The notes under the pieces were generated by a model. It did no database searches and was not told where the DNA came from. It worked only from the letters and a program-made list of their open reading frames with translations. The position numbers and the translations under genes were made by a program. A stretch of DNA of 64,000 nt from Candidatus Liberimonas magnetica (lineage in GTDB: Bacteria > Elusimicrobiota > Endomicrobiia > Endomicrobiales > JAFGIL01): contig JAJAPY010000010.1 in the NCBI GenBank assembly GCA_020523885.1, positions 1 through 64,000 of the forward strand, read 5' to 3'. Below, piece by piece: positions 1 through 64,000 of this stretch (positions are counted from its first letter, which is position 1; each line of letters begins with the position of its first letter).

Positions 1-3000
1 AAGACTACGGTCAACTGGACCTACAGCCGTCCCAGCCTTTCGTATTCCTGGGAAGACGGGCATTATTACAGGGCCAGGGTAAAAGGTTCTGATAACATAA
101 ATAACGCCGAAGCTGTAATTTCTTCAAGCACCTTTATTTACGACGTTACAAACCCGACGTCGTGCATAACCAACGGCAGAAAACCCGGCGGGCAATCCTG
201 TGCTTTAGTTAACCAGTATTTAGCGGACCTCATGTACGTAGAGGGGACTGCAAACGACCTTCCCCCGGCATCTCTGTATGCAAGCGGCATAAAAGATACA
301 AACGGGGTGGAATACTGCATAATCATGGAATCAAATACTCCTACACATGTATATGAAAACGGTATCCCTGATTCGACTCATGATTGGCAGTGGGACGATG
401 TTTCTTCGACCTGGACGCTTTATTCAGGCACTTTGCTCTGGACAAAAGCAGAGGGCGGGGCTATATGGAACACCAAGAGCATGACAGGCAAATGGTATAC
501 AGGAAGATGGTACCTGGTAAAATCACGCGCTATAGATAAAGCGGACAACCAGCAGGATATGGCAAGCGCCAGCTGGACAAGGTTTGCGATAACCCAGCCA
601 GCAGATCATTTAACCGTTAGTGTGGATAATGCAAGCCCCGAAGCCGGCCAGACGGTTACTGTTACAATCGAGGCAAGGGACAATAAGAATAACCTGGCAA
701 AGGATTACACAGGGACAGTTGTGCTTAGAGTAGACCAGAATTACGGTATAGCAGGTTCAGGCCCTGAATTCCCGCGCGGCACGGCAACGCCTCCTGACGG
801 GGTCGGCTGGCTGCCTTCCACATATACGTTTGTAATGGCTAATGAAGGAAAATATACGTATGTAACATCCCGTGCTACGGAAACATTAAAATTCGCCAAA
901 CAGGGCACAAGAACGCTTTGGGCAGCTGATATTACTGATCCTACGCATGTAAACGGCAAGAAAGAAAATATCATAGTAAGCGCGGCAAAAGCCAAAAAAC
1001 TAAGAGTCCTTGTGCCAAACCAGGTAAGAGCCCCGGGTGTTTACAGCGGTATTACGGGTTCTGTTGTGCCTATAGTAGCAGGGACAGCTATTGAAGTAAC
1101 TGTTGATGCCTGCGACGATTACTGGAACGTTGCTCCTTCAACGAGCGCTGTTGTAAATTTAGCGATAAATCCGAGGTCAAGCCCGTCTCTTCCTCAGGCT
1201 TATGAAGATAATAGTTCCCAGAACAAGGAACTCAAAAACGGCAGCAATCTTCCTCAAGGCACTACGGTTTATTCCGTTACCTTGATAACAAAGGGCAACC
1301 GTACCCTTACGGCATCTGCCGGAGGCCTCTGGACGCCTTCCACTTCAGGAAATATCTCTGTTTCTGCACAGCCTTCAGAGGTCCTTCAGGTGCTTGTGCC
1401 GGGAGAAGTGCAGAGAGAAGGAAAGTCGCCGCACTACCCGTCGTCAGGTAACGGCGGAAAATCAGTTGCTGTAGACATTTCAACTCAGACAGTGGATAAC
1501 CCTTTTGCGGTCACGGTCAATGCCTGCGATAAATATTGGAACACAGATACGGGCGCCGTGCAGTGGATAGACCTGGCAACTACCGATATATACGATACCA
1601 ACCCGTCATCAAAACAGTTCTCGTCTGGAAGCACGACGTTTACCTTAAACCTTAAGACCGGCAACCTGGCCATAGGCTGTACTTCAAGATATAATGTAGT
1701 TTATGCCTCTGCTTCCGTGCATGAAGGCGCTGCCCTGGCGAACGCAAGTTCAACGGGGATAACAGTTAAGCCTTCGACAGCGGCTTATGTGATGATCCTG
1801 ATGAACGGTGAAACGCATAAACCCGGAAAAACTACAGCGCCTGCAGGAAAGCTCAACAGTCCTGCTACTTTGACCGCAGGCACAACTACGACTGTAACGG
1901 TCCTGTTGACGGACAAATATTATAATTTTACCTCAACTGCAAACGCAACAGCCGGCGAGCTTACTATGCCTATAATAGACATCTATACAAGCGACCCGAA
2001 CGATCCTTTTAGTGCAAGTGCAAAAGGTTCAAGCATAGGCACACAGCTTATCAAAGGTAAAGCTACGTATCCTGTTTGGCTTAAAACAGCGAACGATACC
2101 GGAGTAACTGCCGATAACTGGCTGCTCTATGCCAGGGATACCGATGGGGAAGGCAAAGATTATACTCCGGCGGATACTCCGTCACAGAATGTACAGGTTG
2201 ATGCGGATACTGTTGTAAAGTTATTGTTATTGGTCCCGGGCGAGACCCATGTCCCTGCTTCTGCAGCTTACCCCGGCGGAAAATCATATACGACTATAGG
2301 CTCGACTATCGCAGGAAGAGAATATATTGTCACGGTCAAGACCTGCGACAGGTTCTGGAACAGGAACAGGAATGGGAACACAAGGACTGTCTATGTACGG
2401 ACTCCTGATGATACCAACGACGATGAACCGATAGGAAGCACCTTAAACAACGGTTTGCGCCCGTTTACTTTAACTATGAAGACGGTCGGCATAACTGGCA
2501 GCAAGACTCAAAGGATCTTTGCCGTAGACCCAAGCAATCCGCCGTCACAACAGTGGTCAACCGGAACGATCTCCGGCGCAGGCACTATGACGTTGTATCC
2601 CGATGCCGCTTCAAGGCTTTCTTTGATAGTCCAGGGTGAAAACGAAGCTCCTGGTACAGCGCTTGGGAAATCCGGGCCTGCCCTGCAGCCCGATGCAGGC
2701 CAGACGTTCTGGATAAGGGTAAACGTTTGCGACCAGTATTTTAACCGGGTCTTGCAGCTGGCTCCTACGGTGCAGGTAAGCTTTCCGAACGATTATGGTT
2801 ATGACTCTCCGCCTGCTCAAAGCTGGATGAATGACGGCGCTCTGGGTTACAAGACATTTAACATTTCCTTAAGCGTTGCATCGACACAGCAGGTACTTAT
2901 ACACCATATAGACAATATATTTACCGATACCTCTACCATTGTTAATGTAAAGTCAAAACAGGCTGCGCAGTTATTGCTCCTTATGCCTGGCGAGCAGTTC

Positions 3001-6000
3001 AGGCCAGGAAAAACTTCAGGTATTAAAGGCAAATCCGCAGTTACCCCTGATCCTCAGACAGCAGGCGTGGCATTTATCGTTACTGCTTTATCTGTTGACG
3101 AGTACTGGAACCAGGCTTCTACCAACACGAGCGTCTCGCTGACGCTCGAAGACCAGTATGCAGGTACAATATCTCCGAAAAACCTGGTATTAAAGACCAC
3201 TTTCAGCCTGATACTTTATTCAAAGGACAGCCAGTCAACTCTTACACTCACGGACGGCTCCGGAGGCATGGCAGACTATTGGAACGACGGCTCGACTATG
3301 CGCTCGTATGTAAATCTTACTGCAAACGTGCCTTACCGCGCCTTTGTTGTTGCTCCCGGCGAGTGCGCAACCAATAATGACAAACCAATCGCAGGTAAAT
3401 ATAACGTTCTTCCTTACGGTAAGTCAGGCACGCCTACAACGCGGATAGCTGATACGAATTTTACCTGTACCCTCTATGTCGTTGACCAGTACTACAACCT
3501 GCTTGACGATGAAGACTCTACGCCCGTGCTTTCATTTAATACTGCAGGGCACTATATAAGGAGCAATGACCCGAACGACGGCACAACTCCCTGGGGAGCG
3601 CTGGACCCGGTACAATGGACTACTGAAACTGTAAATAAGGATACAGGAAAAACATTTACGTGGAGGTTCATTACTTCAATAGGAACGACCATCCAGCCGG
3701 GCACAGGCTGGAACATAATAGTAGACACCCCGACCAACCCGAGCAACTATAAACCCTCTATGACCCAGGCTATTAAGGTTACGACGAACACGGTTGTGAA
3801 CTATCCGCAGTTATTGGTACTGCAGCCGAACCAGGCTTATTGGCCCGGGTCCCAGTACGGAAAGAGCACGCGCTCAGGCGCTGACCAGGTTGCGGGCTCT
3901 ACTTATACTATCACTGTAAAATGCACGGACAGGTATTTCAACCAGACGAACGACGCCCCGATAGTATCGATAAAGACTTATGACGCCTATGACGATGAGA
4001 CCCAGTGGGCGAACAAGCCCCTGGCAGCAGGCCAGCGTACTTTTGTCATGAAACACTATACAGCAGCTGCAAATTCTGCCTGGCTGACCGCAGTGCATAA
4101 TTCAGGCGGCAAGGTAACCTATTCAAGCTCCACTACCAACAATTTCATGGTCAATCCTTCAAGCGCGGTAAAACTGCAGGTGATAGTTGCGCCTGCAGTA
4201 GATGAAACGGAAGTACCCGGTAAATGGAACCAGACACCGTACGGAAAGACCTCAAGTATCACGACAAAAACAGCAGGCACATCATTTAACGTCAGGGTAA
4301 ACGGCGTTGACCTGTACTGGAACAAGGTAACAGGCGCAGCGGCTGACGTAAAACTTGCGTCAACGGACACTCACGATTCAGAGCCGTTAAGCACAAGGCC
4401 GCTCGATGAAGGTACCACAAGCTTTATATGGACCTTTATTTCTGCTACTACGAACGGCTGGACCCTGACGGCAACGGACGAAGACGCTCAGCCTTTGACA
4501 TCTTATACTTCGCCTGTCATACCCGTAAATGGCGCTGCGGCAAGTAAGCTCCTGGTGCTTGTGCCTGATGAAGTTCCTGATGCCGGTTCATCTACCGGAA
4601 GGTCAGGCACTGTTGCGACACAGACAGCAGGCGTCCCGTTCGTGATAACGGTAAATGCTGTAGATTCAAGCAACAATATAAACAGGGACGTGCAGAGCGA
4701 CGTGAACGTCTGGCTTAAAACTACAGATCCCTATGACGCAACTATAGCAACACAGACGTTCATAAACGGAACTACGACCTTTACACATATATTTATAACC
4801 GCTACAGATGCTACCAACAAAGCCTATCATCCAACACCTCCCGGTATCTCGGCGTCCTGGAGGATAGATGCTTATTCCACGACTTTAAGTTCCCGCGCGT
4901 CTTCGCTGGTCCTTGTTAACCCGAACAACGATACGGCGACAAGGCGCCTGTTAGTACTTGTGCCGGGTGAAACCCCTGTTCCTGGCAAGAACCCGTACAC
5001 GGGAAATACAGGCGGTAAGAACTCTAACATAACGTCAAGGACCGCAGGTGTTGCGTTTAACGTGACCGTCAATGCCTGCGACTACTGGTGGAACCGTAAT
5101 ATTTCCTTTAACCCGGCCAATGTATCCCTGACTTCAAATGACCCGAACTACACGCCTATAAGTGCGCAGACTTTAAATACCGGGACTACGGTCTATTCGC
5201 TGACGCTTGTATCAAGAAATGACACGGGCTGGACAGTAAGCGCAAACCATGCGGATTATACAGGCTACACGTCTCCGCAGGTGCCGGTGGCGCCTAACGC
5301 AGCACAGAAACTCCTTGTACTCTTGCCAAACCAGACGGATGCCGGTAACTGGGGGACAAGCACAGGCAGGAGCGGCACACCCGGCGAGCAGACAGCCGGC
5401 AAGCAGTTTAAGATAACCGTAAAAGCCTGCGACAACTGGTTTAACTTTAAACCCACGGACGTTTCAAGTATATGCGTTGTGACGTCCGATACCTATGACC
5501 TGAACCCGTCTACAAGGATGCTCGTCGCAGGTGTTACGAATTTTACAGCGACTGTAGTGACAGCAGGTTCCGGCCAAAACATAAAGGTTTATGACAGGAC
5601 CTCTCCTTATATGGACATGAACACGTCCGATCCGTTCGACGTCGTAGCAGGTTCTGCCACGAAACTCCTGGTTTTACTGCCTAACCAGACGCCGCTTCCA
5701 GGCTCTGCGACAGGCAGGACAGGTACAGTGATAAACCAGACGGCAGGAACACCCTTTACCGTTACTGTACGCTCTACCGACAACAGCTATAACTTAAAAT
5801 CAAATCCATCCATGGTGCGGGTAGATACGTCCGACCAGTGGGATCTGCATCCTTCGACAAGGGCGCTTGAAGCAGGGACTACTTATTTTGAAATGATGCT
5901 CGTCACTGCAGGCGCAGGCCACGTCTTAACCTCCCGGGATGCTGAAACTACGCCGACTCTGGCACTGAACAACTCAAGCACCTTGACCGTGGTCCCCAAC

Positions 6001-9000
6001 AGCGCAGAAAAACTTCAACTCTTGGTGCCTGGCGAGACAGCTGTCCCGGGCAAATATTATAACGGGTACAACCCGGCGCCTCACGGAAAGACGTCCAATG
6101 TTACAACCAGGACGGCAGGCAAGACGTTCGTTGCCACGGTCAACCTGGTCGATGCTTATTTTAACAAGGTATCCGTAAATTATCCGTCGGTAAGGCTTAC
6201 TTCTACCGACCCGTATTACGTTATTACCTCAAGCCAGCAATTACAGAGCGGCACAACGACCTTTACCGTGAAACTCGTCACTTCAGGAAGCGACCCGTCT
6301 AACCCGCCGGCCAGTTATAATGCCTGGACGATGACCGCTTCTGATGTAGACCTGGACAATCCTTTGTATGTTTCAACTACAAGCCCGAATATATCCGTGT
6401 CTCCGGACACGTGCAAGAAGTACCAGATAATACTGCCCGGCGAAACAGCCGCTCCCGGAAAAACAACGGGAAAATCCGGCAAGACCGAGGATTCAACTGT
6501 AAGGAAAAGCACAGCAGGCGTAACGTTCCCTGTCTACGTAAGAGCCTGCGACGACTATTGGAACGTATGCAACGTCGGAAATAATGCCACTGTTACTACA
6601 ACAGACAGCAACGGCGTTGTCGTTCCTTCGGCAGCAACGCCGCTTGTCAGCGGAAAACGCACTTTTGATGTAACACTTAAACGAGCTACAACGATCGGCT
6701 GGACTATCAATGTCACAGGCGGCGGCTATACGCAATACACAACTGCCGGGATAGTGACTGACCCGTCAGGCCCGAGCAAACTCCTGTGCCTTGTCCCGAA
6801 CGAAACACACGCTCCCGGTTCCAGCACCGGTAAAGGCGGTTCTGTTCTAGGCCAGACAGCAGGAAAATCTTTTGTAATAACGACATTTATAACGGACAGC
6901 GAATGGAACCTGGTGCCTTCTACAAGCGCAAAAATAGGGATTACCACTACAGACCCGTACGACGTCCATCCTGACAGCGCTTCAACGAGCGGAGGCGTCG
7001 CCAACTTTTCAATAGAGTTCCATAAAGGCATAGGAGAATCCTATACTATAAAAGCCTCAACTGCTGAAGGCAACAAGCTGGAATCTTATACTACGCCCAT
7101 GATAAATTCAGTTGCCGGCGATGCAGTGAAACTGCAGTTACTGACTTCGCCTCAGGCCTTTAACCCGGGTTCTTCCACAGGCAAGACAGGAACACCGTCT
7201 ACCTGGATATCAGGCACGCCCGGTCAGGTAACCGCAAGGGTAGTAGACAAATACTGGAACAGGCAAACCTCTGCGGAGACTACGGTCAGGCTGGCCTGCG
7301 ACGACCCCTACTATTCAGTTCCTGTGCCTAACAGTTTCCCTACGAGCTTAGGCCAGGCTATTATAGACACTACACTTATATCGGCTACTCAAAGCGGCTG
7401 GACCATAATAGCATCAACAATAGCAGCGGGCGCTACAAATCCACAGCTCTTGCCCAGCTCCTGCGATAATGTAAAGGTAACTGCAGGTGTAGCATCTAAA
7501 ATGCTCGTCTTGGTGCCCGGAGAAAGCTTATTGCCCGGTTCGACTTACGGAAGGACAGGGAATAAGACTCTTGAGACAGCAGGTGTAGGGTTTAATGTTA
7601 CTGTGCAGGTTACAGACAATAAATGGAACCCGATATCTGATTCAACCCAGACTATTCGGCTTACTTCCAATGACCCCTTCGCACCTTCAATTCCGGATAA
7701 ACAGGCACAAGGCGGGTATGCAGTATTTTTTGCGACAATGATTACAGGCAATGCAGGAGCTTTAAACACAAGCACCCGCACTACAACGCTTACCACCGCT
7801 GATGTGACTGCCGGGAGCTCAAAACTCGTAGATTCTGGAACAGGAAGCGTGCCTGTAGGCCCTGCGCCTGAAGCCACCTATTTGTTAATGCTTCTACCTA
7901 ACCAGACCCATAACCCGGGGCATCCTCCGTATGCTCCGACTTCAACAGGCTGGAACCCGGGCGGTGCAAGCGGCTATCCTTCTGTCCTTACTGCAGGGGC
8001 TTCCTATTATATTACTGTAGGTGTTTGCGATAAGTACTGGAACATCAATCCCAATGTCACCGCTCCTGTAGTAACTGTTACAAAGTCAGACACCTATACT
8101 TCAAATCCTCCTGCTGTAGCTTTATCAGGCGGCAAGAATACTTTCGAGTTCAGCTGTAAGAAGGCAACTTTATACCAGGAGTTAAGCGATAAGACTACCT
8201 GCCAGGCAACAGCAGGCGGCTATTATATTTCACAGGCAACCGTCTCGGTGTCACCTGCACCGGATACACCGCCGAACGCCAAACTTTTGATCCTTCCCGA
8301 AGGCCAGAGCGCCTTACCAGGTTCGGTTACTGGTAAGACCGGAAATACCAAGATTCAGACCGCAGGAGTCTGGTTCCCTGTAAAGGTTTTCTGCACTGAC
8401 AGGTATAACAATATCAACAAGAACTTCCAGCCCGGAGTGACACTTACGTCTACTGACCCGAATGACGATACAGCTTTGGGCCTGCCGGGATTTTCCTGGG
8501 ACCCGAAGTACCAGCCTCTGGTCAACGGGACCACGGTATTCATGATAACCCTCGTAACCGCAAATACGGGCCATTATCTGACCGCCAATGACACAGATGG
8601 GTCAGACCCATATTATGGGAATACAATGTCGGACAAAGTAAATGTCAATTCAGGCGGGGCAGTTAAACTCCAGGTCTTATTGCCGGGTGAAACAGCCAAG
8701 CCCAACACAGCCATAGGAAAAGAAGGGACAGTTCAGGAACAGACAGCAGGTAAGTCATTCAATGTAACGGTCAACTGCACCGATGTTTTATGGAACAGGA
8801 ACGATGCGGCTGCTAACACTATGGTCGCACTTAATTCTGCAGAGCCTTATGCGGTTTTACCCTCAACTCAGTCGACCGTCTCAGGGCAGGTAATCCTTCC
8901 TGTAACTCTTTATAAGGCGACCACAAGCAATGTAATCATCTCTTCTGCAACAACTACGTCTTATATACTTGGTACTTCTTCGATATTCACCGTCATTGCA

Positions 9001-12000
9001 TCGACTGATGCAAGGCTTCATATAACCCTGCCGGGCGAAACTTATAAACCGGGCAAAGGCCCGTACAACGGAACAGGCGGGAAACAGGGTACAATAACTC
9101 AGCAGACCGCAGGCCAGAATTTTACTGCAACTGTAAGAGGGACTGATAATTACTATAACTTAAAAACAGGCATGGGCTCTGCTCTTGTAACTATCACATA
9201 CTCTGACCAGTGGGTAAACCCTCCTAACTCTGCTGCTTTGAGTTCCGGTGTACAGCCTTTCGTAATAAACATGGTCACTTATTCAACCCAGACTGTATAT
9301 GCTACTTACGCTGTACCAATTATCTCCTCGGCTACTTCAAGCGGGGTTTATATACATCCGAAATATTCTGAAAAATACCTGCAGATACTTGCTCCAAATG
9401 AAGTTGCACAGCCCGGTCATGCCTCAACAAGAGGCCGTTCAGGTTCTCCTTCAAATCGCACAGCAGGCGTAGCGTTTAAGGTCACTGTAAATGCCTGCGA
9501 CCAGTATTATAACCCTGTCAGCACTAACCCCGTGGTGACAGTGACAACCAACGACGTCTATGACCAGGAACCCGCTTCAAAAGCCCTTATAGGAGGCACA
9601 ACTACTTTTGACCTGATGCTAGTCTCGGCAAAAGTGACGCGCTCATCCGCGACTGCAAACAGTTTTATGAGGGATTATACAGGTGACATGACCGTAATAG
9701 CAGACGACAGGTCAACAAGCGACCAGCGGTTACAGATATTATTGCCCAATGAAAAAGCAGCGCCCGGAAAATGGAACAACGGAACAAATTCTACTCCGTG
9801 GGGAAAGACCGGGTACCCGAGCGCTCAAACAGCGGGTGTGGCGTTCCCGATAACTGTAAGGACTACGGATAAATATTGGAACCCGACAACGATTTATCAG
9901 CCTTTTGTAGACGTAAGTGCAAGCGATCCTAACAATGGATTGGGAGTACTCCCAATCCAATTAACAGGCGGGGTAAAAGTATTTGACAGTTCTTCCATCA
10001 AAACATGGTTTGTTACTGCTAACAGGTACTCTGTAATATCAAGCTCTTATACCAGCGGCACTAAATACCACCTGCCGTATGTTTCTACGCCGGTATATGT
10101 GAATTCCGGAGGCTCTGAAAAACTTCTTGCCCTTGTACCTGGCGAAACTTATAAACCCGGGACACCCAACGGCAAATCCGGCCCGCATAACAGCGTGACA
10201 GCAGGCTTGCCGTTTAATGTAACTGTCTACGGCTGCGACTCAAACTGGAACTATGTGAATGGTGAGACGTCTTTAGTCCGTTTAACTAATACGGATATCT
10301 ACAGCAACATGTCTCTCGGGCTTGGTTACAAAGAGCAGGGTCTGGATTCAAATGCAAAAACCGTATTTAGCCAGATAATATATAAAGCAAGCACGCATAC
10401 TTTTACGGCAACAGACCAGTCGCCCGAAAATGGCACTATTGATTTTTACTTTACTACATTTACGGTCACTGCGGTTTCTTCTGCTGCTGTCAAGATGCAG
10501 GTCCTTGTGCCGGGCGAGACTTATAAACCCGGAAAACCGCCGTACACTATCGGCGGAGGAAAGACCGGCGCTCCGTGGCCTCAGGTCGCAGGGAGTTCCT
10601 TTACAGCAACAGCAAGGCTCGTTGACCCATACTGGAATACCGTAAACTCAGGCCATCAGGCCAGGATAGATACCCAGGACCCGTATGACGTACACCCTGC
10701 CACGACATCATTAGTCGGAGGAAAGAGGGAGTTTGACATTAAGATGGTGACGTCTTCCTCCTGGACTCTTACCGGCGTTGACATAGACAACCCGCTCATC
10801 GCGGTAGGTGTTTCTTCTCCTGTTTTTGTAGCGCCGGGTGGAGCCAAGAAACTGCAGGTGCTCCTGCCCGGAGAGACGCTCGTTCAGGGACATATAAACG
10901 GGAAGACAGGCACGCCTAAAGCCCGTATAGCGGGAAAGGCATTTAATGTGACGGTGAACCTGTGCGACGATAACTGGAACACCATAGTTTCAGGGCCTAT
11001 GCCTTCTGTGACGCTCGGCTCCGACGATGTTTACTGGTCGACCCCGACCGCCCTGACCCTTAGTAACGGCACAAAAGAGTTTGCCGCTACGCTTATAACG
11101 GCTGCCACTCATACGATAACGGCTCAAGCCGAAGGCTATACTCTGGGAGTATCATCGCCTGTTTATATTAGGCCGAACGAAGCTAAACAGTTGTTGGTAG
11201 TATTACCCAACCAGCAAAGGGTCAATGGGAAATATAACGTGGCGCCTTTTGGAAGAAGCGGGAGCGTAGCGACCCAGACTTCAGGCGTACAGTTCTATTC
11301 TACCGTCTATGCAGTGGATGATTATTATAACTGGGTAAGTACCGTTACCCAAAACGCGATAAACACAACTACAAGCGACACTAATGATGTTAACCCCGGT
11401 AATCTATATATGGCCTACGGCCTGGCGATAGCGTCATGCACCGTAAGGACCGTTGCGCTGACCACGATATCTGCTCAGGACAACGACGGCGGGGTCTACC
11501 CGAACCTCGCGAGCGGCCAGTCGTCGCCGTTCACTATGGCAGCGGGTCCTGTAAAGAAACTACAGGTCCTTGTCCCGGGCGAGTTTCCTGCGCCCGGCAC
11601 GGATTCAGGAAGGACCGGCACTCCGTATCATGCAACAGCAGGCCATCCTTTCACCGTTACGGTAAGGACCTGCGACACGTATTGGAATTTAAGGTATTCG
11701 ACGCCTACTATAAGTGTCTGGACCTCTGACCCCAACTATAACATTAATAACCCCGGTGCTGCGACCTGGTCGGGCCTTATTACCACTTCTAAGACTGTAG
11801 CCCTTACCATGGTCACGGCATCTACAGGCACGACAAAGTATTATGTCTACGTAGAAGACCAGACGGATGTCCTGACTCCTTTAACGTCCCAGGGGATAAC
11901 CACCGATGCCGATATAGCCGAGAAATTGTTGGTTATTTTAGACGGAGAAGATTTCAAGGGCGGCACGGCTACAGGCAAGTCAGGTATGCCCGCAGAACAG

Positions 12001-15000
12001 ACCGCAGGGACAGCTTTCCCTGTACGCGCCGCTATATGCGACCATTATTGGAACAGGGTGACCAATGTCCCTGAGCTTATAAAAGTGACGAGCCCAGTAG
12101 ACCTGTACGACGTTGAACCTTCGTCCAGCCAGGTCGACACCGGCAGCGGCACAACTCCTCAGATGATGTTCACCCTTACTATGGCGACGACTTATCAATA
12201 TATCAGGGCTGATGACGTCGATTATATATATCCACAATGCACAGGGAACAATTCATCGGTATTTAATGTTAAACCTGCACCGCCGACTAAACTGCAGATA
12301 CTCTTGCCCGGTGAAACAGGAATGCCCGGAAAATGGAACAACGGGATAAACACTCCTCCTTACGGAAAGACCGGCAGCCCCGGTTCCGTACCGCAGACCG
12401 CAGGGGTAAGTTTTAACGCTACGGTCAACCTTGTAGACGTATTCTATAACGTACAGACGGCAGTTACCCAGCCGTATGTCCATGTGAATACGAACGACAA
12501 ATACGATGTAGAGCCCTCGACAAAACAGCTTGTTTCCGGGAGCAACTACTTTGATATCAACCTGCATACGGCAAACACGTTCCATATGCTTACAGCCATA
12601 GATACGAGCTATACCTATACTTCTGATGCTTCTCCTTTGTTTACGCTGGAACATTCCTCTGCCGCAAGGCTGATACCTTTAATGCCGAACGAAACGTACG
12701 TGCCCGGATCGTCTACAGGCAAAACAGGCACGCCTTCGACCTGGTTTGCAGGCGGTAATTTCACTACTACCGTGTACCTGACTGATATGTTCTATAACAG
12801 GGTGCGCGATGGCGTCACAATGCCGAACGTTACATTCACCAGCTGGGACCCGCAGGACACGGAACCGTCTGTGCCGCTGACATTCGTGGACGGCGCTAAC
12901 ACGTTCCCTGTATTCCCCAAGACTGCTGCAAGCACCTGGACCCTCACAGCTGTCCAGACCGACGTACCGTCGAAATATATGTCCGGCAAGTCCTCTGATA
13001 TACGGATCTGGCCCGGGAACGTCAACCACTTTGAGTTTGTGAACCTCGTATCTACGGTCATAGCAGGCACGGGTTTTGACGTACGCGTAAATATCCATGA
13101 CCCGTACCATAACCTTGTCGATACAGGCACAAACTGGACAGGTTATGCGACCCCCAACAGGCTGGTAAGGTTCATTTCTGATGTCTATACCTCTCCCCAG
13201 AATGCATCTACGCCTGCAGACTATGATTTCGCCCTGGGAGATAACGGTACAGCGCTTTTCCCCATAGGCATAACCTTAAGGAGGGCATCAAAGACCGTCT
13301 CGGATAAGAGGCATATACAGGTTTATGATACTCAGGTAACAAGTATCAAAGCAGACGGCTACATTTACGTCCGACCGGGCAGTTTCTATAAAATGGCTGT
13401 TTCAACAAGCATAGCAGAACCGGGCTCGCCTGTACACAACACTCTTCTGCCCGCAGGTTCAGCTTCGAACAACGCTAATATCCAGGTAATAGGACAGATG
13501 GTAGACTCTTACAACAACGAGATATCTTCGGCAGGGCTGACCGCGCACCTGTTTATAAGGGATGTTTATGGCTCTACAGGCACGATAAAAGACGGTGCGC
13601 CAGGCCAGGCTCATCACGTCTGGGAGTCCACAACAACGGACGCCAACGGAAGGGTCGGTTACAGCTCCGTTATAAACGGCCCTGGCGCCTTATATTATTA
13701 CGCTTCTACTATCGCAGGCCATTACGCAAGGGTCTGGATAGCTACGTTTACTGCGCCCGGCGACATTTCTGCGTTTACCGCTGACTACAGGAATATTTCA
13801 GGCAGGATCACGACAACGGGCGGCACACCGGTCGAGTTCCGGTTCAAGGATATGCCGGCAAGCATGACAGCAGGCATAGAAAGCCCGGCTATTAAGGTCG
13901 AAAGGTATGACGTTTTCGGAAATATTACGTCGCAGGGCCTGTCCCAGCCGATACTGTCTTCGAATTCACTTTCTCCGCAGAAACAGTTCAGGTGGCCGAG
14001 CGGCGCAAGCAATAACCTGATAAGTGTGGGAAATAAAATAGACATCACTAACGGCAATACCTTCGCTCAGTTCTATTATTATGACGAAATGTCCTCCTAT
14101 CCCCAGGGAGAAAACTCAAGGCCCGGCCAGTGGCAATTAAAAGCGACAGGCCTTAACCTGGATGCATCGCAGAACCTTATTGTCAAGCCTGCGGCTACGG
14201 TCAAGCTTGCATTTACTAACCCGCCGAGGACGGAGTTGGCAAAGAGTATAAAGGCCGCTGACCTGCAGACCGTCCAGGAGTTCATCATCCAGCCGCAGGA
14301 CTCCTACAGCAACCCGACTATATCCACCTTTACTTCGATATTCGTGCACCTGACAAGCGACAGGCTGCAGTCCAAGACAAGCGATTATTATGCGTTCTCT
14401 ATTTCCAGCATGTCGATTGGGTCTTTTAATGACGGCATAAGGACCGTAGTAGAGATAGCTACGAATACATATTTTACAAAAGTTTACTATAAGGATACCC
14501 GCGCCAGCAATTCCTATACCCCGGTCAATTCAAAGCCGATAATACAGGCAAAAGAAACGCCTGAGAAGTTCTGGACCATGGGGACCCAGCTGGTAACTAT
14601 CCTTCCGGATTATATATCAAAGACGGTTTTTATATCGCCTAACCAGCAGTTGACAGCAGGGACCACATCCCAGCTTTTCCTGATCCAGACGCAGGATCCC
14701 TATTCTAACCCGTCCCCTGTCCTGTACGGGGATTCAGACCCGAACATCAGCTATACGGGCATCAGGTTCGGCCTGTCGTGCACTTCGCCGAGCACCTATA
14801 AGAGGTTTAAGACGGTAGGCTACGGGTGGCAGAACTCTACCGGTGTTGTCTTAATGAAAATAAACACGGATACGACTTCTTTCTATATGGTAGACACCTG
14901 TGCCGGCAACTATAACTTAAGGGCCTCGGAAGACAGGTTTACGACAAAAGGCTGGGGTGTTGCCATCCAGACCTATACTGTGGTCGCGGACGTGCCTTAT

Positions 15001-18000
15001 AAAATGGTTTTTGCTACTCCGCCCAGGCGCCTTATCGCAGGAACGACCATAGGGTATTATCCGGACTATAGCGTTGGAGTACAGACGAATACAGCCATAA
15101 GCATACAGGTCCAGGATTTCTGGGGCAATACCAAGGCGGTATCGCAGCCTACTATAGTTTCAGTAAGGACGAAGTCTCCTCCCAGTAACCCGAAAGCCTA
15201 TGCAAGCGTCAACCCTAACCCGCCGAACCCGCTGACAGGTTATACGTCAATTAACCCGACGGATACTCCTCTGCCTATAACTTTAAATATAGGAGATTCA
15301 ACGGCCAATTTCTATTTCAAGTCCGAGATCGCAGGCACCGTGCCTATAGAGGCCTGGATAGGCGGTCTTCAGCATACTGTTCAGAACCAGACGATTACAC
15401 CAAACAAGATAAGGTATTTTACCATCGAACACTCATATACGAATGCAACCCCGCTCTCAGTGCAGATACCCGGCCCGATAACAGTGCAGGCAAGAGACCA
15501 GTACGGCAACAGGGCCAGCGGAGACACGATAAACGGGAATTATTATGTAAGTAAAGCCAGGTTCTGGAGCTGGGGCAGTACTGCTACGGTCACCTTAAAT
15601 CCGTCCACCTTTACCTTTACGAACACAGCAGGCACTTCTATGCCAGAACCGGGCCGTTTTGTGAACCTTCAGATAACAGACCTGATACAGGAAAATTTAA
15701 GGGTCGGGGCAAGCGATTATCTAGACTCCAGTATCAATGGTTTTACCTCGGATATAAGGGGCTCTGCCGGCGATATAGTTACGGTCGGTGTTGTAATGAA
15801 CCCTGCTGATTTCGCCCCCGGCGGCAAGACCGCCTCTGACCTGGGACTCGGCTCCTACCTGGTCCAGGGCGACGGGACCATACCGTCTAAACCTTCGCCG
15901 ATAGCCATGGTGAGGATGACGTTACAGATAAACCCGAACGTTCCTACTATAGTTTCAAGCGCCACCTGGACCTATGTGAGGGTCCAGCGTGCAGGGTCCC
16001 TGGGGTATAACCAGGTAGCTGAAATATCCTTATATAAAGATGCAGGTGCAAATCCGAACGGCCGTTTCGACGGAGATACCGTACTCGGCAACCCCTACAG
16101 CGCAACGGACCTGTTCCTCTCAAGCGGCACCATCACGGATGCAGTGAGCGACGAAGTAACGTTAAAGCTCAGGCTCCCGCAGGTAATTACAAGGACTCCT
16201 CAGGTATATTTCCTGTGTGTAAAGATACCTTCTGACGCGACCAGGAACGCCACTCTCGGGCTCAAGCTTCCTTCAAATGCTTTAACTATGACAGGTACGG
16301 CCCTTCTTGCACGCAATAACTTCCCGTTCACTTCATACTTATCCAGCGTGCACACTGAACCTGCAAAAGTCCTTGTTGAACTCAGGGACATATCCGCCTG
16401 GTATGACCCGGACGCGGACTCCAACGGGCCTTTGCCTCTTAAGAGTTATGATTACGTGCCGCAAGGGTTTACCGCAACCGGCATGATACGGATAGGTATG
16501 TGGACCAGGGATTACACCGCCCTTTGGAAGCAGCTGACAGTGACGCGCACCGGCGTGGGGCCAGATTCGGACCTGGTATCTGCCAGGTTGTTTTCGGATA
16601 ACGGCGACGGCCTGTTCCAGTTCGGGACGGATATGCCTGTATCTGAAGAAGCCGTGTTTTCAGGAGGCCAGGCAAAGGTATTGATAAACAACCACTTGAT
16701 AGACACAAATACGCAGTATTTCTTCCTCGTCTATAAAATAGCGGACGGAGCTGTCCTCGGCAATACGATAGGCGCAAGGCTTACTGTGACCGATTTCAGC
16801 ATGGCAGACGGAAATATGGCGGCGGAAGACCCGATCAAATACCCTGCCCAGGCCGCCTTGTTCAATTTCCTCACTGCCACTCCTGCTATTCAGGCGACCC
16901 AGGACCATCTTATTGTAGACCAGGCCCTCTCTGGAGGCGTTGTGCCAGGTGCGGTTACCCAGGGAGATCAGGACGTGCCTCTTGTATTGTTAAGGTTGAG
17001 GACAGATTATAGGAACGTTTTATGGAACAACCTGAAACTTACCCGCAGGAACGTTAATGATAGGAACTCTGACAAAGATGTGGCTAACGTCAAAGTCTAT
17101 TATGACCGCGGCATAGGTTATATGACCCAGGGCCTGACTGCAAGCAGTACAGCTTCGGCCCTTATAAGGCTTACCACCACCTATGCTTTTGGCCCGAAAG
17201 GTTATTTGTATGTCGGGAATGAAATAATGCAATATACCAGTGTAATATCTTCGGATACGTGCATCTATGTGCCTGCCGGAGGAAGAGGAGCCTTAAATAC
17301 CGCTGCAGTCGCGCACGGGCAGGGAGAACCGGTCGTAGGCACAGGAGACACTATCCTGCAGCCTAAAATAGACCAGCTTGTTTCTCCTGATGTGCCTCAA
17401 TATATGAGGTTCGTGTCTTCCAATGTTTCGATACCGATAAACGGGCCGAACGGAGGCCAGCAGATCTTGGCCGATAAGCCGTACCCGAACGGAGTAGGAA
17501 AAGTCTATTTCATTGCTTATGATGTAGATTATTTTGCGGCTCTCGGAGAAACCTATCTCGGTCTTGACGTAAAAACAACAGGCTACTTTACCGTGAATTA
17601 TCCAAAACTCGTTGACCCGAGCAAAATACCGTTCTCAAGCGAAATAGTAAGGATAAACGAATATCCGGACAAAATAACGGTCACTCCCAAGGAAACCACT
17701 ATAGGTGACAGCCTGATGCAGGGAACTACGAACCAGGCTGTTCTGTCCTTTACTCTGGAGGCCGACAAGTCCTATGGTTTCCTTAACAGCATTTATTTAA
17801 ACCGTACCGGAAATACGGCCGACGTTGACGTGACTGCGGTCAAAATATGGTATGACGGAGACGACAACGGTTTCCTGTCTCCGAATACTACCAACGACTG
17901 GGTGATAGGCACAGGGACTTTCGGCGGCCAGAACGTAGAAGGGGAAGCTTTCATAAATATCGCTACAAATACGCTTACTTTAAAAGGCGGTTCAGAAGTA

Positions 18001-21000
18001 CAGCCTGACCTCTGGAGAAAGATAGCAACGGAAGCCTCAAAAGGGAAAAAGAACTACTTTATAACTTATGATATTTCCCCCGTTACCCTTCCGGAATATA
18101 CCATGGGTGTAAAAATAAAAGGAGCAAGTGCGTTCCTTGTGTCTACGCCTAATACTATACTGTCCACTAACCTGCCTTATGAGTCCCAGTTAAGGACTAT
18201 CGTCGCTTCCCCGAGAAACGTGACCGTTGTCCCTGAAGCTCTGGATGTTTCGTTCCTTGCCAAGGAACTCAATGCGACCGATAATACAGTTTATCTGCAG
18301 TCTGTGGCGAACTTCCAGCCTGTAAAAGGCGGCGCAGTGATAGATACTGAGATAATCCTTTATGATTCTATAAACCTTGCGGACAATACGCTTAATAACG
18401 TCACCCGCGGCACGTGGGGTTCCAAGGCCGCCAGCCATGCTGCAGGCGCCATGGTCTCCCGTTCTTATGAACAGGGCATGATAAATGCGTCTATCCTGAA
18501 ACTTAAGCTTTCCTGCGACAACTTCCAGGTCAGGTGGTACAGGCTAAAACTTAACCGGACACTCCCTGCGGGCCTTTACGGGTATGACCAGGACGTCAAG
18601 AACGTTAAAATATGGAAAGATAACGGCAACGGCATTTTTGACAGGGATCAGGCCACGGGGCTTATAGCCTCGGAAACCCTCGTTTCTACAGGGACCGCGA
18701 ATTTCGGGACGGTCATCGACGGAGTATGTTTTGTCCAGCTCCACGGCGACGGGATTGACGGCAAGGGAGAACAATACCTTCTCATAAAGGCAACTCCGAC
18801 TGTCTTCTGGGTAACGATGGACATAGACCAGACAGCTACCCAGGGCGCTGTCATAGGCGTGCAGTGCCCGTACGGGGCTTCCTTTGAAGTCGGCGCAAGG
18901 GAAAGGAACGACCCCGTACACCATATTATAGACGGGGATGAACTTGAGTTCAGCAGTGTTGTACCGTATAAAGCCGACCCGTTCCCGTTCCGTTCAGGCA
19001 GCTATTTCTTATATGCCACTGTAAACACGCTGTCCGTCAATTATGAGGCCATAATGCCTGGTAAAGCGAGCCAGAATGCGACGAATGTCCCCATGATGTC
19101 TTTAAGCATGAAATCGGATCAGAATACGGTCATCTGGCAGGGTTTAAAAGTTGACCTGACAGGCACAGCCATAGATAAAGACCTGTCTGCGGTAAAGATC
19201 TGGGCGGATGTGAACAAGAACGGGTTATTTGATGCCGGGGACAGGGCTCTGAACTCCAAGAACGAGCTGGCAGGGCTCATCACTTACGGGACCGAGCACT
19301 TTGCAAACAGGACGGTGGCTATCCGTTTTAAAAAGCCGCCGGTAGTTAATTCGACCGAGACCGTTAAGTTCTTCGTAACTTATGACCTGGACACGCTTGC
19401 AACTATCGGGCACACGCTGGGGCTGTCCATAGCTAATACGAATTATTTTATTGTTAATTCGCCCAGCCTTGTCAAGTTGACCCGGTCGGCGCCTTACGCC
19501 ACCGACCTTGTTACTATCCAGCAGTTCCCGAACACGCTTACCTTTGAACCTTATCCGTGGAGCGATCCGACTCATTTGCCGGACCTGCTTAACGGAGCGA
19601 TAATAACCCAGGGAGATTTAAACGTTCCCGTAATGAAATTCAGGCTAAAGACCGACGTATCGGAAGCTCTCTGGACAAAGATAAGGGTTGAGCGCATAGG
19701 CCAGGGTGCGGCAGGCCAGACTTCAGGCGGCACTAATAACGATATCGCCCTGGTAAAGATCTTTAAAGATTCGAACGGCAATGAAAAGTTCGACGGAGGA
19801 GACCTGCTCATTTCTTCAGGCACAGATAAATTCCCGCTGGACACGGTGGGCCCGACCTGCGACATCTCTTTGGCAGAGCCCCAGATCATAAGGCCCGTGT
19901 CCCAGGTCTATTTTGTTGTCTATGATATAGCTACAACAGCTTATGCAGGCAACAGCATAGGCGTAAAAATAAAGGACCGCTCAAGCCTGGCCGTCAATGA
20001 CCCTAACAGCTTTGCAGTGTTCCCGACATCCCCGCCGTTCCAGGCCGGCGGCTGGTTCCAGAGCTCCTATGCTCCCATACTTCCTATTAAAGTGAAGATG
20101 GCTTGCCAGAACCTGGCGCCCGTGGTCAAATTGCCCGGGGACAAGAATATACCCATGTTAAAGCTCAACCTGAACTCCGAATCAAACCCCATAACTATTT
20201 CGTCGATAACTGTTTATCAGACCGGCGAAATAAACCGGCCTCAAAGCGACCGTGACTGGTACTTGGGCATAGGCGACGGAGATTTCTCTGCCATCAAACT
20301 CTGGAGGGACGACGGTGACGGGCTTTTTGACCAGGTAAAAGATACTATGATCGACAGTATTCCGAGCAAGAAGTCTCTGATGGATGCCGGAGTTATTCTT
20401 AGAAGCGATGTCGGCGCCATCCGCTGTTTCTCAGGCGGCCTGGCTACCTTATATTGCGGAGATATCATTAATGCAAAAGTGCAGAATTATTTTCTTACCG
20501 CAGATATGGGCACGACCGACCTCGGAGGAAAGCCCGTATTCCAGCATTCGGCAGGCCTTACGATAGGGTCTTACTCTGACCTTAGTATAGTGCCTCGAAC
20601 ATCAGCGTCCAGCATAGACAATACCTTCCCGTATGAATCAAAAAGCTTACGTTTGGCGGATGTTGCTATCTTAGCCGTGAACGTCAGGCCGGACAAACCC
20701 GGAGTAAATGACGTTGCCTGGTTCAATTCTACAACAAAAATAAGTGCAAAATGGGAGATAATCAAGGTTCAGCAGGCTCAGATAACTTCTTACATGGCAG
20801 CTCTTGGAAGTAATCCTGACCTGGAAGATATGACGATGGGCATGGGGCAGAACGGCTGGGCTTCCACGCCTACGCAGTCCATAGACCTTACAGGTCTTGC
20901 TTTGAGCGAGCCTATAGTGACATTCCTGGGAGCTGATTTACTCGCAACACAAGCTAACGGGACAAGCATAACAGCTTACCTGCCTGCAGGCCATCCAAGG

Positions 21001-21939
21001 ATAGGCACACCTGCTACGGCTGGTTTTGACAGTGGCGGGCAGATTATAATAGGAAGAGAAATAATAGGTTATACAGATTCAAGCGGCGATTCGTTTAAGA
21101 ACATAACAAGGGGCCTGCATAATACAACTATAGAAGATCATTATAAGTCCGATCAGATAACGAACCATGCCTACTTCCTTAAAGTTAAAGCTGTTTCAAG
21201 CCTGGCAGGCATAACACCTCAGGTCTGGGGAGTTATAAAGGTAGATATGTCGCCTCCTTCCAACCCTGAAAATGTATTGCCCGCTCCTGCTGTATCTGGG
21301 GTCCCTGCTACGGAAGGAAAATATGAAGTTAAATGGGTAAGCGCAAAAGATTTTGAATCAGGGATTGAAGAATATGAAGTACAGGAAAGGATGGACGCTA
21401 ACCCGGTCTGGCAGACTATTGACGTGATATCAGGCAACAATTTCAGCATAAATGTTGGAGACGGCCTGGCCGCTGACATTAACGGCGTTTCGATAAAAGA
21501 CGATGCAAGGCCCGAAGGCCACTTCTATTATTACAGGGTAAGAGCAAAGAACGGAGCAGGTTCCTGGGGCCCGTGGTCTGAAATGTCTTTACCAGCTACT
21601 ACCGGTATACCTAACGATGTTATTTCTGCGGTATCCAACTATCCTAACCCGTTTGATACGCGCAGGGGCGGACAGGAAGGAAAAACCAATATAACCTATA
21701 TATTAAATCAGAATGCTGAAGTCACTATTTCAGTGTACGACCTGTTAGGTTATCTTGTTACAGAATGGAGATTTAGCCAGGGCGAGGAGGGCGGAAAGCA
21801 GGGTACTAACGTTGTTCCCTGGGACGGCACTAACGAAGCAGGGCAAAAGGTCGCAAAAGGCGGGTATATTGCCCAGATAAAAGTAAAATCGAACCGGGGT
21901 GTTGTTACTTCTATAAGAAAGATAGGAGTAATACACTAA
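1..21939 (+). CDS. Giant secreted Ig-like repeat protein with FlgD-like C-terminal sorting domain (5' end outside window)
   Basis: The frame is open from base 1, so the first ATG at 232 is internal; at least 7,312 residues lie in the window. From base 994 to about 13020 there are 32 units of about 125 residues (my count), each opening like 'KLLVLVPGE' and containing 'TAG' plus a core of the type 'VTVNACDKYWN'. The D and the N four residues later are kept in all 32. About six more degenerate Ig/filamin-like units ('QDxYGN') run to about 15730. Then come eight modules of about 200 residues with EF-hand-like 'DxNGxFD' loops, a fibronectin-like segment (about 21240-21600) and a FlgD-like domain with 'YPNPF' and 'WDGTNEAGQKVAKGGY'. 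The last domain matches the sorting-domain type carried by type IX secretion cargo. I infer a cell-surface fibre or adhesin. No catalytic motif was seen. Function unknown. Confidence 0.9.
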   Translation, partial: KTTVNWTYSRPSLSYSWEDGHYYRARVKGSDNINNAEAVISSSTFIYDVTNPTSCITNGRKPGGQSCALVNQYLADLMYVEGTANDLPPASLYASGIKDTNGVEYCIIMESNTPTHVYENGIPDSTHDWQWDDVSSTWTLYSGTLLWTKAEGGAIWNTKSMTGKWYTGRWYLVKSRAIDKADNQQDMASASWTRFAITQPADHLTVSVDNASPEAGQTVTVTIEARDNKNNLAKDYTGTVVLRVDQNYGIAGSGPEFPRGTATPPDGVGWLPSTYTFVMANEGKYTYVTSRATETLKFAKQGTRTLWAADITDPTHVNGKKENIIVSAAKAKKLRVLVPNQVRAPGVYSGITGSVVPIVAGTAIEVTVDACDDYWNVAPSTSAVVNLAINPRSSPSLPQAYEDNSSQNKELKNGSNLPQGTTVYSVTLITKGNRTLTASAGGLWTPSTSGNISVSAQPSEVLQVLVPGEVQREGKSPHYPSSGNGGKSVAVDISTQTVDNPFAVTVNACDKYWNTDTGAVQWIDLATTDIYDTNPSSKQFSSGSTTFTLNLKTGNLAIGCTSRYNVVYASASVHEGAALANASSTGITVKPSTAAYVMILMNGETHKPGKTTAPAGKLNSPATLTAGTTTTVTVLLTDKYYNFTSTANATAGELTMPIIDIYTSDPNDPFSASAKGSSIGTQLIKGKATYPVWLKTANDTGVTADNWLLYARDTDGEGKDYTPADTPSQNVQVDADTVVKLLLLVPGETHVPASAAYPGGKSYTTIGSTIAGREYIVTVKTCDRFWNRNRNGNTRTVYVRTPDDTNDDEPIGSTLNNGLRPFTLTMKTVGITGSKTQRIFAVDPSNPPSQQWSTGTISGAGTMTLYPDAASRLSLIVQGENEAPGTALGKSGPALQPDAGQTFWIRVNVCDQYFNRVLQLAPTVQVSFPNDYGYDSPPAQSWMNDGALGYKTFNISLSVASTQQVLIHHIDNIFTDTSTIVNVKSKQAAQLLLLMPGEQFRPGKTSGIKGKSAVTPDPQTAGVAFIVTALSVDEYWNQASTNTSVSLTLEDQYAGTISPKNLVLKTTFSLILYSKDSQSTLTLTDGSGGMADYWNDGSTMRSYVNLTANVPYRAFVVAPGECATNNDKPIAGKYNVLPYGKSGTPTTRIADTNFTCTLYVVDQYYNLLDDEDSTPVLSFNTAGHYIRSNDPNDGTTPWGALDPVQWTTETVNKDTGKTFTWRFITSIGTTIQPGTGWNIIVDTPTNPSNYKPSMTQAIKVTTNTVVNYPQLLVLQPNQAYWPGSQYGKSTRSGADQVAGSTYTITVKCTDRYFNQTNDAPIVSIKTYDAYDDETQWANKPLAAGQRTFVMKHYTAAANSAWLTAVHNSGGKVTYSSSTTNNFMVNPSSAVKLQVIVAPAVDETEVPGKWNQTPYGKTSSITTKTAGTSFNVRVNGVDLYWNKVTGAAADVKLASTDTHDSEPLSTRPLDEGTTSFIWTFISATTNGWTLTATDEDAQPLTSYTSPVIPVNGAAASKLLVLVPDEVPDAGSSTGRSGTVATQTAGVPFVITVNAVDSSNNINRDVQSDVNVWLKTTDPYDATIATQTFINGTTTFTHIFITATDATNKAYHPTPPGISASWRIDAYSTTLSSRASSLVLVNPNNDTATRRLLVLVPGETPVPGKNPYTGNTGGKNSNITSRTAGVAFNVTVNACDYWWNRNISFNPANVSLTSNDPNYTPISAQTLNTGTTVYSLTLVSRNDTGWTVSANHADYTGYTSPQVPVAPNAAQKLLVLLPNQTDAGNWGTSTGRSGTPGEQTAGKQFKITVKACDNWFNFKPTDVSSICVVTSDTYDLNPSTRMLVAGVTNFTATVVTAGSGQNIKVYDRTSPYMDMNTSDPFDVVAGSATKLLVLLPNQTPLPGSATGRTGTVINQTAGTPFTVTVRSTDNSYNLKSNPSMVRVDTSDQWDLHPSTRALEAGTTYFEMMLVTAGAGHVLTSRDAETTPTLALNNSSTLTVVPNSAEKLQLLVPGETAVPGKYYNGYNPAPHGKTSNVTTRTAGKTFVATVNLVDAYFNKVSVNYPSVRLTSTDPYYVITSSQQLQSGTTTFTVKLVTSGSDPSNPPASYNAWTMTASDVDLDNPLYVSTTSPNISVSPDTCKKYQIILPGETAAPGKTTGKSGKTEDSTVRKSTAGVTFPVYVRACDDYWNVCNVGNNATVTTTDSNGVVVPSAATPLVSGKRTFDVTLKRATTIGWTINVTGGGYTQYTTAGIVTDPSGPSKLLCLVPNETHAPGSSTGKGGSVLGQTAGKSFVITTFITDSEWNLVPSTSAKIGITTTDPYDVHPDSASTSGGVANFSIEFHKGIGESYTIKASTAEGNKLESYTTPMINSVAGDAVKLQLLTSPQAFNPGSSTGKTGTPSTWISGTPGQVTARVVDKYWNRQTSAETTVRLACDDPYYSVPVPNSFPTSLGQAIIDTTLISATQSGWTIIASTIAAGATNPQLLPSSCDNVKVTAGVASKMLVLVPGESLLPGSTYGRTGNKTLETAGVGFNVTVQVTDNKWNPISDSTQTIRLTSNDPFAPSIPDKQAQGGYAVFFATMITGNAGALNTSTRTTTLTTADVTAGSSKLVDSGTGSVPVGPAPEATYLLMLLPNQTHNPGHPPYAPTSTGWNPGGASGYPSVLTAGASYYITVGVCDKYWNINPNVTAPVVTVTKSDTYTSNPPAVALSGGKNTFEFSCKKATLYQELSDKTTCQATAGGYYISQATVSVSPAPDTPPNAKLLILPEGQSALPGSVTGKTGNTKIQTAGVWFPVKVFCTDRYNNINKNFQPGVTLTSTDPNDDTALGLPGFSWDPKYQPLVNGTTVFMITLVTANTGHYLTANDTDGSDPYYGNTMSDKVNVNSGGAVKLQVLLPGETAKPNTAIGKEGTVQEQTAGKSFNVTVNCTDVLWNRNDAAANTMVALNSAEPYAVLPSTQSTVSGQVILPVTLYKATTSNVIISSATTTSYILGTSSIFTVIASTDARLHITLPGETYKPGKGPYNGTGGKQGTITQQTAGQNFTATVRGTDNYYNLKTGMGSALVTITYSDQWVNPPNSAALSSGVQPFVINMVTYSTQTVYATYAVPIISSATSSGVYIHPKYSEKYLQILAPNEVAQPGHASTRGRSGSPSNRTAGVAFKVTVNACDQYYNPVSTNPVVTVTTNDVYDQEPASKALIGGTTTFDLMLVSAKVTRSSATANSFMRDYTGDMTVIADDRSTSDQRLQILLPNEKAAPGKWNNGTNSTPWGKTGYPSAQTAGVAFPITVRTTDKYWNPTTIYQPFVDVSASDPNNGLGVLPIQLTGGVKVFDSSSIKTWFVTANRYSVISSSYTSGTKYHLPYVSTPVYVNSGGSEKLLALVPGETYKPGTPNGKSGPHNSVTAGLPFNVTVYGCDSNWNYVNGETSLVRLTNTDIYSNMSLGLGYKEQGLDSNAKTVFSQIIYKASTHTFTATDQSPENGTIDFYFTTFTVTAVSSAAVKMQVLVPGETYKPGKPPYTIGGGKTGAPWPQVAGSSFTATARLVDPYWNTVNSGHQARIDTQDPYDVHPATTSLVGGKREFDIKMVTSSSWTLTGVDIDNPLIAVGVSSPVFVAPGGAKKLQVLLPGETLVQGHINGKTGTPKARIAGKAFNVTVNLCDDNWNTIVSGPMPSVTLGSDDVYWSTPTALTLSNGTKEFAATLITAATHTITAQAEGYTLGVSSPVYIRPNEAKQLLVVLPNQQRVNGKYNVAPFGRSGSVATQTSGVQFYSTVYAVDDYYNWVSTVTQNAINTTTSDTNDVNPGNLYMAYGLAIASCTVRTVALTTISAQDNDGGVYPNLASGQSSPFTMAAGPVKKLQVLVPGEFPAPGTDSGRTGTPYHATAGHPFTVTVRTCDTYWNLRYSTPTISVWTSDPNYNINNPGAATWSGLITTSKTVALTMVTASTGTTKYYVYVEDQTDVLTPLTSQGITTDADIAEKLLVILDGEDFKGGTATGKSGMPAEQTAGTAFPVRAAICDHYWNRVTNVPELIKVTSPVDLYDVEPSSSQVDTGSGTTPQMMFTLTMATTYQYIRADDVDYIYPQCTGNNSSVFNVKPAPPTKLQILLPGETGMPGKWNNGINTPPYGKTGSPGSVPQTAGVSFNATVNLVDVFYNVQTAVTQPYVHVNTNDKYDVEPSTKQLVSGSNYFDINLHTANTFHMLTAIDTSYTYTSDASPLFTLEHSSAARLIPLMPNETYVPGSSTGKTGTPSTWFAGGNFTTTVYLTDMFYNRVRDGVTMPNVTFTSWDPQDTEPSVPLTFVDGANTFPVFPKTAASTWTLTAVQTDVPSKYMSGKSSDIRIWPGNVNHFEFVNLVSTVIAGTGFDVRVNIHDPYHNLVDTGTNWTGYATPNRLVRFISDVYTSPQNASTPADYDFALGDNGTALFPIGITLRRASKTVSDKRHIQVYDTQVTSIKADGYIYVRPGSFYKMAVSTSIAEPGSPVHNTLLPAGSASNNANIQVIGQMVDSYNNEISSAGLTAHLFIRDVYGSTGTIKDGAPGQAHHVWESTTTDANGRVGYSSVINGPGALYYYASTIAGHYARVWIATFTAPGDISAFTADYRNISGRITTTGGTPVEFRFKDMPASMTAGIESPAIKVERYDVFGNITSQGLSQPILSSNSLSPQKQFRWPSGASNNLISVGNKIDITNGNTFAQFYYYDEMSSYPQGENSRPGQWQLKATGLNLDASQNLIVKPAATVKLAFTNPPRTELAKSIKAADLQTVQEFIIQPQDSYSNPTISTFTSIFVHLTSDRLQSKTSDYYAFSISSMSIGSFNDGIRTVVEIATNTYFTKVYYKDTRASNSYTPVNSKPIIQAKETPEKFWTMGTQLVTILPDYISKTVFISPNQQLTAGTTSQLFLIQTQDPYSNPSPVLYGDSDPNISYTGIRFGLSCTSPSTYKRFKTVGYGWQNSTGVVLMKINTDTTSFYMVDTCAGNYNLRASEDRFTTKGWGVAIQTYTVVADVPYKMVFATPPRRLIAGTTIGYYPDYSVGVQTNTAISIQVQDFWGNTKAVSQPTIVSVRTKSPPSNPKAYASVNPNPPNPLTGYTSINPTDTPLPITLNIGDSTANFYFKSEIAGTVPIEAWIGGLQHTVQNQTITPNKIRYFTIEHSYTNATPLSVQIPGPITVQARDQYGNRASGDTINGNYYVSKARFWSWGSTATVTLNPSTFTFTNTAGTSMPEPGRFVNLQITDLIQENLRVGASDYLDSSINGFTSDIRGSAGDIVTVGVVMNPADFAPGGKTASDLGLGSYLVQGDGTIPSKPSPIAMVRMTLQINPNVPTIVSSATWTYVRVQRAGSLGYNQVAEISLYKDAGANPNGRFDGDTVLGNPYSATDLFLSSGTITDAVSDEVTLKLRLPQVITRTPQVYFLCVKIPSDATRNATLGLKLPSNALTMTGTALLARNNFPFTSYLSSVHTEPAKVLVELRDISAWYDPDADSNGPLPLKSYDYVPQGFTATGMIRIGMWTRDYTALWKQLTVTRTGVGPDSDLVSARLFSDNGDGLFQFGTDMPVSEEAVFSGGQAKVLINNHLIDTNTQYFFLVYKIADGAVLGNTIGARLTVTDFSMADGNMAAEDPIKYPAQAALFNFLTATPAIQATQDHLIVDQALSGGVVPGAVTQGDQDVPLVLLRLRTDYRNVLWNNLKLTRRNVNDRNSDKDVANVKVYYDRGIGYMTQGLTASSTASALIRLTTTYAFGPKGYLYVGNEIMQYTSVISSDTCIYVPAGGRGALNTAAVAHGQGEPVVGTGDTILQPKIDQLVSPDVPQYMRFVSSNVSIPINGPNGGQQILADKPYPNGVGKVYFIAYDVDYFAALGETYLGLDVKTTGYFTVNYPKLVDPSKIPFSSEIVRINEYPDKITVTPKETTIGDSLMQGTTNQAVLSFTLEADKSYGFLNSIYLNRTGNTADVDVTAVKIWYDGDDNGFLSPNTTNDWVIGTGTFGGQNVEGEAFINIATNTLTLKGGSEVQPDLWRKIATEASKGKKNYFITYDISPVTLPEYTMGVKIKGASAFLVSTPNTILSTNLPYESQLRTIVASPRNVTVVPEALDVSFLAKELNATDNTVYLQSVANFQPVKGGAVIDTEIILYDSINLADNTLNNVTRGTWGSKAASHAAGAMVSRSYEQGMINASILKLKLSCDNFQVRWYRLKLNRTLPAGLYGYDQDVKNVKIWKDNGNGIFDRDQATGLIASETLVSTGTANFGTVIDGVCFVQLHGDGIDGKGEQYLLIKATPTVFWVTMDIDQTATQGAVIGVQCPYGASFEVGARERNDPVHHIIDGDELEFSSVVPYKADPFPFRSGSYFLYATVNTLSVNYEAIMPGKASQNATNVPMMSLSMKSDQNTVIWQGLKVDLTGTAIDKDLSAVKIWADVNKNGLFDAGDRALNSKNELAGLITYGTEHFANRTVAIRFKKPPVVNSTETVKFFVTYDLDTLATIGHTLGLSIANTNYFIVNSPSLVKLTRSAPYATDLVTIQQFPNTLTFEPYPWSDPTHLPDLLNGAIITQGDLNVPVMKFRLKTDVSEALWTKIRVERIGQGAAGQTSGGTNNDIALVKIFKDSNGNEKFDGGDLLISSGTDKFPLDTVGPTCDISLAEPQIIRPVSQVYFVVYDIATTAYAGNSIGVKIKDRSSLAVNDPNSFAVFPTSPPFQAGGWFQSSYAPILPIKVKMACQNLAPVVKLPGDKNIPMLKLNLNSESNPITISSITVYQTGEINRPQSDRDWYLGIGDGDFSAIKLWRDDGDGLFDQVKDTMIDSIPSKKSLMDAGVILRSDVGAIRCFSGGLATLYCGDIINAKVQNYFLTADMGTTDLGGKPVFQHSAGLTIGSYSDLSIVPRTSASSIDNTFPYESKSLRLADVAILAVNVRPDKPGVNDVAWFNSTTKISAKWEIIKVQQAQITSYMAALGSNPDLEDMTMGMGQNGWASTPTQSIDLTGLALSEPIVTFLGADLLATQANGTSITAYLPAGHPRIGTPATAGFDSGGQIIIGREIIGYTDSSGDSFKNITRGLHNTTIEDHYKSDQITNHAYFLKVKAVSSLAGITPQVWGVIKVDMSPPSNPENVLPAPAVSGVPATEGKYEVKWVSAKDFESGIEEYEVQERMDANPVWQTIDVISGNNFSINVGDGLAADINGVSIKDDARPEGHFYYYRVRAKNGAGSWGPWSEMSLPATTGIPNDVISAVSNYPNPFDTRRGGQEGKTNITYILNQNAEVTISVYDLLGYLVTEWRFSQGEEGGKQGTNVVPWDGTNEAGQKVAKGGYIAQIKVKSNRGVVTSIRKIGVIH
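994..13020 (+). repeat. Array of 32 Ig-like protein repeats (about 376 bp each)
   Basis: Hand count of the opening motif (variants of 'LLVLVPGET' and 'LLPNQT') gives 32 units between 994 and about 13020, average spacing about 376 bp. Each unit carries 'D-x-x-x-N' after a beta strand, and most carry a later 'T-x-D-P-Y-D' turn. A cysteine precedes the aspartate in 13 of the 32 and is shifted by one in three more. Units are clearly diverged, so this is an old array, not a recent expansion. Confidence 0.85.
15760..20650 (+). repeat. Eight modules with EF-hand-like acidic loops
   Basis: Eight copies of a module of about 200 residues. Each has an acidic loop such as 'KDNGNGIFDRD', 'ADVNKNGLFDAGD' or 'RDDGDGLFD', then a strand like 'YFVVYDIATTAYAGNSIGVKI', then an 'LPY/LPFxS' linker to the next module. 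The loops resemble dockerin/EF-hand calcium sites; calcium binding is inference. Two modules and the region after the eighth hold an extra insert (near 17215, 18343 and 21050) of the form 'xEIIxYT..ITRG'. Confidence 0.7.
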
Positions 21940-21949
21940 AAAACCATTG

Positions 21950-22066
21950 CAAAATGTAAAATGCAAAATGAAAAATTAAGGATTCCTGCTTTATAAGACT
22001 TATTTGAATTATCCCGCAAAGCGGGATACCACAATTTTGCATTTTTCAATTTGCAATTTGAATTTA
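21950..22066. repeat. Heptad-repeat hairpin, word CAAAATG
   Basis: Left arm 21950-21977 is CAAAATG-TAAAATG-CAAAATG-AAAAATT. The complementary right arm, 22032-22066, has the same 7-bp period. The loop holds a small hairpin, ATCCCGCAAAGCGGGAT. A diverged copy of the whole element lies at 27005-27121, including the loop words. It sits just after the giant gene and before the riboswitch promoter. Confidence 0.8.
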
Positions 22067-22079
22067 AGTAAAAAAGCCC

Positions 22080-22108
22080 TTGACAAATCAAAGGGTATCG
22101 GTTATACT
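22080..22108 (+). promoter_or_regulatory. Sigma70-type promoter for the tandem riboswitch transcript
   Basis: TTGACA at 22080-22085 and TATACT at 22103-22108 with a 17-bp spacer. It is placed correctly to start transcription about 35 bases upstream of the first c-di-GMP aptamer. Confidence 0.75.
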
Positions 22109-22148
22109 AATAGTGGAAGAAAAAAGTTATATGTTTTTTCGACGATAA

Positions 22149-22230
22149 ACGGCAAACCCAGGGAAACCTGGGGACGCAAAGCCACGGAGCTAAAGATAGG
22201 GGGCTATCCAAGCCAGCCGGGTTGCCGAAG
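22149..22230 (+). promoter_or_regulatory. c-di-GMP-I (GEMM) riboswitch aptamer 1
   Basis: The GEMM-I core is plain: GGCAAACC, a GAAA-capped helix (CCAGG-GAAA-CCTGG), GGGACGCAAAGCC, a variable third helix, then AGCCGGGTTGCCGA. The closing stem is CGGCAA (22150-22155) with TTGCCG (22222-22227). This class binds cyclic di-GMP. A terminator lies 55 bases downstream, so control by premature termination is likely. The variable helix strand 22188-22203 is perfectly complementary to 22271-22286, just before the terminator, which suggests an alternative fold. Confidence 0.92.
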
Positions 22231-22284
22231 CAGAAGAAAGACAGAATAATTTTTTACACTAAATAAGTGTCCCCCTATCTTTAG

Positions 22285-22318
22285 CTACCGGATCCGCCCA
22301 GGGCGGACGGTAGTTTTT
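22285..22318 (+). terminator. Intrinsic terminator of riboswitch 1
   Basis: CTACCG and CCGCC pair with GGCGG and CGGTAG around a short loop with a small bulge, followed by five T. It forms the expression platform of aptamer 1. Confidence 0.8.
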
Positions 22319-22395
22319 GATTTTTAAAGCCGCGACTACCGGAAAAAAGGCGATGCGAGACTTAAAGTTCTTTTAATGAAGCAAGATCCGACAAA

Positions 22396-22414
22396 AACCG
22401 CTTAACGAGCGGTT
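22396..22414. other. Perfect 7-bp hairpin in the inter-riboswitch spacer
   Basis: AACCGCT (22396-22402) and AGCGGTT (22408-22414) around TAACG. It lies in the 22319-22433 spacer, which has no ORF I can support. The surrounding sequence faintly resembles the right end of IS200/IS605-type tnpB elements, but I could not establish that. Confidence 0.5.
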
Positions 22415-22433
22415 ACCCTGATGTAAAAGTCGG

Positions 22434-22582
22434 GGTGGCAAACCCAGGGAAACCTGGGGACGCAAAGCCACGGGCCTACTATACAGTGACCAGTAAACAG
22501 TAACCAGTGACCATAGAATATGTAGTTTGGTCACTGGTCATTGGTAACTGGTAACTGTTTTACGGTAGCCGGGTTACCGAAG
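22434..22582 (+). promoter_or_regulatory. c-di-GMP-I (GEMM) riboswitch aptamer 2, with heptad hairpin in its variable helix
   Basis: From the conserved GGCAAAC through the GAAA-capped helix to GCAAAGCCACGG it is identical to aptamer 1 over about 37 bases, so the pair arose by duplication. The 3' core, GTAGCCGGGTTACCGA, is also standard. The variable third helix is expanded by about 70 bases of heptad repeat and its complement (22494-22566), which should form one long stem. A stem-loop and then a terminator follow before the small sorting-domain gene. Confidence 0.9.
22494..22566. repeat. Heptad-repeat hairpin inside aptamer 2, words CAGTGAC/TGGTAAC
   Basis: Left arm: CAGTGAC-CAGTAAA-CAGTAAC-CAGTGAC (22494-22521). 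Right arm: TGGTCAC-TGGTCAT-TGGTAAC-TGGTAAC (22538-22565). The arms are nearly complementary, and the array is co-linear with helix 3 of the riboswitch. Confidence 0.9.
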
Positions 22583-22586
22583 ATAT

Positions 22587-22628
22587 AGTCACTTGTATCC
22601 TGTTATTTGATACAAGCCCTAAGTGACT
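22587..22628 (+). other. Stem-loop between aptamer 2 and its terminator
   Basis: AGTCA pairs with TGACT (22587-22591 and 22624-22628), and CTTGTATC pairs with GATACAAG inside. It lies between the aptamer and the terminator, so it is probably part of the expression platform. Confidence 0.6.
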
Positions 22629-22678
22629 GAATAATAATATATAATATTTATATTATTACAACAGTATATCAAAGGTAA

Positions 22679-22710
22679 CCGAATTGTCCGTGGAGACAGT
22701 TCGGTTTTTC
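22679..22710 (+). terminator. Intrinsic terminator of riboswitch 2
   Basis: CCGAATTGTC (22679-22688) pairs with GACAGTTCGG (22695-22704), followed by TTTTTC. GGTAACC (22674-22680) overlaps its base and is complementary to GGTTACC (22572-22578) in the aptamer, a possible but short antiterminator. It ends 20 bases before the start codon of the next gene. Confidence 0.85.
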
Positions 22711-22730
22711 TATTTTAAAGAGGTGCCAAA

Positions 22731-23138
22731 ATGTTTAAAATTAAACTAAATATCATATTAAAATTGATCCTGGGGCTGGCAGCCGCGTTTATATACCTGG
22801 GTGCCGGTACGGTTTCTTTTGGTCAGGGGAACGGAAACTCTTTAGGGTTAACTGTCAGCAACTATCCGAACCCTTTTGATTCCAGGAATGGATTTACGAC
22901 CATTGTCTATTCTTTTTCCAAAGAAGGAAGGGGCAGGATGTTAATTTATGACCTGTTGGGTAATTTAGTAAAAGAATACCCTATCGAAAACAGCGGCACG
23001 GGCGCTAACAAGCTGGTCTGGGACGGCACAAACGAAGCAGGACAGAAAGTGGCAAAAGGCGGGTATGTCTGTGTCGTTGAGGTCTTAACCAGTTCAAATA
23101 AAGTGCTTTCTATAAGAAAAATCGGAGTAATTCACTAA
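22731..23138 (+). CDS. Small secreted protein made of a signal peptide and a FlgD-like sorting domain
   Basis: 135 residues. The hydrophobic N-terminus (about 1-32) looks like a signal peptide. The rest has 'SNYPNPFDS', 'YDLLGNLV', 'WDGTNEAGQKVAKGGY' and the end 'IRKIGVIH'. The same C-terminal block ends the giant protein upstream, so this is the sorting domain without a passenger. The ribosome site AGAGGTG precedes the ATG. It is the first gene after two tandem c-di-GMP riboswitches, each with its own terminator, so its expression should depend on c-di-GMP. It could be an anchor, a structural subunit, or a decoy for the sorting machinery. Role unknown. Confidence 0.85.
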   Translation: MFKIKLNIILKLILGLAAAFIYLGAGTVSFGQGNGNSLGLTVSNYPNPFDSRNGFTTIVYSFSKEGRGRMLIYDLLGNLVKEYPIENSGTGANKLVWDGTNEAGQKVAKGGYVCVVEVLTSSNKVLSIRKIGVIH

Positions 23139-23148
23139 CGGCAGAGAG

Positions 23149-23312
23149 CAGTAACCAGTGACCCGTGACTAAGTGACAGGGAAACTGAGAGAAAAGAAAA
23201 TGAAAACCACATTAACTATAACCAATCTAATAGTCAGAAACCCAATAAGGATATTAATGTTTGTCTTTGTTGTTAACTGGTTACTGGTTACTGGTCACTG
23301 TTCACTGGTTTA
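23149..23312. repeat. Heptad-repeat pair straddling a start codon, words CAGTAAC/TGGTTAC
   Basis: Left arm CAGTAAC-CAGTGAC-CCGTGAC (23149-23169) lies before the next gene. Right arm TGTTAAC-TGGTTAC-TGGTTAC-TGGTCAC-TGTTCAC-TGGTTTA (23271-23312) lies inside its signal-peptide coding region. The start codon at 23200 is in the loop. Confidence 0.85.
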
Positions 23313-24822
23313 CGCTGCTGCTACGGGCGGCCAGCCGGGCCAGTTCCTTTCCTGGGGAGCGGGCGGAAGGTCTTTGGGTATGGGGAGCGCCTTTTTCGCG
23401 GTAAGTGACGATGCCTCTGCTACTTATTGGAACCCTGCAGGCCTTACCCAGATCGACAGGAAAGAACTTATGGCCCTGCATGTAACTCTTTTTGCGGATA
23501 CTTCTTATGATTTTATATCTTACGTCCATCCGACGCCTAAAATGGGTGTTTTTGGAGCGAATGTGACACGTCTTTCTTCAGGCGGTTTTGAAAAGGTGGC
23601 GGTAACATTTAACCCGGCCCAGACGGATATAATCAATATTGAGAACCTTGGGACTTTCGAAGACGTGAGCACGGCCTTGACCTTTGCTTACGGTAAAAAA
23701 ATAAAAGAAAACACGTCTATAGGCGTTTCCGGTAAATACATAACCCACACGCTTGATACTTCAGTAAGCGGTTTTGCAACGTTTGACACAACTCTTTTTG
23801 TTGATGGAATGAGCAATACTTTAAAGGACCTGAAACTTGGTTTCGGGATCCAGAACCTGATCAGCACAAAACTCGGGGATACGGATGACGTATTGCCTTT
23901 GATCCTGAAGATAGGCGCCAGCCAGAAATTCTTACGGGACAAACTCATGGTCGCCCTTGACCTGGACAAAAATATGAATACGAATATGGGCTGGCACATT
24001 GGAACTGAATACTGGGCTATCAATTTTGTAGCGCTCAGGCTGGGTTTTCAGGGAGAAAGCGGGCTAAGGGAAACGACGGCAGGTTTCGGGGTTAAATATA
24101 AAGATTACAGCATCGATTATGCCTTTGCTTTGCATGACCTCGGTTTTTCGCAGAGGTTGTCCGGTTCCTGGAGGTTCGGTCCTTCGGTCAGGAAAGACAG
24201 GGATAGTTTAGTGAACCGTTATTTGCAGGAAGGCATAGAAGCTTACAGGCAGGGAAACTTCATGCTTGCGCACGAAAGGCTTGAAGCATCTCTGGAAATT
24301 GACCCGACAAATAAAGAAGTTCAGAAATCATTTAATAAGATACAATTGATAACAGGGTATGTGAAGGAGGCAACGGGAGAGAACGAAGAAGTAAGTGCTA
24401 TAAGAAAAGCGGTTTCAGGGTATATGGAAGGCGATAATAAAACGGCTATAAATGCCCTGCGTTATGCTTATTATAAGAACCCGAGCAATGTGAAAGTCTT
24501 GGCCTTGCTAAACAGGATAGAGCAGCAGCTTGGGCAAAAATTGACCGATGCACATAAAGAAGAGGTCGTAGGTTTTACTATTATAGACCAGAAGATCTAT
24601 GATTCAAGACAGGCCATAATCGAAGGTAAATATGATGAAGCGCTGATCAAGTGCCAGGACATACTTAACCTGGAACCCGAAAATATCACGGCCCTGGAAA
24701 TGATGGGTTCGGCGTTCTTTATGATGGACCAGCCGGATAAGGCAAAAGAAATATGGATGAAAGTCCTGGAACTCGACCCTACGAACAAAATAGTGCCGGA
24801 GTTCCTGAACCAACTAAAATAA
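23200..24822 (+). CDS. PorV/UPF0164-family outer-membrane barrel with C-terminal TPRs
   Basis: 540 residues from the ATG at 23200; a GTG at 23173 is in frame but has a poorer context. After the signal peptide comes the PorV/UPF0164 signature: 'GAGGRSLGMGSAFFAVSDD' then 'TYWNPAGL'. Residues to about 330 alternate as in a beta barrel. From about 339 to the end there are TPR-like helices ('YRQGNFMLAHERLEASLEI', 'GKYDEALIKCQDILNLEPE'). In type IX secretion, PorV carries sorting-domain cargo at the outer membrane; that role here is inference. The gene follows two sorting-domain genes. Oddly, part of the signal peptide ('WLLVTGHCSLV') is a translated heptad repeat. Confidence 0.82.
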   Translation: MKTTLTITNLIVRNPIRILMFVFVVNWLLVTGHCSLVYAAATGGQPGQFLSWGAGGRSLGMGSAFFAVSDDASATYWNPAGLTQIDRKELMALHVTLFADTSYDFISYVHPTPKMGVFGANVTRLSSGGFEKVAVTFNPAQTDIINIENLGTFEDVSTALTFAYGKKIKENTSIGVSGKYITHTLDTSVSGFATFDTTLFVDGMSNTLKDLKLGFGIQNLISTKLGDTDDVLPLILKIGASQKFLRDKLMVALDLDKNMNTNMGWHIGTEYWAINFVALRLGFQGESGLRETTAGFGVKYKDYSIDYAFALHDLGFSQRLSGSWRFGPSVRKDRDSLVNRYLQEGIEAYRQGNFMLAHERLEASLEIDPTNKEVQKSFNKIQLITGYVKEATGENEEVSAIRKAVSGYMEGDNKTAINALRYAYYKNPSNVKVLALLNRIEQQLGQKLTDAHKEEVVGFTIIDQKIYDSRQAIIEGKYDEALIKCQDILNLEPENITALEMMGSAFFMMDQPDKAKEIWMKVLELDPTNKIVPEFLNQLK

Positions 24823-25019
24823 CCCGTTAGGAACAGACCCTAAAAGCATACCGGAATACCGGAGCGTGCCGTAACGTTTCTAACGGGAATAGAAAAAACA
24901 AGGAATGATATATTATAAAAGTTTAAAGAGCAGTCCCCGTTAGAAATCTCGGGGCAAAATATGTTGTAAAACGTAAACATCAGTTTTACAATACTATAAT
25001 TAAAGATTTCTAAACGGGG
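24823..25019. repeat. Two consecutive inverted repeats sharing CCCCGTTAGAAA
   Basis: CCCGTTAG (24823-24830) pairs with CTAACGGG (24880-24887). CCCCGTTAGAAATCT (24935-24949) pairs with AGATTTCTAAACGGGG (25004-25019) with one bulge, and an inner 9-bp stem TTGTAAAAC/GTTTTACAA lies between. The two units share their end word, as in a REP-type family. The first starts directly after the stop codon of the PorV-TPR gene. No gene is seen in 24823-25167. Confidence 0.75.
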
Positions 25020-25167
25020 TAAAAAGATTCGGCTGATGAGAATGAATACGAGTAATACTTCAATAAATGAAAATAATAAATTAAAAAATATTCTGCATGG
25101 AATTTGTTGAAATTTCAATGAATACATGCTTTTTTTTGTAGTTAATATAAAAGTAATGAGGAATACC

Positions 25168-26994
25168 ATGAAAAAGATTAATCCATCAATCATCAGGCAA
25201 AGGGCTCCAGCTATACTGTTATTTGCTTTTATAATATGCCTAATGCCAATTGCCAAAGTATCGTCCGCTGTAGAAAGAACAGATACAGATCAGATGAACC
25301 TTATGGACCAGGAGATAAAATACGAAAAAGAAAAATCTGATTACCTGCAGAGTTCTATCCTTGACAAGATACTAGGCCCCGGAAGGGCTGTTGTTATAAT
25401 CGATATTGAGCTAGGCATTGAAACGCAGATCACAAAACAGACGGCAAATGAGCAGAAGAATGAAAAGAAAAAAAGGCTCGGAGACATGGAATATCTATTG
25501 CCTGGCATCCCTAACCCTAAATCCGTTACCAACGAAGCGCCCCCGGCCGAATCAAAAGACGAAGCAGGTCATGCAGAAAAAACCACTATTTCAGCAAAAA
25601 CAGTCATAAAAAAACAGGTAGTGACCGTGCTCCATGATGAGCAGATACCCCAGGAGAAGCTGGATACGGTAAAAGATGCGATAAGCAGTATCCTTAAAAT
25701 AACCCCGGCCCGCGGCGACAGGGTCGACTTTAAGAAAACGAAGTTTACCAGGGGTTTCTTTGAAAAAGCTCTGGACCCGTACATCCTTATCCCTTCTGTA
25801 GTTGCCTTGCTCATCCTGTTTTTTCTTTTCGGGCCTTTATCCAGCTTCTTCCGTTCTCTGGTAAAGACCCTGAGAGAAAAAGGAGGCACGGAAGTAACGG
25901 TAGATTCCACTTTTGCAGGCGGCCCGGAAGGCGAAGAAGGCGAAGGTAAAGACGGTAAAGGCGGCGGCGTAGGAGGGTTGGGAGGGCTTGAGTCCTTGGA
26001 AGGAGAAGAAAAGAAGTATATCCCTTTTAAATATATTACCGAAGAAAACCTGAAAAGGTTGTTGTACATTATCAGAAAAGAATCTCCTGAAGTAATAGCC
26101 CTTGTCATAAGCTACCTCAAACCAGAATACGTAAGGCTTATGTTGAATGGCTTAAGCCCTGAACTCCAGGCACAGGTCGCCGTAGAGATGGCAACGATAC
26201 GCCAGATGACTCAGCAAAAAGTTTTATCTGTAGATAACGACATAAAAGACAAGATAGACTTTTTAGTAGGCGGGCTTGACCATCTTTTGAAGGTTTTGGA
26301 TGAAGTCGATATTGTCACAAAAGAAAATATCCTTGATTATCTAAAAAACGAGAAACCCGAACTTTATGAAAGGGTCAAAAAATACGTCATAGTATTTGAA
26401 GATATCCCGTCATTCCCGGACCTGGCTATGCAGACTATAATAAGGGAACTTAAATCCGAAAGCCTGGCAAAAGCCCTGAGGGACGCGCCTGCCGATATCA
26501 TGAATAAATTCTTTGCAAATATGTCGGTTAACGCAGCGGCCGTATTGAAAGAGGAAATGGAATACGGCAGGCCTTTGACCAAAGAAGAGATCGAAGAAGA
26601 AAGAAAAAAGATAATCGATACCGTAAAACAACTGGAGAGAGACACGAAAATATTCATAAGAGAAAGGCCTAAAAGCGGGGCCCTGGAAGGCATCCAGGAC
26701 ATAATCCCGGGATACGTGGAACCGGGCACGAGCGGTGACTTTAACGAGTATTTTAACGCAGGGGCCGGGTTTTATGATTCGGGCGATTATCAGAATGCAG
26801 TAGGTTATTTTGAATACTGCAGCCAGCTGGACCCTATGAATGCACAAGTCTTTCAATATTTAGGCAATTGTTATTACTCCTTAGGGCGTAATCAGGAGGC
26901 CCTTGCTGCTTTTGAACGAGCTCTCGAAATTAACCCGGCTGACGAATCTTTGAGGCAGTGGCTTGCAGAGCAAAAGAAAGTATTGAGCAGTTAA
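25168..26994 (+). CDS. FliF-FliG-like fusion with C-terminal TPRs (flagellar-rotor-derived membrane protein)
   Basis: 608 residues from the ATG at 25168 (GAGG seven bases upstream; upstream ATGs lack a site). An N-terminal hydrophobic stretch (about 16-34) is followed by a periplasmic part with 'ILDKILGPGRAVV', the hallmark of the FliF/YscJ C-terminal region. A TM segment (about 206-225) and a Gly/Glu-rich linker (about 250-280) follow. Then comes FliG: the middle domain near 290-345 ('ESPEVIALVISYLKPEY') and the C-terminal domain near 405-495 ('VFEDIPSF', 'IIRELKSESLAKALRDAP', 'KFFANMSVNAA'). TPRs occupy about 525-605. FliF forms the flagellar MS ring and FliG the torque ring. Here the ring-building N-terminal part of FliF is missing, and the usual DD of the FliG torque helix reads PD. 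No other flagellar gene is in the window. Probably a rotor relative recruited to another machine. Confidence 0.85.
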   Translation: MKKINPSIIRQRAPAILLFAFIICLMPIAKVSSAVERTDTDQMNLMDQEIKYEKEKSDYLQSSILDKILGPGRAVVIIDIELGIETQITKQTANEQKNEKKKRLGDMEYLLPGIPNPKSVTNEAPPAESKDEAGHAEKTTISAKTVIKKQVVTVLHDEQIPQEKLDTVKDAISSILKITPARGDRVDFKKTKFTRGFFEKALDPYILIPSVVALLILFFLFGPLSSFFRSLVKTLREKGGTEVTVDSTFAGGPEGEEGEGKDGKGGGVGGLGGLESLEGEEKKYIPFKYITEENLKRLLYIIRKESPEVIALVISYLKPEYVRLMLNGLSPELQAQVAVEMATIRQMTQQKVLSVDNDIKDKIDFLVGGLDHLLKVLDEVDIVTKENILDYLKNEKPELYERVKKYVIVFEDIPSFPDLAMQTIIRELKSESLAKALRDAPADIMNKFFANMSVNAAAVLKEEMEYGRPLTKEEIEEERKKIIDTVKQLERDTKIFIRERPKSGALEGIQDIIPGYVEPGTSGDFNEYFNAGAGFYDSGDYQNAVGYFEYCSQLDPMNAQVFQYLGNCYYSLGRNQEALAAFERALEINPADESLRQWLAEQKKVLSS

Positions 26995-27004
26995 AAATAT
27001 ATTG

Positions 27005-27121
27005 CAAAATGCAAAATGAAAAAATCAAAATTAAAGTGTCCGCTATGGCGGACTTATTTAAATTAATCCCGCAAAGCGGGATACAACAATTTTGCATTTT
27101 ACAATTTTCATTTTGCATTTA
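27005..27121. repeat. Heptad-repeat hairpin, second copy of the CAAAATG element
   Basis: Left arm CAAAATG-CAAAATG-AAAAAAT-CAAAATT (27005-27032). Right arm 27087-27121 (CAATTTT-GCATTTT-ACAATTT-TCATTTT-GCATTTA). The loop holds two hairpins, GTCCGCTATGGCGGAC and TCCCGCAAAGCGGGA. The second is shared with the copy at 21950. Confidence 0.85.
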
Positions 27122-27146
27122 AGTTAGCGACCATCGGGAGCTAACT
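27120..27146. other. 8-bp hairpin upstream of the 1854-aa coiled-coil gene
   Basis: AAGTTAGC (27120-27127) pairs with GCTAACTT (27139-27146). It lies six bases before the ribosome site GGAGAGGA and is not followed by a T run, so it is not a clear terminator. Confidence 0.5.
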
Positions 27147-27162
27147 TTACTGGAGAGGATAG

Positions 27163-30100
27163 ATGGATTTCAGGAAAAAAGACGTACAGAACAAAAATAA
27201 TGAATTAAAAACGGATGCGGAAAAGGCTGGAAAACTGCCTGACAGCGCCCCTTTTAATGAGGAACAATTCACGAGTCTCTATCAGAAAGCCCAGGACCAG
27301 ATAAAAATAATCGAGCAAAAGATAGCCAATGAAAGAGAGCTGTGGTACCAGAGGATAAAACAGAAAGAAGAAGACCAGGTATCCCTTAAATCCCAGCTTG
27401 ATATGCTCGTTTATAAAGTTGAACAGGAAAGGAAAAAAAGAGAGGGCGACCTAAATATACTGCACCAGCATATACAGAAAGACCTGGCCGAACTGGAAAA
27501 AAGCATCAGCGAAGAAGTTAAGACCTGGACAGAAAAAATAAACCAGAAAGACAAGGAACTGGAAGAAATAAAGCACCAGTCCGTTTTTCTTGAAACGCAG
27601 AAAAAACTTGAAGCGGAAAAGAATATCCGGGACCTGCAGTCGTCGCTTGAAAGTACCAAACAAAAGTATAAAGCCATAGAAAGGCAGTTGATAGAAGAAA
27701 AAAATCTATGGATAGACAAGGTAAAAAGCAAAGAAGAAGAAATCATTAACCTTAAAACGCAGATATCCTTAAAAGAGATACAGATAAAGTCCGAGGATGA
27801 AAAAGCAAAGGCAAAAAAGCGCGACCTGCAGCTGACCTGGCAGGGCCAGACAAAAGAAATGGAAGAAAAGCTGGAAAAACTAAGGAAGGAATGGACCGAT
27901 ACTTACAAGAACAAGGAAGAAGAACTGTTCACGCTTAAGATCGCCCTTGAAGAGCACCTTACGGCTATTGCCCTGGAGGCAGAAAAGCAGGAAAAAGAAA
28001 TAAGCAGTATGAATAATAGGATCAGCGACAGGATCGTGGTCATAGAAAAAAGCATTGAAGAAGAAAAGAGCCGCTGGCAGGAGCTATTAAAGGCAAGGGA
28101 AGAAGAGTTTAAGGGCTTAAAAGCAGAGCTTGTCCTGAAGGAAAGCCAGGAAAAGGCCGAAAGAGAACAGAGGTTTAAAGAACTAAAAGAAGAAGAAAGC
28201 CAGGCAGGCCGCAAACTGAAGGATATAGGCCAGAGGATAGAACAGGAAAAAGAAAACTGGAAAGTAAAAATATTCCAAAAAGACGAAGAATTGAAGATCC
28301 TGAAAATACAGTCCGAGATTAAGCTCAAGGAACTTCAGGATGAATGGTTAGATAAAGAGTCAAAGACAAAGGAAGAAAAAGAAGCTCTTATTGAGCGCCT
28401 GAAAGAACTTGAGAATAAGCTTAATACCGAAAGAGCTGCCTGGGAGAACGAGTTAAAAGGCAAAGACCTTGAGATCAACCAGTACACCGAACAATGGGCG
28501 TTAAAGAAAAATAACATAATAAATAATGAAAGGCAGAATATAGAAGACCTTAAAAACAAAAAGGTGGTCCTTGAGAACGAGCTCCTCAGCCTTGAGGAAA
28601 GCTTTAATAAAGAAAAGCTGCACTGGGAAGAATTGCTGAAGAATAAGGAAAAAGAGGTCGAAAATTATAAGAACGATGTTGTGTCCAAAGAATCAAAGAT
28701 AAAAAGAGACCTGGCTGATTTTGAATATAAATTCAGCCTGGAACTTGAGCCTTTTACGCTAAAAACAAAAAACTTTGAGGCCGATATTTCCGCTGCATCA
28801 GAAGAATTCCAAAAGCAGATAGCTCTTAAAGAAACACAGAAAGTAATGCTCCAGAACAGTTATTTTAGGCAGGAAGAAAAATTAAAAAAGCAGCTCGATG
28901 CCCACAGCAGCAGAGTCAGCTCACAGGAAGGGGCTTTAAGGAATAAAATAGCCGGAGTACGCAGTTTGATCCAGGCGCAATCCCAGAACGCAACGGAGAA
29001 ATTAGAGAAATTAAAAGCGCAGGAAGCAGCTCTAAAGAAACAAGTAGAGACCATAGAAGAGAGGATAGCAAATGAAAGAGCCAGGATTTCCCGTGAATAT
29101 AAGACCCGCAGAGAAGAGATGGAAAGCAATATCAAAAGGCTTGAGATAGAAAGAAGGGACGTAAAAAAGAATATGGAACTGAAGCTTTCCAATAAAATAA
29201 AGGAACTTGAAAATGAGGAAATAAGGGTCAAAGAGTTTGAGAACAAAGCTAAAAATGAAGTGCTGCAAAAAGAAAACGAATTAAAACTCATAATAGCCAA
29301 GGGCGATGAGGAGCTGGCGGGTTTACGGGCTAATTTAGAAAATGCAAAGAAAGAATATAACCAGAGAATAAAGGAAAAAGAAGATGAAATAAACAAGCTT
29401 TTTGAATCCGTAAAAACCAACGAAACGCGGATCAACGGTGAGAAAAACAAATTAGAACAAGATCTGAACCATGAAACCCAGGCCCTTTTGCTCAAAAGGA
29501 AGGAACTGGAAGGAGCTCTTCTAAAAGAGAAAAAAGCCTATGAAAAAGAGGTAGCGGCCATAGACAGCAAGATAGCTTCTTTGAGGCAGAGTCAGGAACT
29601 AAAAACAAAAGATTACGAAGCTATGCAGGTTTTGTGGCATGAAAAAATAGCCCAGACAAAAAGCGAGTACAATAAAAAGATCGACGAAATGCATCTTAAC
29701 AGGGATGATGCGAATAATATCTCAAGAGAGATGATAGACAGGCTGGAAAAAGAAGAGATAGAACTGCAGCAAAACCTGATAGAAAGCAAGTCAAAGTACA
29801 TAAGTGAAACAAACAATTTAAAAGAAAAGTATGTGCTTAAGAAAACCGAACTTAACGGCCTGGTAGAAAAGCTGAACCTTGAGCTGGAAGAACTGAGAAA
29901 GACGGTCAATAAAGACTTGAGCTTGAAAAACAACAAGCTTGAGGAAGAAGAAAACAAATTAGGCAGTATTGTTTCTAAAACCAACAAGGACCTTTCCCTG
30001 TGGGAAAAAGAATTAAATCAGATCAATGAAACAAAAGATAAGGAAATAAGTGTACTGAAGGCCAATATAGAAAAATCAAAAGAAGAATACACCGGTAAAA

Positions 30101-32727
30101 TAAGGCTGCAGGAAACCAGGCTGCTGCAGGTTCAGGAAAAAATAAAGAATGATGAAAAAACATTTGAAGCGGAAAGAAAAGGCCTGGACGAAAAGCTTTC
30201 GGCAGAAATAGAGCCCCTGCTGGAGAAGTACAAATATCTTAAAAACCAGCTGACTGTGGAACAACAAAGCGCTGAAATCGACCTGGCCGCGCTTGAAAAG
30301 AAAATCACCGGTTTAAAGAAGAAACAAGATGAGCTTGAAGCGGATTACGCCGTAATGCACGCCGCTTGGAATGAAAAGGTAGATAAAGCCAAACAGGATT
30401 ATGAAAAAGAAATAAGCAATTTAAAACTGGAGCAGGCCAGGATTGAAGCAGAACATAAGGATATGCTGGAAAGCCAGGAAAATGATTTTAAAGCCATAGA
30501 AAAATACAGCCTGGAACAGCTGGAGCAGTTTAAAAAGCAGAAAGAAGATGAAATAAACAGGTCAAGGAACCAGGTAAGCAAATTGCAGGATGATATGCGG
30601 GGCCTGGAATTAGAAATAAGCAGTATCCAGAACAGCCACCCGCAGATCCTTAAAACAAAAAGCGATGAAATTTCAAACCTGGAAAAACAGATAAGCGACA
30701 GGTCGGTGTTTTACGCCCGGGAGCAGGAAAAAGCCGAAAAAGATATTGAAAATTATCAAAAGAGGTCTGAGGAAAGGATTTTAAAGCTAAGGGAAGGAAT
30801 AGAAAGCCTAAAAGCCAAATTTAAAATCGAGCAGGATGACCTTAATAAGAAATATATGGAGTTAAGGCAGGAGCTTGAGAAGAAGAACAAGGATAAGAAA
30901 GAAGAGCTTATTAGTGAAGAAAAAATATATTTTGAACAAAAAGTAAACCTGGAAAAACAGAAAAACGAACTCCTTGAAAGCCTGAAAAACACGAAAACAA
31001 TATCTCAGGAACAGCTCAGGCAGAAAGAGAAAGAGATCCTGGCTTTGCAGTCGGAGTTGTCCCAGAAGGAGAAAGCCTGGGAGCAGAGCTGGCAGATAAA
31101 AGAAAAAGAGTTTTCAGCCGAAAAGGCAGGTATTAGCGATGAGATAGAAAACCTGGCAAAAAGGTCAAAAGAAGAGGAAGAGATCTACGGAAAAAGGCTG
31201 CAGGAAAAAGAAGCCGAGATAGAGCAGTTAAGGACACAATACGACATAAGACTGAAAAAACTGGAAGATGAAATATCGCATAAGAAAGTGGCCTGGGAAC
31301 AGACGAACACGGGGCTCTCATCGCAGGTTATGGGCCTGACCGAACAGCTCGCCAGCATGCAAAAGAACTATGAAGAAGCCATAACTTTAAAAGAAAAAGA
31401 TTTGTCGGTTTTAAAATCAAACCTGGAGTTCTGGGAACTTAGGTCAAAAACTAATGAAGAAAAACGCCTGGCTGCCTGGGAAGACGAAAAACTCTCCCTT
31501 GAGAACAGGATAAAAGAAAGCAGCCTTAAATTAAGCAGCTTTGAGAAAGAATATAATGCCCTTATCGAAGAAAAATCCAAAATAGCAACAAGAATAAACG
31601 AAGAAGCCAGAATAACCGAGCAGGATAAATTAAACCAGTGGAAACAGTTTGAAGCCGGATTAACTGCCCAGCATGATCATTTGTTAAAGGAAGTTGAGGC
31701 CTGGCAGGAGCGCATAAAGAAGGAAACTATTGTTTCTGACGACAAGATAAAAGCCTTGGAAAGAGAAGTAGATAAAATGAAGTTAGAAGCTTCTTTAAAA
31801 GACACTATGATACAGTCAGACCAGCAGAAAATGGAGCGCGAGCATAGAAAGGTGCAGCAGAAATTGAAAGAAGAGCTCATGGCTTTGGAACACAGGATGG
31901 CAGAAGAAAAAGAAGACTGGCTGTCCAAGCTGCGTTTAAAAGAAGAAGAAATTGAAACTTTAAAAGTCCGGTTGACGATGCGCGAAGAAAGAAGGCAGAA
32001 CGAAATCAATAAAAGAGAGGAAGAAGTCAAAAGAATTATTAAAGAGCTTGAATACAGCTTGACTGCGATACAGGACGATTATAATAAAAAAATACCAGAG
32101 AAAAAAGACAGGATAGACACCCTGCAGGAACAGCTGAACTCGATATTAAAAGAAATTGAAACCAAAGAAAAACAATGGAAAGAAAAACAGGAAAACAGGA
32201 ATAGGGCCTTAAACGAAGGTTATGCCGGTTTAATGAAAGATATAGGAAAACTTGAAAGCGAGCTGGAACAGGAAAGTAAAAAGATGAACGAATTAATAAT
32301 GGCTAAGGAAAAACAGATAGAGAACCTGGCTGTTCAAATGACCGCTAAAGAAAACGACCTGGTCGTGGAACGCTCCTTTACACAGGAAATAATTACTGAG
32401 TTAAAATTTAAATCGGAAGAATTTAAGAGGGTATTCAAAAAACATACCAGCAGTCAGAGCATCAACAAAGCAGATGAAATAGGTAAATTATTTGAAGCCT
32501 GCATAGAATACTTTAACAGCGAGAAATATGCGGAAGCAAAAGATAACCTGGAAAATATAATAAAGGCAGAGCCGGATTTTTCAGGAGCCTATAAATATCT
32601 GGCCTTATGCTATTGGAACCTCGGGCAGAAGGAAGAAGCTCTAAATACGGCTCAAAAAGCCCTTTTGCTTGAACCGGAAAACGAAGAACTGACGAACTGG
32701 ATAAAATCCATAAAAAATAGAAATTAA
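27163..32727 (+). CDS. Giant cytoplasmic coiled-coil protein with C-terminal TPRs
   Basis: 1854 residues, no signal peptide and no TM segment. Almost the whole length (about 40-1765) is Lys/Glu-rich coiled coil with recurring phrases such as 'LKxKEEEIxxLKxxL' and 'W..KLKxKEEE'. The last 75 residues are TPRs ('YAEAKDNLENIIKAEPDF', 'KEEALNTAQKALLLEPENE') that resemble the TPR tail of the FliF-FliG fusion just upstream. The ribosome site GGAGAGGA precedes the ATG. A continuous coiled coil of this size could reach roughly a quarter of a micrometre. I infer a filament or long tether that docks near the membrane through its TPRs. Related families include SMC-like and AglZ-like coiled coils, but no head domain was recognised. 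Confidence 0.85.
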   Translation: MDFRKKDVQNKNNELKTDAEKAGKLPDSAPFNEEQFTSLYQKAQDQIKIIEQKIANERELWYQRIKQKEEDQVSLKSQLDMLVYKVEQERKKREGDLNILHQHIQKDLAELEKSISEEVKTWTEKINQKDKELEEIKHQSVFLETQKKLEAEKNIRDLQSSLESTKQKYKAIERQLIEEKNLWIDKVKSKEEEIINLKTQISLKEIQIKSEDEKAKAKKRDLQLTWQGQTKEMEEKLEKLRKEWTDTYKNKEEELFTLKIALEEHLTAIALEAEKQEKEISSMNNRISDRIVVIEKSIEEEKSRWQELLKAREEEFKGLKAELVLKESQEKAEREQRFKELKEEESQAGRKLKDIGQRIEQEKENWKVKIFQKDEELKILKIQSEIKLKELQDEWLDKESKTKEEKEALIERLKELENKLNTERAAWENELKGKDLEINQYTEQWALKKNNIINNERQNIEDLKNKKVVLENELLSLEESFNKEKLHWEELLKNKEKEVENYKNDVVSKESKIKRDLADFEYKFSLELEPFTLKTKNFEADISAASEEFQKQIALKETQKVMLQNSYFRQEEKLKKQLDAHSSRVSSQEGALRNKIAGVRSLIQAQSQNATEKLEKLKAQEAALKKQVETIEERIANERARISREYKTRREEMESNIKRLEIERRDVKKNMELKLSNKIKELENEEIRVKEFENKAKNEVLQKENELKLIIAKGDEELAGLRANLENAKKEYNQRIKEKEDEINKLFESVKTNETRINGEKNKLEQDLNHETQALLLKRKELEGALLKEKKAYEKEVAAIDSKIASLRQSQELKTKDYEAMQVLWHEKIAQTKSEYNKKIDEMHLNRDDANNISREMIDRLEKEEIELQQNLIESKSKYISETNNLKEKYVLKKTELNGLVEKLNLELEELRKTVNKDLSLKNNKLEEEENKLGSIVSKTNKDLSLWEKELNQINETKDKEISVLKANIEKSKEEYTGKIRLQETRLLQVQEKIKNDEKTFEAERKGLDEKLSAEIEPLLEKYKYLKNQLTVEQQSAEIDLAALEKKITGLKKKQDELEADYAVMHAAWNEKVDKAKQDYEKEISNLKLEQARIEAEHKDMLESQENDFKAIEKYSLEQLEQFKKQKEDEINRSRNQVSKLQDDMRGLELEISSIQNSHPQILKTKSDEISNLEKQISDRSVFYAREQEKAEKDIENYQKRSEERILKLREGIESLKAKFKIEQDDLNKKYMELRQELEKKNKDKKEELISEEKIYFEQKVNLEKQKNELLESLKNTKTISQEQLRQKEKEILALQSELSQKEKAWEQSWQIKEKEFSAEKAGISDEIENLAKRSKEEEEIYGKRLQEKEAEIEQLRTQYDIRLKKLEDEISHKKVAWEQTNTGLSSQVMGLTEQLASMQKNYEEAITLKEKDLSVLKSNLEFWELRSKTNEEKRLAAWEDEKLSLENRIKESSLKLSSFEKEYNALIEEKSKIATRINEEARITEQDKLNQWKQFEAGLTAQHDHLLKEVEAWQERIKKETIVSDDKIKALEREVDKMKLEASLKDTMIQSDQQKMEREHRKVQQKLKEELMALEHRMAEEKEDWLSKLRLKEEEIETLKVRLTMREERRQNEINKREEEVKRIIKELEYSLTAIQDDYNKKIPEKKDRIDTLQEQLNSILKEIETKEKQWKEKQENRNRALNEGYAGLMKDIGKLESELEQESKKMNELIMAKEKQIENLAVQMTAKENDLVVERSFTQEIITELKFKSEEFKRVFKKHTSSQSINKADEIGKLFEACIEYFNSEKYAEAKDNLENIIKAEPDFSGAYKYLALCYWNLGQKEEALNTAQKALLLEPENEELTNWIKSIKNRN

Positions 32728-32750
32728 TTAATTCTCTTGGAGGAATAATC

Positions 32751-35700
32751 ATGGCCGAAGACAAAAATCAAATAAACAAACCACCGTTTACTCCGCCGCT
32801 TTTGCCCGGAAAACAGCCGCCGAAACCGATCGTGGATGTAAACAAACAGGAACGCCCGGCTGCAGTTCCAAAGTCGCCGCCTTTTCAAAAACCGGCTTTA
32901 CCGGGCTCAAAACCCGCCCTTCCAAAAAAGAACGAAGCGCCTAAAGCCGACATTCCTCAGGGCTCCAGCAGGCAGGCCATAAACGAAGTGGAAGAAGTCC
33001 GCAGGCAGCTGGAATCCCAGATGTCGGAACTAAGGAACCAGCTGCAGGAAGAAAGAGAAAAACTCCTTATACAGACGGTTAAGGCAAAAGAAGAAGAGGC
33101 CCTTGCTTCTAAAGTAGAAGAATCCCTAAAAGATATACAAGACCGCCTTCGCAGGGAAAAAAGGGAGCAGGAGCTCCAGGAATCGCTTTTAAAAACCGAA
33201 GGCCACACCAAAGAACTGGAACAGCGCCTCGCTCAGGAACGCCAGACCTGGGTCGAAACTTTAAGAACACAGCTTTCCCAGAGAGAAGGCAACGAAAGAG
33301 AAATCGAGCATCAGTTCGAATTAAGGATGAAAGAACTGGAAAGAAGGTGGCATGAAGAAAAACTGAACTGGGCGCAGACTTTAAAGAATAAAGAACAGGA
33401 AATAGGGCAGTTAAAAAAAGATATGGAAACCTCTCTTAAATCCGAGCAGGATAACTATGACAAAAAGATAACTTATCTTGAGAATGAAAGGGAATCCCTT
33501 AAGAGAGAACTCGGTGATATAACGGATATACGCCAGGAGGAAAAAAATAACCTTATTCAAAAACTGGAAGCCAGGGATAAGGAGTTTTTATCTATAAAGG
33601 CCCAGCAGGCGATGCTTGTTTCACAGGTGCGCCAGACTAAAGAAAAAAATGACCAGTTCATGCAGGTCCTGGAGAAAATGCGCGCCGAGAAGAATACGTT
33701 ATTATCCCAGGTAGAAGTAAAAGACAAAGAATCCTTTTTAATGAAAACCCAGTTTGCCTTATACCAAACAAGAGCGAAATCCGAACAGGAAAAACTGCTG
33801 AAAGAAATGCTAATGTTCAAGGAACACGCAGAGAAGAATATACAGCAAAATCAATCAAATATAAAGGCAAAAGAAGAAGAAGTTAATTTGTTAAAAAAGA
33901 CTTTTGAAAAAAGGGAGATGGAACTAAAGTTTGAAATAGATAAGAAAACCGTTGAAATAGGGTCCATTGTAAAGCAATATGAAGAAAGGATGAGGAACCG
34001 CGAAAACGAACTTAAAAGCTATTGGGAAAGGAAAGAATCCGATAACCTTTCTTCGTTAAGGCAAATGGAAGAAAGGCTGAAGAATAGCGAGCAGAGTTTT
34101 ATAAATACCCTGGATAAAAAAGACGCCCAGCTTAAAGACGAACAAGCCAAATGGGCTGAGAAGCTGCAGGCGAAAGATGCGGATAACGCAAGGCAGATAG
34201 AAAAGAAAGAAGAAGAGTTAAAAAAGGAACGTACCGTCTGGGCCGAGAAACTGCAGGCGAAAGAAGATGACAACGCAAGGCAGGCGGAAAAGAAAGAAGA
34301 AGAGCTGAAAAAGGAACGTACCGTCTGGGCTGAGAAACTGCAGGCGAAAGAAGAGGACAACGCAAGGCAGGTGGAAAAGAAAGAAGAAGAGTTAAAAAAA
34401 GAACGTACCGTCTGGGCAGAGACATTGCAGGCAAAAGATGAGGATATAGCAGGGCATATAGTAAAAGAGAACAGCTTGGAAGTGGTTATCGCAAAAAACA
34501 GCGAATGTATCCAGGAACTGCAGAATAAGGCGCATAGTTACACAGATGAGATCTCAAGAGCAAAGGAACTTCTTTCAATCCAGGAAAAAGAATTCATGGA
34601 TTTAATGGCTCAAAAAGAATCAGAATTTAAAAATGAAAAGCTTTATTTAACGGAAGCTTTAAAGGACAGCGAGAAAAAGTCCGCGGAATATGTAAAAAAG
34701 GAGAACGAATCCAATATAACTGCCATAAAGAACCAGAACAAAATAGCAGAATTGGAAAGCAGGATAAATGAGCTGAAAAACGAGAAAAGCTTTTTAAATG
34801 AAGTGATTAAGGAAAATGAAAGAAAGACCGAAGAATTCGTTAAAAGAGAGAACGACCTGAATATTGCAGCTGCAAAGAACGCTGAGAGGGTAACGGAACT
34901 TGAAAGCAGGATAAATGAACTTAAGTCGGAAATTGACAATAAGAACCATGTTGCCGAAATAAAAGAAAATGAGTTCAAAAACGAGAAACTATATTTAGTC
35001 GAAGCTATCAAGGAAAATGAAAGAAAAGCTGCAGAATTTGTTAAAAGGGAGAATGCCTTAACTATAGAGGCTGCAAAAAGCCTTAACAGGGCGGCTGAAC
35101 TTGAAAACAGGATGAATGAACTTAAGTCGGAGATCGAAAATAAAAACCGTACCAGGGCAATAAAGGACAATGAGTTCCAGGCAGAGAAAAACAATTGGCT
35201 TCTAAATATGAAAGAAAAAGAAGCCAGGATAGAAGAACTTCTGGGCGAAAAGAATGATATATTCCAGATGAAAGAAGAACAGATGAAAGCTGTCAGGCAA
35301 AAGTTCCAAGAGGAACAGAAAACTTCGGATGCCGTAAAAAAGGATATGGAATCTGAATTGAAACTCCTGGAAAAAGAATTAGAGCATAAGCAGAAAGAAA
35401 TGGATAAGGTCAGGGAAGAATCACAGTTCAAAGAGAAGATCTTTGACATTGAAAAACAGCAAAAAGAAGCCCTTCATAAGCAGGAAATCGCAATGTTCCA
35501 GGAAAAGATATTCGGGCTTGAAAGAAACATGAACATGCATGATGATGAGCTGCTACAGCTCCGGGAATCGGTAAAACAAAAAGAAGAAAACCTTTTGAAA
35601 ATTAAGGAAGAAGCCCGTGCAAGGATAGAAGAATTATATGACGCTAATAAACGCCTTATGGATGAAAATGATAAAATCCTGAAACTGAAAGAAAGGAAGA

Positions 35701-36386
35701 TAAAAGAATTAGATGAAGCTAACCAGAGCCTTAGGGAAGAAAACGAAGATATTTTAAAATTAAAAGATGAGGTTCAAAAAAATCTTGCAGGTGAGATCGA
35801 AAAATTGAAAGCCTCTATGAAAGACGAAATAGAGATGATAGAAAATGACCTGAAAGACGAGAGAAATACCCTGGAAAATAAGCTGGCACAGAAAGAAAAC
35901 GAGGTCCTTGCTTTAAAAAGGCAGTATGAAAGCCTGCAGAACAAGCCGCCTTCAGAGAATCCCCTAAAGGGAGACATACTGGCAAAGCTCGAAGAGCAGA
36001 CCGAATATAAAATCCGTGAAGGGAACGAGAAATGGATCCTGGAAAGGGACCAATTGGTCAGGGAGCTTAATAACTCAAGGATCGAAGAAGGGGCCTTAAG
36101 GAAGCGTATTGAAGAATTAAACGGAAAGTATTCGGAACTTGAGCTTGCAATGCAGAAAAAGAACGAAGATGTAGAGAAGATTATAAAAAAAATAAATATT
36201 ATTGAAACCGACAGCTCTAGACCTGAAAAAAACAGCGATACCATCAGCGTTGCCGCCATCAAACAGCTAATAGATGAATATAAGGAAAAAGGCCTGTCTG
36301 AAAATGAAACCAAATCCATATTGATGAAAATATGGGAAAGTTTAAATGAACCCGTAATTGAAATAAAAATAAAGGATAAAAACTAA
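32751..36386 (+). CDS. Large cytoplasmic coiled-coil protein with Pro-rich N-terminus
   Basis: 1211 residues. The first 65 are Pro/Lys-rich ('PPFTPPLLPGKQPPKP') and probably disordered. The rest is coiled coil to about 1150, then a short helical tail. There is a recent internal repeat of 29 residues in 3.5 copies (from 34158) and a longer unit of about 67 residues (34620-35215). No TM or enzyme motif was seen. A good ribosome site (GGAGG) precedes the ATG, 23 bases after the previous stop, so the two coiled-coil genes are surely co-transcribed. The Pro-rich head could bind a partner. Confidence 0.82.
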   Translation: MAEDKNQINKPPFTPPLLPGKQPPKPIVDVNKQERPAAVPKSPPFQKPALPGSKPALPKKNEAPKADIPQGSSRQAINEVEEVRRQLESQMSELRNQLQEEREKLLIQTVKAKEEEALASKVEESLKDIQDRLRREKREQELQESLLKTEGHTKELEQRLAQERQTWVETLRTQLSQREGNEREIEHQFELRMKELERRWHEEKLNWAQTLKNKEQEIGQLKKDMETSLKSEQDNYDKKITYLENERESLKRELGDITDIRQEEKNNLIQKLEARDKEFLSIKAQQAMLVSQVRQTKEKNDQFMQVLEKMRAEKNTLLSQVEVKDKESFLMKTQFALYQTRAKSEQEKLLKEMLMFKEHAEKNIQQNQSNIKAKEEEVNLLKKTFEKREMELKFEIDKKTVEIGSIVKQYEERMRNRENELKSYWERKESDNLSSLRQMEERLKNSEQSFINTLDKKDAQLKDEQAKWAEKLQAKDADNARQIEKKEEELKKERTVWAEKLQAKEDDNARQAEKKEEELKKERTVWAEKLQAKEEDNARQVEKKEEELKKERTVWAETLQAKDEDIAGHIVKENSLEVVIAKNSECIQELQNKAHSYTDEISRAKELLSIQEKEFMDLMAQKESEFKNEKLYLTEALKDSEKKSAEYVKKENESNITAIKNQNKIAELESRINELKNEKSFLNEVIKENERKTEEFVKRENDLNIAAAKNAERVTELESRINELKSEIDNKNHVAEIKENEFKNEKLYLVEAIKENERKAAEFVKRENALTIEAAKSLNRAAELENRMNELKSEIENKNRTRAIKDNEFQAEKNNWLLNMKEKEARIEELLGEKNDIFQMKEEQMKAVRQKFQEEQKTSDAVKKDMESELKLLEKELEHKQKEMDKVREESQFKEKIFDIEKQQKEALHKQEIAMFQEKIFGLERNMNMHDDELLQLRESVKQKEENLLKIKEEARARIEELYDANKRLMDENDKILKLKERKIKELDEANQSLREENEDILKLKDEVQKNLAGEIEKLKASMKDEIEMIENDLKDERNTLENKLAQKENEVLALKRQYESLQNKPPSENPLKGDILAKLEEQTEYKIREGNEKWILERDQLVRELNNSRIEEGALRKRIEELNGKYSELELAMQKKNEDVEKIIKKINIIETDSSRPEKNSDTISVAAIKQLIDEYKEKGLSENETKSILMKIWESLNEPVIEIKIKDKN
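34158..34440 (+). repeat. 87-bp tandem repeat coding a 29-residue coiled-coil unit
   Basis: GAGAA[A/G]CTGCAGGCGAAAGA recurs at 34158, 34245, 34332 and, diverged, at 34419, exactly 87 bp apart. The unit encodes 'EKLQAKEDDNARQAEKKEEE' plus 'LKKERTVWA'. Near-identity at DNA level marks recent expansion. Confidence 0.9.
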
Positions 36387-36413
36387 GTTTAGTTCAAAAA
36401 AGGGGAAATTAAA

Positions 36414-37271
36414 ATGTATGATAAATTCATTAAACTAAAGGACAGGCTGGAAATAGAACTGACTGCTCTGGAAAACCATTTTACGCGAAACATCGTCAAA
36501 AGGTCTATATCTGGCCCGTATCGAACTGTCATTGCGACAGGCTCAAGCTCAGGGCTGAGCGGAAATGCTAATGTCGGCAGGACAGCTTTCATGCCCAGTC
36601 CGGCTCAAGAGCCCTGCATGAGTATGGACAAAGAGCCTGCAGCGGAAGTTATTCAAAATAAAAAAGATGCTTTTAACGTTATAGTCCACCAGCGCCTTGA
36701 ACTGGAAGCCAGGCAAGAAAAAGAAAAGCTCGAAATTCTGGCCAGAAGCCAATCCATAGAATTAGATTCACTCAAGGCAAAACTCAAAGACTATGAAAGC
36801 CAAATAGAAATTCAGAAAGAAAAGATCCAAAATAAAGAAGAGAACCTTACTGTTTTCATTGCGAACGTGTCCAGAAAGGTCACAAAGCTGGAAAAAGATA
36901 AATATATGCTTGAAAGCATGTATAACGAACAAAATAAGAACAATACGGTTTTATCAGATGAAAACCGGTTTTTCAGGTCGGAAATTGAAAAATATCAAAA
37001 AAAGGAAAAAGAATACTGCGAAAAAAATGAAACTGTAAAAAACAAACTAAATGAAAACGACAAGGAAATCACCTTGTTGTTTTCAAGAGTAAAGAATTTG
37101 GAAAATGAGCGGATAAAGTTGATAGACGAGATACGGAAAATCAATCTGGAAAATGTGATAAAACAACAGTTCAAAGTGCACGAAAATAAAAAATCCGTGT
37201 TTGCAAAACTCTATAATTGGTTAGCCAGCCCGTTAATAAATTTAAATACGGGCAAAAATGGAATCCGCTAG
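36414..37271 (+). CDS. Coiled-coil protein with Gly/Ser-rich insert
   Basis: 285 residues, third in the coiled-coil series, with AGGGGAA upstream of the ATG and 27 bases after the previous stop. An N-terminal helix is followed by a non-helical segment (about 33-70, Ser/Gly/Pro-rich), then coiled coil (about 80-250) and an amphipathic end, 'KLYNWLASPLINLNTG'. The insert DNA includes TGTCATTGCGA (36527-36537), the core word of the palindromic element just downstream, and a GCTCAG/CTGAGC hairpin. It may therefore derive from a repeat. The stop codon is supplied by the end of that downstream element (CTAG). Function unknown. Confidence 0.75.
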   Translation: MYDKFIKLKDRLEIELTALENHFTRNIVKRSISGPYRTVIATGSSSGLSGNANVGRTAFMPSPAQEPCMSMDKEPAAEVIQNKKDAFNVIVHQRLELEARQEKEKLEILARSQSIELDSLKAKLKDYESQIEIQKEKIQNKEENLTVFIANVSRKVTKLEKDKYMLESMYNEQNKNNTVLSDENRFFRSEIEKYQKKEKEYCEKNETVKNKLNENDKEITLLFSRVKNLENERIKLIDEIRKINLENVIKQQFKVHENKKSVFAKLYNWLASPLINLNTGKNGIR

Positions 37272-37435
37272 TGTGCTGGCACTGACAGATCTTTACATTT
37301 GATTGTCATTGCGAGGAACAAAGTGACGAAGCAAGCTCAGTTTTAACATCAAGATTGCCGCGCTCCCTTCGGTCGCTCGCAATGACAAACCTATGAATGT
37401 TCAAACGTAAAGCTATTTATGACGCAAGACACTAG
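37268..37435. mobile_element. Nested inverted-repeat (MITE/REP-like) element
   Basis: Three nested complementary pairs: CTAGTGT/ACACTAG (37268-37274, 37429-37435), CTTTACATTTGA with TTCAAACGTAAAG (37400-37412), and TTGTCATTGCGAG/CTCGCAATGACAA (37303-37315, 37376-37388). The inner word matches a palindrome that I recall from many bacteria. No ORF inside. Its left end provides the TAG stop of the preceding gene. The rest of the gap (37436-37535) holds a weak hairpin GGTGTT/AACACC just before the next start and nothing else I can name. Confidence 0.75.
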
Positions 37436-37535
37436 GTAGGAACTGCCCCGCTGCCACTCCCGGATTTATTTAATTGAGCCTCTCCATCGCAGTTTTGGCA
37501 AATAGGGTGTTTTGTGCGGCGGGTTTAACACCATA

Positions 37536-40500
37536 ATGAATAATAAAAAATTTGTACTATTACTATTGAGTTCTTTTTTTTTAACTTCGGCGCTTTGGTC
37601 TGCCCCGGAACCTTTGACAGGCCTAAAAAGCATAGGTACAGGATTTAAACATGTAAAACTTACCTGGACTACTCCGTACGATACTCCTTCAAGCTCAACT
37701 CCTTCCCATTATGAATTGAGGCTTTCGACATTCAACCAGATCAATACCGAATTCAAGTGGGCAAATAATTCCACTATAAAAACGTACCCTTACGTAATAA
37801 TGCTCTCTACAAATAATATCACAGGCGGCTTGACAGTATATCATACGGTTACGGGTTTGACGAACAATCAAAGCTATTTTTTTGCTATTAAGTCATCAAC
37901 CGGTAATGTCTTTACTACTAATAAATCAACGGATATTGTCGGCTGGTCCGGTATAAGTTGTATGGATGTCCTGGCGGTTCCTTTTAATACAGCACCGGGG
38001 ATGGTCGGCGGCCATAACCTGCTAAACGCTACTACCACTAATACAGCGACACCGCAACTTACCTGGGGAGCGTCGACTGCGGGAAACGATGATTTAAGTT
38101 ACTTCGACACTGTAGCCTATTATGTTGAGCTGTCTACTTCGATAGCTTTTGCAGAAAAGATAACAAAAGACGACATACCCAGCAATTCCTGGGCAGTTAC
38201 TCCTCCTTTAAATGAAAATACAACATACTGGTGGAGAGTAAAAGCTAAAGATTCCGAAGGCTTGTATTCATCAGGTTATGTTTTTCAGGACGACATACGT
38301 TTTGTGGTTAATGCCACTAACGAGGCGCCGAACCCCTTTAATTTAACAAGCCCTAACGGCACTATAGAAAACGGCAAACCTACATTCCAGTGGAATTTTA
38401 CTACCGACCCGGACCCTGTTGACTCAGTAAAATACACCCTGTTTTATTCTACAGCAAGCGATTTCAACCTCAGGATAACGACCCGGGTTGCAAACCTGGC
38501 TACTAACTCGTCCGGGCCCCAACCTTCGGTCAATTTAATAGAAAACGCCACATATTACTGGAAGGTCCAGGCTGTTGACTCAAAAGGCAAATACAGGGTA
38601 AGTAACTCTACCTGGACCGTAAGGATAAATAATTCTAATCAACAGCCAAATTCTTTTATCCTGGACTCTCCAGGCAATAATCTTATAATCGCTACGACCA
38701 CTCCTACTTTGAAGTGGGTGCCGGCAATAGACCCTGACCCTGGCGACACATTAACGTACAGGGTCGTTTACTCGTCATCCGATCCGAATATTGTTTTAAA
38801 CTATCAATCCTTTCCAAATTTGACAACCGGCCAGTATAGAACAGGCCCGCTCAATGAAGATTCAACATATTGGTGGAAAGTCCAGGTAACGGATAGCCAG
38901 CTATCTAGTAATCAAAGTCCTATTTGGGCGTTTTATGTAAATGCCACAAATAATCCGCCGTATTCTTTTAATCTTTATACATCCTCAGGAGTAGTTAATA
39001 CCAGAACCCCTATTTTTACCTGGCAGGCGGCAATGGACCAAAATGGCGATCCAGTAACCTATAGTTTTTATTACTCTAAACTGATTGATTTCAGCATTTC
39101 AGCTTCATCCCAGGGGCTGACCCAGCCTTCGTTTACCCCTGCTACTGATCTTGATACAAACAGCACATATTACTGGAAAGTAGAAGCCAGGGACAACCAT
39201 TCTGGAGTTACACCTTCGACTACCTGGCAGGTAACTATCGTAAACAACCCTCCCAATCCTTTTAATCTTTTAACTTCTTCAGGGGTAGTTAATACCAGGA
39301 CGCCGAAATTTACCTGGCAGGCGGCAGCAGACCCGAACGGTGACCCTGTAACATATAATTTTTATTACTCTAAACTGATTGATTTTGGCATTTCAGCTTC
39401 ATCCCAGGGCTTGACCGCAACTTCTTTTACACCTGCAGCTCTTGATCCAAACAGCACATATTACTGGAAAGTAGAAGCCAGGGACAACCATTCGGGAGTC
39501 AGGACTTCCGGCGTATGGCAGGTAACTATAATAAACAACGCTCCCAATTCTTTTAGCCTTTTAACTTCTTCAGGGATGGCCAATAAGAGGACCCCGAAAT
39601 TTATCTGGCAGGCGGCAACAGACCCGAATGGCGACCCTGTAACCTATAATTTTTATTATTCTAAACTAATTGATTTTACTCTTTCAGCTTCATCGCAAGG
39701 GCTGGTCCAGCCTTCTTTTACTCCCGGTACAGCTCTTGATGAAAACAGCACTTATTACTGGAAAGTAGAAGCCCGGGATAACCATTCCGGAGTTACAACT
39801 TCTGGTATATGGGATATAATAATAAATGCCGATTTACAACCGCCAAATAATTTTAATTTGTTATCTCCGAGCAACGGGGAGCGTGTAACTACAGGCGAAA
39901 TCCTGTTTAGCTGGGAAACCACTACTGACCCTGACCCGTTTGATTACGTAGACAGTTATTCGTTATACTACTCGACTTGTTCAAGTTTAAACAATCCGGG
40001 CATAGTATCAGGGCTTAAAGTTTCGACCTATACTATCCAGGTCAGCGCTCTTACAGAAGCTGTAACATACTACTGGATGGCCAAAGCAATTTCTAAGGTA
40101 AGCGGCCAGACGAACAGCCAGACAAGGAGCTTTAACATATCTAATAAGGCGCCTTATGAATTTGATTACACCTCTTCTTCCGGTGTCATAAAATCAACTA
40201 ATGTCTCGTTAAAATGGAAAAATGCAAATGACCCTGAAAATGACCCTGTTACCTATACTGTGTATTATTCGACCGATCTAAATTTCAGTTTGGTAAAATC
40301 TTCCGGCGGGATTAGCGTGCCTTATTATGGTTTGACTGCTTTAACCGACCATACTACGTATTATTGGTACGTAAACGCTACTGATGTAAGAGGAAATAAC
40401 ACGATACAGTCTGATAAAGTCTGGAGTTTCCGTGTAAACAATATTAATTACCCGCCGCTTTCATTTAACCTCCTTTACCCGCCGGACGGTACGCACTTAA

Positions 40501-41744
40501 GCGGTGTGACTACTTATTTGCAATGGCAAAAAACGACAGATCCTGACCTCAAGAGTTCGGTAGCTTATACGCTCTGGTATTCAACCAGCCAGAGTTTTGC
40601 CCTAAAGACCGTTTTAGACAGGCAAACTTCAGACTATTTCAGGTTTGCTAATAACCTGCTGTTCGGCACAACCTATTATTGGCGTGTTTATGCCCTAGGA
40701 GCAAGCGGGAACAGCAATGATATTACACAAACGCAAACCTGGCACTTCACTACCCTGGGCAGGATAAAGCCCTTTGTTCCGCAAAATTTTAAGGCAAGCC
40801 TTGATGTTACAAAAACCAGGGTTACGCTTAGCTGGGATGCGGTAAATAAAAATGCGGATAATTCTCCTATAACAAACTTAAAAGGTTATAAAATTTATAG
40901 GTCAAATAGTTTAGATGATATTTATAACGTTTCCGAAACAACAAGCGTAAGTTCCAATGTCCTTTCCTGGGTTGACACAAAGACAAGCGGGGATGTCGTT
41001 TACTATTTAATAAGGTCTTACAATATTTTAGATGTGGAAAGCGATAATTCATCTTTAAGAAGTGCCGGAGAAACAAACCTGTCTATTGCATCCCCGTCTG
41101 ATCAAAGCGTAATGGTTTCTTATTCGACTGAATTATTGCCGTCTACGATGACCATTGAAGTAATAAGGCAGGATAACCAGGATAGTAATGTCCTGGGTTC
41201 ATATATAGTAAGGACTGTCGGGCAAAACAAGGAAGTAATTAACTATACGCTTACCGAACCATTTATCTTAAGGTTCAGGAAAGGGAGTTTTCAGGCAGCT
41301 TTAGGCAGGGCGGTAACTCTCGGGTCAAGCTATGCCGGTGTATTCTGGCATAACGGAGTTAACTGGGCGTATATCGGAGGAACGCCGGATAACGGCGATA
41401 TAATCGTCAAAACACCCTATATGGGCAGCTATCAGCTCCGCAAGGTGTTCGGAAGCACAGAATTTCGTATATTAAACCTCTGGCCGAAGATAATCACTCC
41501 AAATAACGACGGCATAAATGATGCCTTCAACTGTACTTTTGAAAATCCTACATCAAATTCTGTAAGTGCCGCTATTTATGACTTGAGCGGAGCCCATGTT
41601 GCAGGCTTCAGCTCTTTAACTGATGCCTGGTTCATCTGGGATGGGAAAGATGAACACGGAGACAGGGTATCTCCCGGGATATATTTATATCAAGTCAAAT
41701 GCGGGACAAAGGTCTCTAACGGCACGGTTGTTGTGGCAAGGTAA
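37536..41744 (+). CDS. Secreted fibronectin/Ig-like repeat protein with C-terminal sorting domain
   Basis: 1402 residues from the ATG at 37536 (a TTG at 37512 is also in frame). A signal peptide (about 1-23) is followed by 11 fibronectin-type units by my count. They share the pattern 'W.A..DPNGDPVTYxFYYS' then 'NSTYYWKVEARDN'. Units 4-6 are near-identical at DNA level. The end, 'ITPNNDGINDAF' through 'IWDGKDEHGDRVSPGIYLYQ', is a gliding-associated/FlgD-like sorting domain. Likely an outer-surface protein handed to the outer membrane by the PorV-like protein encoded one base after its stop. No catalytic residues seen. Confidence 0.85.
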   Translation: MNNKKFVLLLLSSFFLTSALWSAPEPLTGLKSIGTGFKHVKLTWTTPYDTPSSSTPSHYELRLSTFNQINTEFKWANNSTIKTYPYVIMLSTNNITGGLTVYHTVTGLTNNQSYFFAIKSSTGNVFTTNKSTDIVGWSGISCMDVLAVPFNTAPGMVGGHNLLNATTTNTATPQLTWGASTAGNDDLSYFDTVAYYVELSTSIAFAEKITKDDIPSNSWAVTPPLNENTTYWWRVKAKDSEGLYSSGYVFQDDIRFVVNATNEAPNPFNLTSPNGTIENGKPTFQWNFTTDPDPVDSVKYTLFYSTASDFNLRITTRVANLATNSSGPQPSVNLIENATYYWKVQAVDSKGKYRVSNSTWTVRINNSNQQPNSFILDSPGNNLIIATTTPTLKWVPAIDPDPGDTLTYRVVYSSSDPNIVLNYQSFPNLTTGQYRTGPLNEDSTYWWKVQVTDSQLSSNQSPIWAFYVNATNNPPYSFNLYTSSGVVNTRTPIFTWQAAMDQNGDPVTYSFYYSKLIDFSISASSQGLTQPSFTPATDLDTNSTYYWKVEARDNHSGVTPSTTWQVTIVNNPPNPFNLLTSSGVVNTRTPKFTWQAAADPNGDPVTYNFYYSKLIDFGISASSQGLTATSFTPAALDPNSTYYWKVEARDNHSGVRTSGVWQVTIINNAPNSFSLLTSSGMANKRTPKFIWQAATDPNGDPVTYNFYYSKLIDFTLSASSQGLVQPSFTPGTALDENSTYYWKVEARDNHSGVTTSGIWDIIINADLQPPNNFNLLSPSNGERVTTGEILFSWETTTDPDPFDYVDSYSLYYSTCSSLNNPGIVSGLKVSTYTIQVSALTEAVTYYWMAKAISKVSGQTNSQTRSFNISNKAPYEFDYTSSSGVIKSTNVSLKWKNANDPENDPVTYTVYYSTDLNFSLVKSSGGISVPYYGLTALTDHTTYYWYVNATDVRGNNTIQSDKVWSFRVNNINYPPLSFNLLYPPDGTHLSGVTTYLQWQKTTDPDLKSSVAYTLWYSTSQSFALKTVLDRQTSDYFRFANNLLFGTTYYWRVYALGASGNSNDITQTQTWHFTTLGRIKPFVPQNFKASLDVTKTRVTLSWDAVNKNADNSPITNLKGYKIYRSNSLDDIYNVSETTSVSSNVLSWVDTKTSGDVVYYLIRSYNILDVESDNSSLRSAGETNLSIASPSDQSVMVSYSTELLPSTMTIEVIRQDNQDSNVLGSYIVRTVGQNKEVINYTLTEPFILRFRKGSFQAALGRAVTLGSSYAGVFWHNGVNWAYIGGTPDNGDIIVKTPYMGSYQLRKVFGSTEFRILNLWPKIITPNNDGINDAFNCTFENPTSNSVSAAIYDLSGAHVAGFSSLTDAWFIWDGKDEHGDRVSPGIYLYQVKCGTKVSNGTVVVAR
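38950..39830 (+). repeat. Three near-identical fibronectin-like units in tandem
   Basis: Units of about 285-290 bp starting near 38960, 39250 and 39540 share long identical stretches, for example those coding 'YYSKLIDF' and 'YYWKVEARDNHSGV'. This is recent duplication or gene conversion within the gene. Confidence 0.85.
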
Positions 41745-41745
41745 A

Positions 41746-43320
41746 ATGAATAATAAATGGAAGTTATTAATTATCTTAATAGTGAATTTTGCAATTTGCA
41801 ATTTGCAATTTGCAATTGATGTAAATGCTGCCTTCAAGGATGATTTATATAGCGCACGTATAAATTCTATGGCAGGTGCCTTTGTTGCGGTCGCAGATGA
41901 CAGCCAGTCTGTCTTCATTCAGCCGGCAGGGCTTGCAAACCTAAAGAACCCCGAGTTTTCTTTAAGTTACGGGCATGTTTATTGGGGACTGGATGACGGA
42001 AGCCAGATAACAAGCCCGGTCTTATCTTTAGGGATGCCTTTATCAAAAAAACTTTCCTTTGGGCTAGGCTATAAAACTATAAGCCTGCAAAATGTCTATG
42101 ACGAGAGCACGATAACATCCGCCTTGGCATACAAACTTAACGGATTTTCATCAGTAGGGCTCGCTTATAAAAATCTAAGCATAAAATACGGCAGCGATAG
42201 TTATACATTAATAGACCCGGTCTTAAAGAGTAAAAATACGGTCAGCGACTATGACCTGGATATCGGTTTATTTATCCAGCCGCTGCCGTTTTTGAGTTTC
42301 GGGTACAGCAAACAGGGCCTTCTTGGCGCTAATATAGGGTTGGATGAAAAAATAAAATCACCGGCTGTCGAAAGGATCGGTGCGGCTTATAAAGAAAATA
42401 TGTTTAAGGTGATTTATGAAAACGTGAAGCAGGACAATACTATGAAAAATCTAATGGGGATAGAGAAGGTTTTTTTAAACAACAGCTTTGCCCTGCGTTT
42501 CGGGTTCGGGTGGGGTGATAACGAATTTGGAAAGCTGGCAGTCGGCGCAGGGGCGAATTTCAATCAATTCTCTCTTGATTATTCATTCGACTATCCGTTA
42601 AAAGGGATTGAAAATACTTCAGGAGTGCATTTCCTGAGCTTTAACGTCAGGTTTCTTAAGCCTGAGGAAAACGCTGCGCAGCCAAGAAAAGAAAAAAAAC
42701 AAACAGGGGAAGAAATAAAGAAGGCATTCAAAGATAAATTACAGGGTATGCTGTCACAAAAGCAAGTTAAGGAACCCCTAGCCCAGCAAACAAAGAAGGC
42801 CTGTTTTTGGAGTCCTATGGCATGTATTAGCAGCCTGGGGGAACTTATAAAGCCTCCTGAATTGTATACTTCTCCTTTTTATATCGCAGGCCCGCTTGGG
42901 CCTTTCCAGTTTCAGGTTGAAGAACCAGGTAAAGAGCTTGGTATTGTTGAGCAAAATAATATTAAATTGGAGTTAGAAAAATTGGCTCCGCCCGCAACAG
43001 GGCAGATAGATAACACAATTGAAACATTGCCGGCCCAGAAAGAAAATGCAGTTAGTGAGGTTCCTTCAGCTCCTGGGGCTCCTGCCATTGCTGTTGAACC
43101 GCAGCCTGAGAAGATCGGAAAACCAAAGGCAATAAATAAAGAAAAAGATAAAGTATCGGTTTTTAAAAGCCATACGGTGCTTTCAGGTGAGACTTTGCCG
43201 ATGATAGCAAAAAAATATTACGGGAAAGAATCGGACTGGATAAAGATCTATGAGGCAAACAAAGACCACATTGAAAAAGGCTCTCTTAAACAGGGACAAG
43301 TTTTGGTAATACCGCAATAA
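41746..43320 (+). CDS. PorV/UPF0164-like outer-membrane barrel with C-terminal LysM
   Basis: 524 residues. The ATG at 41746 is one base after the stop of the fibronectin-like gene, so translation is probably coupled. The signal peptide contains 'NFAICNLQFAI', which is the translation of four perfect TTTGCAA repeats. The barrel part has 'RINSMAGAFVAVADDSQS' and 'IQPAGLANL', the PorV-type start, and runs to about 300. A Lys/Pro-rich linker follows. The last 50 residues are a LysM domain ('HTVLSGETLPMIAKKYYGK', 'QGQVLVIPQ') that should bind peptidoglycan. This would anchor the barrel to the cell wall. The pairing with the preceding cargo gene suggests a dedicated shuttle. Confidence 0.82.
   Translation: MNNKWKLLIILIVNFAICNLQFAIDVNAAFKDDLYSARINSMAGAFVAVADDSQSVFIQPAGLANLKNPEFSLSYGHVYWGLDDGSQITSPVLSLGMPLSKKLSFGLGYKTISLQNVYDESTITSALAYKLNGFSSVGLAYKNLSIKYGSDSYTLIDPVLKSKNTVSDYDLDIGLFIQPLPFLSFGYSKQGLLGANIGLDEKIKSPAVERIGAAYKENMFKVIYENVKQDNTMKNLMGIEKVFLNNSFALRFGFGWGDNEFGKLAVGAGANFNQFSLDYSFDYPLKGIENTSGVHFLSFNVRFLKPEENAAQPRKEKKQTGEEIKKAFKDKLQGMLSQKQVKEPLAQQTKKACFWSPMACISSLGELIKPPELYTSPFYIAGPLGPFQFQVEEPGKELGIVEQNNIKLELEKLAPPATGQIDNTIETLPAQKENAVSEVPSAPGAPAIAVEPQPEKIGKPKAINKEKDKVSVFKSHTVLSGETLPMIAKKYYGKESDWIKIYEANKDHIEKGSLKQGQVLVIPQ
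41788..41815. repeat. Four perfect TTTGCAA heptads inside a signal-peptide coding region
   Basis: TTTGCAA repeats four times exactly at 41788, 41795, 41802 and 41809. Three heptads make seven codons, so the array reads as a seven-residue repeat (FAICNLQ). No complementary arm was seen nearby. Confidence 0.95.
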
Positions 43321-43329
43321 AGAAATGTA

Positions 43330-43394
43330 TAAGCTGTAACCCGTAACCTGTGACCCGAAAAACCTCCGGGTTACTGGTACCGGGTTGCGGGTCA
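43330..43394. repeat. Heptad-repeat hairpin, words TAACCCG/CGGGTTA
   Basis: Left arm TAAGCTG-TAACCCG-TAACCTG-TGACCCG (43330-43357). Right arm CGGGTTA-CTGGTAC-CGGGTTG-CGGGTCA (43367-43394). The right arm ends five bases before the ribosome site of the next gene. Confidence 0.9.
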
Positions 43395-43410
43395 CTCTTG
43401 GAGGATGAAA

Positions 43411-45489
43411 ATGGATGAATTTAATGACCTTGACAATGAACTTGCCAAATTAAAACAGGAACTTTCTTCCCACGGAGATGAATGGACGCGTCAATTTAAT
43501 TTCCCCGGGTCAAATGATTACTGGAAAAGGAGGCAGGAAGAAGACAGTGCTATCTGGCAAAAAAGGCTTAACGTAAATGAAGAAGAAAAAAAGATCCTCG
43601 AAGAAAAGCTTAAAGAGCAAAAATTGCAGATAGAGAAGTATAACGAGCACTTAAGAGAAGTAGAAAAGAAGATCGAAGAAGATGCCCGCCGGTGGGAAGA
43701 GAGGTTCAAAGTAAGAGAGACAGAACTGATGCTTGAGAAAAACAGGGTTTTATGGGAAGAAAAAATGAAGGAAAAAGAAAATGAAAACCATTTCCTTCTT
43801 TCCAAAGTGTCAGAGCTGAATGCAAAAATTGGTGAGGAAAAAGAGCAGCAGTTGAAGGACAGGGATAAGACAGACGAATATTTGAGTAAATTAAAAGAAG
43901 CTCACGAAGATAAGACAAGGTCTTATACGGGCCAAGTAGATGTTTTAAGAGCCAGGGTCGCTGAACTTGAGAAAGATCTTGGGGAAAGGATGTCTGAACT
44001 AAGGACAAAAAGCGGAGCTTATGAAGAGAAGATAAAAAAGATGGATGACTATACAATAGAGCTTGCTAGGTTAAAAGATACCGCAGTAAGCGAAAATTGC
44101 CTGTTAAAAGAAGAACTTTCAAAGGCCAAGCTGCAGAATACGGAAGAAAAAAAGCAATTACAGGAATCCTTAAAACTAAGGGCTCAGCAGTTTGTTTCAA
44201 ATTTTTACGCATATCTCGGTCCTCTCTTGGGGCTCTTGCACGGGATATCTACAAAGAGGCTGTCCGGCGACCTCATAGGGCCTGTCAAGGACTCAGTGCA
44301 GAGGCTTGAGAATGAAACTGGACTGTTTATGACGAATCTGGATATGAAGTTCCAGTATAATGAACTTTATACATTGGGACTTATTCTGCCGGAAGATGAA
44401 TTGGGTTTTTTTAACAAGCTATCCGCCAGCCAGAAGATCAGAACGAAAGTGTTGGACATAAAGGCTATTAAAAATGACATATCCAGGATCAAGCCTCAAG
44501 CTGTGCTCGTATCCATAAAGTTTTTAAAATATGCCTATAAAATAAAAAATAAATGGTCGTTTATACCTGTAATAATTTTTGGCACTGTTAACGCAAAGCT
44601 TCACAAAAAACTTTTAGCAAAAGGGTTTGAGGTTATTTTACCGCCTTATATAACGGAAGAGATTATAACTCTGCTTAACCAGACAGTTTCCAAAAGTATT
44701 GCCTGGCCGGAATACTGGGAAAAGATACAGCCAAAGAGGGATTATCTTTCAAAGCTGGCAGTTATGTCGGGTTTAATCCTTCTTTGTTTATCAGGGTATT
44801 ATTTGAATAATTACTATGTAAATAAAAGTTTGAATGTTGTCCTACATTTTAATACGCCGTACCCGCAGCCGACAAACATAACCTTTGACGGCCAGAATAT
44901 CTGGGTATGCGACTGGTTTGGTCAGAGCATATATAAACATAGTGTTAACAATGATTTTAAGCTTATTAAGATTTTTCATTTTCCGGAAAAGCATTTTACA
45001 ACACTGGCCTGGGCCGGCGGGTATTTATGGTCAGCCGATCCCTGGAATAAAAAGATATACAAGCATAACATGGATGAAGCTTTGTCCATAATAGGTTCCT
45101 ATCAGGCACCGAATGCAGCCCCAAGCGGGTTGGCCGGTGACAGAGAGGTTTTGTGGTCCTGCGACAGTGCGCTGGCTCAGATTTACAGGCACAGGCTGGA
45201 TGATAAATTAACTGTAGAAGAGACATATAAAAGCCCCGGCTCCAGCCCCAGCGGCCTTTACTTTGACGGAGAAAAGCTCTGGAGCCTGGATTCAAAAACA
45301 AATAAGATATATTGCCATGATATAAGTAAAGGTTTAGCTGTTGAAGGAGAATATTTGCCGGTCGGGTATGAACAGAAAGGGTATAATTTAAGCGGGATAG
45401 CTATAAGTAAAGACAGGGTATGGGTATGTTCTGAAAGGTTGGGTGAAATACAGGGCTATCAAAAAACCTTGTTAAAAAAAATTAAATAG
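43411..45489 (+). CDS. Coiled-coil / pseudo-receiver / TM / beta-propeller protein
   Basis: 692 residues. The start is set at 43411 because GGAGG (43400-43404) touches the ATG at 43405 but sits six bases before 43411. Residues about 1-265 are coiled coil. About 312-426 looks like a response-regulator receiver fold ('KPQAVLVSIKFLKYA', 'FIPVIIFGT', 'LLAKGFEVILPPYITEEI'), but the phosphate-accepting Asp is replaced (LVSI). A TM segment lies at about 446-468. Five propeller-like repeats follow ('PSGLYFDGEKLWSLDS', 'IYKHNMD'). The layout puts the coiled coil and pseudo-receiver in the cytoplasm and the propeller outside the inner membrane. A structural link across the membrane is inferred. I know no named family with this order. 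Confidence 0.8.
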   Translation: MDEFNDLDNELAKLKQELSSHGDEWTRQFNFPGSNDYWKRRQEEDSAIWQKRLNVNEEEKKILEEKLKEQKLQIEKYNEHLREVEKKIEEDARRWEERFKVRETELMLEKNRVLWEEKMKEKENENHFLLSKVSELNAKIGEEKEQQLKDRDKTDEYLSKLKEAHEDKTRSYTGQVDVLRARVAELEKDLGERMSELRTKSGAYEEKIKKMDDYTIELARLKDTAVSENCLLKEELSKAKLQNTEEKKQLQESLKLRAQQFVSNFYAYLGPLLGLLHGISTKRLSGDLIGPVKDSVQRLENETGLFMTNLDMKFQYNELYTLGLILPEDELGFFNKLSASQKIRTKVLDIKAIKNDISRIKPQAVLVSIKFLKYAYKIKNKWSFIPVIIFGTVNAKLHKKLLAKGFEVILPPYITEEIITLLNQTVSKSIAWPEYWEKIQPKRDYLSKLAVMSGLILLCLSGYYLNNYYVNKSLNVVLHFNTPYPQPTNITFDGQNIWVCDWFGQSIYKHSVNNDFKLIKIFHFPEKHFTTLAWAGGYLWSADPWNKKIYKHNMDEALSIIGSYQAPNAAPSGLAGDREVLWSCDSALAQIYRHRLDDKLTVEETYKSPGSSPSGLYFDGEKLWSLDSKTNKIYCHDISKGLAVEGEYLPVGYEQKGYNLSGIAISKDRVWVCSERLGEIQGYQKTLLKKIK

Positions 45490-45516
45490 GGCCTGCTGAA
45501 AAACTCAGCAGCCCTT
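45489..45516 (+). terminator. Likely terminator between convergent genes
   Basis: GGGCCTGCTGA pairs with TCAGCAGCCC around AAAAC, directly after the stop codon. The following T tract is interrupted (TTGCCTTT), so efficiency is uncertain. It separates the plus-strand cluster from the minus-strand PorV gene. Confidence 0.65.
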
Positions 45517-45541
45517 GCCTTTGTCTTTGTACTCAGAATTT

Positions 45542-46831
45542 TTACTTTTCGAGGGTCAGTGCTATATTGACTTCAATGGCTTTGTCGTTTTCTCCGATAA
45601 CAACAGGCTTTCTTATACCTTTGTACCCCCGCTGCCAGAATCCCATGACATAGTTTCCCGGAACGATGTTACGTATTTTATACCAGCCGTATTCCGAAGC
45701 ATTAAAAACCAGGATCTCTTTACCGTTTTTTATAAGTTTAACCAGCGCACCCGGAATCGGATTATTTTCGATATCGGTTACAGTCCCGGTAATAACACAC
45801 CTCTGCCCTATGATTTGTTGTTTTGAGGGCAAGGTTTCCTTGGTTTGCTCTTTTTTTGCCTCAATAACCTTCCTGCTTGATACCTTTTTTTCCACCTCTT
45901 GTCCAAAACGAACGTTTAAAGAATACCGATGAGTGGTACCTAGATCCCCGTAAAATGTCCAGGCATAGTCAAAACCTATATACTGGGATATTTTTATCCC
46001 TAACCCTGCTGACAATCCGGATAAGGCATCCAGGTCTTGAACTGTATTATAGCCAGCTCTTAAAGCTATCGTTTCAGTAAACCGGTATTCGCTGCCCAGG
46101 CTGAAATTTACATCGTTGTCTGCGGGAGCGTTGATATCCAGAGCTATTTTACAACTCGGCGCTAAAGCGTATGCGCCGCCGAGTTTCACGTTCATAGGAA
46201 GAGGGTCTTCCATATCAATGAATTTCATCTTAGTGCCGATGTTCTGCGCTGCCAACCCGATATACAGCTTATCTTCCATCAAGGCACGCAATATGCCTAT
46301 ATCCACACCGGTCGCGGTCGCAGTATGCTCGATTTTTGAGGAAATGTATTTCAAGTTTATTCCAAGGCCAGCGAACTTCAGGTCTCTTGCATAGGACAAC
46401 GACAATGCCGTATCAGAGGGGTTTATAGTGTCACCCGCCAGTCCAGTATCATCCATTTTAATGATATTCCCATACGACATATATTGGGCCGCAAGGCCGA
46501 ATACCCCGAAGTCTTGAACGGGCATCGAGTAGGACAGCCAGTCGTAGGACATCTCTTCAAACCAGGCTGCATGCATCATCGAAAGAGATTTAGTTCTGGC
46601 CCTGACCAGCCCCGCAGGGTTCCAGTAAATCGAGGTTGAGTCGTCGGCCATACCTGCGAACGCTTCGCCCATACCCGCAGCGCGGGCGCCCGCTCCGAGC
46701 TTCAGAAATTGTGCGGTTGAGGTTCCTGCGTCTTTCGAGCCGAATGAAGCGAAAGCAAGCGAGCTGCAAACTGCGGCCGTAGCAATGGCAAAAAATAACT
46801 TTTTCATGATTTTTCTTGGAGATGTATTCAT
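45542..46831 (-). CDS. PorV/UPF0164-like outer-membrane barrel with carboxypeptidase-regulatory-like domain
   Basis: 429 residues. The ATG at 46831 follows the stop of the upstream peptidase gene with no gap; an in-frame ATG at 46807 starts a more typical signal peptide. The PorV signature is strong: 'LGAGARAAGMGEAFAGMADD' then 'SIYWNPAGLV'. The barrel runs to about 325. After a linker, about 345-425 is a carboxypeptidase-regulatory-like beta sandwich ('GTVTDIENNPIPGALVKLI', 'GNYVMGFWQRGYKGI'). It is the last gene of the minus-strand operon. It probably serves the sorting-domain peptidase encoded just upstream. Confidence 0.85.
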   Translation of the reverse strand: MNTSPRKIMKKLFFAIATAAVCSSLAFASFGSKDAGTSTAQFLKLGAGARAAGMGEAFAGMADDSTSIYWNPAGLVRARTKSLSMMHAAWFEEMSYDWLSYSMPVQDFGVFGLAAQYMSYGNIIKMDDTGLAGDTINPSDTALSLSYARDLKFAGLGINLKYISSKIEHTATATGVDIGILRALMEDKLYIGLAAQNIGTKMKFIDMEDPLPMNVKLGGAYALAPSCKIALDINAPADNDVNFSLGSEYRFTETIALRAGYNTVQDLDALSGLSAGLGIKISQYIGFDYAWTFYGDLGTTHRYSLNVRFGQEVEKKVSSRKVIEAKKEQTKETLPSKQQIIGQRCVITGTVTDIENNPIPGALVKLIKNGKEILVFNASEYGWYKIRNIVPGNYVMGFWQRGYKGIRKPVVIGENDKAIEVNIALTLEK

Positions 46832-49800
46832 CTATTTCTCTACAGCTATCTTGATTACCTTCTTGCCTAGATTGTTCTTGATCAACACGACATAAACTCC
46901 GCTGGCAACGACGCTTCCGCCGTCATTCTTACCGTCCCAGCTCGCCCTTCCTGTGGCATTTACATATTCGACTTTACGCACAAGCTGGCCGGCTACAGTG
47001 AATATCTTTATATCGGCGCTCGCAGGCAGGTTGTCGAACGTGAACAGGCCCTTGTTCGGCTTATAGGGAATAGGGTAGCCTTTTATAGCCGCCAGGTCAG
47101 CCGCAGGGGTAAGCTGTACTAGGGCGAACTTCGTCAGGTGCTTGACAGATGCTGTTATCTTGTTCTGGTCGGGGTAGACTGTAGAAGGTATTGTTACCCA
47201 CCAGTTGTGTGTTGCGTCGTAATAAGCAACCGTAAGCTTGCTTTCGTCAAGCTCTGCAATATCTGAGTCCCTGTATAACAAGGTAATAATAATTTCCTTC
47301 AAGGGCTGGAGGCCTTTGTCGTTTGTTATCTCGATAGCGATATCCGTAACTTTAAGAACCGGTTGTCCGGAAGCGGAAACCGCAGCCGTAGATACAGTGA
47401 ATGCTACGTTTTGGCCAAAACTTCCTGCAGGGATATCCACCTTGACTTCGCCGAAGGCAGGCTGAAGCACAACGGTTGAATTTGAACTATCATTTAACTG
47501 TCTTGTCGTTGTAATATTAGCTACCTGAACCAGGAAACGTTTTTTCAATGCAGCAGATATTGACCCTGTCCCGCCAGTGCTGACAACTACATCCCAGTAG
47601 CCCGTAGCCTTATCCAGGAGGCCAAACGTACAGGTTATCTTTGATGAGCTGACAACAGCAACGTCTGTGGCATTGATATCGTTTTGCCCTGATTTAACAA
47701 GTTTTACCGCCGCTCCTGCCCTAAACCCGGCCCCGGCAAGGTTGGTTATTGATACTGAGCTGTTGTTAAATGCAGTATCTGGAGTAATTGAAGTTACAGT
47801 AATAGAACTTATTACAAGAAAACCATTGGCAAACGTTCCAGATTCTGCTCCTGCTCCGCCTGTGCTGGCCACCACGTCCCATCTGCCTGGAGCCTTGCCG
47901 TTAAGATCGAACACGCAGGTTATCTTTGTAGGGCTGACTAGTGTAATGCCTTCAGCATCTATATCGTTTTCTCCTGATTTTATAAGTTTTACAGATGCAC
48001 CTGAAACAAAACTTTTTCCTGCAAGGTTAGTTATTGATACCTGTCCGGTATTTGGAGCGCTGTTTGGCGTAATCGAATTTACCGTTACAGAACTAATCAC
48101 AAGAAAACCGTTGCCGAGCGTTGCAGATAGCGATCCTGCCCCGCCTGTACTGGCTACCACATCCCAGTATCCTGTGGCCTTGCCCGCAAGGCCAAACGTA
48201 CAAGTTATCTTAGAGGAGCTGACAACAGTAACGTCAGCAGCATTGATATCGTTTTGTCCTGATTTGACAAGTTTTGCCGACACTCCTGTCCTAAACCCGG
48301 CTCCGGTAAGGCTTTTTATTGAAACAGAGCGGCTGTTATAAGCGCTGTCCGGTGTAATCGAACTTACTGTTATAGAACTGACCACAAGAAAACCATTGCT
48401 TAGTGTTGCAGATAACGATCCGGCACCGCCTGTGGTGACTACCACATCCCAGTAGCCTGGCGTTTTACCGTTCAAATCAAAAAAGCATACAAAATAGGAG
48501 CCAGTTTCCACAGTAACACTGGAACCGATTATATCGCTTTGTCCCGGCCTCGTAAGTCTTGCCGATACTCCTGATCTGAAACCGCTGCCTGAAATAAGAG
48601 GTGCTACCTGCTTGATATTCGGCGCGGTATTCTCTGTAATAGAACTTATCGTTATAGAACTTATCAAAAGAAAAGCGTTTGGAAGAGTTGCGGATACAGA
48701 CCCGGCTCCTCCAGTACTTACTACGACATTCCAACTGCCCGGCGCTGCCCCGTTCACATCAAAAGTGCAGGTCATTTTTGTAAAACTGTTCACATCCACA
48801 GTACCAGACAAAGCGTTGATCTCGCTTTCGCCTGACTTAGTAAGTTTTACCGACGCGCCTGCCATGAACCCGGCGCCTGTCAGGCTCGATATCCATACCA
48901 GCCCAGTATTTGGGCGGCTGTTCGGCGTTATAGAAGTTACAATTACGGAGCTGACTACGACCAGCCCATTGGTTAGTGTTGCAGATATCGACCCGGCTCC
49001 GCCTGTGCTGACCACTACATCCCACCTGCCGAGTGCTTTCTCGTTTAAATCAAATGCGCAGGTTATCTTTGTGGGGCTGACTATTGTTACGCCAGTAGCA
49101 TTGATGTCGCTTTGTCCTGATTTGCTGAGTTTTACCGACGCGCCTGTCCTAAATCCTGCGCCTATAAGGTTCGTTATTGATACCTGCCCGATGTTACCCG
49201 CGCTGTCTGGCGTAATCGAACTTACTGTTATAGAACTGACCACTATGAAACTATTGGCGAGCGTTGTAGATATTGATCCGGCACCTCCTGTGCTGACTAC
49301 CACATCCCAGTAGCCTGGCGCTTTCCCGTTTAAGTCAAATGCGCAGGTTATCTTTGTGGGGCTTACTACTGTAACACCTGTAGCATCGATATTGCTTTGT
49401 CCTGATTTGCTGAGTTTTACCGACCCTCCTGTCCTAAACCCTGCCCCGGCAATGTTAGTTATTGATACCTGTCCGGTATTTGGAGCGCTGTTTGGCGTAA
49501 TCGAATTTACGGTTATAGAACTGACCACAAGGAAACCATTGGCGAGAGTTGAAGATTCCGATCCTGCGCTAACCACTACATCCCAGGTGCCTGGCGCTTT
49601 CCCGTTTAAATCAAAGGCGCAGGTCATCTTTGTTGTGCTGACTACTGTAATACCTGTAGCATTGATGTCGTTTTGTCCTGATTTGCTGAGTTTTACAGCC
49701 GCGCCTGTCACAAACCCTGTTCCTGCAAGGTTTGTTATTGATACCTGTCCGGTATTTTCCCCGCTGTTTGGAGTTATAGATGTTATTACCGGAGAATTGA

Positions 49801-51244
49801 GCGTATATGCTTTTAAGCATACATTTCTGTTGGGATGAGGAGTTCCGCCTGTAGTAGCTGTACTGTCTGTCCAGGAAGTGCCGTTACTGCCTATATAGCT
49901 TTGGCCTGCAGAAGCAGTCGCAAGGCTGCTGTAGTCCGCAAGAGGGTGTTCTATAGGAATTGGAAAATTATAACCCGGAGTTGTAAGTTTTACAACAATA
50001 CAAAAGTCGTAATTAAGAAGAATCGGGATCGGGGAGTCAAGTTCAATTGTGTGATATCCGGAAATAGGAATCGTGCCTGTTTTACTTCCTAAAAGCCCGG
50101 AAAATGATGTGCCGTTAAAACTCTCATACACGTATATTTCATAACTTGAGTTCAAGCTTGAGGTATAAAAACCCACCGCCTTTAACTGGTTATTTGAAGT
50201 TGCAGTAAAAATATTGGCAAACCAGGCGGTGTCACTGCTGTAGCCTGTGTGCCCGGTAACGCCAAGCGGGTCATACTGGTAAATCTTATCATAGTTTCCG
50301 GTTGATTCGGCAACGTCGAATACAGTATTTTTTGTGCCTATTTTAGAATCATAATAGGAAATATAGAAATAACCGTTATCTCCCCAGGATGTCCCCCAGC
50401 TGTTTTTAACGATAAATGCCCCGTTTCCCGGGGGTATCGCAGAAAAATTACTTTTGTTGTAATTGTCATCCCAGCCGACTATTGCAACGCCGTGATTGGT
50501 CGTATTCGAACCGTTATAATAATAAGCATGGTTAGCTGAATTGTAATAAGTGGCTTCATTCATATACATAGATGTCATTACAGCGCCGTAAGTCGTAACC
50601 ATTTCTTTTATGTTGTCATTATCCGTTGAACTGCCTCTGTCCGGGATAAAAAGCACTTCCTGTATATGTTTTTGTACAGGTAATCCCTGTGCAGACCCAC
50701 CTGGATTTGAATATGGGTCATCGGCCTCGTTGACCGGCCCGCCCCATCTTGCCAGATATGCCGTTGACATAGTATAATTGCCTCCGTCAGCATATCCAGG
50801 ATCAAAACCATGTAAATTTAAAATGTTATTTTCTGAAAAATCCCTGGTTTCAATTGGTAAAAGACAGGATTCCAATGAACTATATGTAGCAAAAGCCCAA
50901 CAGGTTCCGTCCGGGCCTTGATTTTTTACAGGTGTAAGCTTTCCCTCACTGCGAAGGTCATAGGACGCAGAATAGCCAAGTAGCGGGGCTACGCCTTTAA
51001 CCTTTCTACTAATTTTTTGGCCTTTCATATGAGAAAGATCAACCGGTGAAGGGATTAAGCCTAAAGCGCGGCCTTTTTGTGTTTGTTTTTGAGCTTTAAC
51101 TTTCTGAAGATTTAAGAGGTAACTCTCGAAATCCGGATTGACAGGGGCAAGGTTTGAATCGGCATAGGCAAACGTGAATACCCCAAACAGAGATAAAAAA
51201 AATAAGGATATGATATATGCCTTTATACTTTTAAGTTTTTTCAT
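46832..51244 (-). CDS. Secreted papain-like (C1) peptidase with lectin-like domain, eight IPT/TIG repeats and sorting domain
   Basis: 1470 residues. A signal peptide (about 1-28) and a propeptide-like part precede the C1 catalytic domain. All key residues are present: Gln109 ('KNQGPDG'), Cys115 ('GTCWAFA'), His251 ('NHGVAIVGW') and Asn281 ('VKNSWG'). Residues about 315-475 match the lectin-like domain often joined to such peptidases. Eight IPT/TIG repeats follow (about 480-1235; 'SITPNSAPNTGQVSITNLAG'), then a beta domain with 'DIPAGSFGQ' and a FlgD-like end ('YPIPYKPNKG', 'SWDGKNDGGSVVASGVYVV'). Exported and probably surface-attached. It starts four bases after the LhgO-type gene and is followed at once by a PorV-like gene. 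Confidence 0.88.
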   Translation of the reverse strand: MKKLKSIKAYIISLFFLSLFGVFTFAYADSNLAPVNPDFESYLLNLQKVKAQKQTQKGRALGLIPSPVDLSHMKGQKISRKVKGVAPLLGYSASYDLRSEGKLTPVKNQGPDGTCWAFATYSSLESCLLPIETRDFSENNILNLHGFDPGYADGGNYTMSTAYLARWGGPVNEADDPYSNPGGSAQGLPVQKHIQEVLFIPDRGSSTDNDNIKEMVTTYGAVMTSMYMNEATYYNSANHAYYYNGSNTTNHGVAIVGWDDNYNKSNFSAIPPGNGAFIVKNSWGTSWGDNGYFYISYYDSKIGTKNTVFDVAESTGNYDKIYQYDPLGVTGHTGYSSDTAWFANIFTATSNNQLKAVGFYTSSLNSSYEIYVYESFNGTSFSGLLGSKTGTIPISGYHTIELDSPIPILLNYDFCIVVKLTTPGYNFPIPIEHPLADYSSLATASAGQSYIGSNGTSWTDSTATTGGTPHPNRNVCLKAYTLNSPVITSITPNSGENTGQVSITNLAGTGFVTGAAVKLSKSGQNDINATGITVVSTTKMTCAFDLNGKAPGTWDVVVSAGSESSTLANGFLVVSSITVNSITPNSAPNTGQVSITNIAGAGFRTGGSVKLSKSGQSNIDATGVTVVSPTKITCAFDLNGKAPGYWDVVVSTGGAGSISTTLANSFIVVSSITVSSITPDSAGNIGQVSITNLIGAGFRTGASVKLSKSGQSDINATGVTIVSPTKITCAFDLNEKALGRWDVVVSTGGAGSISATLTNGLVVVSSVIVTSITPNSRPNTGLVWISSLTGAGFMAGASVKLTKSGESEINALSGTVDVNSFTKMTCTFDVNGAAPGSWNVVVSTGGAGSVSATLPNAFLLISSITISSITENTAPNIKQVAPLISGSGFRSGVSARLTRPGQSDIIGSSVTVETGSYFVCFFDLNGKTPGYWDVVVTTGGAGSLSATLSNGFLVVSSITVSSITPDSAYNSRSVSIKSLTGAGFRTGVSAKLVKSGQNDINAADVTVVSSSKITCTFGLAGKATGYWDVVASTGGAGSLSATLGNGFLVISSVTVNSITPNSAPNTGQVSITNLAGKSFVSGASVKLIKSGENDIDAEGITLVSPTKITCVFDLNGKAPGRWDVVASTGGAGAESGTFANGFLVISSITVTSITPDTAFNNSSVSITNLAGAGFRAGAAVKLVKSGQNDINATDVAVVSSSKITCTFGLLDKATGYWDVVVSTGGTGSISAALKKRFLVQVANITTTRQLNDSSNSTVVLQPAFGEVKVDIPAGSFGQNVAFTVSTAAVSASGQPVLKVTDIAIEITNDKGLQPLKEIIITLLYRDSDIAELDESKLTVAYYDATHNWWVTIPSTVYPDQNKITASVKHLTKFALVQLTPAADLAAIKGYPIPYKPNKGLFTFDNLPASADIKIFTVAGQLVRKVEYVNATGRASWDGKNDGGSVVASGVYVVLIKNNLGKKVIKIAVEK
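47530..49800 (-). repeat. Eight IPT/TIG repeats of about 94 residues
   Basis: Each unit begins like 'VSSITPDSA' and contains 'GAGFRTGASVKLSKSGQ' and 'KITCAFDLNGKAPG'. Several neighbouring units are close at DNA level, so the array still exchanges or expands. Long open frames on the other strand are a by-product. Confidence 0.88.
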
Positions 51245-51248
51245 TTTA

Positions 51249-52349
51249 TCAGATAAGTTCCGCGACGTAATCGGCTATTGAAAGCGCTGAGGTAAGGCCC
51301 GGGGATTCAATACCTATCAGGTTTATCAGCCCGTCAAGGTTCCTGTTTTTTTCATTTACAATTATAAAATCTTTAAAATCGTCATCCGGGCCCTGGAGTT
51401 TAGGCCGTACACCGCAAGTGTCGGGGTACAGGTCTTCTAACCTGATTGAAGGCAGATATTTCTTTATGGAATTATAAAAATCATCTTTGCGGTCTTCGCT
51501 GACAGTGTAATCGATATTTTCAATATAATGAGTATCCGGCCCGAAGCGCACGCTGCCTGCCATGTCAAGGGTTAAGTGAACTCCTAAGCCGTGAATATTT
51601 GTAAAAGGAACAGGGTAAATAAGCCGTCTGGCTTTAAGTTTTTGCCTTGTCCTGAAATAATTCCCTTTACAATAATGCAGTTTGTAACCGGCTTCTCTGA
51701 CATTTATATGGCAAAGCGCTGCTATAATATCTGAATTTAAACCCGCGCAATTAACCACGATTTCGGAATCGAATTTATAATTATCTTTCTTTAAAGTAAG
51801 CCTGAAACCGGTGGTTAGTTTTTCTATAGCTGTGACTTCGGAATCATAGGAAACGATAGCTTTGCTTTCTTCGGCTATATTCAACAGCGATTGCATAAAA
51901 GTGTGCGTATCGAGTATGCCCGTTGATTTGCATAACAAGGCAGCTTTTGCCTCAACTTCAGGCTCAAGCTCCATTAACTGTCCTTTAGAGATTAGCTCAA
52001 GCCCCGGGACTCCGTTATTTATACCGTTGTTTTTTAGTTTTTCAAGAGAAGCCAGCTCATCCTGGGTTGTTGCTACTATAACCTTGCCGAGGTTTGAGTG
52101 TTTGATGCCGTATCTTCTGCAGTGCTCGTACAAAAGAGAATTTCCTTTTACGCATAACTTTGCTTTTAGGGAGTTATGCGGGTAGTAAATGCCGCTGTGG
52201 ATCACTTCGCTGTTCCTGCTTGAAGTTTCCTGGCCGAATTTCAGGTTTTTTTCAAGTATGATACAGGATTTGCCGAGCCCGGATAGTTTTGCACCTATAG
52301 CTAAACCGATAACCCCTGCTCCTATGATCGTAACATCAACTTTTTCCAT
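51249..52349 (-). CDS. lhgO: FAD-dependent oxidoreductase, LhgO (L-2-hydroxyglutarate oxidase) type
   Basis: 366 residues from the ATG at 52349 (a longer in-frame start at 52382 would overlap rsfS more). The Rossmann FAD motif 'IIGAGVIGLAIGAKLSGLGK' is followed by 'RNSEVIHSGIYYP', typical of LhgO. The C-terminal 'GIESPGLTSALSIADYVAEL' closes the FAD site. The family oxidises L-2-hydroxyglutarate to 2-oxoglutarate, passing electrons to the membrane or oxygen. Substrate not proven; related DAO-family oxidases are alternatives. The start overlaps the end of rsfS by 14 bases, and the peptidase gene follows after four bases. Confidence 0.75.
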   Translation of the reverse strand: MEKVDVTIIGAGVIGLAIGAKLSGLGKSCIILEKNLKFGQETSSRNSEVIHSGIYYPHNSLKAKLCVKGNSLLYEHCRRYGIKHSNLGKVIVATTQDELASLEKLKNNGINNGVPGLELISKGQLMELEPEVEAKAALLCKSTGILDTHTFMQSLLNIAEESKAIVSYDSEVTAIEKLTTGFRLTLKKDNYKFDSEIVVNCAGLNSDIIAALCHINVREAGYKLHYCKGNYFRTRQKLKARRLIYPVPFTNIHGLGVHLTLDMAGSVRFGPDTHYIENIDYTVSEDRKDDFYNSIKKYLPSIRLEDLYPDTCGVRPKLQGPDDDFKDFIIVNEKNRNLDGLINLIGIESPGLTSALSIADYVAELI

Positions 52350-52725
52350 GTTTATTATACTTAAAGGGCACTTTGCGGGCATCCATCCATATTTTGTCTA
52401 GCGCATAGAAAGCCCGGGCCTGGGAAAGCATCACGTGAATGACCAACCCGCCGTAATCGAGCACGGACCAGGATGAATTTCTTCCTTCCAGGTGCAAGGG
52501 CAGGCGGTTTTCCTTTTCTTTCAATGTCTTGTGTATGGCATCTATGACAGCGTTCATCTGAGGGGCCGATTCAACGCTGAGTATCAGAAAATAATCCGTC
52601 AATGTGGTAATAGGGCGGGTGTTAAGTATTTTTATATCTAAACTTTTTTTATCAGAGGCTATTTGTGCCGATATTTTAGCAAGTTTAAGAAACTCAGTTT
52701 TATCCGAAGAAGTTGGTTTAGTCAT
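52336..52725 (-). CDS. rsfS: Ribosome silencing factor RsfS
   Basis: 129 residues from the ATG at 52725, which has AAGAGA upstream; an ATG at 52743 is also in frame and would overlap the previous gene further. The family pattern is clear: 'LTDYFLILSVESAPQMNAV', 'HLEGRNSSWSVLDYGGLV', 'HVMLSQARAFYALDKIWMDA'. RsfS binds L14 on the large ribosomal subunit and blocks subunit joining in starvation. It often sits with nadD and yqeK; here pilT and a cNMP protein lie between. Confidence 0.92.
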   Translation of the reverse strand: MTKPTSSDKTEFLKLAKISAQIASDKKSLDIKILNTRPITTLTDYFLILSVESAPQMNAVIDAIHKTLKEKENRLPLHLEGRNSSWSVLDYGGLVIHVMLSQARAFYALDKIWMDARKVPFKYNKHGKS

Positions 52726-53659
52726 TAAATGATTCTCTTGCATTCATCAGCCGCTTGCGGTCCTGTTCTTCCTGCTGGAAATGAATATTCTCGATTGCCT
52801 CGGCTAATTGGTCGCTTACGGCCAGTAAGAGTGAAGCATTGTGGTTTTCAAATACGCCGGTTTTTTTTGTGTTTGTTATCGCCATAAACCCGAGCAGTTT
52901 ATCCGGTAATATACAAGGCACAATTGAAAATGCTTTTGATGTTTTTAAAAAATCAATGCTCGAAAGAGGGGTTTCGGTCGAATCATTAAAAATAAACCCG
53001 GAAGGGTTTTCCTTGAGCTGTTTTATCAAAGGATGCTGCAGCGGTATTTCATTAAACGACTTATCGGCAGCTACTTCTTCAAATTCCCGGTTGAATTCAT
53101 TGTACAGGTAAGTAATGACGTTCTCTGCTTCAGGGACCGCCAGCAGGATCTCTTCACGGATCCCCTTTACGATAAGATTCAGGTTACGGGCCGAAGCAAT
53201 GATCTTGCTTGTCTGATAAACCGTTGCAAGTTCCCTGCTTGTCCGCTCCAGTCTTGCAGTTACGACCTCAAGCAAGCGGGACAAAATATTTATGCCTTCT
53301 TTCGGGTTTTTATTTATAACATCAAGAAAAGGCTTACGTGCGATCTTAAGCAATACAGCCTTATTTTTCGTCTTTGCATTAGCTGTCCTGTACTGGTTGG
53401 AGAAAAATGCCGTTTCTCCGAATATATTGCCTCTATTTAAAACGATCAATACTTTTTCTTTGTCCGCCCCTAATTTTTTGTATATTATTACTTCGCCGGA
53501 TTCTATTATATAAAAAGAATCTGAAAAACTGCCCTCTTCAAATATCTGCGTAAGAGCGTCAAGCTTTACTTCTTCAACATTTACTAAAAGTTGCTGCATA
53601 ATATCATCGTTGAGTTCCTTGAATATAAAAACTGATTTTAAAAGAGAAAGTTTATCCAT
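52718..53659 (-). CDS. Cyclic-nucleotide-binding domain plus GAF domain protein
   Basis: 313 residues. N-terminal cNMP-binding domain (about 5-120) with 'DSFYIIESGEVIIYKK' and a phosphate-cassette-like 'GETAFFSNQYRTANA' that keeps the Arg. A helix and then a GAF-like domain (about 150-300, 'IVPCILPDKLLGFMAITN') follow. There is no DNA-binding domain or output enzyme, so it acts by binding a partner. GGAGG eight bases before the ATG. It lies directly downstream of pilT, which suggests a nucleotide or small-ligand input to the pilus or retraction machinery. Ligand unknown. Confidence 0.78.
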   Translation of the reverse strand: MDKLSLLKSVFIFKELNDDIMQQLLVNVEEVKLDALTQIFEEGSFSDSFYIIESGEVIIYKKLGADKEKVLIVLNRGNIFGETAFFSNQYRTANAKTKNKAVLLKIARKPFLDVINKNPKEGINILSRLLEVVTARLERTSRELATVYQTSKIIASARNLNLIVKGIREEILLAVPEAENVITYLYNEFNREFEEVAADKSFNEIPLQHPLIKQLKENPSGFIFNDSTETPLSSIDFLKTSKAFSIVPCILPDKLLGFMAITNTKKTGVFENHNASLLLAVSDQLAEAIENIHFQQEEQDRKRLMNARESFND

Positions 53660-53678
53660 TATTATTACCTCCGAATAT

Positions 53679-53762
53679 TAGCGTAGAGCGGATAGCGTTT
53701 AGCGTATAGTTAAAGTCTTTGAATTTACTATCCGCTATACGCTCTACGCTGTACGCTATCAT
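53679..53762. repeat. Heptad-repeat hairpin downstream of pilT, word TAGCGTA
   Basis: Left arm TAGCGTA-GAGCGGA-TAGCGTT-TAGCGTA (53679-53706). Right arm CTATCCG-CTATACG-CTCTACG-CTGTACG-CTATCAT (53728-53762). The left arm matches that of the hairpin on the other side of pilT at all but one base. Confidence 0.92.
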
Positions 53763-53767
53763 TGTCG

Positions 53768-54835
53768 CTATACTGTCATTGTTCTCCCGCCGGAACGGAT
53801 ATATTCAGGGTTTCTTGCTTTGCTCATTGCATCTTCAGTGGAGACAAGCCCGTTTTGAACAAGTCCGAGCAATGCGCGGTCAAGGTTTATCATCCCGAAT
53901 TTTGCGCCGGTTTCTATGGCGGAATATACCTGATGCGTCTTTCCTTCTCTTATCAAATTTGCTATGGCAGGGGTAACAACCATTATCTCCCTTGCTGCAA
54001 CCCTTCCGACCCCGTCTGTTTTCGGCAGGAGTATCTGGGAAACAACTCCTCTTAATGAAGTGGAAAGCTGAACCCTGACCTGCTGCTGCTGGTGAGGGGG
54101 AAATACGTCAACGACCCTGTCGATCGTTTGTGCAGCATCAGTAGTATGAAGTGTTCCGAACACCAGATGCCCAGTTTCAGCTATGGTAAGTGCAGCAGAA
54201 ATGGTTTCTAAGTCCCTCATTTCTCCGATCAGGACTATATCAGGGTCCTGCCTCAAGGCTGATTTTAAGGCATTTGTAAAACTTTTTGTCTGCTGTCCGA
54301 CTTCTCTTTGCCTTATTATACAGCTTCTATTATCATAGACGAATTCGATCGGGTCTTCAATAGTAAGTATGTGCTCATGCCTTGACTGGTTTATTAAATT
54401 AATAAGGCATGCAAGGGTGGTAGATTTTCCAGATCCCGTCGGGCCTGTGACAAGGACTAGCCCATTAGGTAAATGAGCAAACTTAAGGACAGCTTCCGGG
54501 AGGTTCAATTGTTCGGGATTCGGTATCTTTGAAGATATAACGCGCAATACCGCTTCTACACCGTTTTTTTGCATAAAAACGTTTATACGGAAACGGGATA
54601 AATTCGGTATCTGGACCGAGCAATCAAGTTCAAGGTTCTGTTCGAATTTTGACCTTTGATTTTCAAAAAGTACCGAATATATCATCTTTTTTGATTCTTC
54701 AGCAGTAAGAGCCGGGAATTCTTCCATCTGAACGATAGCTCCGCGTATCCTTGCCGCAGGGGGAAGGCCGATGACCATATGTATGTCTGATGCTCCACGC
54801 TGTACAGCTGCTTTAAGTACCTCGAACATTTCCAT
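53768..54835 (-). CDS. pilT: Type IV pilus retraction ATPase PilT
   Basis: 355 residues, usual PilT length. Walker A 'GPTGSGKST', Asp box and Walker B 'DPDIVLIGEMRDLETI', His box 'GTLHTTDAAQTIDRVVDVFP'. PilT disassembles pilin fibres at the cell base and powers twitching. GGAGG precedes the ATG by four bases; a second ATG two codons on has better spacing. No pilin, PilB or PilC gene is in the window, so the partner genes must be elsewhere. Both intergenic regions around it carry the same heptad hairpin. Confidence 0.93.
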   Translation of the reverse strand: MEMFEVLKAAVQRGASDIHMVIGLPPAARIRGAIVQMEEFPALTAEESKKMIYSVLFENQRSKFEQNLELDCSVQIPNLSRFRINVFMQKNGVEAVLRVISSKIPNPEQLNLPEAVLKFAHLPNGLVLVTGPTGSGKSTTLACLINLINQSRHEHILTIEDPIEFVYDNRSCIIRQREVGQQTKSFTNALKSALRQDPDIVLIGEMRDLETISAALTIAETGHLVFGTLHTTDAAQTIDRVVDVFPPHQQQQVRVQLSTSLRGVVSQILLPKTDGVGRVAAREIMVVTPAIANLIREGKTHQVYSAIETGAKFGMINLDRALLGLVQNGLVSTEDAMSKARNPEYIRSGGRTMTV

Positions 54836-54851
54836 AAAACCTCCGGTTTGT

Positions 54852-54945
54852 TAGCGTATAGCGGATAGCGTTTAGCGTATAGGAACTGTAAAAGCCTTCT
54901 TTAAGGTTCTGCTTTTTCTATCCGCTATACGCTATACGCTAAACG
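54852..54945. repeat. Heptad-repeat hairpin upstream of pilT, word TAGCGTA
   Basis: Left arm TAGCGTA-TAGCGGA-TAGCGTT-TAGCGTA (54852-54879). Right arm CTATCCG-CTATACG-CTATACG-CTAAACG (54918-54945). It lies between the LCP gene's stop and the pilT ribosome site. Confidence 0.92.
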
Positions 54946-54952
54946 CTTGTTT

Positions 54953-56140
54953 TTATTTAGTATTTATCTTACAATCTTCGCCCAGGATAACGGATATATC
55001 GATCAACCGTTTTTCATCATAGCGTGTTATTACCTCGCCGCAGTTAAGGATCTCTGAGATCCTTTGGGCCCCGCGCAGGTCACCTGTAAGGTCTTTTATT
55101 AAGGTCTTCTTCTGTCTGGTGGTGAAATTTCCCCAGTCTATTACGTCAAAGCCGCTTTTTCTCAATATCCAGGTCACCTGTTCTGCCATTTTGCCTGTTC
55201 CGGTCGCATTCCATATCTCGACACGGATATTCGGGCTTTTTGAAGGGTTTAAGTCTCGGTTTGGAAGGATCTTATTAAGCAATCCGTTAAGGTTGTCTGT
55301 ATCATATTCCCAGTATCCTTTTTTATTGGGCTGGCCGGGAAGCTGGGAAAAACGGATATTTTTCATGTTTATGTCCTTGACTTCGATGATGCCGGAAAAA
55401 GCATCCCATGTGTTTATATTCGTAAATATTTCCGTCATAAGAAGTTTGGCAATCTTAGGAAGGTTGAATATAAAATAGGGATTTTTCCATCTTAAAAGAA
55501 ACGATTTTACAAAAAGCTGCTGCCTGAATATCCTTCCCAGGTCTCCTGCTTTCCCTCTAAAGCGGACGTATTCCAGGGCTTTTGCACCGTCAAGATGGTT
55601 GACCCCGGCATTAAAATGTATATGCAGGTTTCCTGCCTGGTCGTCATAATTCATAGGCTCTTCTATGTCAACCTTTATTCCGCCTATAAGGTCAATGAAC
55701 TTTTTAAAGCTGGAATAATTAATGGTTACATAATAGGGTATCTCCAGCCTGTTTTGGAATAATTCTTCGACTGCTTTGCAGACTTCTATAGCAGCGAAGG
55801 CGTCATTCTGTTTTGTCCTGTAATGGTATGCATAGACTTCGTTTATTTTTTTAAAGTTATAGCCTTTAGGAGAAAACCTCGTATCCCTGGGTATTGAGAT
55901 TATGTCAAGGAACCTGCGCACAGGGTCATAACTTGCAAAGATGAGCGTATCCGAATGCCTTGCATAATCCACAATGTCCGTGCCTATCAAGAGAGCATTT
56001 ATCCTTTCGCCTTTTCTGATACTTCTTGAGATGGGATTTGCCCAGGAGAGGTAAAGTGACAAAGATAAAATAACGGCAAAAGCTAACAAGCTTAACTGGT
56101 TAAGGTTTAAGTTTGAAATAGGTTTTAATATTCTATTCAT
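54953..56140 (-). CDS. LytR-CpsA-Psr (LCP) family protein with LytR_C domain
   Basis: 395 residues. N-terminal TM segment (about 15-33), then the LCP domain: 'INALLIGTD', 'RHSDTLIFASYD', 'ISIPRDTRF', 'LIGGIKVDIEEPMNY', 'YVRFRGKAGDLGRIFRQQ'. The last 95 residues are a LytR_C domain ('VEIWNATGTGKMAEQV'). LCP enzymes attach glycopolymers to peptidoglycan or related acceptors from lipid-linked donors, outside the inner membrane. The start overlaps the yqeK stop by four bases (ATGA), so they are translationally coupled. Confidence 0.88.
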   Translation of the reverse strand: MNRILKPISNLNLNQLSLLAFAVILSLSLYLSWANPISRSIRKGERINALLIGTDIVDYARHSDTLIFASYDPVRRFLDIISIPRDTRFSPKGYNFKKINEVYAYHYRTKQNDAFAAIEVCKAVEELFQNRLEIPYYVTINYSSFKKFIDLIGGIKVDIEEPMNYDDQAGNLHIHFNAGVNHLDGAKALEYVRFRGKAGDLGRIFRQQLFVKSFLLRWKNPYFIFNLPKIAKLLMTEIFTNINTWDAFSGIIEVKDINMKNIRFSQLPGQPNKKGYWEYDTDNLNGLLNKILPNRDLNPSKSPNIRVEIWNATGTGKMAEQVTWILRKSGFDVIDWGNFTTRQKKTLIKDLTGDLRGAQRISEILNCGEVITRYDEKRLIDISVILGEDCKINTK

Positions 56141-56718
56141 TTCTTTTCAACAAAACCGTTCCAGGCAGAAACGGCGGCCGGATGCAGCCACTTTTTATTT
56201 TTCAAAACATGATAAGTTTTATAAAAAAGAGCCGCCTGCATAGCTTTATCAAGGTTGCGTTTAGCAAGCCAGCGTATTTTTTTTACACCTGCATATCTCC
56301 TGTCCGGTGCTGTTATGTCGGACAGATATATTATCTTAGAAAGCAAGGTCATGTCCGGGCCGCCGATAGTATGTTCTTTTATGGCGTTTAAAATAGCCTT
56401 ATCTTTTATCCCGAAACGTTTATTTGCTAAAGCTGCGCTGGCAAAACCGTGCAAGACCCACGGGTTATAATTTATCGTGTCTTCAAGGTTTGGTACAGGC
56501 ACCTTATATTTCCTTATATATCTTATCAACCCTTGTTTTGTAAAGCCTTTGCCTGCATCATGGAGAAGCGCTGCTAAGCTGACTTTAGCTTTGGCAACTT
56601 TATACCGTCTTGCCAGGTCTAGAGCGGTACGCCAGGCTCCTAAGGTATGTATAAACCTAGCCTGCGACTGGTTTTTTTTTAGATATTTAATTATAGCATT
56701 TATATCCAGTTTATTCAT
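56137..56718 (-). CDS. yqeK: YqeK-type HD-domain hydrolase
   Basis: 193 residues. HD-domain metal ligands are visible: His in 'RFIHTLGAW', HD in 'ALLHDAGKG', His in 'VLHGFASA', and 'KEHTIGGPDMTLLSKIIYLSD'. YqeK proteins hydrolyse diadenosine tetraphosphate symmetrically. Overlaps nadD by eight bases and the LCP gene by four. The nadD-yqeK order is conserved in many bacteria. Confidence 0.88.
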   Translation of the reverse strand: MNKLDINAIIKYLKKNQSQARFIHTLGAWRTALDLARRYKVAKAKVSLAALLHDAGKGFTKQGLIRYIRKYKVPVPNLEDTINYNPWVLHGFASAALANKRFGIKDKAILNAIKEHTIGGPDMTLLSKIIYLSDITAPDRRYAGVKKIRWLAKRNLDKAMQAALFYKTYHVLKNKKWLHPAAVSAWNGFVEKK

Positions 56719-57298
56719 TGTAAAGACCGTTTACTTTTATGTACCGTTCGATCTCTTTTGGGACTAAACTTCTTATTGATATTCCCTTTTTAACATTATA
56801 CCTTATCAGGGAAGATGACACATCATAAATGACTTTACTTAAAAACAATATTGATTTTTTGTAAGGAATGCTGTCTAATACTGTCCCGGGCCTGTTGCCT
56901 GTTATTATAGCACAACTTGAAGCAATAAGTTCCGGTTTCTTCCATGTTTTTATTTCAGAAAGCGAGTCAGAGCCCAGGATAAAAAAAATAGAAGCCCTGT
57001 TGAATTTGTTTTTGAAATATCTGATTGTCTGATAAGTGTAAACTGGTTTTCTGGAATTTAATTCAAAATGGCTGACCTTAAAGAAAGGATAAGGTTTTAA
57101 CGCTAGCTTCAGCATTTTTAAACGGTGGTTTTGCGAGGTTAATTTCCTGTTTTTTTTGTGAGGAGGATGATATGCCGGTATGAATATTACTTTATCCAGG
57201 TCAGCTTCTTTCTTAGATAAAAGCGCAAGTTGTATATGGCCTTTATGCACAGGATCAAAAGAGCCGCCAAATATACCTATGCGCTTAATCTTTGTCAC
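56711..57298 (-). CDS. nadD: Nicotinate-nucleotide adenylyltransferase
   Basis: 195 residues. The N-terminus has the nucleotidyltransferase motif 'GIFGGSFDPVHKGH', and the C-terminal part has the 'SSSLIR' motif. It makes NaAD from NaMN and ATP in NAD synthesis. First gene of the coupled nadD-yqeK-LCP run. The 86-base gap to batE carries a heptad array. Confidence 0.93.
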   Translation of the reverse strand: MTKIKRIGIFGGSFDPVHKGHIQLALLSKKEADLDKVIFIPAYHPPHKKNRKLTSQNHRLKMLKLALKPYPFFKVSHFELNSRKPVYTYQTIRYFKNKFNRASIFFILGSDSLSEIKTWKKPELIASSCAIITGNRPGTVLDSIPYKKSILFLSKVIYDVSSSLIRYNVKKGISIRSLVPKEIERYIKVNGLYNE

Positions 57299-57347
57299 TT
57301 ATATTATCCTTAAAGAGGGCATAAACGTACCGTTGGTTTTGAAGTTT

Positions 57348-57375
57348 CTTGTTACTTGCAGCTTACAACTTAGTG
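57348..57375. repeat. Heptad array, word CTTACAA
   Basis: CTTGTTA-CTTGCAG-CTTACAA-CTTAGTG at 57348-57375, between batE and nadD. Single arm; no complementary partner was seen. The same CTTACAA word recurs near 60179 and 60886. Confidence 0.75.
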
Positions 57376-57384
57376 CTGATGTTA

Positions 57385-58125
57385 TTATATCTCATTAATA
57401 TACTTTTTTTCAAGCCAGCCCCTTAACCCTTCTTGTTTTAGTCCAATTGCCACCCACTCATCTTTCTGCCCAAGTGTCATTATTTTCTTTCCTTCAGGCA
57501 GGCTAAACCCTATGGAGTTCTCAAGACCAGGTCCGTTTCTTACTTCGGCAGGGCCTGAAGTAACTATCGCCCAGCCTGCCATTACTTCCCTGTCTATTTT
57601 TATAAAAAGTAGGCAGGCTGCAACCAGAAGCAGCAAAAGAACGATGCCGCCGGTCAATAAGAGTGCTCTTTGTTTGTTGAAAATAAATACTGAGATAATA
57701 AAAATAAATAATAAAAACAAGAAAGATGATAAAGAGAGCAGTTCGTTAAGAGATGCCAGGTTGTTTAACGCCTGCATCACTTGATCAATAAAGGAAGGGG
57801 GTGGTTCCTTGAGCATCCTGTTAATGAAATCTATATTGTAGCGCACATCGTTGTCCCTGGGCATAAGTTTCAGGGCTTTTTCATAATTCAGGACTGCAAA
57901 ACCCATTTGCTGATTTTTGTAATAAGCATTTCCAAGGTTGTAAAACAATGAGCCGTTTGCCTGGTTCTTGGATACAAGTTGTTCGTATAGATTTATGGCT
58001 TTTACAAATTCACCCTTCTCGTAAAATCCATTGGCCTGGTTAAATAAATTCAAGGAGTCATCGGTTGCGAATAAAGGTAAAGATAAAGATAGAGATAAAG
58101 ATAAAATCAAAATAGTTTTTTTCAT
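57385..58125 (-). CDS. batE: BatE-like TPR protein with SH3-like C-terminus
   Basis: 246 residues from the ATG at 58125, chosen because it opens a signal peptide ('MKKTILILSLSLSLSLPLFA'); the longer frame to 58200 runs into a structured intergenic element. TPRs at about 22-120 ('GSLFYNLGNAYYKNQQ'), two TM segments (about 140-185), then a bacterial SH3-like domain ('GPAEVRNGPGLENSIGFSL', 'GWLEKKYI'). BatE closes Bat operons and is membrane-bound. The Leu-Ser repeat in the signal peptide comes from a 6-bp DNA repeat. Confidence 0.82.
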   Translation of the reverse strand: MKKTILILSLSLSLSLPLFATDDSLNLFNQANGFYEKGEFVKAINLYEQLVSKNQANGSLFYNLGNAYYKNQQMGFAVLNYEKALKLMPRDNDVRYNIDFINRMLKEPPPSFIDQVMQALNNLASLNELLSLSSFLFLLFIFIISVFIFNKQRALLLTGGIVLLLLLVAACLLFIKIDREVMAGWAIVTSGPAEVRNGPGLENSIGFSLPEGKKIMTLGQKDEWVAIGLKQEGLRGWLEKKYINEI

Positions 58126-58169
58126 ATTTGTTCTATTACTAATAATCCGTGATATCATGTTTTTATACA

Positions 58170-58250
58170 TGCGACATGAAATCCCCCGCTTTCCGCGCAT
58201 TTGTGCGGCCCAACAGCACCTGTCGGGGGATAAATGCAGATGATGTCGCA
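58170..58250. repeat. Nested palindromic element between batD and batE
   Basis: TGCGACAT (58170-58177) pairs with ATGTCGCA (58243-58250); inside, ATCCCCCG (58181-58188) pairs with CGGGGGAT (58224-58231). A small hairpin (CGCA/TGCG) may form the tip. No ORF. The rest of the gap (58126-58343) holds a GC-rich palindrome CTCCTCCGGAGGAG (58280-58293) and a heptad array. Confidence 0.7.
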
Positions 58251-58309
58251 GTAGGTCGCGTTATTAAAGGAGCCTCAGGCTCCTCCGGAGGAGCTCCACT
58301 GATTTCCAG

Positions 58310-58337
58310 TTTTGCATTTTGCAATTTGCATTTTTTA
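58310..58337. repeat. Heptad array, word TTTTGCA
   Basis: TTTTGCA-TTTTGCA-ATTTGCA-TTTTTTA at 58310-58337, just past the batD stop. Single arm. The word is of the same class as the elements at 21950, 27005 and 41788. Confidence 0.85.
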
Positions 58338-58343
58338 ATGGTT

Positions 58344-60152
58344 TTATAGTTCCTTTTCCAGTTTGTTGATTGTTATGGCTGTTTTTTGATATATCTCACG
58401 CATCATGCTTTCAGTCACCTGAGATGGAGCAAACCGTACCATAGCGCATTCTTCCAACAGCCTGTTAACTTCAGCTATGGTTTCAGCTTTTATTTCTTTC
58501 TTTGACAAAATAGCGGAAATTATGCTTGAGGTAAGGCTTTCTGCCGAAACATTTGTTTTATTTGCTATGTATTCAACTATTGCCCTTGAGATTGCGTTAT
58601 AAAACTCTGATGAGTTTTCAAGGTTCAGCAGTTTAACGGCTTTTTTAAGGTATTTTTTTGAAGTGCCTGAAGCCCGCAGGCTTCTTGCATAGGCTATATC
58701 TTTATTTAATTTCTCCTGCCAGTTCACATATATAAAAACAAATCCGAAAATAAAGACCGGAGCAAGATTTACCAGTTTAAACCAGGCCTTTGTGTATATA
58801 TAGCCCTCAAATACCCTGTAATTTGCCAGAGTTTTTATAAACCTTATATCCTTATTAACTATTTTTATGTCATTTGTTCTTTGTTCCGGGATATTTGTTT
58901 CGATCTGGGGCCCGGGCTTGACTAAAAGCTTAAATGAAGGTGTTTGCGCATTTACATATTGTTTTTTGTCCGGGTCAAAAAACGGGAAACTTATCGGTTC
59001 AATGGTCTTATTACCCGGTGTCTGCGGGACTATTACTGTAGTAAAAGTCTTATTGCCTTTTAAGACACCGGAGTCCTTATTTATATTTAGAGAGCCTACC
59101 GTTTCATATTTTTTGAAATCAGGCCAGTCCGGCAACTGCGGTTCTGCTATAGCTTTAATGTTCCCGGTGCCAGATACTAGAATGTTCAAGGTCACGGGTT
59201 CATTGACCTTTACGGTTTTTTTATCTATATCCGCAGTTATGCTGTATTGGCCCACCGTCCCGTTAAAACCTTTTGGCTTATTGGCTTCAGGCAGCGGGTT
59301 TACGTTAATTGTAATGGGTTTCGATTGTATGATTTTTGTCCTTCCCTGTGAAAAAAAACCGCCGAAAAAATCGGCGGAATTGTAGTCGGGTATCTGGCAT
59401 GTCAGGGATGCTTCTTTCAGGGTGAACTTGCCGGGTTTTGTGGGAAAAAGCAGGGTTTTTAATTCTGTAATCAGGTATCTTCTGCCTTTATATACAGCAT
59501 TATAATTTTTGGGAGCGAAATCTTCAGACCAGAAACCTGAAAAATCGCTTGGCGTAAAGCCAGGTTGAGAAAGGAGGTCTATCCTTCTGTAAAATTTCAA
59601 AGAATAGGTTATTTGTTCATTTACATAGGCATTCTTTTTATCAACCTCTGCAACCAGGAAGAGGTCATCGCCGGTTTCAGGTATGTTTTGTTCTTGAGGC
59701 CCGGAATAATTGCCCTGTTGCCTTGGGGCATTATTTTGAGAGGGTGCGGATTGGACAACATCTACCGGTATACGCTGGGTCTGATAGATTTTACCGTTAT
59801 AGTTTAAAGTAATGGGCGGTATAGTGGTTTTTACTATTGTTTTGGGAACTAACACATACTTAAACACTATAGAACTTGATACCTGCCCGTTTATTATTGA
59901 TACATTTTGAGACCTTCCGGAAGAATACATATTAAAATCAGTAAGCTGGGGGATATCCGGATTCGGGAGGTTCGAGCTTGTCCCTGAAACATCTATCTCA
60001 AGTACGATCTGGTCATTTATGGATACAACGTTCTTGTCCACGCTGGCTGAAATACTTATGTCATCAGCACGAACGGCAGTAGTAAGCGATAAGCTATAAG
60101 TTATAAGAAACATCAATGAAAATAATGTTGTTCTTAATATATTCCTATTCAT
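58344..60152 (-). CDS. batD: BatD, oxygen-tolerance/aerotolerance protein
   Basis: 602 residues. A signal peptide is followed by beta domains typical of BatD ('SINDQIVLEIDVSG', 'VAEVDKKNAYVNEQITYSL', 'DIDKKTVKVNEPVTLNILV'). A TM segment lies at about 450-475, with a helical cytoplasmic tail after it. Bat proteins form a periplasm-facing complex linked to oxidative stress tolerance. The signal peptide segment 'LITYSLSL' is a translated heptad repeat whose complementary arm lies upstream of the start codon. Its position after batC and before batE is the usual order. Confidence 0.88.
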   Translation of the reverse strand: MNRNILRTTLFSLMFLITYSLSLTTAVRADDISISASVDKNVVSINDQIVLEIDVSGTSSNLPNPDIPQLTDFNMYSSGRSQNVSIINGQVSSSIVFKYVLVPKTIVKTTIPPITLNYNGKIYQTQRIPVDVVQSAPSQNNAPRQQGNYSGPQEQNIPETGDDLFLVAEVDKKNAYVNEQITYSLKFYRRIDLLSQPGFTPSDFSGFWSEDFAPKNYNAVYKGRRYLITELKTLLFPTKPGKFTLKEASLTCQIPDYNSADFFGGFFSQGRTKIIQSKPITINVNPLPEANKPKGFNGTVGQYSITADIDKKTVKVNEPVTLNILVSGTGNIKAIAEPQLPDWPDFKKYETVGSLNINKDSGVLKGNKTFTTVIVPQTPGNKTIEPISFPFFDPDKKQYVNAQTPSFKLLVKPGPQIETNIPEQRTNDIKIVNKDIRFIKTLANYRVFEGYIYTKAWFKLVNLAPVFIFGFVFIYVNWQEKLNKDIAYARSLRASGTSKKYLKKAVKLLNLENSSEFYNAISRAIVEYIANKTNVSAESLTSSIISAILSKKEIKAETIAEVNRLLEECAMVRFAPSQVTESMMREIYQKTAITINKLEKEL

Positions 60153-60199
60153 TTTATTGTTTTTGTAGTTTCTTAGAGCTTACAACTTAAAGCTTATAG
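60083..60199. repeat. Heptad-repeat pair straddling the batD start codon, words TAAGCTA/CTTATAG
   Basis: TAAGCGA-TAAGCTA-TAAGTTA-TAAGAAA (60083-60110) lies inside the signal-peptide coding region. CTTAGAG-CTTACAA-CTTAAAG-CTTATAG (60172-60199) lies in the batC-batD gap. The batD ATG (60150-60152) is in the loop. Confidence 0.88.
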
Positions 60200-60207
60200 C
60201 TGCCGTT

Positions 60208-60840
60208 CTACCAGTCTTCTTCTACTTTCGGCATTTGAGGCATCTTCATTTTCCTTTTCTTAGCTGAATCCCTGTCTGCCTGGTCGAAATACTGTAATAT
60301 TCTTTGGGCGTCTTCTTTTGACATTTGATTTTTTTTATCTTCCTTGTCGTTTTGCTTAGCTTGTTTGTTATTGTCTTTTTCTTGTTTTTTCTTCTCATCT
60401 TTTTTATTTTTATTGTTTGGGTTTAATTTTTGCCTTTTAACGTATTCAAAGTTGTATTTTGCTTCAGCATCATCCGGGTTCAGCTCGATAGCTTTTTTAT
60501 AATAGTCCAGGGCCTGGTCGTATTTGTTCTCCCTGAAAGAGCTGTTGCCTAAGTTGTAATAAACACGGCTTTGAAGTTTTTTATCATTAAAAACGGCTGC
60601 TTTGTTAAACTCATTGTTTGCCTGGTCATACTGGTTCATTTTGTACAGAGAATCTCCGATATTAAAATGGATTGCAGGATTATCAGGCTGGTTTATTTGC
60701 GCTTCCCTGTAGTTATCAAGAGATTTTTGAAAATCTCCTTTTTTAAAATAGGCATTGCCTGACCTTATTTTCGAAGGCGCCCCAGCATACAGATTATACG
60801 ATAAAAAGAATAAATTTAAAAATATAAATATTTTTTTCAT
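60208..60840 (-). CDS. batC: BatC TPR protein
   Basis: 210 residues. Signal peptide, then three TPRs (about 25-125; 'AIHFNIGDSLYKMNQYDQA', 'RVYYNLGNSSFRENKYDQA'), a Lys/Glu/Gln-rich stretch, and the conserved BatC tail ending 'KMPKVEEDW'-like ('MPQMPKVEEDW'). Binds or scaffolds BatA/BatB in the periplasm. Lies between batB and batD. Confidence 0.88.
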   Translation of the reverse strand: MKKIFIFLNLFFLSYNLYAGAPSKIRSGNAYFKKGDFQKSLDNYREAQINQPDNPAIHFNIGDSLYKMNQYDQANNEFNKAAVFNDKKLQSRVYYNLGNSSFRENKYDQALDYYKKAIELNPDDAEAKYNFEYVKRQKLNPNNKNKKDEKKKQEKDNNKQAKQNDKEDKKNQMSKEDAQRILQYFDQADRDSAKKRKMKMPQMPKVEEDW

Positions 60841-60878
60841 GATTTTGCCTTAAGCCTAATCTCTGGTCCTTGCCGTTT

Positions 60879-60906
60879 CTTACCGCTTACAACTTGTCGC
60901 TTATAA
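60879..60906. repeat. Heptad array overlapping the batB stop codon, word CTTACAA
   Basis: CTTACCG-CTTACAA-CTTGTCG-CTTATAA at 60879-60906. The array encodes the last residues of BatB (SVISDKL) and its TAA stop. Single arm. Confidence 0.82.
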
Positions 60907-61918
60907 CTGATTTCCTGTCCGGTATCAAAAACTCGACTAACAATAACAGGAACCCGAAGAAAAGGGGATATTGGAACCTGTCTTCATATTCCCGGTTTAT
61001 ATTGCTTGAAAGCTGTTGTCCTTTCAGGCCTTTTATTTTACTCGCAAGTATTGCGATGTTTATAGCCCCGTCGCTTGCACGGAAATATTGCCCGTCACTA
61101 AGTGAGGAAATATTGGTGAGCAGGGACTCGTCAAGTTTTGACATTATAACGTCGCCTTTTTTATTTTTCTTATAGCCCGTGAAAGTTCCCTTATCGTCCT
61201 TGAGAGGAATGGGTTCACCCTGAGGGTTCCCAAAACCTATGCAAAAGATCTTTATGCCTTCCTTTGCGGACTCCTCGGCAGCTTCGACCGGGTTGGAGTT
61301 GTGGTCCTCGCCGTCCGTGATAAGAATAATAGCTTTTGATTTCGGTTCGGTTTTAGAAAGGCCCTTATTTGCAAGCCTTATAGCATTTCCTATACCTGTC
61401 CCGGGCAAAGGTATCAGGCTTGTATCCATTATATCCAGGAACAGGTTTACGCTTGACAGGTCAAGCGTAAGCGGGCATTGCCAGAAAGCATTACCTGCAA
61501 AGGCAATTATCCCTAGCCTGTTGCCCTGAAGATTGTTTATCAATAAAGACAAAAGTTTTTTTGCTCTAGCGAGGCGGCTGGCTCCTTTAGTCCCCTGGGA
61601 TGCCGTATCTTCAGCGAGCATGCTGTTGGATACATCTATAAGGAATACAACATCTGCGCCTTTTTGTTTTACTTCAACGAGTTTTGTGCCGATTTGTGGC
61701 TGCGACAAGCTTATAATGAAACAAAAAAGAGCAATAAGTATAAACAAGAATTTAATAATTTGCTTTTTTATACTCAAACTTGATAGTTTTTCAATTAAAG
61801 CGATATTCCCGAAAGTTTTAAGTGCTGAGATTTTATGTCTTAAAACATAAATAAACAACAGCACCCACAAAGGTATGAAAAGCATTAAAAATAATATGTT
61901 CGGATGATTAAAACGCAT
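60887..61918 (-). CDS. batB: BatB, membrane-anchored von Willebrand A protein
   Basis: 343 residues. Two N-terminal TM segments (about 7-27 and 57-75), a VWA domain with MIDAS motif 'LIDVSNSM' and 'TDGED', and a C-terminal TM ('FGFLLLLVEFLIP'). Metal-dependent protein binding is typical of VWA domains. GAGG precedes the ATG, with a heptad arm starting right behind it. Pairs with BatA upstream. Confidence 0.9.
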   Translation of the reverse strand: MRFNHPNILFLMLFIPLWVLLFIYVLRHKISALKTFGNIALIEKLSSLSIKKQIIKFLFILIALFCFIISLSQPQIGTKLVEVKQKGADVVFLIDVSNSMLAEDTASQGTKGASRLARAKKLLSLLINNLQGNRLGIIAFAGNAFWQCPLTLDLSSVNLFLDIMDTSLIPLPGTGIGNAIRLANKGLSKTEPKSKAIILITDGEDHNSNPVEAAEESAKEGIKIFCIGFGNPQGEPIPLKDDKGTFTGYKKNKKGDVIMSKLDESLLTNISSLSDGQYFRASDGAINIAILASKIKGLKGQQLSSNINREYEDRFQYPLFFGFLLLLVEFLIPDRKSVISDKL

Positions 61919-61927
61919 AATTAACCT

Positions 61928-62008
61928 CAGACTACAGACTACAGACTACAAACAAAAAACAAGGACTATGGAATTTGCTTTAGTCTCAAGTCTGTAGTCT
62001 GTTGTCTG
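61928..62008. repeat. Heptad-repeat hairpin between batA and batB, word CAGACTA
   Basis: Left arm is three perfect CAGACTA (61928-61948). Right arm TAGTCTC-AAGTCTG-TAGTCTG-TTGTCTG (61981-62008). It fills most of the intergenic space. Confidence 0.93.
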
Positions 62009-62011
62009 CCG

Positions 62012-63007
62012 TTACGGTACTTTTCTAAGCCAGGTATATGAAAGAAATAGTTCAAACCCCAGGAGTACGATAGCCGGCCATAGAAAATATAAAAACAGCT
62101 CGGTATAGTTAATATATTTTATTGATTTTATCTCTGTTTTTTCCATCTGGTCGATCTGTTTAAATATATGTGAAAGCGATTTCGTATCAGTCGCCCTGAA
62201 ATAACGGCCGTTACTGGCCTCAGCTATTTTTAACAGCGTAGATTCATCGAGTTCCTGTTCAGGTATCTTTACGTACCTTTTTCCGAACAAAGGATCATCT
62301 ACAGGATATAGCGCGCCTCCCGGCTTGCCTGAGCCTATGGTGTATATTTTTATGTCACTTGCAGCAGCAGCTTGGGCTGCGGTTACGGGATCGATCTCTC
62401 CCATATTGTTCCTGCCGTCAGTCAAGAGGATCATTACCCTGCTCTTTCCCGGGCTTCCTTTCAGGCGTATCGCCGCTGTCGCGATCGCAGAGCCTATGGC
62501 AGTACCGTCAAGTTGAGTCATGCCTATTTCAACCTGGTCAAGGAAATTTAAAACTGAATCATGGTCAATGGTCAAAGGGCACTGGGTATAGGCCAGCCCG
62601 CTGAATACCACGATGCCTATCCTGTCATATTTTCTGCCTAATACAAAATCTTTGGCAACATTTTTTGCCGCAACCAGCCTGTTGTCCGGCTCAAAATCTA
62701 TTGCCTGCATGCTTGAAGATGTGTCAAGCACTAGCATAATGTCGATTCCCTGATTGAAGACCTCTTCTGTTTTCTGCCCTGCCTGGGGTCGTGCAAGTGC
62801 AAGGATTAAAAAAATAAATACAATATACCGTAAATAAACCGGCAGGAACTGCAGTTTTACTTTTGGCGAAGGGTTGATCTGGCCCAATAATAAAGCATCT
62901 GAGAATAAGAGGGAAGATGTCCTATTTTTCCTTCTTTTATACTCTTCCCAGGCAATTAGAGGGATCGTTATCAATAATAATAAGAATAAAGGCGATGCAA
63001 AGCGCAT
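62012..63007 (-). CDS. batA: BatA, membrane-anchored von Willebrand A protein
   Basis: 331 residues from the ATG at 63007 (AAGGA upstream); the longer frame to 63040 would read through a heptad array. N-terminal TM segments (about 6-22 and 55-75), VWA domain with MIDAS 'VLDTSSSMQ' and 'LTDGRNN', C-terminal TM ('LFLYFLWPAIVLLGFEL'). Order and topology match BatA. Confidence 0.9.
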   Translation of the reverse strand: MRFASPLFLLLLITIPLIAWEEYKRRKNRTSSLLFSDALLLGQINPSPKVKLQFLPVYLRYIVFIFLILALARPQAGQKTEEVFNQGIDIMLVLDTSSSMQAIDFEPDNRLVAAKNVAKDFVLGRKYDRIGIVVFSGLAYTQCPLTIDHDSVLNFLDQVEIGMTQLDGTAIGSAIATAAIRLKGSPGKSRVMILLTDGRNNMGEIDPVTAAQAAAASDIKIYTIGSGKPGGALYPVDDPLFGKRYVKIPEQELDESTLLKIAEASNGRYFRATDTKSLSHIFKQIDQMEKTEIKSIKYINYTELFLYFLWPAIVLLGFELFLSYTWLRKVP

Positions 63008-63019
63008 GTTATAAATCCT

Positions 63020-63062
63020 TAGACCACAGACATCAGACAAAAGACTTCAGACTCAAGTTGTC
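63020..63062. repeat. Heptad array between the BatD-like gene and batA, word CAGACAT
   Basis: TAGACCA-CAGACAT-CAGACAA-AAGACTT-CAGACTC from 63020, then the inverted word TTGTCTGG. The right end encodes the last residues and stop of the upstream gene. The word is of the same class as the next hairpin (CAGACTA). Confidence 0.85.
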
Positions 63063-63967
63063 TGGTTTTTTACTATTTTAACTCCTGTTTCCAGATCATC
63101 CATACAAGTTTTTTCATCCGGGCGGTATTTCGCAAATTTAACAAGGTCACAAAGTTCAAAAAAACCTTTTATATTAGCCAAAGTTTTTTTATCGGTTATC
63201 TTCCTGCGCAGGTCGCTGTAGATCTCGCTTGTTGTCCGGTCCCTTGTCTCAATTTGATAGGTAGCAGAAAGAAAATCCCTGAGAATATCCGTTAAGGCGA
63301 TATAAAATTCTTTTATTCGTCCTTCCTTAAGCAGCCCTGAGTTTTTAAGTTTTTCAAGTTCTTCAAGAGCAGTTATATGAGGGGGGATCTTTGGTTCGTT
63401 AGAGACAGGTAAAATAAGTTTATTTCTTTTTTGATAATTTTTATACCACAACAAAAAACCTGCAGCGAGGCTAGCTGTGATGAATATCCATAAAAAATAA
63501 GCAGCTAAAGGGATCTTTAAGTAAAACGGCGGTTTAATGTCTATTATATCCCCTTTGTCGCCTTCCTTTAAGAGCAGGCTTTCGACCTCTACTTTTATAC
63601 TCTGTGTCTTTATCTCGTTTTCTTTGCCTTGAGAGTCTTTAAATTTAAAAGTTATTTCAGGGATCAATACCTCTCCCGTAGTAAATGTCGCTAAGGTGTA
63701 TATAAGGTTTACCTGCTGTTTGCTTTCTTTATTTTGGATCTCTTTTTTAAAATCCCTTATATCCCAGCCTTTGATCTCCGGGAGTTTTTCGGGAAGGTCA
63801 ACCGTGAAAGTTTGAGGAAAGGTGAGGTTTACCTTGAGGTTCAGGTTGTCGCCGATACTTATTTTGTTTTTGTCCGTGCTGTTTTGTATCAAAACGCTGC
63901 CCTGATCCGCCAAACAGGGGATACAGCTTATTAACAAGAATAAAATGAGTTTTAATATACTTTTCAT
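63053..63967 (-). CDS. BatD-like / DUF4381-type membrane protein of the Bat operon
   Basis: 304 residues. Signal peptide (about 1-20), a beta domain resembling BatD ('KISIGDNLNLKVNLTFPQ', 'TGEVLIPEITFKF'), one TM (about 155-175), then a cytoplasmic helical domain ('ALEELEKLKNSGLLKEG', 'FYIALTDILRDFLSATYQI') of the kind found in DUF4381 proteins. It precedes batA, as expected. A purine-rich ribosome site lies just before the ATG. MoxR and DUF58 genes would be expected beyond the right edge of the window. Confidence 0.8.
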   Translation of the reverse strand: MKSILKLILFLLISCIPCLADQGSVLIQNSTDKNKISIGDNLNLKVNLTFPQTFTVDLPEKLPEIKGWDIRDFKKEIQNKESKQQVNLIYTLATFTTGEVLIPEITFKFKDSQGKENEIKTQSIKVEVESLLLKEGDKGDIIDIKPPFYLKIPLAAYFLWIFITASLAAGFLLWYKNYQKRNKLILPVSNEPKIPPHITALEELEKLKNSGLLKEGRIKEFYIALTDILRDFLSATYQIETRDRTTSEIYSDLRRKITDKKTLANIKGFFELCDLVKFAKYRPDEKTCMDDLETGVKIVKNQTT

Positions 63968-64000
63968 CTTCCGATCCTTTTTTCCCGTTTTTTGAAAAAC

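Follow-up and report, generated by a model that had tools for sequence, protein, structure and literature searches.

A natural FliF-FliG fusion of Elusimicrobiota as the probable rotor subunit of a MotAB-driven motor without a flagellum

Introduction

Fusions of FliF and FliG, the proteins of the flagellar MS-ring and C-ring, have been made as laboratory constructs. A natural FliF-FliG fusion occurs in Chlamydia, which has no flagella (PeerJ 2016, PMC4768692). It has about 330 residues, combines RBM2 with FliG-M, has neither the FliF-specific RBM3 nor a reported FliG-C, and occurs together with FlhA and an injectisome (PMC4768692). An RBM3-like ring motif with a beta insert has been described for SpoIIIAG (PMC4768692), and the role of rotor proteins in species without a filament has been raised as a question (PMC12199754).

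All Elusimicrobiota are said to lack flagellar machinery, and the isolates are non-motile (mBio 2024, PMC11257099). A paper on the evolution of MotAB does not mention the phylum (PMC12505986). Our literature search, preprints and most subscription papers aside, found no earlier description of a motor of the kind proposed below. Here we follow up an initial annotation of 64,000 nucleotides of Candidatus Liberimonas magnetica (assembly GCA_020523885.1, contig JAJAPY010000010.1, positions 1 to 64,000), referred to as the window, in which a FliF-FliG fusion with a TPR tail had been noticed.

Results

Domain structure of the fusion protein

The open reading frame at 25126-26994 (+), of 622 residues, is real. 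The ATG at 25168 is the better start, as it yields a typical signal peptide (MKKINPSIIRQRAPAILLFAFIICLMPIAKVSSA) and a protein of 608 residues with the following features.

25168..26994 (+), FliF(RBM3)-TM-FliG(M,C)-TPR fusion protein, 608 residues (Pfam, NCBIfam, AlphaFold/Foldseek, PDB, homologue alignment)
25168..25269 (+), signal peptide, residues 1-34 (hydropathy and sequence)
25294..25782 (+), periplasmic FliF RBM3/beta-collar, the S-ring motif, residues 43-205 (model fold, Foldseek, PF08345 with E 0.002)
25768..25836 (+), transmembrane helix, about residues 201-223 (hydropathy maximum at 206; model helix 204-237)
26056..26256 (+), FliG middle domain (PF14841, E 1.3e-12)
26338..26655 (+), FliG C-terminal (torque) domain (PF01706, E 7.8e-28)
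26737..26985 (+), cytoplasmic C-terminal TPR tail (Pfam TPR matches and model)

The fusion of rotor modules reported by the initial annotation is real, with FliG-M, FliG-C, the transmembrane segment and the TPRs recovered by Pfam, hydropathy and the structural model. In the numbering of the 622-residue frame, Pfam placed FliG_C at residues 405-510 (97 bits, above the Pfam cut-off), FliG_M at residues 311-377 (48 bits), and several TPRs at residues 551-613. The C-terminal FliF model (YscJ_FliF_C, residues 79-207) reached only 19 bits and stayed under its cut-off. The NCBIfam model for fliG, TIGR00207, matched with 126 bits (E 1.6e-36), under the equivalog cut-off of 226.7, and a sequence search of the PDB returned T. 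maritima FliG-MC (1lkv, E 7e-34). A resemblance to MgtE_N (25.7 bits) is accounted for by the FliG fold.

An AlphaFold model was built from 21 homologues (pLDDT 71, with a low whole-chain pTM of 0.29). Its periplasmic region is predicted to fold as alpha-beta-beta-alpha-beta with two long strands. Foldseek matched the model to FliG-MC (1lkv, E 6e-12), to MotAB-bound FliG (8ucs_H, TM 0.87), to TPR structures, and to FliF RBM3/collar structures (6sd1, 8ftf, 8zdt, E 1e-4 to 5e-4). The last matches confirm the weak FliF sequence match and indicate that the S-ring motif is kept. RBM1-RBM2 (YscJ_FliF, PF01514) was found by Pfam neither in the protein nor in the genome. The earlier suggestion that the ring-forming part is lost is thus half right: RBM1, RBM2 and the first transmembrane segment are absent, but RBM3 and its beta-collar, the part of FliF from which the S-ring is built, remain. 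The entire architecture is conserved in 21 aligned homologues from across the phylum (identity 31-65%).

Distribution in the phylum and absence of a flagellum

Profile searches covered 150 genomes drawn from the Elusimicrobiota. FliG_C was found in 48, and 47 of these carry FliF-FliG fusions, in 1-5 copies each. FlhA (PF00771) and FliM/FliN (PF01052), for both of which the positive controls matched, and YscJ/FliF RBM1-2 over the cut-off were absent from the genome of the window and were found in only one of the 150 genomes, G032. Therefore, 47 genomes have the fusion without a flagellum. The G032 FliG, at 355 residues, has the normal form. The genuine flagellar locus of this genome (contig C2, locus L044, about 111-138 kb) encodes FlhA (801 bits), FliM/N, a FliF of 523 residues and this FliG, and is at odds with the paper in which all Elusimicrobiota are said to lack flagellar machinery (PMC11257099).

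No conventional flagellar operon was found in the genome of the window. With FlhA, FliM/FliN and the N-terminal domain of YscJ/FliF missing there, the proposal that a flagellar rotor module has been reused outside the flagellum holds.

Two families, f2 and f13, left aside, the sample contained 54 genomes without a flagellum, and 46 of these had fusions. The two families, mostly of reduced genomes, are almost devoid of fusions, and we infer from genome size and number of contigs that they are the families of the cultured Endomicrobium and Elusimicrobium relatives. When 84,980 species were scanned, the relatives detected were titled Elusimicrobia or Endomicrobia, a few only "bacterium", and the nearest came from an Endomicrobiales MAG; the scan used patterns taken from the window family and so is informative on relatives within Elusimicrobiota only. 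In a phylogenetic tree, TPR-type fusions formed a single clade (support 99/91) with the window copy deep inside it. C-type and TPR-type fusions together were split (98/97) from a group of flagellar FliG and FliG of the type found in a second fusion of the same genome, on contig C22.

The gene cassette

The initial annotation had placed the fusion outside any flagellar operon, among PorV-like barrels and giant coiled coils. The neighbors are as described and no flagellar genes adjoin, but the arrangement is no one-off, for it belongs to a cassette found phylum-wide. The genes of the window that are relevant here are listed below.

1..21939 (+), giant secreted repeat protein of at least 7312 residues (the contig start cuts the gene), FlgD-Ig-like tail (PF13860, E 1.3e-5, just under the cut-off)
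22731..23138 (+), small secreted protein with a FlgD-Ig/type IX-like C-terminal sorting tail (PF13860, E 1.7e-9)
23173..24822 (+), PorV/PorQ-family outer-membrane barrel with TPR tail (NF033709, 135 bits, cut-off 90)
27163..32727 (+), giant cytoplasmic coiled coil, 1854 residues, C-terminal TPR (ORF, Pfam, relatives)
32751..36386 (+), coiled-coil protein with Pro-rich N-terminus, 1211 residues (comparison with relatives)
43405..45489 (+), coiled-coil/TM/beta-propeller-like protein (relatives in the chemosensory region of the same genome and beside the cassette of G102)

For 96 fusions from 43 genomes, the surrounding DNA was compared over distances of up to 20 kb, with counts made on all reading frames. 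The recurrent order was a giant FlgD-Ig-tailed protein, a TPR-bearing PorV barrel, FliF-FliG, a cytoplasmic coiled coil with Pro-rich N-terminus, MotA and MotB. PorV lay within 2.5 kb upstream of 31 of the 32 TPR-type copies and 33 of the 64 others; for MotA within 6 kb downstream, the counts were 15/32 and 39/64. When either strand was considered, a flagellar-type MotA was present within 10 kb of 72/96 copies, and 40 of the 43 genomes had at least one MotA-linked copy. With few such genes per about 2.5 Mb, we estimate that chance would give linkage in a few per cent of cases. In named genomes, 52 of 78 TPR-type copies had MotA downstream. In the class of the window, a giant TPR-ended coiled coil occupies the place of the downstream MotA, and the counterpart of the gene at 32751..36386 lies between FliF-FliG and MotA in other classes.

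The gene for the giant repeat protein holds the same upstream position in the cassettes of relatives. In a Pfam search of the window product (1-21939), the tail alone was matched, and the repeats match no family. Judged by its size, repeats and tail, the protein is a candidate adhesin or cargo. PorV_fam exceeded its cut-off, and the sorting tails match FlgD_ig. Further type IX-like genes at 37512-46831 encode a CHU_C-tailed fn3 protein, a PorP/SprF-like barrel with LysM, and a second PorV with a carboxypeptidase-regulatory domain. Genes for FHA, PP2C phosphatase and CHASE2-like Ser/Thr kinase proteins adjoin several fusion cassettes (L037:15685-19817, on contig C22 of the same genome, and L084, L089 and L098), and phospho-control is possible.

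Chemosensory genes next to cassettes

In G102, genes for CheW, MCP, CheB, CheA, response regulator-PAS, an actin-like protein and CheC lead into the cassette, all in the same orientation. In G028, the coiled coil is followed by CheW, CheW, CheB, CheA, response regulator-PAS and the actin-like protein. The genome of the window has the same chemosensory gene set on contig C4, in a region that also holds relatives of the protein at 43405-45489. The actin-like (MreB/FtsA/PilM-like) protein of about 740 residues is constant in chemosensory clusters (L237:8766-10988, L048:77-2308, L239:6980-9178). CheW co-occurred with the fusion phylum-wide (p 6e-5), an association that disappeared when the two reduced families were left out (11/46 versus 2/9, p 1.0). 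Therefore, we used only physical linkage as evidence.

Stators

A search for stator genes, proposed with the initial annotation, identified flagellar-type MotAB, usually adjoining fusion genes. No MotAB adjoins the window copy, whose likely cognate pair is unlinked. The second fusion of the same genome, on contig C22, comprises RBM3, a transmembrane segment and full FliG N, M and C, and is followed by MotA and then MotB. The best NCBIfam matches of this MotA were flagellar MotA/MotP/PomA, and the MotB carries MotB_plug and OmpA. Another MotAB pair, on contig C19, has no linked fusion. Its MotA was nested in the clade that the MotAs of TPR-type cassettes form (support 100/100); the sister group of this clade was made up of the remaining unlinked MotAs of the window's class (99/96). 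This placement suggests that the C19 pair is most likely the stator of the window fusion. The idea of an orphan copy without a stator was dropped, since C19 MotAB belongs to the cassette-stator clade. Stator genes of the fusion-linked clade also occur in two genomes in which FliG_C was not detected (G039, L227; G068, L228).

The cassette, C19 and C22 stators are of the flagellar type by MotA type, MotB plug plus OmpA, and the presence of D32. Aspartate 32 was kept in 31/31 readable single MotBs and in 26/28 first MotBs of tandem pairs; the second tandem MotB had D in 15/28 and N in 10/28. Tandem loci include L053, L149, L163, L171, L178, L183-L185 and L191. The frequent N at the ion-binding position of the second copy makes an asymmetric stator possible. 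The same heterodimer question has been posed for AglQ/AglS (PMC9389320).

Torque residues and FliM site

The initial annotation had reported an altered torque helix, with PD in place of DD. This was mistaken: the DD in question is the counterpart of D243/D244 in E. coli, which are not part of the torque helix. In the window fusion, the true torque residues, D288 and D289, are both E; the actual losses are R281, which reads N, and R297. Position 288 was E in all 32 TPR-type copies and position 289 in 17 of them. R281 is replaced by G, N or S and R297 by T, S or N, and both are usually lost. On the stator side, MotA position 90 was K or R in 52/61 pairs, and position 98 was Q or E in 47/61, with its FliG partner R281 mostly G. 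The stator-rotor charges appear to be kept in part. The EHPQ motif, the FliM site, reads ESPE in the window fusion, with H126 and Q128 lost, which fits the absence of FliM.

Discussion

The phylum-wide presence of a flagellum-free module of MotAB and FliF-FliG is, in our judgement, very probably real, and its identity as a motor is well supported. The fusion is probably part of a machine that has not been described before and that moves things over the cell surface. We favor, with some confidence, the reading that the window protein supplies the rotor subunit of a rotary motor that is powered by MotAB, is not flagellar, and probably moves surface adhesins as in gliding; for the movement of adhesins or gliding taken separately, we see the case as evenly balanced.

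In such a machine, the periplasmic RBM3/collar would assemble fusion copies into an inner-membrane ring, similar to the S-ring but without RBM1/2. Every copy would bear its own FliG M and C arm, so that MS-ring and torque ring would be one polypeptide. MotA5MotB2 stators of the flagellar type, anchored to peptidoglycan through the OmpA domain of MotB, would turn against the FliG C-domain, the contact being mainly between K/R90 of MotA and the two acidic residues of FliG at 288/289. The unlinked C19 pair would be the stator in the genome of the window. TPR tails and long Pro-rich coiled coils would make up the cytoplasmic part. Force may pass from the periplasmic ring to the PorV-type outer-membrane barrel and the giant secreted protein of the same cassette. 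Displacement of this giant adhesin over the surface would amount to gliding, which CheA/CheW may control in some lineages. Several observations speak against this reading: no isolate of the phylum is known to move (PMC11257099), the fusion is largely missing from the cultured families, R281 and R297 have usually been lost, no MotAB lies near the window copy, stators of the fusion-linked clade occur in the two genomes in which FliG_C was not detected, the whole-chain pTM of the model is low, and CheW does not follow the fusion outside the reduced families.

The same MotAB/FliF-FliG motor might, without any cell movement, energize type IX-like export of giant cargo through an SprA-like translocon, with PorV and sorting-tail substrates, and thus take the role of GldLM/PorLM. 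We regard this as unlikely, though it is the alternative to be taken most seriously. The cassettes do encode PorV and sorting-tail substrates, and SprA-like proteins of about 1,800 residues, all under the curated cut-off, occur in 129/150 genomes (C1:346022-347665 in the genome of the window). GldM (TIGR03517) was not matched in a search that had no positive control, as no control genome matched either. However, most Elusimicrobiota without the fusion also have SprA-like genes, so export there needs no such motor, and the chemosensory clusters adjoining the cassette suit movement better. Still less probable is that the fusion, its FliG fold retained, serves as an immobile ring or scaffold of the envelope while MotAB act elsewhere. 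The loss of R281 and R297 and the lack of MotAB next to the window copy speak for such a scaffold; MotA within 10 kb of 72/96 copies, the retention of acidic 288 and of MotA K/R90, and a clade in which unlinked stators join linked ones speak against it.

That the protein is what decay has left of a former flagellum, or that the contig is chimeric, is very improbable. FliF and FliG are only partly preserved, but the frames are intact, there are 1-5 copies per genome, the same fusion and order recur in 47 genomes, and the copies form a single deep clade with conserved functional residues. This conservation of the fusion rules out a relic or artefact in practice. The chance that the protein is the ordinary FliG of a native flagellum is negligible, even though FliG_C is above the Pfam cut-off: the genome has no FlhA, FliM/N or FliF RBM1-2, which excludes a native flagellum, and the FliG part is fused to RBM3 and TPRs.

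Extending the rotary-motor reading to the phylum, we tentatively suggest, with slightly more doubt than belief, that the majority of free-living Elusimicrobiota possess a motility organelle not described so far, in which a stator of the flagellar kind and a rotor that unites MS-ring and torque ring in one protein drive giant surface adhesins without a filament. There would be several paralogous cassettes per cell, with chemosensory steering in some lineages, and some stators may carry a heterodimeric MotB, one half of which is dead at the ion site. A FliG rotor that runs with MotAB and without export apparatus, hook and filament would mean that the half of the flagellar motor which generates torque is able to function on its own. 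The fusion would be a natural minimal rotor, useful for tests of ring assembly and stator coupling. The result qualifies the published claim that Elusimicrobiota have no flagellar machinery and only non-motile isolates (PMC11257099).

Among described systems, SpoIIIAG has neither FliG nor a stator. The fusion of Chlamydia differs from the one described here, which keeps RBM3 and FliG-C, has lost RBM1/2, and is linked to MotAB, with no export gate present. AglRQS-Glt gliding in Myxococcus shares a MotA/TolQ-type motor, a pair of MotB-like subunits (recalling the tandem MotB genes found here), a coiled coil, chemosensory control and the absence of a flagellum. To our knowledge, the Agl system has no FliF/FliG rotor, whereas here a FliG rotor is present and the stator is of the flagellar type. 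GldLM-SprB gliding and type IX secretion in Bacteroidota share the logic of a 5:2-type ion motor, giant surface proteins that carry sorting domains at the C-terminus, barrels of the PorV type and an SprA-like translocon in the genome; here, the stator is MotAB with a FliG rotor, and the GldM search, which lacked a positive control, gave no match. With flagellar FliF/FliG and the artificial fusions, the protein shares FliG M and C, the FliF RBM3/collar, one transmembrane segment, a cytoplasmic FliG, the MotAB partner and part of the torque charges. Unlike them, it lacks RBM1/2, the EHPQ site, FliM/N, export gate, rod, hook and filament, and is a natural fusion with a TPR tail, encoded in a cassette with PorV and a giant surface protein.
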